Shown here: one piece after another, positions 1 through 33,805 of the stretch | Position numbering within the stretch: position 1 is the stretch's first letter | How the letters are laid out: each line of letters opens with the position of its first letter | Assembly (NCBI GenBank): GCA_002238905.1 | Contig: MPNG01000014.1 | Location: forward strand, 1 to 33,805 | Reading direction: 5' to 3' | DNA: 33,805 nucleotides | Source of the DNA: Alphaproteobacteria bacterium bin98 | Lineage (GTDB): Bacteria; Pseudomonadota; Alphaproteobacteria; Bin98 | Program-made: the position numbers and the translations under genes | The notes under the pieces: generated by a model | What the model saw: only the letters and a program-made list of their open reading frames with translations | Databases searched by the model: none | Told to the model about the DNA's origin: nothing

Positions 1-10
1 AGGTGCGGTA

Positions 11-751
11 ATGCCAAAACAGATTTGCTATCCAATTTATCAGCAATGTCTTGAAATCGTACAATGTCCATGTCCACTTGTCCCAGAATCTGTATTGCTA
101 AAAATAATAGATCTTATGCGTATAAGATCTATGTATTCTTTCTGTCTGACAAGGAATGATGCAAAAGCATGGGAATCTCGTCTAGTAAAGGGAGGTGAAG
201 CTGCGAGTAGAGAGTGGGATGCACAAGAAAAAGATTTTTTCGGATCTCAGAGAGAGAGTCAAGAGAATGGTAGTGGGTATTTTGCCAAAGAAAGGGAATA
301 TTTGCTATTGAAGTGGAGTCTAGAATCTGCGCTAAAGATGCACGAGGAAGAAATAAAGCGGTTACAGAAGTCCATATGCGCTATAGATGTGTTTTTCAGT
401 TCAGCTCAAGATAAGAAAGATTTTCTTCCGTGTTGTGAAGCAGGTGAGTGTGAGGAACAAACTGAAAAAAAATGCAGTAATCTGTGCTATTTCTGTGAAG
501 GCTCAAAGCATACGAGGACTAGAGCCTTGAAAGATATGTTTATATCAAATAGTTTAGAGAAAAAGAAACGGAAGTGGGAAGAAGAAAATGCGAAGAGGCA
601 ATTGGTTTTATGCTGTAGTTGCCGAAAGGGTTTGCGGCATTTGAAAATCGATGCAAAGCCGGTGCTGTTGTACATTTTAAAGGCAATGGATTACAAGATT
701 TTTCGTAAATTTGTAAATATGCTGCATTTTTATTCTTGTGATTTGCATTAA
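11..751 (+). CDS. Cys-rich hypothetical protein, start uncertain
   Basis: I do not recognise this protein. It is 246 residues from the first ATG, but no stop lies upstream in the window, so it may start further left and could have lost a signal peptide from view. It is rich in cysteine, with CPC, CC, CYFC and CCSC clusters that could bind metal or form disulfides. A charged, probably coiled helical stretch lies near residues 90-125 and another near 180-195. The end contains LKIDAKPVLLYIL, which loosely resembles the L-x-x-P-x-L motif shared by the secreted families at 13-24 kb, so it may be a diverged or C-terminally truncated member. Membership is a guess; coding status is likely because the frame is long and open. 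Confidence 0.6.
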   Translation: MPKQICYPIYQQCLEIVQCPCPLVPESVLLKIIDLMRIRSMYSFCLTRNDAKAWESRLVKGGEAASREWDAQEKDFFGSQRESQENGSGYFAKEREYLLLKWSLESALKMHEEEIKRLQKSICAIDVFFSSAQDKKDFLPCCEAGECEEQTEKKCSNLCYFCEGSKHTRTRALKDMFISNSLEKKKRKWEEENAKRQLVLCCSCRKGLRHLKIDAKPVLLYILKAMDYKIFRKFVNMLHFYSCDLH

Positions 752-864
752 GATATAATTGAAGATTACTTCAATGCCAAAGATGATAGGCTTTCTGCTC
801 TTTTTTAAACAAAAAAGTGGTTTAAAAGATTGTGGAAATCGTGTACTTTTAAGAGAGTGTAAAA

Positions 865-1386
865 ATGAAATATTTATTATTAATAATGCTTCCAGTGATT
901 TTACTGGGTGCTATTAGCAGTGATAGCCCTGAAGAAAAAGGGAGGCGTGTGATGTCATTAATATCAGAAAAATTTGATAAAGCTTACAAGAATTGTGAAT
1001 TTTCTTTACTCCTAACAGCAACTCAGGAGGTAACTGATTTCTGCCGAAAGGAGTATGGTATAGAGGAGAGATTTATGAGTTTACAGATTAGTCCTTTTGT
1101 GTGCAAAAAAGCTGACGGTGACTGGGTATATCTGTCAGATTCAGAATCTTCTGAATCTTCTGACACACAAGGTTTTCGTGAGTGTCATCTGGTCACCACT
1201 AATCCAGCAGCCCCACATTGGGTTCTTATATTTTTCGTACGACAAGAGTGTTTTCGTGAAATTCAGAAAAAATGTCAGAGGATTCAAAGAAAATTTTCGT
1301 GTAGGCGCACTTTAGAGAAAAAAGTAAATTTTTCTTTTTTGTTGTCCTCCTTTTTTAGTTTTTGTGATCCGAACTCAGTGTTATAG
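865..1386 (+). CDS. Small secreted hypothetical protein
   Basis: The 173-residue product starts with a short signal peptide (MKYLLLIMLPVILLGA, with cleavage likely after GA), so it is probably exported through Sec. The body is not recognised. A serine/acid run sits near residues 91-101, and the segment WVLIFFVRQECFREI faintly resembles the C-terminal module decayed at 17.7-17.96 kb. The last 30 residues are basic and phenylalanine-rich and look like translation of an out-of-frame tail, and coding-like fragments in other frames follow at once. The ORF is therefore probably a truncated or frameshifted remnant of a longer gene. The start ATG follows AGAGAGTG as a weak ribosome site. Confidence 0.6.
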   Translation: MKYLLLIMLPVILLGAISSDSPEEKGRRVMSLISEKFDKAYKNCEFSLLLTATQEVTDFCRKEYGIEERFMSLQISPFVCKKADGDWVYLSDSESSESSDTQGFRECHLVTTNPAAPHWVLIFFVRQECFREIQKKCQRIQRKFSCRRTLEKKVNFSFLLSSFFSFCDPNSVL

Positions 1387-1935
1387 CAGTTGAAATTTTT
1401 GATTATGAAGGTATAAATCCCTCTTTTATCCAAGCAATATACAGGATGAGATCATTTGTGCGATATGGATTACAATTAAAGATGATAGTGCAAAATACGA
1501 TAGAGTGCAGTCTTGGGTTTACTAAGAAAAAGAAGGAGATTTTCTCCATGCCGGGAATGTAAGAGATAAGTTAGATAATACGAAAAAGACTTTTTTGTAT
1601 ATTAATGATTTGGAGAGCTAAGAGGGGCGACCTTTGCTCTTTCCCAGATATTACTGTAATGCCATACGAATATTGTCTGGACGAAACCGAATTGGAGCAG
1701 TATGGTGGAGTGTGTTCTGCGTGCTTATGTGCAACATTATCCATTAACTACGTATAAGATTTTGCATATTTTGTGTAGTGAATGTGATGCAAAAGATATA
1801 CGATTTGTATATAACGATACGCTTTATACACATGCGCCTTACCTTTTTGTGAAATCAGATATTGCAGATGTGAGTTGGGCAGTAGAAGATATAGTGCAGT
1901 ATTTATTGCGATCTGATCGCAATGATTTTAGCTAG
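1368..1935 (+). pseudogene. Broken hypothetical gene, several frameshifts and a nonsense codon
   Basis: Coding-like peptide can be followed across frames. Frame 3 runs from 1368 to about 1442 (EIFDYEGINPSFIQAIY). Frame 2 runs from 1442 to 1618 (QDEIICAIWITIKDD, later TFLYINDLES) with an in-frame TAA at 1523. Frame 3 returns at 1623-1704 (PDITVMPYEYCLDETELEQYG). Frame 1 runs from about 1702 to 1935 (YPLTTYKILHILCSECDAKD and on to a TAG). Each piece begins close to where the previous one fails, as expected from small indels in one ancestral gene of about 190 codons. The 77-codon ORF at 1702 should not be called as an intact gene. The ancestral function is not recognised. Confidence 0.6.
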
Positions 1936-1955
1936 CAATATGATGAAAAATTATG

Positions 1956-1974
1956 TATAATAGGCGGCAAGGGG
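1956..1974 (+). promoter_or_regulatory. Putative -10 box and ribosome binding site of rpoD
   Basis: A perfect TATAAT lies at 1956-1961, and AAGGGG at 1969-1974 sits 4 nt before the rpoD ATG. No convincing -35 box lies 16-18 bp upstream. If used, transcription would start only about 10 nt before the start codon. The ribosome site supports the ATG at 1979, as does the in-frame TAG at 1961-1963. Confidence 0.35.
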
Positions 1975-1978
1975 TTCG

Positions 1979-3742
1979 ATGATCACCGAAGAAAAATCTG
2001 AAATTTTTAAAGATGCAAGTACAGACGATGTTGTAGAGAGTGGCGCTGCTATCGCCGATTCTGACTTTGAAGAAGAAATAGAATCTGAAGTAGAGATAGA
2101 AGCAGAAGTCGAAAAAGAGTCTGGCATTGATGATAGTGCAAAAGAGTCCAAAGGTCGCTTTGTAGATTCTGGAGCAGGGCGTACAGAAGATCCTGTGCGC
2201 ACATATTTGCGAGAAATGGGCAGCGTGCGCTTACTTTCGCGTGCGGAAGAAGTAAGTATTGCAAAGCGTGTAGCTGGGTGTCGTGATGAAGTGTTGCGCC
2301 TTTTAGCACAAAGTGGTGTTGTCTTAAAGATGATAGTAGACGCTAACGTAGAAGTGCAGCGCAATCATCGTGCGATTCGAAACTATGTGGCACTGGCTAC
2401 CAACACGCGTATTGGCGAGCACGAAGGTTTTGGATCTGATGATTTGAATGAGCAAAACTTTGGTGTTCTAGAGCAAGAAGAAAGCATGATGGCGAGCGAA
2501 GATGACGATACCGCAAAGCAGTACTCTCCTTATGTTAACGCTCTTCTTGAAATAGCAGAAAAAGCGCAAGAATTGCTTATACTTTTGCAAGAAAAGGCGA
2601 ACTTGACTGCAGAAGAGAAAGAAGTGTCTGAAAATCTTCAATCTCATATTGATCAACTTCAGTCAGAGATAGCAGAACTGCTTGTTAATACAAAATGGGT
2701 AGTTGCCAAGCAACGAGCAATGACAAAATCCCTCTTGGATTCACACCGTGATATGGTTATTGTGGACCGTCGATTATGCGAGCTTGCAGTGAAAGTGGGT
2801 GTTTCTCGCTCACAGTTTATGACGCTGTATAATTTTGGTGATGGGTTGTTTGGAAAGCCAAAAAACAAAGCTTGGGCAAGTTTTTTAGAAAAAGAAAAAA
2901 CTGCAGTGCAAAAGGCATGTACTGAAATTAATGATATTGCTCAAAAGCATTTTTTAACGCCTGGTAAATTTCGATCCTTAGCAAAATCCATCCGTCAGAT
3001 GGATCGTGCTATGAATGCAGCAAAAACAGAGATGGTAGAGGCAAATTTGCGTCTTGTGATCTCTATTGCTAAAAAATATACGAACAGAGGATTGCAGTTC
3101 TTAGATTTAATCCAAGAAGGCAACATAGGTTTGATGAAAGCTGTTGATAAGTTTGAGTATGAGCGTGGTTTTAAATTCTCCACATACGCAACATGGTGGA
3201 TTCGTCAGGCTATTACGCGTGCTATCGCCGATCAAGCGCGTACCATTCGTATTCCTGTGCATATGATTGAAACAATCAATAAGCTGGTGCGTGTATCCCG
3301 TGCTATGTTGCATGAAATTGGCCGTGAGCCAACACCTGAAGAATTGGCCGAAAAATCTTCTGTTCAGTTGGATAAGGTGAAAAAAGTCTTAAAAATTGCT
3401 AAAGAACCTCTATCCTTGGAATCACCCGTGGGTGATGAAGAAGACAGTGAACTTGGTGATTTTATTGAAGATAAAAGAACAGTAGCGCCTCTTGATTCTG
3501 CTATTCGCAAGAGCTTGACGAGCGTTATTAGTGTCCTTCTTGCGTACCTTGTTCCAAGAGAAGAAAGGGTTGTCCGTATGCGTATGGGAATCAGTGGTCA
3601 AACAGATCACACGCTAGAAGAGGTAGGTCGTCAATTTGATGTGACGCGTGAGCGTATTCGACAAATTGAAGCAAAAGCCATTCGTAAGGTTTCTAATCCA
3701 AAACGTATTGAGCTTCTGCGCGGATTTATTGAAGATCTATAA
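1979..3742 (+). CDS. rpoD: RNA polymerase primary sigma factor RpoD (sigma-70)
   Basis: This is the housekeeping sigma factor, which directs core RNA polymerase to most promoters. The 587-residue protein shows region 1.2 at about 71-105 ([11 protein letters not shown]), a long variable insert, region 2 from about 351 ([44 protein letters not shown]), region 3 ([11 protein letters not shown]) and region 4 with the helix-turn-helix near 544 ([20 protein letters not shown]). The first 70 residues are a very acidic stretch, and I cannot see the usual folded region 1.1. The gene stands alone; dnaG, its common upstream neighbour, is absent and a decayed gene lies there instead. Two tRNA genes follow within 6 nt of its stop. 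Identification is secure. Confidence 0.97.
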
Positions 3743-3747
3743 TAAAT

Positions 3748-3824
3748 GGGCCTGTAGTTCAGTTGGTTAGAACCCACCGCTCATAACGGTGTAGTCGTAG
3801 GTTCGAGTCCTACCGGGCCCACCA
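3748..3824 (+). tRNA. tRNA with CAU anticodon, probably tRNA-Ile2 (copy 1)
   Basis: The 77-nt sequence folds as a standard cloverleaf with encoded CCA. The acceptor arms are GGGCCTG and CGGGCCC, the D-stem is GTTC/GAAC, the anticodon stem is CACCG/CGGTG around loop CTCATAA, the T-stem is GTAGG/CCTAC, and the discriminator is A. The anticodon CAT occurs in initiator Met, elongator Met and Ile2 tRNAs. The paired first base pair argues against initiator, and the overall sequence resembles the AUA-reading Ile2 tRNA of alphaproteobacteria, whose C34 is changed to lysidine by TilS. The D-stem carries a compensated U-A pair where GCTC/GAGC is usual. The Ile2-versus-Met choice is inference. Confidence 0.9.
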
Positions 3825-3908
3825 ACTCAAAATTCAGAGGAATAAGGGTAGAGAGCTGCTCTTTGTTTATGATAACCACTCTAGTTTAATTGAATCTTTA
3901 TAATAAAT

Positions 3909-3985
3909 GGGCCTGTAGTTCAGTTGGTTAGAACCCACCGCTCATAACGGTGTAGTCGTAGGTTCGAGTCCTACCGGGCCCACCA
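3909..3985 (+). tRNA. tRNA with CAU anticodon, probably tRNA-Ile2 (copy 2)
   Basis: This copy is identical over all 77 nt to the copy 161 bp upstream and is therefore part of a local tandem duplication. All stems, the CAT anticodon and the encoded CCA are kept, so both copies should be functional. It lies tail to tail with the EnvC-like gene, 43 nt from its stop. Confidence 0.9.
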
Positions 3986-4011
3986 AACCAAAATTCAGAG
4001 GATATAAGGGT

Positions 4012-4030
4012 AGAGCACTGCTCTTTGTTT
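4012..4030 (+). terminator. Short hairpin and T-run after the second tRNA
   Basis: AGAGC (4012-4016), loop ACT and GCTCT (4020-4024) are followed by TTGTTT. This could end the rpoD-tRNA transcription unit. The first repeat unit has a weaker version (AGAG 3850-3853, CTCT 3859-3862), so transcription may pass from copy 1 into copy 2. The stem is only 5 bp, so strength is doubtful. Confidence 0.4.
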
Positions 4031-4901
4031 ATGATAACCACTCTAACGGGTTAATGGCTTTTGCTTCTTGGCGTAGCTCTAAATAAAGAAAGGACGGATT
4101 TGTATCTGGAAGTTTTCCTATGGGCTTGCCCGCTATGATATGGTCACCTTCAGACACAAAAATGTAATGCATGCCATAAAGGGCTGTGTAGTGGTTTTTG
4201 TGATGCTTTAAAATGCAAAGGGTATAGGAATACAGTCTCTGTATCCACACCACTTCTGCATCTGTTGGAGAAAAAACTGTAGCACCAGACTGACAACTTA
4301 AAACAATCCCGTCTTTCCTATGCATGGGAGCAGGTAACTTTTTTTTCTCTACACCAAAATGCTTCACAATTGATCCTTTTAATAAGTGAAAGTCATAGGA
4401 GTAAACTCCATCTTTCTTTTGAATTTTTCCTGGCTCAAGAGAAAGTTTCTGCGGAACCTTGATGGCTTTTTTTGAGGAAGGTTTGGTTTGCATTTTTTTT
4501 TGTGTTGTAGGCGGCAGTGTTTTAACCACCTTGGGCGTTGTAGGTTTTTTTGCTGGTGCAGCCTTTTTTGAAGGCTTGACATCTTTAAGAGGTGGATTGA
4601 CCTTTTTTGACTGACTGGGTTTTGGTGCAGTTAATTGCAAAGTGCGTAACTCGGCTTTCTTTTCTGCAATTTTTTTGTTGTATTGTTCTAAATAAAGCTT
4701 GGCGCGTTTTAAGTTGCTTTGAGCCTCCAAGTCTTCGGAATCTCTGGCCTTAACCAATAATGTTTGTACATACTGATAAGTTTTTACAGCTTTCTTTTCA
4801 AGATCTGTGATTTCTCGTGTGATTTCAGCTTGATTATACGGCATGCACGCTTCTTTTGAAAAGGCGCTGCATGCTAAGAAAAATAAAATTACCACGACCA
4901 T
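4029..4901 (-). CDS. EnvC/NlpD-like exported LytM-domain protein, catalytically degenerate
   Basis: The 290-residue protein has a signal peptide (1-16, ending AFSK), a charged coiled-coil segment (about 27-90), a Lys/Pro/Thr-rich linker (91-150) and a LytM/peptidase M23 domain (about 196-289; GATVFSP, YTALYGMHYIFVSEGDHIIAGKPIGKLP, NPLEWLS read in pieces). In active M23 enzymes a His-x-His and a His...Asp bind zinc. Here the final motif reads FLYLELR and the first lacks the Asp, so it should not cut peptidoglycan. EnvC is likewise a non-catalytic activator of division amidases and also sits directly after gpmI in many proteobacteria, which supports this role at the septum. It is shorter than E. 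coli EnvC (about 420). Its start overlaps the upstream gene by 13 nt, with AAGGA before the ATG. Confidence 0.85.
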   Translation of the reverse strand: MVVVILFFLACSAFSKEACMPYNQAEITREITDLEKKAVKTYQYVQTLLVKARDSEDLEAQSNLKRAKLYLEQYNKKIAEKKAELRTLQLTAPKPSQSKKVNPPLKDVKPSKKAAPAKKPTTPKVVKTLPPTTQKKMQTKPSSKKAIKVPQKLSLEPGKIQKKDGVYSYDFHLLKGSIVKHFGVEKKKLPAPMHRKDGIVLSCQSGATVFSPTDAEVVWIQRLYSYTLCILKHHKNHYTALYGMHYIFVSEGDHIIAGKPIGKLPDTNPSFLYLELRQEAKAINPLEWLS

Positions 4902-6427
4902 AATGGGGTCCTTCTAAGAAGATCTTGTATTTGTGGAACTGCCAAAAACGATCCTATGACTGGTGCGATATCGTGGACCTCTCCTGTAATAATAAAAGGG
5001 CGATGACTAAAAGGGCTGTGGGCATACTGCTGTTTAGCCGTAATAATGAGCGTATAACCATGCTTTTTTGCTTTAGCAACAAGGCGTGTGATATTAGCAC
5101 TGCTCTCTTTTTCCTTTTTTAATAACATGTCTTTGGTATAGTGAGTTTTGTGGCTTACCATAATAAAAGGATACCCCTCTGTCATGGCGGTTATGGCGCC
5201 CAGATACACTTCCATATCTTCTGGCAGACTATGTTTTTTTTGAGTAATAATATGCTTTGGGATGCTAGCAAGCGCTTTGTTAATGTCAGAAAACGCTTTC
5301 TGAATGACAGGATTTCTCTCAGGATTCGGACTCATTAAGAGAAATCTTGTGTCGGCATGCACGCCTATATGAGTCCAAAATCGCGTGGTGTCTGTAGGTT
5401 CCCCTTGATAATTATCATCAGCAAAGGCTGCGGCAAGTTTTAGCATATATCTCTTTGTAAAACGCGATAAAAATAAAAAATGGTCAGTTGCGTATTGAAA
5501 TCCTCGATATGCTTCATGTATGTATCTTGGGATCTGATCTGCAAATGTTGGGTTGTTAGTGGTTGCATTTTCCAATATTTGGTCGTGAATGACTTCAGCG
5601 GGACTCTCAAATGTCCTGCTTAGATCAACCTTCCCGCGGATAATAGCTTCGTATGTGTTGAAGATTAAACTCCAATCTGCCTTGTTACAAAAGATTTTGT
5701 ATTTGCTAGTGATAGAGCATATATGGACAAACGGTGCCTTGGTTTGAATCTGATTGAGACAAGTTGTTGCATGAGGCCCAGCTACTGCAGCGTGTAGCTT
5801 AATGCTGACATTATTCTGGTGTAGAAAATCAAATAACATCAGTAAATTATCACACAAGGGTACATTGTCCTTTTCCAACAAATGAAAAATATGTAAAACT
5901 GGCCTTGTTGGCGCTACAGCATCAGTGTATGCACTCTTATCTTTTTTTTCTGCGGTGTATGCGCTATAAGTCCGCTCCACTACTTTTTTATCGCTATGCT
6001 TTTCTGCCATTATGCGGTGATAAATACCATCATCTGTTAAGCTCTCTGCTTGCATGGCCTTGGTGTGTGCGTGACAAAGACCAGCTAATATTTTATAATG
6101 CATACTATCCGCTGCATTACGCATCCTATCCTCTCTAAGTATTAGGTAACTAGTATCATCTTTTGTTACACCTTCTGATAGCATGGGATAATTAGGTCTC
6201 TTGAGCTGATCATATGTTTGTTGAAGGAGACAATCTTCAAAATTCTCATGTTTAGGTTCCAGTAATTCTGGTTGATCTTGACAGTCCTCTAAAGTATAAA
6301 GCAGCAATCGTGTCTCTTTTTGTGCGCTTTTATCTGGTAGTGTCTCTTTTTCTGCTCTGTCGTCCGGTGTTGGTAGCGTAGCAGAGAAAATATAACACGA
6401 TAAGAAAAACAAAATTAGTATGTGCAT
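4889..6427 (-). CDS. Exported GpmI-like pseudoenzyme
   Basis: The 512-residue protein starts with a signal peptide (MHILILFFLSCYIFSA) nearly identical to that of the next upstream gene. From about residue 170 it aligns with GpmI at matching places: VLHIFHLLEKD, KLHAAVAG, HICSITSKY, DHFLFLSRF, YPFIMVSH, GYTLIITAKQQY, DIAPVIGSF. The catalytic elements are gone. LDG of the N-terminal metal site has become LED, the GNSEVGH serine loop is missing, GRxWALDR is lost, FRSDR is replaced, the GHTG metal ligand region is absent, and ADHGNAE has become AKQQYAH. The frame is nonetheless intact over 1.5 kb, which argues for a retained non-catalytic function. It overlaps both neighbours by 13 nt and is presumably co-transcribed with them. 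Its role is unknown. Confidence 0.85.
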   Translation of the reverse strand: MHILILFFLSCYIFSATLPTPDDRAEKETLPDKSAQKETRLLLYTLEDCQDQPELLEPKHENFEDCLLQQTYDQLKRPNYPMLSEGVTKDDTSYLILREDRMRNAADSMHYKILAGLCHAHTKAMQAESLTDDGIYHRIMAEKHSDKKVVERTYSAYTAEKKDKSAYTDAVAPTRPVLHIFHLLEKDNVPLCDNLLMLFDFLHQNNVSIKLHAAVAGPHATTCLNQIQTKAPFVHICSITSKYKIFCNKADWSLIFNTYEAIIRGKVDLSRTFESPAEVIHDQILENATTNNPTFADQIPRYIHEAYRGFQYATDHFLFLSRFTKRYMLKLAAAFADDNYQGEPTDTTRFWTHIGVHADTRFLLMSPNPERNPVIQKAFSDINKALASIPKHIITQKKHSLPEDMEVYLGAITAMTEGYPFIMVSHKTHYTKDMLLKKEKESSANITRLVAKAKKHGYTLIITAKQQYAHSPFSHRPFIITGEVHDIAPVIGSFLAVPQIQDLLRRTPLWSW

Positions 6428-7956
6428 AATGATCGCCCTCTAAAATAGTCTGGTTGTGCAATGCCGTAATGGGCTAATATTGTTGGCGCAATATCTTGGA
6501 GTCCCCCTGATGTGTGTATAAAAGTATGGTTACCAACAACAATAAAAGGAACAAGGTTTGTGGTATGGCTATGGAAGGGTCTTTCATCGCGAGTCATGCA
6601 CTCCGCATTTCCGTGATCAGCGGTAATAATCACCGTGTATCCATTCTTGTGTGCTACAGAATAAATCCAGTCGATAGCTTCATCCACAGAGGTAATGCCT
6701 TCTTTTGCTACCTGCATATTTCCAGTGTGTCCAACAATATCTGGTGCTGCGTAGTTCACCATAATGAAGCCATACTTTTGTGTTATGGCGTTAATTACAA
6801 GTTCTGTTACCTCATTTGTTGGGTGGGGGTTATAACATTCTTCGCTATGATTAGATTTTGCTATAAAAACATCTGTATTATCAGGCAAATCTTTATGACT
6901 ATCAAAAAATACAGTAACATGCGCCTTCTTTTCTGATTCAGCAATCCGTGCTTGTCGTATACCATGTGCTGATAAAATATAACCAAGTGGTGCGGGCAGT
7001 TGATTATCGCCAAACATGTAAGGCATCCTTAAGGTATGGCTATAAGGGCACATACAAAGCCAATTGCGTTCTGTGCTCTGTGGCGCTTTTGGATAGTTTT
7101 CGTCAGAGAGAGCTGTGGCGATTTGCACCATACGGTCTGAACGAAAATTTAAAAACAAAAAATGGTCCTTGGCGTAATCAAATCCTTTATATGTTGTATG
7201 TACGTGTGGTGGTGTGAGTTTCACAGCGTTTGTTCCTTCTGCAATGATTTCATCGGTTGTAACAAAGGTGGGAGCCTCTGCATGAATAATAGCTTTGTAT
7301 GTTTTGGAGGTTTTCGCCCAATCTTTGTTGCGATCAAGGGCCCATGTCCTGCCTGTGATAGAACATATATTGACAAAAGATGTTTGTTTTTTGATCGTTT
7401 CAAGAAATGTATAAGCGCTTTTTGGTTCTGAATCACATCCATCCAATACAGCGTGTAGTTTAATGGTGATATTTTGTTTGTATAGTAACAATGATATTTT
7501 CAGTAAATGGTCAATATCAGCGTGTACAGCGCCGTCTGAAAGCAAAGAAAAAACATGCACGATTCCGTTGGAATTTAATACGGAATCAGTGAATGTGCGC
7601 CAAATGTCTTTTTTTGCGAAGGATTCATCATCAAGTGCCTCTGATATTTGTTTATGTATGCTGTCATGTACTGATCCAGCACCTATAGTGAGGTGCCCAA
7701 CCTCAGAGTTTCCTTGTAGTCCTGCTCTTAATCCTACTGCCTCACCTGATGCGTTGAGTGTGGCATGCTTTTTTTGCAAAAAGTTGGTGATACAAGGAGC
7801 AGTTTCTGAAGTAATAGCGCTCTCTTTGAATCCGCCTTCTGGTGGCATGCCGAAACCATCTAAAACAATACACATAAGTTTGTGTGTAGGTTCCTGTATT
7901 GGTGGCTCAGCAGAGAAAATATAACACGATAAGAAAAATAAAATTACCAACGGCAT
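6415..7956 (-). CDS. Exported 2,3-bisphosphoglycerate-independent phosphoglycerate mutase paralogue
   Basis: The 513-residue protein is a clear GpmI paralogue with an added signal peptide (MPLVILFFLSCYIFSA) and a short linker before the enzyme starts at about residue 26. GpmI interconverts 3- and 2-phosphoglycerate with two Mn ions and a phosphoserine. The copy keeps the metal-site Asp33 (VLDGFG), the nucleophile Ser84 in GNSEVGH, VHAD, GRTWALDR, NFRSDR, SEKKAHV, PDIVGHTG, ADHGNAE and the late SHTT histidine. One substrate-site change is seen: the Arg of DGRD is Cys175. The linker and signal imply that the enzyme acts outside the cytoplasm, in the periplasm or beyond, which is unexpected for glycolysis. 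The start overlaps the upstream stop by 13 nt, with AGGA before the ATG. Confidence 0.93.
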   Translation of the reverse strand: MPLVILFFLSCYIFSAEPPIQEPTHKLMCIVLDGFGMPPEGGFKESAITSETAPCITNFLQKKHATLNASGEAVGLRAGLQGNSEVGHLTIGAGSVHDSIHKQISEALDDESFAKKDIWRTFTDSVLNSNGIVHVFSLLSDGAVHADIDHLLKISLLLYKQNITIKLHAVLDGCDSEPKSAYTFLETIKKQTSFVNICSITGRTWALDRNKDWAKTSKTYKAIIHAEAPTFVTTDEIIAEGTNAVKLTPPHVHTTYKGFDYAKDHFLFLNFRSDRMVQIATALSDENYPKAPQSTERNWLCMCPYSHTLRMPYMFGDNQLPAPLGYILSAHGIRQARIAESEKKAHVTVFFDSHKDLPDNTDVFIAKSNHSEECYNPHPTNEVTELVINAITQKYGFIMVNYAAPDIVGHTGNMQVAKEGITSVDEAIDWIYSVAHKNGYTVIITADHGNAECMTRDERPFHSHTTNLVPFIVVGNHTFIHTSGGLQDIAPTILAHYGIAQPDYFRGRSLCTY

Positions 7957-9425
7957 AATGATTTTCCTGTAAAATGTTCTGGTGGTGTAATACCAAAATA
8001 TGATAATACTGTTGGAGCGACATCACTGAGGCCTCCTGATGTGTGTGTGAAGGTATGTTGACCAACAACAATAAAAGGGACAGGATTTGTAGTATGGCTT
8101 GTGAAAGGTTTTCCTTGGTGGGTGATGCATTCCGCGTTTCCATGGTCAGCGGTAATGAGCACAGTATAGTTATGCTCTTCAGCTGTTCTTACAAGATGGT
8201 CCAGCCCTCTATCAACACAAGCAATGCCGCTTTGCGCTAACTCCATATCACCGCTATGTCCTAAAATATCTGAGGCCGCATAATTTATTAAAATAAAAGG
8301 TACTCCTTCTTCTATGGTGTTAATCGCATGGCGTGTAATACTATTTGTTGGCAAAGAGGCAGAGTAGTGCTCTTCTTGATTAGGGTAAGAATCTGCAATG
8401 AGTTTTTTTGTATTGCCAGGCAAAGGTTTTTGGTTGTCAAAAAAGAAGGTGACATGCGCTTGCTTTTCTGACTCTGCGATACGAGCTTGAGCGATGCCAT
8501 GCTCTTCTAAAATATACCCAAGCGGGTTGAGGCGTGCAGGGTCAGCAAAAAGATAAGGCATCATTAAGGTGTTGTGATAAGGGCGCATACAAAGCCAAGC
8601 GCGGGCTGTATTTTGTGGAGCCCCTCCTTGATAATTTGCGTCAGAAAGTGCTGTGGCGATTTGCCACATGCGGTCTGACCGTATTCCTAAAAACAAAAAA
8701 TGATCAACATCATGTTGAAAGCCTTGATAGTCTCGGTGTACGTGTGGATCTAGATACTCTTCTGTTTCCAAGCAGTCTGTTACCACTTCTTCCGTTTCAT
8801 CAAATTTGGATCCTTGTGCATGAATAATCATGTTGTACGCTTTTAAGATTTTTTCCCAATTTTGTGTGCGGTCTAAAGCCCAATCTCTTCCTATGATAGA
8901 ACATATATTGATAAATGGAGTTTCTTTTTTTATGGTTTCTAAAAATGTATATGCGCTTCCTGGTGCTGAGTCACGACCATCCAAAATAGCATGCAGTTTG
9001 ATGGTGACGTTTTGTTTGTGCAGCAGTTGAGTGATGCTCAATAAGTGTTGCAGGTCCGCATGAATAGCGCCTTTTGAGAGCAAGGAAAAGATATGTAAAA
9101 CTCCATTGTTTTGATGCACGTTATGCAAAAGAGTAGCCCATTCTTTTTTTGTGGCTATCGAACCATCTTCGATAGCTGACGACATTATTTTGTGCGCGCT
9201 GCTATAGATTGCACCTGCACCAATAGTTAGATGACCAACTTCCGAGTTACCTTGTAATCCTTCCAGCAAACCTACTGCCGCACCTGATGCGTTAAGTTGC
9301 ACATGTTTGTGTTGAGAAAGTGAACTGACAAAAGGGGCAGTTTCCGGAGTGATGGCGCTTTCTTGTCCAGATTGTGGAACCCCCCATCCGTCTAAAATGC
9401 ACAGCAACAGTCTTTGATTTTCCAT
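7944..9425 (-). CDS. gpmI: 2,3-bisphosphoglycerate-independent phosphoglycerate mutase (cytosolic)
   Basis: This is the conventional enzyme of lower glycolysis and gluconeogenesis, with no signal peptide. At 493 residues it is near the usual 510. Visible motifs are CILDGWG with metal-site Asp12, GNSEVGH with nucleophile Ser61, IHAD, LDGRDSAP, GRDWALDR, IRSDR, SEKQAHVTFFF, SDILGHSG, ADHGNAE and TSHTT. All residues expected for metal, phosphoserine and substrate binding are present. It is first in a four-gene minus-strand unit, so it probably has the promoter of the set, in the 72-bp gap shared with the divergent membrane gene. The stop lies inside the start of the exported paralogue (13-nt overlap), which suggests translational coupling. 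Confidence 0.96.
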   Translation of the reverse strand: MENQRLLLCILDGWGVPQSGQESAITPETAPFVSSLSQHKHVQLNASGAAVGLLEGLQGNSEVGHLTIGAGAIYSSAHKIMSSAIEDGSIATKKEWATLLHNVHQNNGVLHIFSLLSKGAIHADLQHLLSITQLLHKQNVTIKLHAILDGRDSAPGSAYTFLETIKKETPFINICSIIGRDWALDRTQNWEKILKAYNMIIHAQGSKFDETEEVVTDCLETEEYLDPHVHRDYQGFQHDVDHFLFLGIRSDRMWQIATALSDANYQGGAPQNTARAWLCMRPYHNTLMMPYLFADPARLNPLGYILEEHGIAQARIAESEKQAHVTFFFDNQKPLPGNTKKLIADSYPNQEEHYSASLPTNSITRHAINTIEEGVPFILINYAASDILGHSGDMELAQSGIACVDRGLDHLVRTAEEHNYTVLITADHGNAECITHQGKPFTSHTTNPVPFIVVGQHTFTHTSGGLSDVAPTVLSYFGITPPEHFTGKSLCRW

Positions 9426-9497
9426 GTTTTATGATATCACCTTGTTTGCGACTATCAAGAGATAGGTGTTGAATAGTAATATAAGGTATAATGGCGC

Positions 9498-10112
9498 ATG
9501 AATTACCCATTGCTTTCTTTTTGTCTTTGTGCTGAAGGTGTTGTTCCATCTATCATCGAAAATCAGGGGCACGCAGGGATCCCAATGATTTTTGTGCTGA
9601 GCCCTATATTTATCTTTTTATTGCTGCCGACCATCGTTTGGAAGATATATGTGGCGCGTAAAACTTTACAATCTCCCAAACATTTATTGATTAAGTCAAT
9701 ATCATTATCTGCTGGTATAAGCACATTCGTGGGTATTCCCAGTATTTGGGGTTTTCTTTTTTGTGCACAGACTGTTTTGTTACATTTTTTGCGCTGGGTG
9801 ACTAATGGATCGGAACTGTTTCAAGCACCTTTTAATATAACCATACAAGCGTTTTTATTTTCGACTTTTGTCGCACCAAATTTTAATGAAAAAGTTGCTA
9901 TGATTGTCACTTTCATCATGTTGTTGGTGCCTATCTTCTATGGTACACTCCTGGTGGAAGAGACAATTTTGTGGCGCGCGCTTTACAAAAAAGACAAGCT
10001 TGGGGCAATCAGAAAATTTTTGTGGCAAACACACCTTTATCTTTTTACAGGTTTAGCACTGATAGCCTTTTTAACCATGATTGCTCTTCTGGTTGCTCAA
10101 AGATCTTCATGA
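9498..10112 (+). CDS. Hypothetical multi-pass membrane protein
   Basis: The 204-residue protein has about four hydrophobic segments (roughly 30-50, 68-92, 110-150 and 175-200) and no recognised domain. A TATAAT at 9487-9492 ends only 5 nt before this ATG, so either the mRNA is nearly leaderless or translation starts later, for example at the Met that begins MIFVLSP (about 9585). The next gene shares the pattern of its first 50 residues (a short acidic start, then a PM[IL] followed by a hydrophobic segment and a basic end), so the two may be old tandem duplicates. It is divergent from gpmI. Function unknown. Confidence 0.75.
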   Translation: MNYPLLSFCLCAEGVVPSIIENQGHAGIPMIFVLSPIFIFLLLPTIVWKIYVARKTLQSPKHLLIKSISLSAGISTFVGIPSIWGFLFCAQTVLLHFLRWVTNGSELFQAPFNITIQAFLFSTFVAPNFNEKVAMIVTFIMLLVPIFYGTLLVEETILWRALYKKDKLGAIRKFLWQTHLYLFTGLALIAFLTMIALLVAQRSS

Positions 10113-10125
10113 CGCAGAGGGTGTT

Positions 10126-10440
10126 ATGATTTGCTTATCAGAAATTTTGCTAGCTTTTCCTTTATCCATTCACGCACATGTTGCTGTGCCTATGCTGATG
10201 ATTTCATGTCCTGTTTGTATAGCATTACTTCTTGTTGTGATTTGGATTCAGCGCTTTGTTGTGCGTAATAGAATATACCTTTCCTCTAAAACTGTATTAG
10301 CTATCTATAGCTTAGGTAAACGTTTATTCAACAATATTAAGCGCACTAATGACTGTATGACGAGTATGGGTGGCCATTTAATCTATGACTTTAATATCCC
10401 AAAGCAATGTAATAAAATAAATATTGGATGCGTGTCATGA
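10126..10440 (+). CDS. Small hypothetical membrane protein
   Basis: The 104-residue product has hydrophobic segments at about 1-15 and 21-42 followed by a basic tail. The start ATG at 10126 has AGAGGG 5 nt upstream; an upstream TTG in the same frame (10081) lies inside the previous gene and is not supported. The first 45 residues resemble those of the preceding membrane protein, and the rest does not, so it may be a truncated duplicate. Its TGA overlaps the ATG at 10437 inside mutS in an ATGA arrangement, so the two are probably co-translated. Function unknown. Confidence 0.6.
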   Translation: MICLSEILLAFPLSIHAHVAVPMLMISCPVCIALLLVVIWIQRFVVRNRIYLSSKTVLAIYSLGKRLFNNIKRTNDCMTSMGGHLIYDFNIPKQCNKINIGCVS

Positions 10441-12983
10441 CACCTATGCTCCAACAATATCAAAAAATTAAGGAAGCGCATCCAGACAGTATACTTTTTT
10501 TTCGGCTAGGTGATTTTTACGAACTCTTTTTTTCTGATGCAGAAAAAGCTGCGCCTATACTCGGAGTTACACTCACGCGACGAAATCAAGCGAAAGGAGG
10601 TGATATTCCTATGTGTGGTGTGCCTCACCACGCAAGCGAAACATACATAGCCAAACTTTTAAAAGAAGGGATGAGTGTTGCAATATGTGAGCAAGTTGAG
10701 CTCGCCGAAGATGCTAAAAAACGTGGAGCATCTGCCATTGTCAAACGCGATGTCGTTCGTGTGATGACGCCAGGTACCGTTGTAGAAGATGCTTATATTG
10801 AATCAGAGCAGCCAAACTACCTTTTATGTTTACACTATGAAAAAAAATCTTGGACGGCTGCGTATGTGGATTTATCAACATCTGATTTTTATGTTGAGAG
10901 TCTTCACGAAGATGGTGTGGAAAATATATTGATGCGTTTGAAGCCACAAGAGGTTTTGTTGGCATCACGTATTGCGCAAGATGATGAATTGGTGGCCCTG
11001 ATTCGCGCGCTTCAAGGAAGTGTTTCCGTTCAGCAAGATATCCGATTCTCTTACAATAGCGCTTTAAATGATCTCAAAAATCTTTTGCAAGTTACGGAAA
11101 TCGAAGGGTTTGGTTCATTTACGCCTTCTGAAATCATAGCAGCTGGCGTAGTAGCGCATTATGTAATGTTGACGCACAAAAGTAGCATGCACATGCTGAA
11201 ATTATCGCATGCGGAACGTGCATCAATTATGCGTATTGATAGTGCTACAATGTCAAGCTTAGAGCTTTTTCAAACAACGCGAGGTGATAAAAAAGGTAGT
11301 CTTTTTTCTTTTATTAACCATACACATACGGCCTTTGGTGCCAGACAGCTTCTGCGGGATATGGCTGCGCCGCTGCAAAATATCAACAATATCAGAAAAC
11401 GATTTGAGCAGGTAGCTTGGTGTGTGAACCATGGCAATGAAATACGCGATCAACTTAAATCTATGGGTGACGTCGAAAGAGCGTTGGCGCGTCTTTCGTT
11501 AGGGCGCGTTATGCCGCGTGATATGCTTTGTGCAAAGGTTTTTTTGCATTATGCGCAGTGTGTGTTTTCTGTGATAAAGCAAGCATCTCCTTGGGGTGAA
11601 GAATCTCATGATATGCAGAAATTCCCTCATGCTTTGTATGACATTCTTGATCAAGCGCTTGTGGACGATATGCCTTTGGTTATTGGTAATGGTGGCGTGA
11701 TACGATCAGGATTTGATGCGCGCTTAGATGATTTGAGAAATGCTCATGTATCTGTGGATGCACAGAAAAAAAATCTTGAAGAACTTTATATTGCAAAAAC
11801 AGGTATAAATACTTTGCGTATTAAGCACAATAATATGGCTGGTCTTTATGTGGAAGTGAGCAAAAAGAATGCAGAACGCATGCCTGATATTTTTTTGCAC
11901 AAACAAACACTTGCAAATACCGTACGATTTTCCACAGATGAGCTTATGAATGTTGAGCAAGATCTCGCTTCTGCGCATATGCAAAGTATTGTGTATGAAG
12001 AAAAAGTTTTTCTTGATTTAGTACAACAAACTCAACAACATTATAAAGTTTTGCGATCTTTGATCGATGTATGCGGAAGAATTGATATAGCGTTATCTCA
12101 TAGCGTTTTGGTTAAAAATGAATCTTTTATATTACCAACAGTTTTGGATAACTATACGCTAAATATTCAGGGTGGGTGGCACCCTGTGGTTAAATCCCTT
12201 ACAAAAAATGCTAGTTTTGTCTCCAATGATTGCAGATTATCTCCAGGAGACTTTATGATGATTACCGGCCCTAATATGGGCGGTAAAAGTACTTTTCTTC
12301 GTCAAAATGCCTTGATTGTGTTGCTTGCGCATATGGGCTGTCCTGTTCCAGCGCAAGAAGCGCACATAGGCATTGTGGATAGAATATTTAGTCGTGTGGG
12401 GGCCTCCGATGATCTCACCAGAGGACGCTCTACGTTTATGGTTGAAATGCTTGAAACGGCAAGTATTTTAAATCAATCTACACAAAGATCTTTTGTGATT
12501 CTTGACGAAATAGGTCGAGGAACTTCTACGCATGATGGGGTGGCTTTAGCATGGTCTATCACAGAGCATGTGCATAATCATATCAAAGCACGCACATTGT
12601 TTGCCACGCATTATCACGAACTTTCTGCTTTAGCGGATCAATGCGATAGGGTGCATAATTATTGCGCGCGTGTGCGTGAATGGGAAGGTGGTATTGTTTT
12701 TGACTACAGTATTGTGCCTGGTGTGGTGCGAGCGTCCTATGGATTACATGCAGCTCAGCAAGCTGGTGTGCCAAAAATCGTTGTGAAGCGCGCACAAGAA
12801 GTGCTAAACACACTGACAAAAGCAGAGATCTCTATGTATGCTTTACCTGAGATGCAAAAAGAAGATATTCGTGAGCATTGCGATACCTTATCTGTGTGGT
12901 TGAAGTCTTTGCCTTTAGATGAAATGTCCCCCAAAGAGATTTTTGATGCTGTTTATGAATTAAAAAAAAAGCATCAATGTTGA
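10428..12983 (+). CDS. mutS: DNA mismatch repair protein MutS
   Basis: MutS recognises mismatches and small loops and starts repair with MutL. The 851-residue length matches the family (E. coli 853). The N-terminal mismatch-binding motif is F-x-E within GDFYELF (Phe30, Glu32). The ATPase domain has Walker A GPNMGGKST at about 614, Walker B VILDEIGRGTS and the ATHYHEL signature. A start at 10437 (MTPMLQQY) is equally possible, because the upstream stop overlaps it as ATGA and most MutS proteins begin near this TPMMQQY segment. The last part of the gene (from 12855) and 80 bp beyond are repeated imperfectly at 24443-24657. Confidence 0.97.
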   Translation: MRVMTPMLQQYQKIKEAHPDSILFFRLGDFYELFFSDAEKAAPILGVTLTRRNQAKGGDIPMCGVPHHASETYIAKLLKEGMSVAICEQVELAEDAKKRGASAIVKRDVVRVMTPGTVVEDAYIESEQPNYLLCLHYEKKSWTAAYVDLSTSDFYVESLHEDGVENILMRLKPQEVLLASRIAQDDELVALIRALQGSVSVQQDIRFSYNSALNDLKNLLQVTEIEGFGSFTPSEIIAAGVVAHYVMLTHKSSMHMLKLSHAERASIMRIDSATMSSLELFQTTRGDKKGSLFSFINHTHTAFGARQLLRDMAAPLQNINNIRKRFEQVAWCVNHGNEIRDQLKSMGDVERALARLSLGRVMPRDMLCAKVFLHYAQCVFSVIKQASPWGEESHDMQKFPHALYDILDQALVDDMPLVIGNGGVIRSGFDARLDDLRNAHVSVDAQKKNLEELYIAKTGINTLRIKHNNMAGLYVEVSKKNAERMPDIFLHKQTLANTVRFSTDELMNVEQDLASAHMQSIVYEEKVFLDLVQQTQQHYKVLRSLIDVCGRIDIALSHSVLVKNESFILPTVLDNYTLNIQGGWHPVVKSLTKNASFVSNDCRLSPGDFMMITGPNMGGKSTFLRQNALIVLLAHMGCPVPAQEAHIGIVDRIFSRVGASDDLTRGRSTFMVEMLETASILNQSTQRSFVILDEIGRGTSTHDGVALAWSITEHVHNHIKARTLFATHYHELSALADQCDRVHNYCARVREWEGGIVFDYSIVPGVVRASYGLHAAQQAGVPKIVVKRAQEVLNTLTKAEISMYALPEMQKEDIREHCDTLSVWLKSLPLDEMSPKEIFDAVYELKKKHQC

Positions 12984-13065
12984 GGAAAACATTCAGCTTA
13001 TTTTAAATATAGGGAACTTTACTCTTTGCATAAAAAGTTTCTTGCATATATTTTGTGAACTATGA
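12855..13065 (+). repeat. Direct repeat, left copy: mutS 3' end and downstream flank
   Basis: This stretch from CAAAAAGAAGAT in mutS to TATATTTTGTGAACTATGAT beyond its stop matches 24443-24657 at roughly three quarters identity by eye. The strongest block is a 27-bp exact match around the codons for MSPKEIFD, and the match continues past the mutS stop (CAGCTTATTTT). The two copies flank the whole secreted-protein block. Confidence 0.85.
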
Positions 13066-13284
13066 TCGCCGATTTAATGAGATGGTACTCAGATAGCTAA
13101 CGATAAAAAGCATAAGATCCTTTAATCGAAGAGAGCATAAACTATTAGCAACAAATCTATTCCCAACAATAAAATAATGCATGAAATACAGTTTTTTAAA
13201 TACTTGTGTAATGGTATCTAATATTTTTTATAATCAGTGAAATTTTCAATTTTTTCAAACACTATCTCATGATATTATTAACTC
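13066..13284. other. AT-rich gap after the mutS repeat
   Basis: No gene or convincing terminator is visible. A possible promoter for the next gene is TTGTGT at 13204-13209 with TATAAT at 13229-13234, but the 19-bp spacer is long. This is the left edge of the accessory block. Confidence 0.3.
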
Positions 13285-15189
13285 ATGGTAATATTTAAAA
13301 TATTTTTGATTTTTTGTTACTTAACGTTGCAATCTGCATGCAAAGATGGCTGGGCTCCTGATGATTCTCAAGGTTTGCTTGCATGCTCTGCATTGAGAAT
13401 AGGTGAGGAAAATCCTCTCTCTACTTTTGATGCTGCTGTGCAAGAAGCACGCCAAAAGTGTTTGTCTATCGCAAAAGCAGCGAAGCGCGTTATAGATGGT
13501 TTTTTAATACCTCTCAGGGCAGACATATACTATCATTGTTATCTCCTAGCTAGAGAGGGTGTGAAGAAGCAATGTGACCAATTAGGTCAAAGAACTCCTG
13601 ACGAATTTTGTCGGTTTGTTTTTGGTCTACATTGTGCTGCTTCACGACAAAAAGTAGATTTAAGTCAAGTAGACTTAGAAAATTTGTTGGCAATATCAGA
13701 AAGAGATCACATGTTTATTGCGACTGATGGTGGTTTATGCAATGCGGAGTATTTTATCACATTAATGCTTTGGAATAAAAAGAAGTATCTTGTAACTTTT
13801 CCAAACGATTTTAGTCATGCTGTGCCTGTTCGTTGTATGTTCAAAAATTGGGCCTCTGCTATTTTGGTGCATGATATGGGTTTTTATCATATGATGCAAG
13901 ATGTTATAGTACATGGCGAGTATGCAGAGTTTTTTGATATAGTTTTGGATGGTTTGAAACCATTGTGGAATGAGGCTCTAAGCTTGAAGAGAGAAAATCC
14001 GCAATATTTCAAATCTGTAAAATGTCTCCTTTATTGGCTTTTGCGTGAGCAAGACTATCGATATATTAGTGAATATAAAGGTGATTTTTCTCAAGACCCT
14101 CTCTCAAAACTATTACTTAGAGTGCCGATGGATGCTTATATAAGTTTAGAGTGTCTATCTATGATCACAGGATACGTAATGACTAAAGATATGATGCAGG
14201 AAACTGAATACTCTTCCGAAAAAATATCCGCACTCAAGACGGAAGCTTGGCAGTTTTTAAGAAACGCAGAAAAACTTCCAGCAGTCAAAAAAGCGTTTAC
14301 AAAAATAGAGAGCACATTGAAGAAGCGCATTCAATCAAAATATCCTAAGGTTGATCTATTAGATTTGCAAACATTTAAGCTTCAAAGAAGATATATGGGT
14401 ATGTTTATGACTAAAAGTGAAATGCTACAGATGGTGTTTGACTGGAGTGAAAGCCAACCTTCTGATGTACCAAAGTGCGCATCATCAACGCAAGATCACG
14501 CTTTGAAAATGCATCTACTTGCTGCTGCTTCCATTTTGCAGGATCAGAGTTTTAATGCTTGTGATCATAGAGGGCAAAGAGATGTCAAATCCACAGCAGT
14601 GCTTAAGCCCTATAAAGATGATCAAGTCACAGAAGGTACTGTCTGCAATTCCACAGTAATGTTTAAGCCATATAGATCTGATGAAGCTACAGAAGATACT
14701 GTATTGAATTGTGAAGATAGGGTGGTTTCTGCAATGACAGGAGTGCCATTGTTAGCATTTGACTGCTCTTTTAAGGAGAAGCGAAATTTAGCTAATATAA
14801 TTATATTCTTAACAAATTTTACTGCTTCTGAAGATTGTGAAGCAACAGCTATGCAGAAAATTATGAGACCTTGGGTGGAAAAAGCATTGATAAGCCCTGA
14901 ATCATCATTCTTGCGAAAAGAACTATTCAAATATGTTGAGAAACAATTGTGTCTATCCACCAACACCTCTACAGATGATCAACCATGTGAAACTATGCAA
15001 GATATTTTGGACAATGCACACGTACATATTCAAGATCGCTATGGACAAGATTTGTCTTCATTTACAGATGATCAACCATGTGAAACTATGCAAGATATTG
15101 TGGACAATGCACACGTGCATATTCAAGATCGCTATGTACAAGCTTTGTCTTCATTTAAAGTAATCAAGCAATCAAGATCCGTTTCATAA
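13285..15189 (+). CDS. Large secreted hypothetical protein with C-terminal repeats
   Basis: The 634-residue protein begins with a signal peptide (MVIFKIFLIFCYLTLQSA) and is otherwise not recognised. The N-terminal part (about 50-125) is helical and ends in the segment TPDEFCRFVFGLHCA. A two-unit 20-residue repeat (PYKDDQVTEGTV / PYRSDEATEDTV) lies at about 436-475, and a two-unit 31-residue repeat (TDDQPCETMQDI...) closes the protein at about 563-624. The segment between (SEDCEATAM, then RPWVEKAL) and the N-terminal part both recur in the broken gene at 20749-21535, so this is one of at least two copies. No ribosome site is evident before the ATG. It heads the secreted block. Function unknown; a host-directed or surface role is only inference. 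Confidence 0.85.
   Translation: MVIFKIFLIFCYLTLQSACKDGWAPDDSQGLLACSALRIGEENPLSTFDAAVQEARQKCLSIAKAAKRVIDGFLIPLRADIYYHCYLLAREGVKKQCDQLGQRTPDEFCRFVFGLHCAASRQKVDLSQVDLENLLAISERDHMFIATDGGLCNAEYFITLMLWNKKKYLVTFPNDFSHAVPVRCMFKNWASAILVHDMGFYHMMQDVIVHGEYAEFFDIVLDGLKPLWNEALSLKRENPQYFKSVKCLLYWLLREQDYRYISEYKGDFSQDPLSKLLLRVPMDAYISLECLSMITGYVMTKDMMQETEYSSEKISALKTEAWQFLRNAEKLPAVKKAFTKIESTLKKRIQSKYPKVDLLDLQTFKLQRRYMGMFMTKSEMLQMVFDWSESQPSDVPKCASSTQDHALKMHLLAAASILQDQSFNACDHRGQRDVKSTAVLKPYKDDQVTEGTVCNSTVMFKPYRSDEATEDTVLNCEDRVVSAMTGVPLLAFDCSFKEKRNLANIIIFLTNFTASEDCEATAMQKIMRPWVEKALISPESSFLRKELFKYVEKQLCLSTNTSTDDQPCETMQDILDNAHVHIQDRYGQDLSSFTDDQPCETMQDIVDNAHVHIQDRYVQALSSFKVIKQSRSVS
14590..14709 (+). repeat. Two 60-bp in-frame tandem repeats
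   Basis: Units at 14590-14649 and 14650-14709 encode two diverged 20-residue repeats beginning ST[AV][VM][LF]KPY. They keep frame and differ at many positions, so the duplication is older than the 93-bp repeat nearby. Confidence 0.85.
14971..15156 (+). repeat. Two 93-bp in-frame tandem repeats
   Basis: Units at 14971-15063 and 15064-15156 are almost identical and encode 31-residue repeats beginning TDDQPCETMQDI. Only a few substitutions separate them, which points to a recent duplication in the C-terminus of the secreted protein. Confidence 0.95.
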
Positions 15190-15299
15190 AGTATAAAATG
15201 TTAAAGGTGAGTAAATCCGAAGGTTGTCTAAATTAGTAAGATTGATGTATGATTGTTTTGTTATCATATATACTACACATTTGAATAAAGGAATTGAAT

Positions 15300-15941
15300 A
15301 TGTCTATGCAATTACTACTCTTAACTTGTTTGTACGTCGGGCCTTGCTTAGTCTTGAATTGCGCTGTAAGAGACAGCAATTTAGTAGAAAGTCCTGCAGA
15401 ACTAACAAGAGATCAAGCATACCAGAACAGAGTATTGTTTCTGGAGAATTTGTCATTTGAAGATAGAGTCCAACAATCTTCGTGGTGGGCATTAGATCAA
15501 TTAGGTGTGGAGACAGAGTGTAAGGAGAAGATTCTAGATGCAATGAGCACTTTTCATATAGAGAGTAGTGGTGATGTAACGTTATCTGTGGCCAATAACG
15601 TATACTGGATAGTGGCAGAATACTACAAAAAAAAATACTGTCCAGCCGATCCAACCACTCCAATCGATAAAAAGATGCAAGATGAGCATATTGATAACAT
15701 GAGAAGAAAAAATTTTCGTATTAATATGCCAATTTTTTATTATGCTTTTTCTTTGCTAAGACAAGAGAAATCGATGCGGCCTCAGAGGGTCGAATTTATA
15801 TGCAAAGCGTCTAAAAGTCTTTTGTTTGCTTTACAATTTTTCTGCACTCATTCGGATTCAATGCCAGCAGAGTTACGCTACTCTATTTTTCAGAAACTTA
15901 TGGGTTTTTACAACGAAGAAGGAGCGAACGCAAGGCAATGA
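15300..15941 (+). CDS. Secreted hypothetical protein, SSWW family (copy 1)
   Basis: The ATG at 15300 is chosen because it matches the start of the paralogue at 18851 and follows AAAGGA; a TTG 6 nt earlier is less likely. The 213-residue protein has a signal peptide (MSMQLLLLTCLYVGP onward) and a helical body. It shares with the paralogue the segments SSWWALDQL, EYYKKKYCPAD, TTPID, EHIDNM and NMPxFYYAFS. The last of these fits the L-x-x-P-x-[LF]-x-x-A-[FL] pattern seen across the block. The protein is followed by a gene of the SNAA family, as is its paralogue, and the spacers between them are similar. Function unknown. Confidence 0.85.
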   Translation: MSMQLLLLTCLYVGPCLVLNCAVRDSNLVESPAELTRDQAYQNRVLFLENLSFEDRVQQSSWWALDQLGVETECKEKILDAMSTFHIESSGDVTLSVANNVYWIVAEYYKKKYCPADPTTPIDKKMQDEHIDNMRRKNFRINMPIFYYAFSLLRQEKSMRPQRVEFICKASKSLLFALQFFCTHSDSMPAELRYSIFQKLMGFYNEEGANARQ

Positions 15942-16056
15942 TCTGCAATATTTTGCTAGTTTCAAAATAAAATTCGATGGGGTGAATTGCTTTTCTTTAT
16001 AAATGAGTATAAAATTTAGGATGATGTTTTTTATTCTGAAATTTTGAGTGTTATTT

Positions 16057-16662
16057 ATGTTTATTTTATTACTAATTTTTTTACATATTTTCCCGTTATC
16101 AAGCAATGCTGCATTAGCAGAGTGTTCGTGTTACGAAGAACCAAACAAGCTTTTGCAACAGCATCAGAGCATGTTTCAAGAGAGTGATGGGAGTTTTCTG
16201 CTCAAAGCTCCATATACTGTTGCCCAGCTCCGTTTTGCATATGATTATTTTGAAGATCTCTGTCATAGCGTCTCTAGCGTACTGTTATCGATCCAAGCAG
16301 ATTTGCGTCCAAACGCTCAAGGCTATTATAATTGGAAAAACGCTTCTCCGACTGAGAGGTGGCTCCTAATGGAAGGTATGCCAACTGATCCTGAAGATTC
16401 AGCATTTCATTTGAATATACCTACCCTATCTAAGGCTTTATCAGATATACCCAGTCAAATTTATAGCATAAATCCCGATCCTGCTGATTTATTAGACTAT
16501 ATCAATGATTTAGCCATCCACCAGGATCTCTTATTGGCTTGCAAATCTTTGTATCAGAGCGATTGGGAGTTGGCTTACAAAAACTATTATTATTGGTATT
16601 TTAGAGTCCACCCCAACAGAGCCAAGATATGTAACGCTGTGTATGTTAAGTATGCTAAATAA
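16057..16662 (+). CDS. Secreted hypothetical protein, SNAA family (copy 1)
   Basis: Start at ATG 16057 is chosen by alignment with three paralogues that all begin MFI; an upstream GTG at 16048 is also in frame. The 201-residue product has a signal peptide ending SSNAA, then a conserved body: QxMFQ, PYTV, DPED, FHLNIPTLSKAL, IHQDLLLACKSLY, DWELAY, YWYF. The C-terminal half is predicted helical. Downstream (16692 onward) lies a decayed extension that other copies also carry, so this protein is probably the N-terminal part of a once longer one. Copies follow at 17004, 17964 and 19653. Function unknown. Confidence 0.85.
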   Translation: MFILLLIFLHIFPLSSNAALAECSCYEEPNKLLQQHQSMFQESDGSFLLKAPYTVAQLRFAYDYFEDLCHSVSSVLLSIQADLRPNAQGYYNWKNASPTERWLLMEGMPTDPEDSAFHLNIPTLSKALSDIPSQIYSINPDPADLLDYINDLAIHQDLLLACKSLYQSDWELAYKNYYYWYFRVHPNRAKICNAVYVKYAK

Positions 16663-17003
16663 TTCATTTTTCCTAATAACAGGGGGGTAGCGATCTTGAA
16701 CAGAGTGGTCATACTTTTATTATCAGTCTGAATCTGTGCTATATATCCAAGGGCCTTTATGGGTTAGATGAAGAGAGAGTAATGGCTATGTACGCGTAAT
16801 CAAGAAAGTAGTTATCCAGATAAGTATTCAAGAGTCTATCAACAAAAGAATGGTAAATTAGTGCCATAAATTATTATGAGATTGTCATCATCAATGTGTG
16901 AAAAATACAGTGGAGTTTGAGTGATCACAATGTATTGCTTTTCTTTGTAAATGAGGGTAAAAGGTTTGAGGATGTTTTAATTCCGAAATTTGGAGTGCTA
17001 TTT
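16663..17003 (+). pseudogene. Decayed C-terminal module after SNAA copy 1
   Basis: No intact gene. From 16692 one frame reads DLEQSGHTFIISLNLCYISK and on to VMAMYA before a TAA at 16797; after a frameshift a second piece reads PDKYSRVYQQKNGKLV; a third reads SDHNVLLFFVNEGKRFEDV and runs into the next gene's start. The same pieces occur after SNAA copies 2 and 3. I read this as the remains of a C-terminal domain that was once joined to the SNAA protein, and as part of the tandem repeat unit. Confidence 0.65.
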
Positions 17004-17639
17004 ATGTTTATTTTATTACTAATTTTTTTACACATTTTTCCGCGATCAAGCAATGCCGCATTATCAGAGTATTCGTGTGACGAAGAGCACAACAAGATTT
17101 TGAAACGGACTCAGATAATGTTTCAACAGAGTGAGGAGAGTTTTCCACTCAAAGAAGGTCCATATACTGTTGCCGATCTCATTTGTGCAGACTCTTATTT
17201 TAGAGCTATCTATAATAGAGGTATCCCTAGCGACCGACTGCTATTGAGCCAAGAAGATTTGTGTGCAAACGATAAAATCTATGATAGTTTGCAAGACGTT
17301 TGTCTTGTTCACCAGTGTCCCCCAATGGAAAATATTCCAGATGATCCTGAAGATCCAGAATTTCATTTGGATATACCTACCCTAGCTAAGGTTCTAGAAG
17401 AAGCAAGCCATCAAATCGGTTGCATAAATCCCTATCCTGCTGATGAAAATCTCTTAAGAAGCATCGAGGATTTAAGCATCCACCAGGATCTTTTATTGGC
17501 TTGCAAAGCTTTGTATGAGGGCAATTGGGACTTGGCTTGCAAAAAATATTGTTATTGGTATTCTTGTGTCCACCTCAACAGATTTTTTTATCTCCCCCCC
17601 AAGAGATTCAAGAGATTGCGCGCTGTGTATGCTAAATAA
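17004..17639 (+). CDS. Secreted hypothetical protein, SNAA family (copy 2)
   Basis: The frame is open from 16917, but the first 29 residues of that version are the tail of the decayed module upstream; the true start is ATG 17004, aligned with the paralogues and preceded by GGAG. The 211-residue product has a signal peptide ending SSNAA, then QIMFQQSEESFPLKEGPYTV, DPEDPEFHLDIPTLAKVL, IHQDLLLACKALY, NWDLA and YWYS. Compared with copies 1 and 3 it has extra basic residues at the end (FYLPPKRFKR). Function unknown; exported by inference. Confidence 0.85.
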   Translation: MFILLLIFLHIFPRSSNAALSEYSCDEEHNKILKRTQIMFQQSEESFPLKEGPYTVADLICADSYFRAIYNRGIPSDRLLLSQEDLCANDKIYDSLQDVCLVHQCPPMENIPDDPEDPEFHLDIPTLAKVLEEASHQIGCINPYPADENLLRSIEDLSIHQDLLLACKALYEGNWDLACKKYCYWYSCVHLNRFFYLPPKRFKRLRAVYAK

Positions 17640-17963
17640 TTCACTTTTCCTAATGACAGGGGGGTAGCGATCTTGAAGAGTGGTAATACTTTTATTGTCC
17701 GTCTGAATCTGTACTATATATCCAAGGGTCTTGTATGGGTGATATGAAAGAGAGAGTAATGGCTATGTACGCGTAATCAAGAAAGTAGTGCTCCAGATAA
17801 GTATTCAAAAATCTATCAACAAAAGAATGGTAAATTAGTGCCAGAAAATCATCAATGTGTGAAAATACAGTGGAGTTTGAGTTATCATAATGTATCTCTT
17901 TTCTTTGTAAATGAGGGTGAAAGGTTTGAGGGTGTTTTTAATCCGAAATTTGAAGTGTGATTT
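17640..17963 (+). pseudogene. Decayed C-terminal module after SNAA copy 2
   Basis: This is the second copy of the remnant. The best preserved piece is about 17792-17961, an open stretch that reads SKIYQQKNGKLVPENHQCVK, then WSLSYHNVSLFFVNEGERFE, ending NPKFEV and TGA just before the next start. Earlier pieces (NTFIVRLNLYYISKGL, GDMKERVMAMYA) lie in other frames with stops between. The coding quality shows this was a real protein domain. Confidence 0.65.
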
Positions 17964-18647
17964 ATGTTTATTGTATTACTAATTTTTTCACAGATTGTGC
18001 TGCTATCCAGTAATGCCACAGCAGCAAAATATTCCTGTGATGAAAAACAAAATCATATTTGGAGGCAGACTCAGACAATGTTTCAACAGAGTAAGGAGAG
18101 TTTTCCACTCAAAGAAGGTCCATATACTGTTGGCGATATCATGCGTGTAGATTGTTATTTTACAGATCTCTGTAACAGCTATATCCCTGGCACTCTAGGG
18201 CTATTGAGCCAAGTAGATTTGCGTCCAAACGATCAAATCTATGATAATTTGGAAGACGCTTTGCGTGATACCATGTTTCTCCAACAGGAAAAGACTCCAG
18301 AATTTCATTTGGATATACCTACCCTAGCTCAGGCTTTAGAAGAGATACCCAGTCAAATCTATAGCATGCATCCCGATCCTTCTGATGTAGAGCTCTTAAA
18401 AAACATCGAGCCTTTAAGTATCCACCAGGAGCTCTTATTAGCTTGCAAAGCTTTGTATGAGAGCGATTGGGATTTGGCTTACCAACACTATGATTATTGG
18501 TATTTTTGTGTCACACCAAGAGATTCAAGAGATTGTGCGCTGTGTAGCTTACTAATGACAGGGGGGGATCTTGAACAGAGTGGTCATACTTTTATTATCA
18601 GTCTGAATCTGTGCTATATATCCAAAGGCCTTGTATGGGTCATATGA
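17964..18647 (+). CDS. Secreted hypothetical protein, SNAA family (copy 3, with part of the C-terminal module)
   Basis: The 227-residue protein has a signal peptide (MFIVLLIFSQIVLLSSNATA) and the family body: MFQQSKESFPLKEGPYTV, EFHLDIPTLAQAL, IHQELLLACKALY, DWDLAYQHYDYWYF. Unlike copies 1 and 2 it lacks the stop after the tail and reads on through LLMTGGDLEQSGHTFII to CYISKGLVWVI, so it still carries the first third of the downstream module in frame. This is direct evidence that the module belonged to the protein. The loop before the motif is shorter than in its paralogues. Function unknown. Confidence 0.85.
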   Translation: MFIVLLIFSQIVLLSSNATAAKYSCDEKQNHIWRQTQTMFQQSKESFPLKEGPYTVGDIMRVDCYFTDLCNSYIPGTLGLLSQVDLRPNDQIYDNLEDALRDTMFLQQEKTPEFHLDIPTLAQALEEIPSQIYSMHPDPSDVELLKNIEPLSIHQELLLACKALYESDWDLAYQHYDYWYFCVTPRDSRDCALCSLLMTGGDLEQSGHTFIISLNLCYISKGLVWVI

Positions 18648-18822
18648 AAGAGAGATTAATGGCTATGTACGCGTAGTGCTCCAGATAAGCATTCAAGCGT
18701 CTATCAACAAAAGAGTGGTAAATTAGTACCAGAAATTATTATTAGATTGTAATCATCAATGTGTGAAAAATACAGTGGAGTTTGAGTTATCATAATGTAT
18801 TGTTTTTTTTGATGAATGAGGA
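18648..18822 (+). pseudogene. Decayed remainder of the C-terminal module after SNAA copy 3
   Basis: Sequence homologous to 16755-16960 and 17730-17925 continues here with deletions, including the AAAGAGAGATTAATGGCTAT and CAACAAAAGAGTGG segments, but without a usable frame. The similarity stops near 18822, just before the next gene's leader. No other gene is seen. Confidence 0.6.
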
Positions 18823-18850
18823 TACCTTATATTAAAAAAAGGAATTTAAT

Positions 18851-19504
18851 ATGTCTATGGGATTAATACTACTACTCTTAACTTGTTTGCACGCTGGGCC
18901 CTTGCTCTTGAATTGCGCTGCAATAGGCGATTTAGAAATGAACGAAGGAGTAGGGTTAACAAAATCGCAAGCATTATTGAAAAGAAAAGCATTTCTATCG
19001 AATTTGTCAGATGCAGAGTTCGCTGACCAATCTTCTTGGTGGGCATTAGATCAATTAGATTTGGATCAGGAATACAGGGACAATCTTCTGAGTAAAATGA
19101 CTCGAGTGGATATAGAAATGGGTTTTGATCACGCATGTGATATAGCAGACTCAGCATACATGATACTGGGAGAATACTACAAAAAAAAATACTGTCCAGC
19201 CGATCTAACCACTCCAATTGATGAAAAAATGAAAGAAGAGCATATTGATAACATGACAAGAAAAAACTTTCGTCTTAATATGCCTCTTTTTTACTATGCT
19301 TTTTCTTTTCTAAAGAAAAGGTCTGATTTATACTCTATGCATGATAGTAGGAAATTTTTTGACAAAGCGTATAAGCACCTCTTGTTGTCTTTCTACCTTT
19401 TCTGCTTGAAGAGTCTGTCATCAACGGAAGCGGAGGCATACTATTATATATTTCAGGCATTAATGGGTTTTCGCACCAGAACAGAGTTGAATGTAGGGCA
19501 ATGA
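18851..19504 (+). CDS. Secreted hypothetical protein, SSWW family (copy 2)
   Basis: The 217-residue paralogue of the gene at 15300 has AAAGGAA before its ATG. It has a signal peptide (MSMGLILLLLTCLHAGP onward) and the shared segments SSWWALDQLD, EYYKKKYCPAD, EHIDNM and NMPLFYYAFSFL, while the N-terminal third and the C-terminal helices have diverged strongly. That pattern of conserved core and variable ends suggests diversifying change. It again precedes an SNAA-family gene, and the short spacer starts with the same sequence as after copy 1, so a two-gene unit was duplicated. Confidence 0.85.
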   Translation: MSMGLILLLLTCLHAGPLLLNCAAIGDLEMNEGVGLTKSQALLKRKAFLSNLSDAEFADQSSWWALDQLDLDQEYRDNLLSKMTRVDIEMGFDHACDIADSAYMILGEYYKKKYCPADLTTPIDEKMKEEHIDNMTRKNFRLNMPLFYYAFSFLKKRSDLYSMHDSRKFFDKAYKHLLLSFYLFCLKSLSSTEAEAYYYIFQALMGFRTRTELNVGQ

Positions 19505-19652
19505 TCTGCAATTTCTTGCTAGTTCAAAATGGAATGCGATGGGGCAATGTATATATTGCTTTTTTTTGAGAATAAATTACAATAAATAAAAGTATTGCTT
19601 CATTCATGGAAGCCACACCTTTTTTTGATAAGCCAGCTATGGAGAGCTGTTT

Positions 19653-20384
19653 ATGTTTATTTTATTGCTAATTTTTTCACACATTTTTCCGCTATCAAGC
19701 AATGCCGCATCAGAAGAGCCTTTCTGTAAAAAAAAGCTTTTGGCTCAGGCTAAGATGATGTTTGAACAGAGTGAGGAGGATTTTCCACTCAAAGAGGCCC
19801 CATATACTATTAATGACCTCTTGAAGACAGACTGTTATTTTACAGGTCTCTATGCTAAAGGTGTCCCTTTCACCACCATAGGGCTAGCGAGCCAAGTAGA
19901 TAAAGTCAATTTGGGTTCAAACTATAGAATCTATCCTAATTTGAGAGAAGCTGTTCGTGCTTTGACTTTTCCCCCAATGGCAAAGATTCCAGCTAACCCT
20001 GAAGATCCAGAATTTCATTTGGATATACCTACCCTAGCTAAGGTTTTAGCAGAGTTGCACAATCAAATCGCTAGAACCTATCTTGCTCCCGATTTGAAAG
20101 AGCTCTTAAAAAACAAAGAGCTCTTAAAAAACATCGAGCCTTTAAGTATCCACCAGGATCTCTTAGTGGCTTGCAAATCTTTGTATAAGGGCGATTGGGA
20201 TTTGGCTTACCAACACTATGATTATTGGTATTTTTGGTTACCGATGGGCATGAAGGACCGGATGGACAGACAGATGGGCACGAGCCCGGAGGTACAGAGT
20301 CTTAATGTATCAGTTTCCTATTCAGATTTTAGTGCCTACATGCTTAAAAAGCATAATACAGAGGGAGCTCTTATGAACAAATGA
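19653..20384 (+). CDS. Secreted hypothetical protein, SNAA family (copy 4)
   Basis: The 243-residue protein has a signal peptide ending SSNAA and the family segments MMFEQSEEDFPLKEAPYT, DPEDPEFHLDIPTLAKVL, IHQDLLVACKSLY, DWDLAYQHYDYWYF. An exact 18-bp duplication inside gives KELLKN twice. After YWYF it has its own tail, ending in VSVSYSDFSAYML and TEGALMNK, which may correspond to the last part of the module that is decayed behind the other copies. Its stop overlaps an ATG (ATGA) of a short remnant at 20381. Function unknown. Confidence 0.85.
   Translation: MFILLLIFSHIFPLSSNAASEEPFCKKKLLAQAKMMFEQSEEDFPLKEAPYTINDLLKTDCYFTGLYAKGVPFTTIGLASQVDKVNLGSNYRIYPNLREAVRALTFPPMAKIPANPEDPEFHLDIPTLAKVLAELHNQIARTYLAPDLKELLKNKELLKNIEPLSIHQDLLVACKSLYKGDWDLAYQHYDYWYFWLPMGMKDRMDRQMGTSPEVQSLNVSVSYSDFSAYMLKKHNTEGALMNK
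20097..20132 (+). repeat. Exact 18-bp tandem repeat inside SNAA copy 4
   Basis: Two identical 18-bp units (20097-20114 and 20115-20132) encode KELLKN twice. It is absent from the paralogues, so it is a recent in-frame slip. Confidence 0.9.
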
Positions 20385-20569
20385 GTGCAAATAAGTGCTT
20401 TTTAGCATCTCTACATGCTTTCCTTAATCAATGGATAGATGAGGCTGATACACAGTATGCTGATTTTCAAAAATACTTTTTGCTCCAAAACAGGATCGCT
20501 ATACGCTTGAAATATTTGATAAGTCTTTTTCCAACGCTGCTCTGCACTACGTGGCTTGTCGTTCATTAG
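20381..20569 (+). pseudogene. C-terminal remnant of a secreted-family gene
   Basis: The 62-codon frame begins CFLASLHAFLNQWIDEADTQ and continues YADFQKYF, which fits the C-terminal helix-pair pattern of the secreted families (LL...L...A...Y...Y). It has no signal peptide. The later half overlaps an opposite-strand fragment that looks more coding, so only about 20381-20480 is likely to be real. It is probably the tail of a lost gene. Confidence 0.4.
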
Positions 20570-20623
20570 CTCTTCAGCTCCAGAAGCGTATAGAAATATA
20601 AAAAATAATAATAGTAACATCAT
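20411..20623 (-). pseudogene. N-terminal fragment of a secreted protein
   Basis: Read leftward, the frame starts with a clear signal peptide (MMLLLLFFIFLYASGA) and about 35 plausible residues (EELMNDKPRSAEQRWKK, YQIFQAYSDPVLEQKVFLK), then runs into hydrophobic translation that is probably not original. The signal resembles those at 22152 and 32833. Only the beginning of a gene remains, joined to an unrelated remnant on the other strand. Confidence 0.5.
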
Positions 20624-20748
20624 ATATAGTTATACACCATTTTGATTATTTATAAAAAAATATTTGTGATATATAAAAACTATGATGTTATTGATCAATA
20701 TATTTTTGATTTTTGCTTTGACAGACTTGAAGGCTGGATTAACATAGT

Positions 20749-21535
20749 AAGCGCCGGACTGATGAAGAAGGTGCATTTGAATTGCGCAGTCAGTATATGC
20801 GTTATGATCCAGGTTCAGTTGAATTTCGACCATGGAGTGTAGATGAGATGAAAAATCTACCTTTTTTTGTGAAGCATATGGATGATCTAAAAAAAGAGTT
20901 ATTTCCTCTATCAGTAGCAGCTGATAGAGTGCGAGATTATTTGTCTGAGCGCCGTTGTCCTCAGAGGTATGTTGCACTGCATAGCGCTTATCAGCAGAGT
21001 TTGCAAAATATGTTGGCTCGATCATTGGGGAAAATACCTGCAGATTTCTTACGATTTACGCTTTCTTTGCACTATACGGATCATGTCTTTAGCAAATTCT
21101 GTTGTTTCTGAAGAGAGTGAAGCAAGCATGCGGCCTTTTAAACAAAGAATGAAACCTTTTGTGGAGCGGGCTTTGGACTCTCCAAAAGACTCGTGTTATA
21201 GATATGCAACATTAAGACAAGGCTATTTGTTGTTTTTGAAATTCGCAGAATTTTTAAAGACACCTGTAGAACTTTTCAACTCACCTACTGGTTGGGTTTG
21301 GGATAAAGTAGAGAAGAAGGAGGCTTATACCATTGACACTATTCAAGAGCGTCAAACACTTGAAAATTATAGTGCTGACTATATAAAAGATTTGTGTGAT
21401 TTCAAAGCAGTATCGTTGGATTTCTCTGATCTGTTGCATACACGACTGTCTGTTCTGATAGCTGATGTGTATAAAGCTATCAAGTTGGTGAAGTACAGCA
21501 AGAAAAAAGTATCAAGTATTTTGAGATATGATTAA
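20749..21535 (+). pseudogene. Broken paralogue of the large secreted protein at 13285
   Basis: Two frames carry the homology. Frame 1 from 20749 to about 21090 includes VAADRVRDYL and LGKIPADFLRFTLSLHYTD, matching AAKRVIDGFL and LGQRTPDEFCRFVFGLHCA of the intact protein. Frame 2 from about 21092 to the TAA at 21533 includes SEESEASMRPFKQRMKPF and VERALDSP, matching SEDCEATAM and VEKALISP. Roughly 395 residues of the middle are missing and a frameshift sits at the junction. There is no start codon or signal peptide. ORFs of 109 and 188 codons in this stretch are pieces of this one pseudogene. Confidence 0.75.
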
Positions 21536-21630
21536 TGCGCACATCAAACGCATTCCTGAAAATACTCATGCAGTCAAACTGTGCTTGCTCTTTTGATTTT
21601 TTAGGACTTTGTGATGAAACGATTATTGAT

Positions 21631-22152
21631 TCATAATATGACACAGATGGTCATGTTGGACTCGCTCCGAACATTATAATAATATTCATACCACAAATTA
21701 TATTCTTTTTTAGCACATGCCTCATTACCGTCAAGCAATAAATATCGTGTAGACAATAAGAGATGATGATGAGATCGGAGGCTTTTTTCTTTTTCTGGGT
21801 CCCAAAAGGTTTTAGATAAATCTCGGAAGTGTTGATTCATTAGATCAAAAGCCTGACAGAGGAGATGTGCATCCAAATGCAATTTCTTTTTTTTTGGGTC
21901 CATTGTGGGATTTTGTTGTGGATGGCTGATGTCAGTTGTCTTACAGACCGTTTGAAGATTCTTGTATGTAGATTCGGCAAGGAGATGTAACTCATCAAGC
22001 GTGAGTGTTGTTGCTGTATTATATTTTTGCAAACCCTGCCAAACTATGTCAGCTTGTTCTGTATAGAAATATTCGAGACTATTGCAGGCTATGTGAGCCC
22101 TGGAAGCTCCGTAAGATTGAGCACATATGAAAAATAATAATATTAATGTCAT
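21631..22152 (-). CDS. Small secreted hypothetical protein
   Basis: The start is ATG 22152, because AAGGAAGG lies just upstream; a GTG seven codons earlier would place that ribosome site inside the gene. The 173-residue product has a signal peptide (MTLILLFFICAQSYGA), a helical body, the segment KLHLDAHLLCQAFDLM, which matches the family L-x-x-P-x-L-x-x-A-F motif with His for Pro, and a C-terminal pair HHLLLSTRYLLLDG and AKKEYNLWYEYYY. It is on the opposite strand from its neighbours. Function unknown. Confidence 0.8.
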   Translation of the reverse strand: MTLILLFFICAQSYGASRAHIACNSLEYFYTEQADIVWQGLQKYNTATTLTLDELHLLAESTYKNLQTVCKTTDISHPQQNPTMDPKKKKLHLDAHLLCQAFDLMNQHFRDLSKTFWDPEKEKSLRSHHHLLLSTRYLLLDGNEACAKKEYNLWYEYYYNVRSESNMTICVIL

Positions 22153-22204
22153 AAAAAAATCCTTCCTTTTCACATATTACTTATACCATCATTTCATACT
22201 ATTT

Positions 22205-22649
22205 TTATTTTATAAAACAACTGATTCTTATACAAATTTGATCTATGGTTAAAAATGTGAAACAGTATTTGCGAATAACGATATCAATCGCGCTTAAGAT
22301 GTATATGGCAGAATATACATTGCAATCAAAAGCGTCTAAATTTATATTATAATATTTAAGACAAAATATTCTACATAAGATTTCTAACTCTCCATCACAA
22401 AAATACTTGCAAGAGAATAAAGATCTGTCGTATAGAGTTTGTTTTGAAAGTATCTGAGATGTGATGTTGTGGTTTAATATCATGAATTAAGAAACGATTC
22501 TCTAATTGCGTGAAAGCATAAAAGAGGGCAGGTACCTTAAGATTCAAGATTGGATGATTAGGGTTAGATAATGCGAGTTGAAATTCGAAATATTTTATAT
22601 AGTTTTCTTTCTGAATTTTCCAACAGAAATATACTCTAAGTCTACGCAT
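22205..22649 (-). pseudogene. Broken secreted-family gene
   Basis: Read leftward, the first frame (from 22649) gives NPNHPILNLKVPALFYAFTQ and LENRF, the family motif, and fails near 22480. The frame from 22483 continues with SLFSCKYFCDGELEILCRIF and CLKYYN, the C-terminal helix pair. A frameshift near 22480 therefore splits one gene. No signal peptide is seen upstream, so the 5' end is lost too. Confidence 0.65.
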
Positions 22650-22977
22650 TGAGTAAAAATATTACAGGGAGGTAGTGATCTTGAACAGAGTGGTAATACT
22701 TTTATTATTAGTCTGAATCTGTGTTACAGTGTATCCAAGGGTCTTGTATAGGTCATGTGAAGGCGAGAGTAATGGCTATGTACGCGTGAACAGTACATCC
22801 TTTCAGTTATTGAAAAATTTTATTATTTTGTAATGGCGATACTACCTAAGAAGACAAACATGAGTCTTGAAGATAATTGATAAATCGATACCTTTTTGCG
22901 ATAAAGGTGAGTGTGCCAACATTGAAAACAGTGCATTGATATTGTGCGCACAATGTAGATCTGGAGGTGTATTTTCT
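22650..22977 (+). repeat. Partial copy of the SNAA downstream module, then leader of next gene
   Basis: The stretch 22663-22787 repeats the sequence found after the SNAA genes (GATCTTGAACAGAGTGGT, AATCTGTGTTACAGTGTATC, GTAATGGCTATGTACGCGTG). It lies 3-6 kb from the other copies with no SNAA gene attached. It reads LEQSGNTFIISLNLCYSVSK before a stop. The rest of the gap holds GGAGGTG at 22963-22969, the ribosome site of the next gene. Confidence 0.75.
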
Positions 22978-23532
22978 ATGTTTAAATTATTATTTTTATT
23001 ATTGTCGATTAATCTCTATGCGGCAAATGGGGATGAGAAAACTGAGGTTTTGTATCTGTTTGATCGGAAAAATCACGGACAATATTCAGTTAACATATTG
23101 TCTATGCAGAGCGCTCTTGAAGGTGAAATTGTCCAACATGAAGGTCAGCCTGTCATTATTAAGCGCGCTCTTGAAGGTGAAATTGTCCACCATGAAGGTC
23201 AACCTCTCATACAATCTCAAAAAAAAAGACTTGTGAAAGATCAACTGATGTTGCTGTTCAAGCAATATGACAATGAAAACAACCGAAAGCTAAGCTGCTT
23301 GATAACACAGGCATTGCGTTTGACTGCCTCAGATGCTTTTGAAGACGATATATCTGACCGCGTCCTTATGTTTGGAGAAGATAGAGATGGAAATCTCCAT
23401 ATGCGATATGTTGCTAATGCTAGAGGAGGAGAGAGGTCGCTCTTTGAACAAAAGATGACTGGCTCAAGTTGCTTTTCTGAGCGTCTGATCAAATCAAAAT
23501 TACAAGATCAATATGCTTTCAAGAGGAGTTGA
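22978..23532 (+). CDS. Secreted hypothetical protein with internal repeat
   Basis: The start ATG 22978 is set by GGAGGTG 8 nt upstream and by the signal peptide (MFKLLFLLLSINLYA); the frame is open upstream to 22867 without support. The 184-residue protein carries a two-unit 18-residue repeat (ALEGEIV[QH]HEGQP) and ends with EDRDGNLHMRYVANARGG and SLFEQKMTGSS. That end recurs in broken form at 31959-32171 and 32924-33251, so it is a distinct module shared by several loci. Function unknown. Confidence 0.8.
   Translation: MFKLLFLLLSINLYAANGDEKTEVLYLFDRKNHGQYSVNILSMQSALEGEIVQHEGQPVIIKRALEGEIVHHEGQPLIQSQKKRLVKDQLMLLFKQYDNENNRKLSCLITQALRLTASDAFEDDISDRVLMFGEDRDGNLHMRYVANARGGERSLFEQKMTGSSCFSERLIKSKLQDQYAFKRS
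23111..23218 (+). repeat. Two 54-bp in-frame tandem repeats
   Basis: Units 23111-23164 and 23165-23218 encode 18 residues each, beginning ALEGEIV. They are nearly identical in the first two thirds and diverge at the end. Confidence 0.9.
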
Positions 23533-23537
23533 ACACT

Positions 23538-23870
23538 CTATACTATATCTTGAACAAAGATCCTTGAGAGTATTAGGGTGTGAAAGACAGTAGAAGAGGT
23601 TTTGATTGGAGGGTAGTGCTTCTTGGCGCTTTCTACACTCTCAATGTCTTCTGATTGGTCAAACAGAATATCAATAAGGAAAAGTATTTGTGGCCTGATC
23701 TCGATCTGTTTTACAGACAGTTTTTCAAGATGATAAGATATGGCGGTAAAGTGTATGTTTGATGAAAAATTATCGAATCTGATACAAGTAAGCATGGATC
23801 ACAATTTGTAAAACATCTTTTATACGAATGTTGTTTGAAAAAGACATATTCTCTTACATAATTCATTGAC
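23538..23870 (-). pseudogene. Remnant of a secreted-family gene
   Basis: Read leftward, pieces in different frames include IRIKDVLQIVIHAYLYQIR (about 23830-23770) and then SNIHFTAISYHLEKL, which fits the family motif, followed by ILFLIDILFDQSEDIESV and ESAKKHY, like the C-terminal helix pair. No signal peptide or single frame is left. Confidence 0.4.
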
Positions 23871-23902
23871 TTAGAAAAATAAACCATATAATTTATATTG
23901 AG

Positions 23903-24424
23903 GTGTTGCTGTCATTAATATTATTTTTTATATGTTTGCACGGTAATGTATCTGCGAGCACTATTGCTAAAGAAGCAAAAGACATCTGGTGGTCACACAC
24001 TCAAAAGTTGATTGATGCTCAGAGAAGCGCTTTACTGCAACACTTGCCGATAGTGGTTACAGTTGAGGTCGAAGGCGCTATGAATCTGATGCCTGCGGTT
24101 GATTCTCACATTAAGGTTATAAGGCAATCCGCACAGCCAGTAATAGATATTTTGAAAAATTTGAACATGCACGATACTTATTGTGGAATCTTGCCCGATA
24201 TACAAGCACTAGTTAGATATTACAATGAATTATCCAAACGGTATGATTGCAGAAAATCACAAAGTGGGTGGCATATATATGCTGCTTACTATTACTCTGC
24301 GTTTACAGCCTTCTTTGCATGTGTAGATTTATGCTGTCGACAAGAGCCAGAGTTAGCTGCCGAGGAATGTTATCGATTTGTTTGTTTATACGACCACATC
24401 AACACCCCCTCTTTTCTTGGTTAA
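23903..24424 (+). CDS. Secreted hypothetical protein, non-ATG start
   Basis: The frame starts at best with GTG 23903 and has no ATG before its signal peptide (LLSLILFFICLHGNVSA); GAGG overlaps the start, so initiation is unclear and the gene may be damaged. The 173-residue product is helical, with CGILPDIQALVRYYNEL at the family motif position and FTAFFACVDLCCRQEPELAA then ECYRF like the C-terminal helix pair. It ends 19 nt before the right mutS repeat and is the last gene of the block. Confidence 0.6.
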   Translation: MLLSLILFFICLHGNVSASTIAKEAKDIWWSHTQKLIDAQRSALLQHLPIVVTVEVEGAMNLMPAVDSHIKVIRQSAQPVIDILKNLNMHDTYCGILPDIQALVRYYNELSKRYDCRKSQSGWHIYAAYYYSAFTAFFACVDLCCRQEPELAAEECYRFVCLYDHINTPSFLG

Positions 24425-24442
24425 CAACACGATTTACAGAAT

Positions 24443-24657
24443 CAAAAAGAAGATGTTCTGATTCGAGACGATCTTTTCTGCAGTCTTTGCCGTTAGATAA
24501 AATGTCCCCCAAAGAGATTTTTGATGATGTTGATGAATTGACAAAAAAAATATCAATGCTGATAAAAAGATTCAGCTTATTTTTATAAAATTTATGGCAC
24601 TTTATCTTTTCATATTACCTTGAAAAGGTTTCTTTCGTATATTTTGTGCAGTATGAT
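24443..24657 (+). pseudogene. Direct repeat, right copy: displaced mutS 3' fragment
   Basis: The fragment encodes SLPLDKMSPKEIFDDVDEL, nearly the same as SLPLDEMSPKEIFDAVYEL at the MutS C-terminus, followed by a flank that matches the sequence downstream of mutS as far as TATATTTTGTGCAGTATGAT. It has no start and no upstream mutS sequence. An open frame of 113 codons over it is not a gene. Confidence 0.85.
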
Positions 24658-24673
24658 GGTGCTAGAGGATAAT

Positions 24674-25594
24674 ATGCCCACTTTTGCAGTTTTTTTAGCT
24701 TTGGCTTGTGCAAAATCTTTTGTTTCAACCAGTGTTTTTTCGTTAAAGTATTTTGGCATTAATATTCTTTTGGCTTACTGCTTTATTTCTTCTTTGGGTT
24801 TTGTGATTGCGCATTTTTGGCGTAAAGCTTCTTCTCCACATGATTTTTCTAAAAAAATATGGTTGCTTAACGGCATACGATTCTTTATGCGTGATGCTGC
24901 TATTGCAAGTGTGCTTTATGCCTATTTGCATGGCGTTATCCCCAGAGTGAGCGCTTTATTTTTCACCACAGGATTTTTACTTCCCATTTTAAGCCGTATT
25001 TTCCTGGGCACAAAGACGCCTCTATGGAAATGGTGTGTTTTAGGACTCGGTTATATTGGGCTTTTGGTCATTTTACAACCTTTCGACAATTGTTATGCGT
25101 GGAATTTTTATGATATTTTGGTGCTTCTGGCAGCTCTTGGGCTGGCAGCAAGTAATGTTTTATTAAAGTCACTTTTGAAAAAAGGTTTGCGCGTTGTAGA
25201 TTCTTTGTATGCTAGTAACATTTGTCGCATGGCAATCTGCTTTGTATGTTTGATTATCTTTTTTGATGATGTTGTTGCAAATGTTAAGGGCACATCGTTA
25301 TGCTTATCAGAGTTAATAGGCCTTCTTGTCCTCAGTGCTCTTTTGCAAAATGCTGCGCAGACTTTGCACACTTACGCGTTTAAGTGGGGCCGTATTCCTT
25401 TTTTATCTATTATGGAACTTTGGCGCTTTGTGTTTGATGCGGCCGTTGGTTATTTTATATTTCATCAAATGCTGATCGGGTGTGAAGTGATAGGTGTTAC
25501 TATTATTCTCATCGCGTGTATCGCGATTGCGTGTGGCGACGCTTATGATGGACGAAAGGAAAAAATTTTACAATCTACAAAGAACGAATTATGA
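24674..25594 (+). CDS. EamA/DMT-family transporter
   Basis: This is an inner-membrane transporter of the drug/metabolite superfamily, with about ten hydrophobic helices in two related halves over 306 residues. The visible parts fit EamA: SALFFTTGFLLPILSRIFLG in the first half with a following WKWCVLGLGYIGLLVILQP, and a second half beginning YDILVLLAALGLAASNVLL. The substrate cannot be told; relatives in intracellular bacteria import metabolites such as S-adenosylmethionine. ATG 24674 with AGAGGA upstream is chosen over TTG 24620, which lies in the mutS repeat. Before the block arrived, this gene probably followed mutS directly. Confidence 0.85.
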   Translation: MPTFAVFLALACAKSFVSTSVFSLKYFGINILLAYCFISSLGFVIAHFWRKASSPHDFSKKIWLLNGIRFFMRDAAIASVLYAYLHGVIPRVSALFFTTGFLLPILSRIFLGTKTPLWKWCVLGLGYIGLLVILQPFDNCYAWNFYDILVLLAALGLAASNVLLKSLLKKGLRVVDSLYASNICRMAICFVCLIIFFDDVVANVKGTSLCLSELIGLLVLSALLQNAAQTLHTYAFKWGRIPFLSIMELWRFVFDAAVGYFIFHQMLIGCEVIGVTIILIACIAIACGDAYDGRKEKILQSTKNEL

Positions 25595-25659
25595 TGAAGA
25601 AGACGCTTGTTTATGAGCACTCTTTAAGAAATTTAAACTTATACAGACTATAGGAACAT

Positions 25660-27426
25660 ATGAAAGATACTTATAATCCTGAATGGAATTTAACAACCAT
25701 TTTTTCTACCCCCGATACATTATTAAAGGAAGAATTTTGGTCAGGTTTGTCACAAAAAATGGGACATGTCCTGAAGAGATTAGATGAGATTTCCACAAAT
25801 TCCTCACATAATGACTTTAAAGCCTTTTTAGATGAATTGGATGCAGTGCTTTCTGTGAACGCACAAGTGCGCGCTTATGCTTATTTGAGATTTTCCCAAG
25901 ATATGGCCAAAGAAGGTGTGGGAGAGTTTTTTCAGAATGTAAACGAAAGAAACACAGCATTAGATGCACAATCAGCGCAAGTATTTACGCGTCTGGCATG
26001 CTTGCCCACAGACTATTTAGAGTCTGTTCTTAAAAATCCATTGTTAGCAGATTATGAAGAGATGCTTCAGCAAATGATTGATGCCAAGCCTCATACTCTA
26101 AGCCCATCCGAGGAAGCGCAGTGGGTGGAGCGTGATGTGACCGCTGGAGGTGCATGGAAACGCTTGGCACAAGAAACATTGGGAAGTACACGTGTGCAAA
26201 TTGACGACCAAACTCTCTCCTTAAGTGAAACCTCAAACTTAATGCGTGACAGAGATGAAGCGATTCGTGAAAAATCTCTGAAAGGCATGATGAAAGCTTT
26301 GTCAGCGAATGTACCTGTGATGACCACTGCGTGGAACGCTGTAATGAAAGATCACGCGATTTCTAACCAATGGAGAAAATATAAAAGCCCTGATGCAGCT
26401 ATGCACATGCATAACCGAGTGGATGATGCGTGGGTGAATGCTTTGCACGAATCTGTCATAGCTTCTTTTCCTTCCACCAGCCACGAGCTGTTTCGTTTGC
26501 GTGCGCAATGTTTAGGAAAAGCCACATTAGAAGTGCATGACTTGCAGGCACCAATGGTAGAAAATCTTGAGACAATATCGTTTTTCCAATCTATGGAGTG
26601 GGTGAAAGGAGCCTACGCAGGATTTTATGATCCAGCCGTGGATTATATTGAGCGTATGCTCAAGGAAGGGCGTTTGGATGCTGCTTTGCGACCTTCAAAA
26701 GAAGGGGGAGCTTTTTGTTACACCATTCCTAAAAAAGGACCATTTGTCTTGACTAACCACCATGGCAGTTTTAGAGACGCTCTTTGTCTTTTTCATGAAT
26801 TGGGACATGCTCTTCACGGATTTTATGCATCAAATCTTCCCGCTGTTTCATCGCATTCATCCATTATTTTGGCAGAAGTAGCATCGTTGTTTAGTGAAAA
26901 ACTTTGTTTGGAACATATGATGCAGGTTTCCGATAATAAAGAACAAAAAAAATACTATTTTGCTTCCTATATGAGTGACCAACTTCGTTGTATTCAAGGC
27001 AGTATTACCTACTCTCGATTTGAAAAGCGGATGCACACTATGCGTGAGAAAACCGAAGTTTCCAGCGCCGTGTTGCAAGAGAGTTGGAGAGAATTTCACC
27101 AAGACTGCTTTGGTGCATCTACGCATCTGCCTGAGCAATATGGCTTGATGTGGTCCGCTGTACCACATTTCTTCCACACGCCTTTTTATGTGTATTCTTA
27201 TGCATTTTCGGGCTTGATTGTACATGCAATATGGAAAAAAAGAAAAGAGCAGGGGTTTGTGGAGCGTTATATAGAGTTTCTTTCAAAAGGAGGCACTATT
27301 TCATTTGAAGGTATGCGCGCCATGTTTGATTTGCCAAACGATCCACAGGAATTTTTTGCACAAGCTCTTGAGTCTTTACAAGAAGAGATGACACAGTTGA
27401 AAAAATATTTGGGTGACAAGAGTTAG
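25660..27426 (+). CDS. pepF: M3-family oligoendopeptidase PepF
   Basis: This is a cytosolic zinc metallopeptidase that cuts short peptides. The 588-residue length fits the M3B subfamily. The zinc motif is HELGH at 379-383 (LFHELGHALHG), with the third ligand Glu406 in ILAEVASLFSE. The N-terminus (YNPEWNLTTIF) and the late PHFFHTPFYVYSYAFSGLIV segment are typical of the family. No signal peptide is present. The gene overlaps or nearly touches the next gene and follows the transporter by 65 nt, so the three may share a transcript. Confidence 0.95.
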   Translation: MKDTYNPEWNLTTIFSTPDTLLKEEFWSGLSQKMGHVLKRLDEISTNSSHNDFKAFLDELDAVLSVNAQVRAYAYLRFSQDMAKEGVGEFFQNVNERNTALDAQSAQVFTRLACLPTDYLESVLKNPLLADYEEMLQQMIDAKPHTLSPSEEAQWVERDVTAGGAWKRLAQETLGSTRVQIDDQTLSLSETSNLMRDRDEAIREKSLKGMMKALSANVPVMTTAWNAVMKDHAISNQWRKYKSPDAAMHMHNRVDDAWVNALHESVIASFPSTSHELFRLRAQCLGKATLEVHDLQAPMVENLETISFFQSMEWVKGAYAGFYDPAVDYIERMLKEGRLDAALRPSKEGGAFCYTIPKKGPFVLTNHHGSFRDALCLFHELGHALHGFYASNLPAVSSHSSIILAEVASLFSEKLCLEHMMQVSDNKEQKKYYFASYMSDQLRCIQGSITYSRFEKRMHTMREKTEVSSAVLQESWREFHQDCFGASTHLPEQYGLMWSAVPHFFHTPFYVYSYAFSGLIVHAIWKKRKEQGFVERYIEFLSKGGTISFEGMRAMFDLPNDPQEFFAQALESLQEEMTQLKKYLGDKS

Positions 27427-27436
27427 AGAAATAGCA

Positions 27437-28405
27437 ATGAAGATTTCTTGGTTTAAGCTAGTTCAACATTTTACACTCACGACAGAAAAGCCCAAAGCCA
27501 TACTTTTTCATGGAAATCTACCATGGTATATAGATTTTTGCGCTTTAACATTTATGCAAAAAACCTTAAAACGTACACAAAATCCTCTGGTGCACTTTGA
27601 AAAAGCAAACGAGTTTTTTGCGGCAATCAATCAACAAACGTTTTTTGAGGATGTTACAGCACAAGCCACCCCATGTGTGACAGGGGTAGAGTCATCCTCT
27701 GTAGTGGATATGCGATCTTTGTTACAAAGGCCAGAAATAAACGATACTGTTGTTATGGTATCGCATCATTATTTAAAACCTTCCGTGGGTGTGCGTAAAC
27801 TTTTTGAAAAAAGTAACGAGCTTATCATCGTGCCTATATATGAACCAAACGCGCATCAGGTTCAGCAGTATGTGCAGAGTTTCTTTGACGAATCAAGGCA
27901 GAAAATTATGCCAGATGCTCTTCATATGATTGCGCAACAAGCTCTTTATTTTTCTGATAATTTACTTAATATTTTACGCGTCTGTTCTTTTTATCATCAC
28001 GAGAAAACAGTAGAAGTTTCGGGTGTAAGAGAGTGCTTAAACGCTATGTATTTAAAGCCAGACATTATGAAAGCCGTGGTGTCCTTTTGTGCAAAGAATG
28101 AAAAAGATTTTTATGCGGCGCTTGCTTATTTAGATCTTAATGACACAACAGAAATGCTTATGTTTTTGCGATTAATGCACGATGCGCTTATGACCTTGCT
28201 GTTGCTGCAAAAAAATCTTTTGTCACCTTCAGACTTTAAAGTACTCAAATGGCAAAGTATAGCGCCTTATCGTAAAAGTTGGGCGCCACAAGAGCTCAAC
28301 GCTTTGTTTGTATGGATTGCGGAATCAGAAACTCATGTCAAAAAACAGCAATTTTTCCAACAAGTGGATTTTTTAATTCACAAAATATCTGTTAATAAGC
28401 TCTAG
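27437..28405 (+). CDS. holA: DNA polymerase III delta subunit (HolA-like)
   Basis: The delta subunit is the wrench of the clamp loader and opens the sliding clamp. The 322-residue protein is diverged but keeps the family layout: an N-terminal AAA-like fold (KAILFHGNLPWYID, VVMVSHHYLKP, IIVPIYEPNAHQV), IMPDALHMIAQQALYFSDNL and a C-terminal helical part (MLMFLRLMHDALMTLLLLQK). ATG 27437 is preferred; a GTG at 27413 lies inside pepF. Length is close to E. coli HolA (343). Confidence 0.8.
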   Translation: MKISWFKLVQHFTLTTEKPKAILFHGNLPWYIDFCALTFMQKTLKRTQNPLVHFEKANEFFAAINQQTFFEDVTAQATPCVTGVESSSVVDMRSLLQRPEINDTVVMVSHHYLKPSVGVRKLFEKSNELIIVPIYEPNAHQVQQYVQSFFDESRQKIMPDALHMIAQQALYFSDNLLNILRVCSFYHHEKTVEVSGVRECLNAMYLKPDIMKAVVSFCAKNEKDFYAALAYLDLNDTTEMLMFLRLMHDALMTLLLLQKNLLSPSDFKVLKWQSIAPYRKSWAPQELNALFVWIAESETHVKKQQFFQQVDFLIHKISVNKL

Positions 28406-28427
28406 AGTGAAGAGCGAGTATACATAT

Positions 28428-28456
28428 ATACATAAAAATCAGATCTTTTTATGTAT
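28428..28456. terminator. AT-rich inverted repeat between convergent genes
   Basis: An 11-bp perfect stem, ATACATAAAAA (28428-28438) and TTTTTATGTAT (28446-28456), encloses the loop TCAGATC. It lies exactly between the ends of holA and the pseudouridine synthase and could stop transcription from both sides. The stem is nearly all A-T, so it is weak by standard rules. Confidence 0.45.
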
Positions 28457-28460
28457 GCAA

Positions 28461-29195
28461 TTACTTAATCTCAGCCAAATATCCCTGAAAATCTTTGAAA
28501 GGAAGTTGTCTATATTTATTGGTGGGTATTCCTTCTAAAGAAAAAGGTCCGTAGTGTGTACGTATAATGCGACTTGCGCGAGAGCTTATGCTTTCCAGTG
28601 CTTTTCTGATTTGTCGATTTCTGCCTTCCCACAGAGTGAATTGCGCCCAACAGTTTGTGCTTGTCTGGCGAATAAGTTCGACTTTCATGGGTGTAATCGG
28701 GTATCCATCAATGCGTTTGATGCTTTCCAGTTTTTTGATGTGCTGTGGTGTTAAAATGCACTGCAGACGCACTTTGTATTGCTTTTTCCAATTTTGATGT
28801 TGAAGAGAGTGCGCTGTTTGTGGGCAATTGGTGAGTACCACCAGACCTTCAGAGGCTATATCAAGCCGTCCAACATGACGTAAAAATGTGTCCGGTGGGT
28901 CATGCGCTTTAATAGCGGTGTAAATAGTTTTTTGACCTTTCTGCGCCTTATGTGAGCAAACGTAATCCACAGGTTTGTGATACAGAATGACAAACGGCTT
29001 ATTCATAGGTTTCAGAAGTTCGTGGTCCAGCATGATCACATCTGTGGGTGCGACAGTGTGCGCTGGTGTTATGAGAAGTTCATGATTGACCATGACACGG
29101 CCATCAAGAATGGCTTGTTCTGCTTGTCTGCGTGATAGGCCACAGCGTTGAGCGATGACTTTCGCAATGCGCTCTTTATTATTGTTTGTTTCCAT
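28461..29195 (-). CDS. RluB/RsuA-family pseudouridine synthase
   Basis: The enzyme converts a uridine in rRNA to pseudouridine. The 244-residue protein starts with an S4 RNA-binding domain (ERIAKVIAQRCGLSRRQAEQ, VMVNHELL), followed by the synthase domain with the catalytic Asp in GRLDIASEGLVVLTN, and ends with EGRNRQIRKALE, then IRTHYGPFSLEGIP, typical of RluB-like members. The site (23S U2605 versus another) cannot be told. ATG 29195 is chosen; the longer frame from 29285 lies inside cysS. The gene overlaps the end of cysS by 17 nt, which suggests co-translation. Confidence 0.92.
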   Translation of the reverse strand: METNNNKERIAKVIAQRCGLSRRQAEQAILDGRVMVNHELLITPAHTVAPTDVIMLDHELLKPMNKPFVILYHKPVDYVCSHKAQKGQKTIYTAIKAHDPPDTFLRHVGRLDIASEGLVVLTNCPQTAHSLQHQNWKKQYKVRLQCILTPQHIKKLESIKRIDGYPITPMKVELIRQTSTNCWAQFTLWEGRNRQIRKALESISSRASRIIRTHYGPFSLEGIPTNKYRQLPFKDFQGYLAEIK

Positions 29196-30510
29196 TGTAA
29201 GACCATGTGCACGTATTATCAGGGTGATCGGTAAGTGTAATGCCTTTTGCAAAAAGCTGGGCACGTATTTGATCAGAAAGTGCAAAATCCCTTTGTTGTT
29301 TTGCTTGCAAGCGTTGTGTTATTAATCTCTCTATAGCGCTTTTATCGCCCAAGAAATTTTCTTTTGCAGAAAAGGTTGGCAAACCCAGGAGTTGACAGTG
29401 TGCTAACAGGCTTCTCCAAGACTTTTGCTTGAGAGCAGAAATCATACAACGTAAAGCAAGCGGCGTGTTAAGGTCAGATTGCAAAGCGTTGATAAAGTCG
29501 GGAGTGGCATTTTCCAACGCAACTTCTTGCTCTTGCTCTGGCAAATATTTAGAGATTTTTTCCCATATATGCGAGCTTTGCTCCAAAAGATCTTCACACC
29601 AATTAAGAGGTTGTCTATAATGAGTCATGAGCAGAGCAAGACGTATGACTGCGGGCTCATGCTGCGTGATGAGCTGATCCAAAGTGATAGTGTTTCCAAG
29701 CGATTTTGACATTTTTCCACCATCCGCAAACACATGTCCGTTATGAAGAAAATAGTGAGCTAACACTTCTTTCCCAGTGTAGCATGTGCTTTGAGCAATT
29801 TCGTTTTCGTGATGTGGAAACGCTAAATCAATGCCACCTGCGTGAATATCAATGGTTTCACCCAACAGTGTGTGAATCATAGCGGAGCATTCGATGTGCC
29901 AACCAGGACGCCCGTTGCCCCAAGGGCTTTCCCAGTATGGCTCAGAAGGCTTTGCCTGCTTCCATAATGCAAAGTCAGCAGGATTTTTCTTACCGTGTGC
30001 GTTCTCTATGCGCACGCCGTCCAGCAAATCATCAAGGTTTTTGTGAGTCAATGCGCCGTAATTAGGGCATGTAGGAACGTGAAAAAACACACCGTCTTCC
30101 GTTTGATACGCGCTATTGCTAGAAATAAGGTTTTCGATGATAGAAATGATGCTTTCTACATGATCGGTAGCTCGTGGTGTGTGTGTAGGTGGTTCAACAC
30201 CCATGGTGGTGAGGATTTTTTTATATGTTTTTTCTATAGATTTTGTGAGTGTTTGCCAAGGTATGTTTTGTTCTTGAGCGCGCGCAATAATTTTGTCATC
30301 AATGTCTGTAATGTTTTGGACGTATGTAACGCGAGGGTAGTGATGACGGAGTAATCTGTATAAGACGTCAAACACAACACTTGGTCGTGTGTTTCCAATG
30401 TGTGGAATATCATAAACAGTTGGACCGCAAACATACATCGTAATGTGGTTAGGATTTTGTGGTTTAAAACTTTCTAATTGGTGTGTGCGTGTGTTGAAAA
30501 GTCTGATCAT
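29179..30510 (-). CDS. cysS: Cysteinyl-tRNA synthetase
   Basis: This class I synthetase charges tRNA-Cys with cysteine. The 443-residue protein shows the zinc/active-site start MYVCGPTVYD, the HIGH-like motif PHIGNTRP, the zinc-ligand segment GWHIECSAM, HHENEIAQS and the KMSKS motif as KMSKSLGN. Length fits the family (E. coli 461). It overlaps gltX by 4 nt and the pseudouridine synthase by 17 nt, so the three genes form one unit transcribed from the gltX side. Confidence 0.96.
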   Translation of the reverse strand: MIRLFNTRTHQLESFKPQNPNHITMYVCGPTVYDIPHIGNTRPSVVFDVLYRLLRHHYPRVTYVQNITDIDDKIIARAQEQNIPWQTLTKSIEKTYKKILTTMGVEPPTHTPRATDHVESIISIIENLISSNSAYQTEDGVFFHVPTCPNYGALTHKNLDDLLDGVRIENAHGKKNPADFALWKQAKPSEPYWESPWGNGRPGWHIECSAMIHTLLGETIDIHAGGIDLAFPHHENEIAQSTCYTGKEVLAHYFLHNGHVFADGGKMSKSLGNTITLDQLITQHEPAVIRLALLMTHYRQPLNWCEDLLEQSSHIWEKISKYLPEQEQEVALENATPDFINALQSDLNTPLALRCMISALKQKSWRSLLAHCQLLGLPTFSAKENFLGDKSAIERLITQRLQAKQQRDFALSDQIRAQLFAKGITLTDHPDNTCTWSYNGNKQ

Positions 30511-31859
30511 TGTTGCACAGCTCTTTTTAACAGATTGAGAGTTTTTTCATGCCCCAAATAAGCTGAACACTTAGGAATTTCTGGGCCATAGCTGAGGCCT
30601 GTCAGTGCCAGCCTTATGGGCAAAAAGAGCTTTTTACCTTTGCGATTTGAAACGTTTTGTACGTTTTGCCAGAACGCTTCCCAGTCAGAGGTTTTTTCTT
30701 TTTCTAATAAAGCAATAATGGTGCTAATAAAGTCTTTATCACTTGTGTCTAATTGAGAAGCTTGTGGTGTTGTGAGTGCTTTAGTAAAATTTAACAGATC
30801 ATCAAGAGATGAAGTATTGGCAGATATGCATTTCCATAATTCTGGTGAGCAGTGCCTTTGATAGCTGGTTGGTAGAGCGTCGTAAGGCGTATTGTGTAAT
30901 GCGCGCTTGTTGGCAATAGTGAGCTGGTGTAAGTCAAACAACGGACTGGAGTGAGAATACTTTTCTAAAGAAAATGAGTCCTTAAGGTCTGTGATATTGG
31001 TTCCAATAGGCAAGGTTGCTGACGCTCCTAAAGAAAGAATATAATGACCAAGAGAAAAGGGGAGAATGCCTTGATTGCGCAGTACTTTAAGGCTACATGA
31101 TCCTTCTGATTTTGAAAGTACGCTTCCTTGCTGTGCGTGTAAAAGCGTTGTGTGTGCAAAAATAAAAGATGTTTCCTTGCGGTCTGTGAGAGCTTGTTCC
31201 AGCGCTATGTGAATAGCGGTGTTGGGAATGTGGTCTTCCCCACGAATAATATGTGTGACGTTTTCAGCGATGTCATCTACAACGGATGCTAACAAAAAGG
31301 TTAAAGATCCATCGGCACGCATTAAAATAGGGTCGCTTGCATTGTGAAGATGAATGGATCGTTTTCCTTTGCAAAGGTCTTGCCATTCTATGGTTTTGTC
31401 AGGCAAAAGAAAGCGCCAATGCGGACGAATACCTTGCGCTTCTTTCTCTTTACGTTCGTTTTCTGAAAGATGGTAGCTTTTGCGACTATAAATCGGTGGT
31501 TTACCAATTTTTCTAAGTAGGCGCCTTTCTTCTTCTAACTCTTCAGGTGTTTCGTAGCATGGATAAAGCAAACCTTTTTCTTGTAAAGTTTGTTGCGCTT
31601 TGCTGTATAAGTGTAAGCGTTGCGATTGATAAATAATCCGTGATGGTGTGATGCCAAGCCAAGTCAGGTCTTCAATAATGCCTTCTACAAATTCTTGCTT
31701 AGATCTTTGTGTGTCTGTGTCATCCATGCGAAGCAGAAAATGGCCTTCTCTCTGATAAGAAAAAAGATAGTTTTGTAAAGCAACTCGTGCGTTTCCAGGA
31801 TGTAAATATCCAGTTGGGGAGGGTGCAAAGCGTACAAGTGTATTCATGTTGATGGTCAA
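30507..31859 (-). CDS. gltX: Glutamyl-tRNA synthetase
   Basis: This class I synthetase charges tRNA-Glu, and in many alphaproteobacteria also tRNA-Gln for later amidation. The 450-residue protein shows RFAPSPTGYLHPGNAR (the HIGH motif as HPGN), LRMDDTD, IRGEDHI and a KMSKS variant VLSKSEGSCSL. Alphaproteobacterial relatives have ALSKRLGSLS here, so the Arg after the key Lys is Ser. The start is probably TTG 31859, because GAGG AG lies 6 nt upstream on the minus strand; ATG 31847 is the alternative. First gene of the gltX-cysS-pseudouridine synthase unit. Confidence 0.94.
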   Translation of the reverse strand: MTINMNTLVRFAPSPTGYLHPGNARVALQNYLFSYQREGHFLLRMDDTDTQRSKQEFVEGIIEDLTWLGITPSRIIYQSQRLHLYSKAQQTLQEKGLLYPCYETPEELEEERRLLRKIGKPPIYSRKSYHLSENERKEKEAQGIRPHWRFLLPDKTIEWQDLCKGKRSIHLHNASDPILMRADGSLTFLLASVVDDIAENVTHIIRGEDHIPNTAIHIALEQALTDRKETSFIFAHTTLLHAQQGSVLSKSEGSCSLKVLRNQGILPFSLGHYILSLGASATLPIGTNITDLKDSFSLEKYSHSSPLFDLHQLTIANKRALHNTPYDALPTSYQRHCSPELWKCISANTSSLDDLLNFTKALTTPQASQLDTSDKDFISTIIALLEKEKTSDWEAFWQNVQNVSNRKGKKLFLPIRLALTGLSYGPEIPKCSAYLGHEKTLNLLKRAVQQ

Positions 31860-31896
31860 AACAAACTCCTCTGTCTTTTGAAAGAAGCTATACCTT

Positions 31897-31925
31897 AAAA
31901 TAGCACTTTTGCTTCAATATAACAA
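31897..31925 (-). promoter_or_regulatory. Putative promoter of the gltX unit
   Basis: On the minus strand TTGTTA (31920-31925) and TATTTT (31897-31902) are separated by 17 bp. The spacing is ideal and the leader to the TTG start is about 30 nt. Confidence 0.4.
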
Positions 31926-31958
31926 TGTGGGCACGGCAAGAATAATGTATGATGAATT

Positions 31959-32171
31959 TTGTTTTTGAAGCATGATGTATGCAATTACACTATTTTTGAT
32001 TTCGGAAACATCTTACTGAACAAGAGCCTATGGCATTTTATTATTAACAACTTGACGGAGAGATTGTCCAATAATAGATCTCAAAATATTCATATGAGAT
32101 ATGTTGTTTGTGTTGGAGGAAATGCGAAGTCTCGCTTTGCAGAAAAGGTGACTGTCTCATTTTGCATCTAG
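31959..32171 (+). pseudogene. Fragment of the NLHMRY-type secreted module
   Basis: The frame ends with RSQNIHMRYVVCVGGNAKSR and FAEKVTVSFC, which matches GNLHMRYVANARGGERSLFE in the secreted protein at 22978. There is no ATG or signal peptide. It is the 3' end of a lost gene. The remaining gap on either side (31926-31958 and 32172-32200) holds nothing else I can identify. Confidence 0.55.
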
Positions 32172-32200
32172 CCAAAAGGCGTAGTTTTTGTCATCCAGTA

Positions 32201-32300
32201 TCAGTGACATATCTTGTGTCTTGCGAATGCAGGTGTGAGGACATCTTCATCAGTGACATATGTTGTGTCTTGTGCGAATGCAGATGTGAGGACATCTTCA
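32201..32300. repeat. Two-unit tandem repeat (49 and 51 bp)
   Basis: Units 32201-32249 and 32250-32300 start TCAGTGACATAT and end GAGGACATCTTCA. On the minus strand they continue the frame of the secreted gene at 32303 past its stop, reading EDVLTSAFAQDTTYVTD and then EDVLTPAFA before a 2-nt deletion breaks the frame. They look like a former repeated C-terminus of that protein. Confidence 0.85.
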
Positions 32301-32302
32301 GC

Positions 32303-32833
32303 TCAGCACTCTAAAAGTATGCACTTCCACGCAAAGTATTGCTGATAATCTTTATTGACATGAACCTGAGAAGAGCTTTCAAGCTTTTCTCTACAGAAAG
32401 ACTCGAAAGATGAGAAGAGGGAGAGATACGCCTCTTTCATGTCCTCTCTTTGATCAGAACCAAAACGATGATTCGTCATGAAATTGAAAGCATTATAGAA
32501 GACGGATATAGTAAAACTAAAGAGTCTGTTTTGGGGGTCAGTTACCACCAAAGGTACAAGAGGATAGGGTGATGTTTTGTTGATTATACCGAGGATTGTT
32601 TTTGCAGAGCTATCTAATTTCTGAAGATCTTCCGTCTTATCAATTTTGCAGAGATGCTCTAGAAGAGTTGTGTGCATAATTGCATTTTTTTTCTGTAGCT
32701 CTTCACTTTGTTTCATGGATTGCGCAATGCGCAGTTTAAAATCATCCATGCTTATAACGCGCATATCTTCCTCTCCAGTTACGTGTGAACAGGCAATTGC
32801 GTGTGAACATAAAAATAATATTAATAGTATCAT
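32303..32833 (-). CDS. Secreted hypothetical protein, probably shortened at its C-terminus
   Basis: The 176-residue protein has a signal peptide (MILLILFLCSHAIA) and a helical body. The segment NRLFSFTISVFYNAFNFM lies at the position of the family motif with Ser for Pro, and YLSLFSSFESFCREKLESSS then NKDYQQYFAW resembles the C-terminal helix pair. The frame after the TGA continues through two tandem repeat units, so the stop is likely a recent nonsense mutation that removed a repeated tail. Function unknown. Confidence 0.8.
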   Translation of the reverse strand: MILLILFLCSHAIACSHVTGEEDMRVISMDDFKLRIAQSMKQSEELQKKNAIMHTTLLEHLCKIDKTEDLQKLDSSAKTILGIINKTSPYPLVPLVVTDPQNRLFSFTISVFYNAFNFMTNHRFGSDQREDMKEAYLSLFSSFESFCREKLESSSQVHVNKDYQQYFAWKCILLEC

Positions 32834-32923
32834 AATTTCCTCTTACTTTGAAAATAACATTTCTATTAAAAAAAACAATAATACGCGTATAAGAACCTCT
32901 TATCTGCTTGCCCTAGAAGGAAT

Positions 32924-33251
32924 ATGAAATTCTTGTGGGATACAAGAATATTGGCAATATTTACCATTGGATATAACGATATGCTAGAAGCGCTTAAAAG
33001 CAGTATGCATAGCGCCTGCAATTCTATAGCGCAAGTACTTAAAGAAGTGTAACGAAGAAAACGGCAATAATCTTTCGCAGTGCATAAAGGAGGTGTCTGA
33101 GGGTGCTGAACACACTTCTTCTGTAGCGCCTAATCGTGATACAGATTTTTTTAGTTTTTCTAGATATTATGAAGAAAAAAATATTCATCGACAATACTTG
33201 TATTGTATTCAAGGGGAGAAATTTGGAGCTAAGAGGGGGCTACCTCCATAA
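32924..33251 (+). pseudogene. Broken gene ending in the NLHMRY-type module
   Basis: One frame (32924-33052) starts with AGAAGG and ATG and gives 42 codons including NDMLEALKSSMHSACNSIAQ before a TAA. The +1 neighbour frame continues to TAA 33251 with CNEENGNNLSQCIKEVSEGA, DTDFFSFSRYYEEKNIHRQY and GEKFGAKRGLPP. The NIHRQY segment aligns with NLHMRY at 22978 and NIHMRY at 32090. A single frameshift near 33045 explains the break. The flanks 32834-32923 and 33252-33324 show no gene. Confidence 0.55.
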
Positions 33252-33324
33252 TTCGTATAGCTTTTTTTTGTAAATTTTCTTGCAATCAGAAAAGACATTG
33301 ACTTAACGCGTTATTGGTACAATA

Positions 33325-33805
33325 TCAGTTGATTTCTGACTGTATATTGAAAAACGCATCATATCCTTTTTTAGCGCCTTGCCTCTCTTCATTGCAGAAG
33401 GTGAGTAAGGCTTTCAATAAGAATGGATATGCTATTACCAATTTTTGCTTGCTCGTTTCTGTATCATATTGATTTGCAAGATATTGGAGTCTCTGAAAAG
33501 CCTGCAGAAACAGTGGTGGATCAAGATTGACTCTTTTGCTCTCACAGTCAAATCTACACGAGCCGAACGCATGTGGGGACAAATAATCACGACTGTGCGC
33601 TGTGGCTTTTTCAAGTATCTTTACTAGTGGTGTTGTAAAAGTTATAAAATCATCAGAATCTTGTAGTGAAGAATGATTTGCACGAGTAAGTATAGCTTGT
33701 ACATATTCTCTGAATGGATCTATAGATTTTTGAGCTAATTGCCAAAAAGTATCTTTTGACAATTGGTGCAAAAAAATACGATACTCTTTTGCAGCTTCTT
33801 CTCTC
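33325..33805 (-). CDS. Secreted-family protein, 5' end beyond the window
   Basis: The frame is open to the window edge (EEAAKEYRIFLHQLSKDTFW), so the start and any signal peptide lie outside. The visible 160 residues are helical and hold RVNLDPPLFLQAFQRLQYL, a good match to the L-x-x-P-x-[LF]-x-x-A-F motif, and YPFLLKALLTFCNEERQGAK then GYDAFF, the C-terminal helix pair. It belongs with the proteins of the 13-24 kb block though it lies 9 kb away, so the family is spread along the genome. Function unknown. Confidence 0.75.
   Translation of the reverse strand, partial: REEAAKEYRIFLHQLSKDTFWQLAQKSIDPFREYVQAILTRANHSSLQDSDDFITFTTPLVKILEKATAHSRDYLSPHAFGSCRFDCESKRVNLDPPLFLQAFQRLQYLANQYDTETSKQKLVIAYPFLLKALLTFCNEERQGAKKGYDAFFNIQSEIN

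What the first reader, a model, noticed from the sequence alone, without database searches (positions are those of the whole stretch)
4889..9425. Signal-peptide capture by tandem duplication of gpmI at an overlapping gpmI/envC junction
Three GpmI-type genes stand in a row before an EnvC-like gene. At each junction the stop of the upstream gene overlaps the next ATG by exactly 13 nt (TTATG...TAA), and each downstream protein starts with the same kind of peptide (M-x3-ILFFL[AS]C..FS), also similar in DNA. Only the first GpmI lacks it. The simplest path is an ancestral gpmI-envC pair with this overlap, in which unequal exchange joined the envC signal-peptide codons to a duplicated gpmI, then repeated. 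This would show a glycolytic enzyme turned into a secreted family in two steps.
Basis: partly seen in the sequence, partly recalled or inferred. Interest (0 to 1): 0.9.

Follow-up and report, generated by a model that had tools for sequence, protein, structure and literature searches.

The report
Glycolytic enzyme gene duplicated into exported copies
In one poorly known alphaproteobacterium, a sugar-metabolism gene (gpmI) was tandemly duplicated next to its usual neighbour envC, and the copies start with an export signal that resembles envC's, so the array is a readable example of how an internal enzyme can become a family of exported proteins, one still enzyme-like and one stripped of its active site.

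Summary
Three GpmI-type genes (gpmI1 7944-9425, gpmI2 6415-7956, gpmI3 4889-6427, all minus) precede an EnvC-like M23 gene (4029-4901). Each junction overlaps by exactly 13 nt, and gpmI2, gpmI3 and envC start with short hydrophobic leaders that gpmI1 lacks.

The three GpmIs form one clade. The gpmI-envC pair is the usual arrangement in class relatives. gpmI2 and envC share an 18-nt leader block found nowhere else in 95% of the genome, and each is the other's best non-GpmI leader match among 393. "Then repeated" needs correcting. The gpmI3 leader is gpmI2's (42/48 nt), not envC's (28/48), and synonymous distances put gpmI3 nearest gpmI2. So: one capture, then duplication of the leader-bearing gene.

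gpmI1 is the only cytosolic phosphoglycerate mutase found. gpmI2 keeps all metal and nucleophile residues but one substrate arginine is Cys. gpmI3 has lost the whole active site, yet its frame is intact and dN/dS is below 1.

New context: this genome has many tandem families of secreted-looking proteins whose leaders are alike at DNA level while mature parts are not. Export, donor direction and function remain inferences.

The parts
7944..9425 (-). gpmI1: leaderless cofactor-independent phosphoglycerate mutase, all catalytic residues present
   Evidence: ORF; TIGR01307 387.6 bits against cut-off 330.65; aligned to 1ejj
6415..7956 (-). gpmI2: GpmI with N-terminal leader; metal and Ser residues kept, Arg of the DGRD motif changed to Cys
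   Evidence: TIGR01307 370.6 bits; alignment to 1ejj; model matches iPGM structures, 1ejj TM 0.78
4889..6427 (-). gpmI3: leader-bearing, highly diverged GpmI paralogue that has lost the active-site motifs (pseudoenzyme)
   Evidence: no Pfam or NCBIfam hit; 32% identity to gpmI2; profile match over 163 columns, E 1.8e-5
4029..4901 (-). EnvC-like M23/LytM protein with leader
   Evidence: Peptidase_M23 45.9 bits; best NCBIfam family is EnvC, 41.4 bits, below its cut-off of 270
7944..7956 (-). 13-nt overlap gpmI1/gpmI2 (ATGCCGTTGGTAA)
   Evidence: sequence
6415..6427 (-). 13-nt overlap gpmI2/gpmI3 (ATGCACATACTAA)
   Evidence: sequence
4889..4901 (-). 13-nt overlap gpmI3/envC (ATGGTCGTGGTAA)
   Evidence: sequence
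7909..7956 (-). gpmI2 leader codons 1-16
   Evidence: predicted helix 2-15
6380..6427 (-). gpmI3 leader codons 1-16, 42/48 nt identical to gpmI2
4854..4901 (-). envC leader codons 1-16
7930..7947 (-). 18-nt block GTAATTTTATTTTTCTTA in gpmI2, shared only with envC
4875..4892 (-). the same 18-nt block in envC
7965..7968 (-). AGGA (Shine-Dalgarno-like) inside the codons of gpmI1's conserved C-terminal TGKS motif, 8 nt before the gpmI2 ATG
   Evidence: sequence; function inferred

Best explanation
Ancestrally this bacterium had one gpmI directly upstream of and overlapping envC. A tandem duplication with one breakpoint inside the envC leader codons and the other at the start of gpmI gave gpmI - [envC leader::gpmI] - envC. 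That single event would create the leader and copy the 13-nt overlap. The leader-bearing unit was then duplicated again, giving gpmI2 and gpmI3. gpmI1 stayed the cytosolic glycolytic enzyme. gpmI2 is probably an exported AlkP-superfamily phosphatase or mutase with altered substrate binding. gpmI3 is probably an exported pseudoenzyme under relaxed but continuing selection. Translation of each copy is probably coupled to the gene before it. Shown: gene order, overlaps, common ancestry, leader similarity, residue losses. Inferred: breakpoints, direction of transfer, export, biochemical roles.
For: One clade against 53 other GpmIs. gpmI-envC adjacency in most class relatives read. The 18-mer is unique to the gpmI2 and envC starts. 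Local DNA score of the gpmI2 leader: gpmI3 36, envC 21, next 16; of the envC leader: gpmI2 21, gpmI3 16, next 14 of 393. The same 13-nt overlap at three junctions is rare elsewhere. dS gpmI1-gpmI2 1.19, gpmI2-gpmI3 1.23, gpmI1-gpmI3 1.83; pN/pS below 1 for all pairs. Enolase is present and His_Phos_1 (dPGM fold) absent, so gpmI1 is the only cytosolic PGM candidate found. Leaders without K/R occur on proteins exported by definition here: TamA/Omp85-like, TpsB-like, RlpA-like.
Against: Outside the 18-nt block the gpmI2 and envC leaders differ (7/21 over codons 10-16), and an unrelated leader ties on ungapped identity. The tree position of gpmI3 rests on a very long branch, and shared residues only lean to gpmI2 (40 against 27 sites). 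No fusion breakpoint is recognisable in the gpmI2 linker. No genome of the same order is available. Export was not tested, and no SignalP-type predictor was available.
Confidence: 0.66

Rival explanations
1. gpmI2 got its leader from another secreted gene (this genome has hundreds), and later recombination between neighbouring junctions made the envC and gpmI2 leaders alike, so envC was recipient rather than donor.
For: Leaders here look prone to exchange or homogenisation: large leader-DNA clusters (87, 43, 38 and 22 genes) join genes without detectable mature homology, and leader codons are more conserved than mature codons. gpmI2/gpmI3 leaders have dS 0.24 against 1.23 for the bodies.
Against: No other gene has a comparable leader match to gpmI2 (next score 16 against 21). 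The identical overlap at each junction is explained for free by duplication of the old gpmI/envC junction.
Confidence: 0.2
2. The leader resemblance between gpmI2 and envC is convergence: uncharged I/L/F/C-rich leaders are common here and the shared 18 nt is chance.
For: Several unrelated leaders read LILFFxC or similar; ungapped identity to a C50 leader ties with envC.
Against: Exact 18-mer shared only by these two nearby genes; envC ranks first among about 391 non-GpmI leaders and the reverse also holds; the overlap geometry is the same.
Confidence: 0.09
3. The copies are not exported: the N-terminal segments are uncleaved anchors or untranslated, and gpmI2/gpmI3 are ordinary cytosolic paralogues or decaying genes.
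For: The leaders are short and lack K/R; no expression data.
Against: Intact frames of 512-513 codons at synonymous distances above 1 with pN/pS below 1; uncharged leaders occur on proteins that must be exported here; the leaders resemble that of the neighbouring EnvC-like protein.
Confidence: 0.05

Closest known systems
Cofactor-independent phosphoglycerate mutase GpmI (TIGR01307; structure 1EJJ)
   Same: gpmI1 and gpmI2 pass the family cut-off; fold and metal-site residues kept
   Different: gpmI2 carries a leader and an Arg to Cys change in the DGRD motif; gpmI3 has lost the active site and all family-model recognition
gpmI-envC neighbour pair of Proteobacteria
   Same: same order and strand as in most alphaproteobacterial relatives read
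   Different: two extra leader-bearing gpmI copies lie between gpmI and envC; none of 386 class genomes sampled showed two full-length GpmI matches in the listed output
Phytoplasma sequence-variable mosaic (SVM) secreted proteins, Pfam PF12113 (PMC8026896)
   Same: a presumed signal-peptide motif shared by different secreted proteins; compare the leader clusters of this genome
   Different: unrelated lineage and sequences; here one family has an identifiable housekeeping ancestor; no effector role is shown
Moonlighting surface glycolytic enzymes (e.g. PMC6646928, abstract seen)
   Same: glycolytic enzyme outside the cytoplasm
   Different: those are the same intracellular proteins found at the surface; here dedicated paralogues carry leaders

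Membership tests
GpmI / iPGM | family model score above curated cut-off (TIGR01307, 330.65 bits) | tested here: met
   gpmI1 387.6, gpmI2 370.6; gpmI3 no hit, so gpmI3 is not filed as a GpmI enzyme
GpmI / iPGM | metal ligands and catalytic Ser (1EJJ numbering from memory: D12, S62, D403, H407, D444, H445, H462) | tested here: met
   present in gpmI1 and gpmI2; not met for gpmI3, e.g. TADHGN replaced by TAKQQY
GpmI / iPGM | substrate-binding Arg of DGRD (R153) | tested here: not met
   kept in gpmI1; Cys in gpmI2 (DGCDSEP); motif deleted in gpmI3
GpmI / iPGM | 3PG/2PG mutase activity | not testable with these tools
   needs enzyme assay
EnvC murein hydrolase activator | NCBIfam NF008644 above cut-off (270 bits) | tested here: not met
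   41.4 bits, but best-scoring family; M23 domain and position after gpmI fit; called EnvC-like only
Sec signal peptide | N-terminal hydrophobic segment ahead of a soluble mature protein | tested here: met
   12-14 hydrophobic residues at codons 2-16, helix predicted for gpmI2
Sec signal peptide | positively charged n-region | tested here: not met
   no K/R; but 156 of 393 leader-like starts here lack it, including TamA-, TpsB- and RlpA-like proteins
Sec signal peptide | actual export and cleavage | not testable with these tools
   needs fusion or proteomics
SVM-type secreted families (phytoplasma) | match to PF12113 | tested here: not met
   gpmI2, gpmI3 and envC-like gave no PF12113 hit; may work like, not a member

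The most novel reading that the evidence does not exclude
The gpmI array is the one readable case of a genome-wide process in this lineage: leader cassettes are captured or exchanged by recombination at gene starts, kept alike at DNA level, while the mature parts behind them diverge until unrecognisable. Even core enzymes can be recruited into an expanding exported repertoire, first as an enzyme and then as a pseudoenzyme.
Probability: 0.3. Interest if true: 0.75.

Novelty: new variant of a known kind. Interest (0 to 1): 0.52.

Why it matters
Gaining an export signal after duplication is a textbook route to new functions, but the event is rarely still visible. Here the likely donor, the junction and two later stages (active-site-bearing copy, pseudoenzyme) lie side by side. 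Because GpmI is a well-understood enzyme, the array also calibrates how fast exported paralogues diverge in a genome where many other secreted families have no recognisable ancestor.

Tried and rejected
Looked for relatives: the order holds only this genome, and the one genome-contig scan gave only distant GpmIs. Looked for other class genomes with exported or duplicated GpmI: 386 searched; the few with 2-3 matches have weak best matches or fragmented draft assemblies and were not followed further. The gpmI3 structure prediction was too poor to use (pLDDT 44), so no fold search was made with it. A fusion breakpoint in the gpmI2 linker or gpmI1 5' region was looked for by eye and not found. Tested whether other leader/no-leader paralogue pairs with a housekeeping ancestor exist: the filtered list showed none as clear; most looked like mis-called starts or orphan families. 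Rejected assembly artefact: the copies are 58% and about 30% identical. Rejected simple pseudogene decay: intact frames at dS above 1. Literature searches found no report of an exported GpmI paralogue; open-access papers only.

Full report
OBSERVATION. On the minus strand lie gpmI1 (9425-7944, 493 aa), gpmI2 (7956-6415, 513 aa), gpmI3 (6427-4889, 512 aa) and an M23 gene (4901-4029, 290 aa). Each start codon sits in a TTATG within the last codons of the gene before it, and the upstream stop follows so that every overlap is 13 nt. In a crude gene call over 1.50 Mb of the genome, only 5 of 552 close same-strand pairs overlap by 13 nt, a count that includes these junctions. gpmI1 starts MENQRLLLCILDGWG with an in-frame stop two codons upstream. 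The other three genes start with a 16-codon hydrophobic leader.

WHAT THE GENES ARE. gpmI1 and gpmI2 pass the TIGR01307 cut-off and align end to end with solved iPGMs. gpmI1 has every motif I checked. gpmI2 has all of them except the arginine of DGRD, which is Cys. The gpmI2 model is of medium confidence (pLDDT 65.5) and matches iPGM structures best (1ejj TM 0.78). gpmI3 hits no Pfam or NCBIfam model, is about 32% identical to gpmI2, matches a GpmI profile built without the window genes (E 1.8e-5), and lacks the metal, nucleophile and substrate motifs. The last gene is EnvC-like: EnvC is its best NCBIfam family but far below cut-off. Enolase is present and the His_Phos_1 family absent, so gpmI1 is the only cytosolic phosphoglycerate mutase found. 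Residue numbers and roles for 1EJJ are from my own knowledge.

ORGANISM. RpoD is closest to alphaproteobacterial RpoDs among plasmid records, and the gpmI relatives searched are of the same class. No other genome of the order is held.

ANCESTRY. In a tree of 56 GpmIs the three window proteins form one group (96/93; gpmI1+gpmI2 99/96), with the warning that gpmI3's branch is extreme. Synonymous distances are gpmI1-gpmI2 1.19, gpmI2-gpmI3 1.23 and gpmI1-gpmI3 1.83. Sites shared by only two of the three lean the same way (gpmI2=gpmI3 40, gpmI1=gpmI3 27). Together with the shared leader and linker, this favours gpmI3 as a copy of gpmI2. In class relatives an EnvC-type coiled-coil gene usually follows gpmI directly, with varied spacing, so the pair is ancestral and the array is the novelty. 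Among 386 class genomes no other listed match suggested two full-length GpmIs.

LEADERS. gpmI2/gpmI3 share 42 of 48 nt; gpmI2/envC 30; gpmI3/envC 28. Against 393 leader-like starts in 95% of the genome, gpmI2's best local DNA matches are gpmI3 (36) and envC (21), then 16; envC's best are gpmI2 (21) and gpmI3 (16), then 14. The exact 18-mer GTAATTTTATTTTTCTTA occurs only at gpmI2 and envC. So the leaders are probably homologous, but the evidence is one short block plus position. The leaders lack K/R, yet so do those of TamA-, TpsB- and RlpA-like proteins of this genome, so this is not a sign against export here.

MECHANISM. One tandem duplication joining envC leader codons to a gpmI start explains leader and overlap together; a second duplication of the leader-bearing unit gives gpmI3. 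AGGA within gpmI1's conserved TGKS codons lies 8 nt before the gpmI2 ATG, so translational coupling is likely (inference). All pairs have pN/pS below 1, weakest for gpmI3, so the copies are kept, not decaying. I think gpmI2 acts as an exported phosphatase or altered mutase and gpmI3 as a binding or scaffold protein; neither is tested.

WIDER CONTEXT. My rough count gives 44 paralogue families of three or more with many leader-like starts, 318 genes. Leader DNA clusters of 87, 43, 38 and 22 genes join genes of which 72-93% of sampled pairs show no mature similarity (single linkage at a fixed score, so chaining is possible). In pairs with alignable mature parts, synonymous-codon identity in the leader stays near 0.8 while that of the mature part falls from 0.89 to 0.62. 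By family the leader exceeds the mature part in 24 of 37 (Wilcoxon p 0.009, sign test p 0.10). gpmI2/gpmI3 fit: 12 of 13 leader codons against 69 of 117 body codons (Fisher p 0.025 on a slightly different count). Homogenising recombination or nucleotide-level constraint could both cause this. The pattern recalls phytoplasma SVM proteins (PMC8026896) but is not that family.

LOCUS HISTORY. Contig C15 holds, after dnaG, a piece 91% identical to window 1667-2044 joined with 8 bp of overlap to a piece 91% identical to window 9130-9421. This is what remains if a copied dnaG(3')-rpoD-envC-gpmI block lost its middle. It shows large duplication and deletion at this very locus.

VERDICT. A real and well-read observation. 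The capture scenario is the best explanation, with one capture and then copying rather than two captures; donor direction and export remain open.

Noticed in passing
genome contig C15:46447-47106 (L003/L037) against window 1667-2044 and 9130-9421: Remnant of a duplicated dnaG3'-rpoD-envC-gpmI block with its interior deleted, joined at an 8-bp overlap, 91% identical.
   Followed up: partly
whole genome; e.g. window 865-1386, 15294-20384, 21631-24424, 32303-33771: Many tandem families of leader-bearing orphan proteins with leaders alike at DNA level but unlike mature parts.
   Followed up: partly
genome contig C50:7993-80700 minus (pieces L115, L188-L191): One uninterrupted ORF of 24,232 codons (72.7 kb) with a leader-like start.
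   Followed up: no
L036:7965-11124: A Patescibacteria MAG carries two leaderless gpmI genes in tandem after pgk and eno, so tandem gpmI is not unique to this genome.
   Followed up: no
window 9498-10112: Divergently oriented predicted membrane protein with no Pfam hit next to gpmI1.
   Followed up: no
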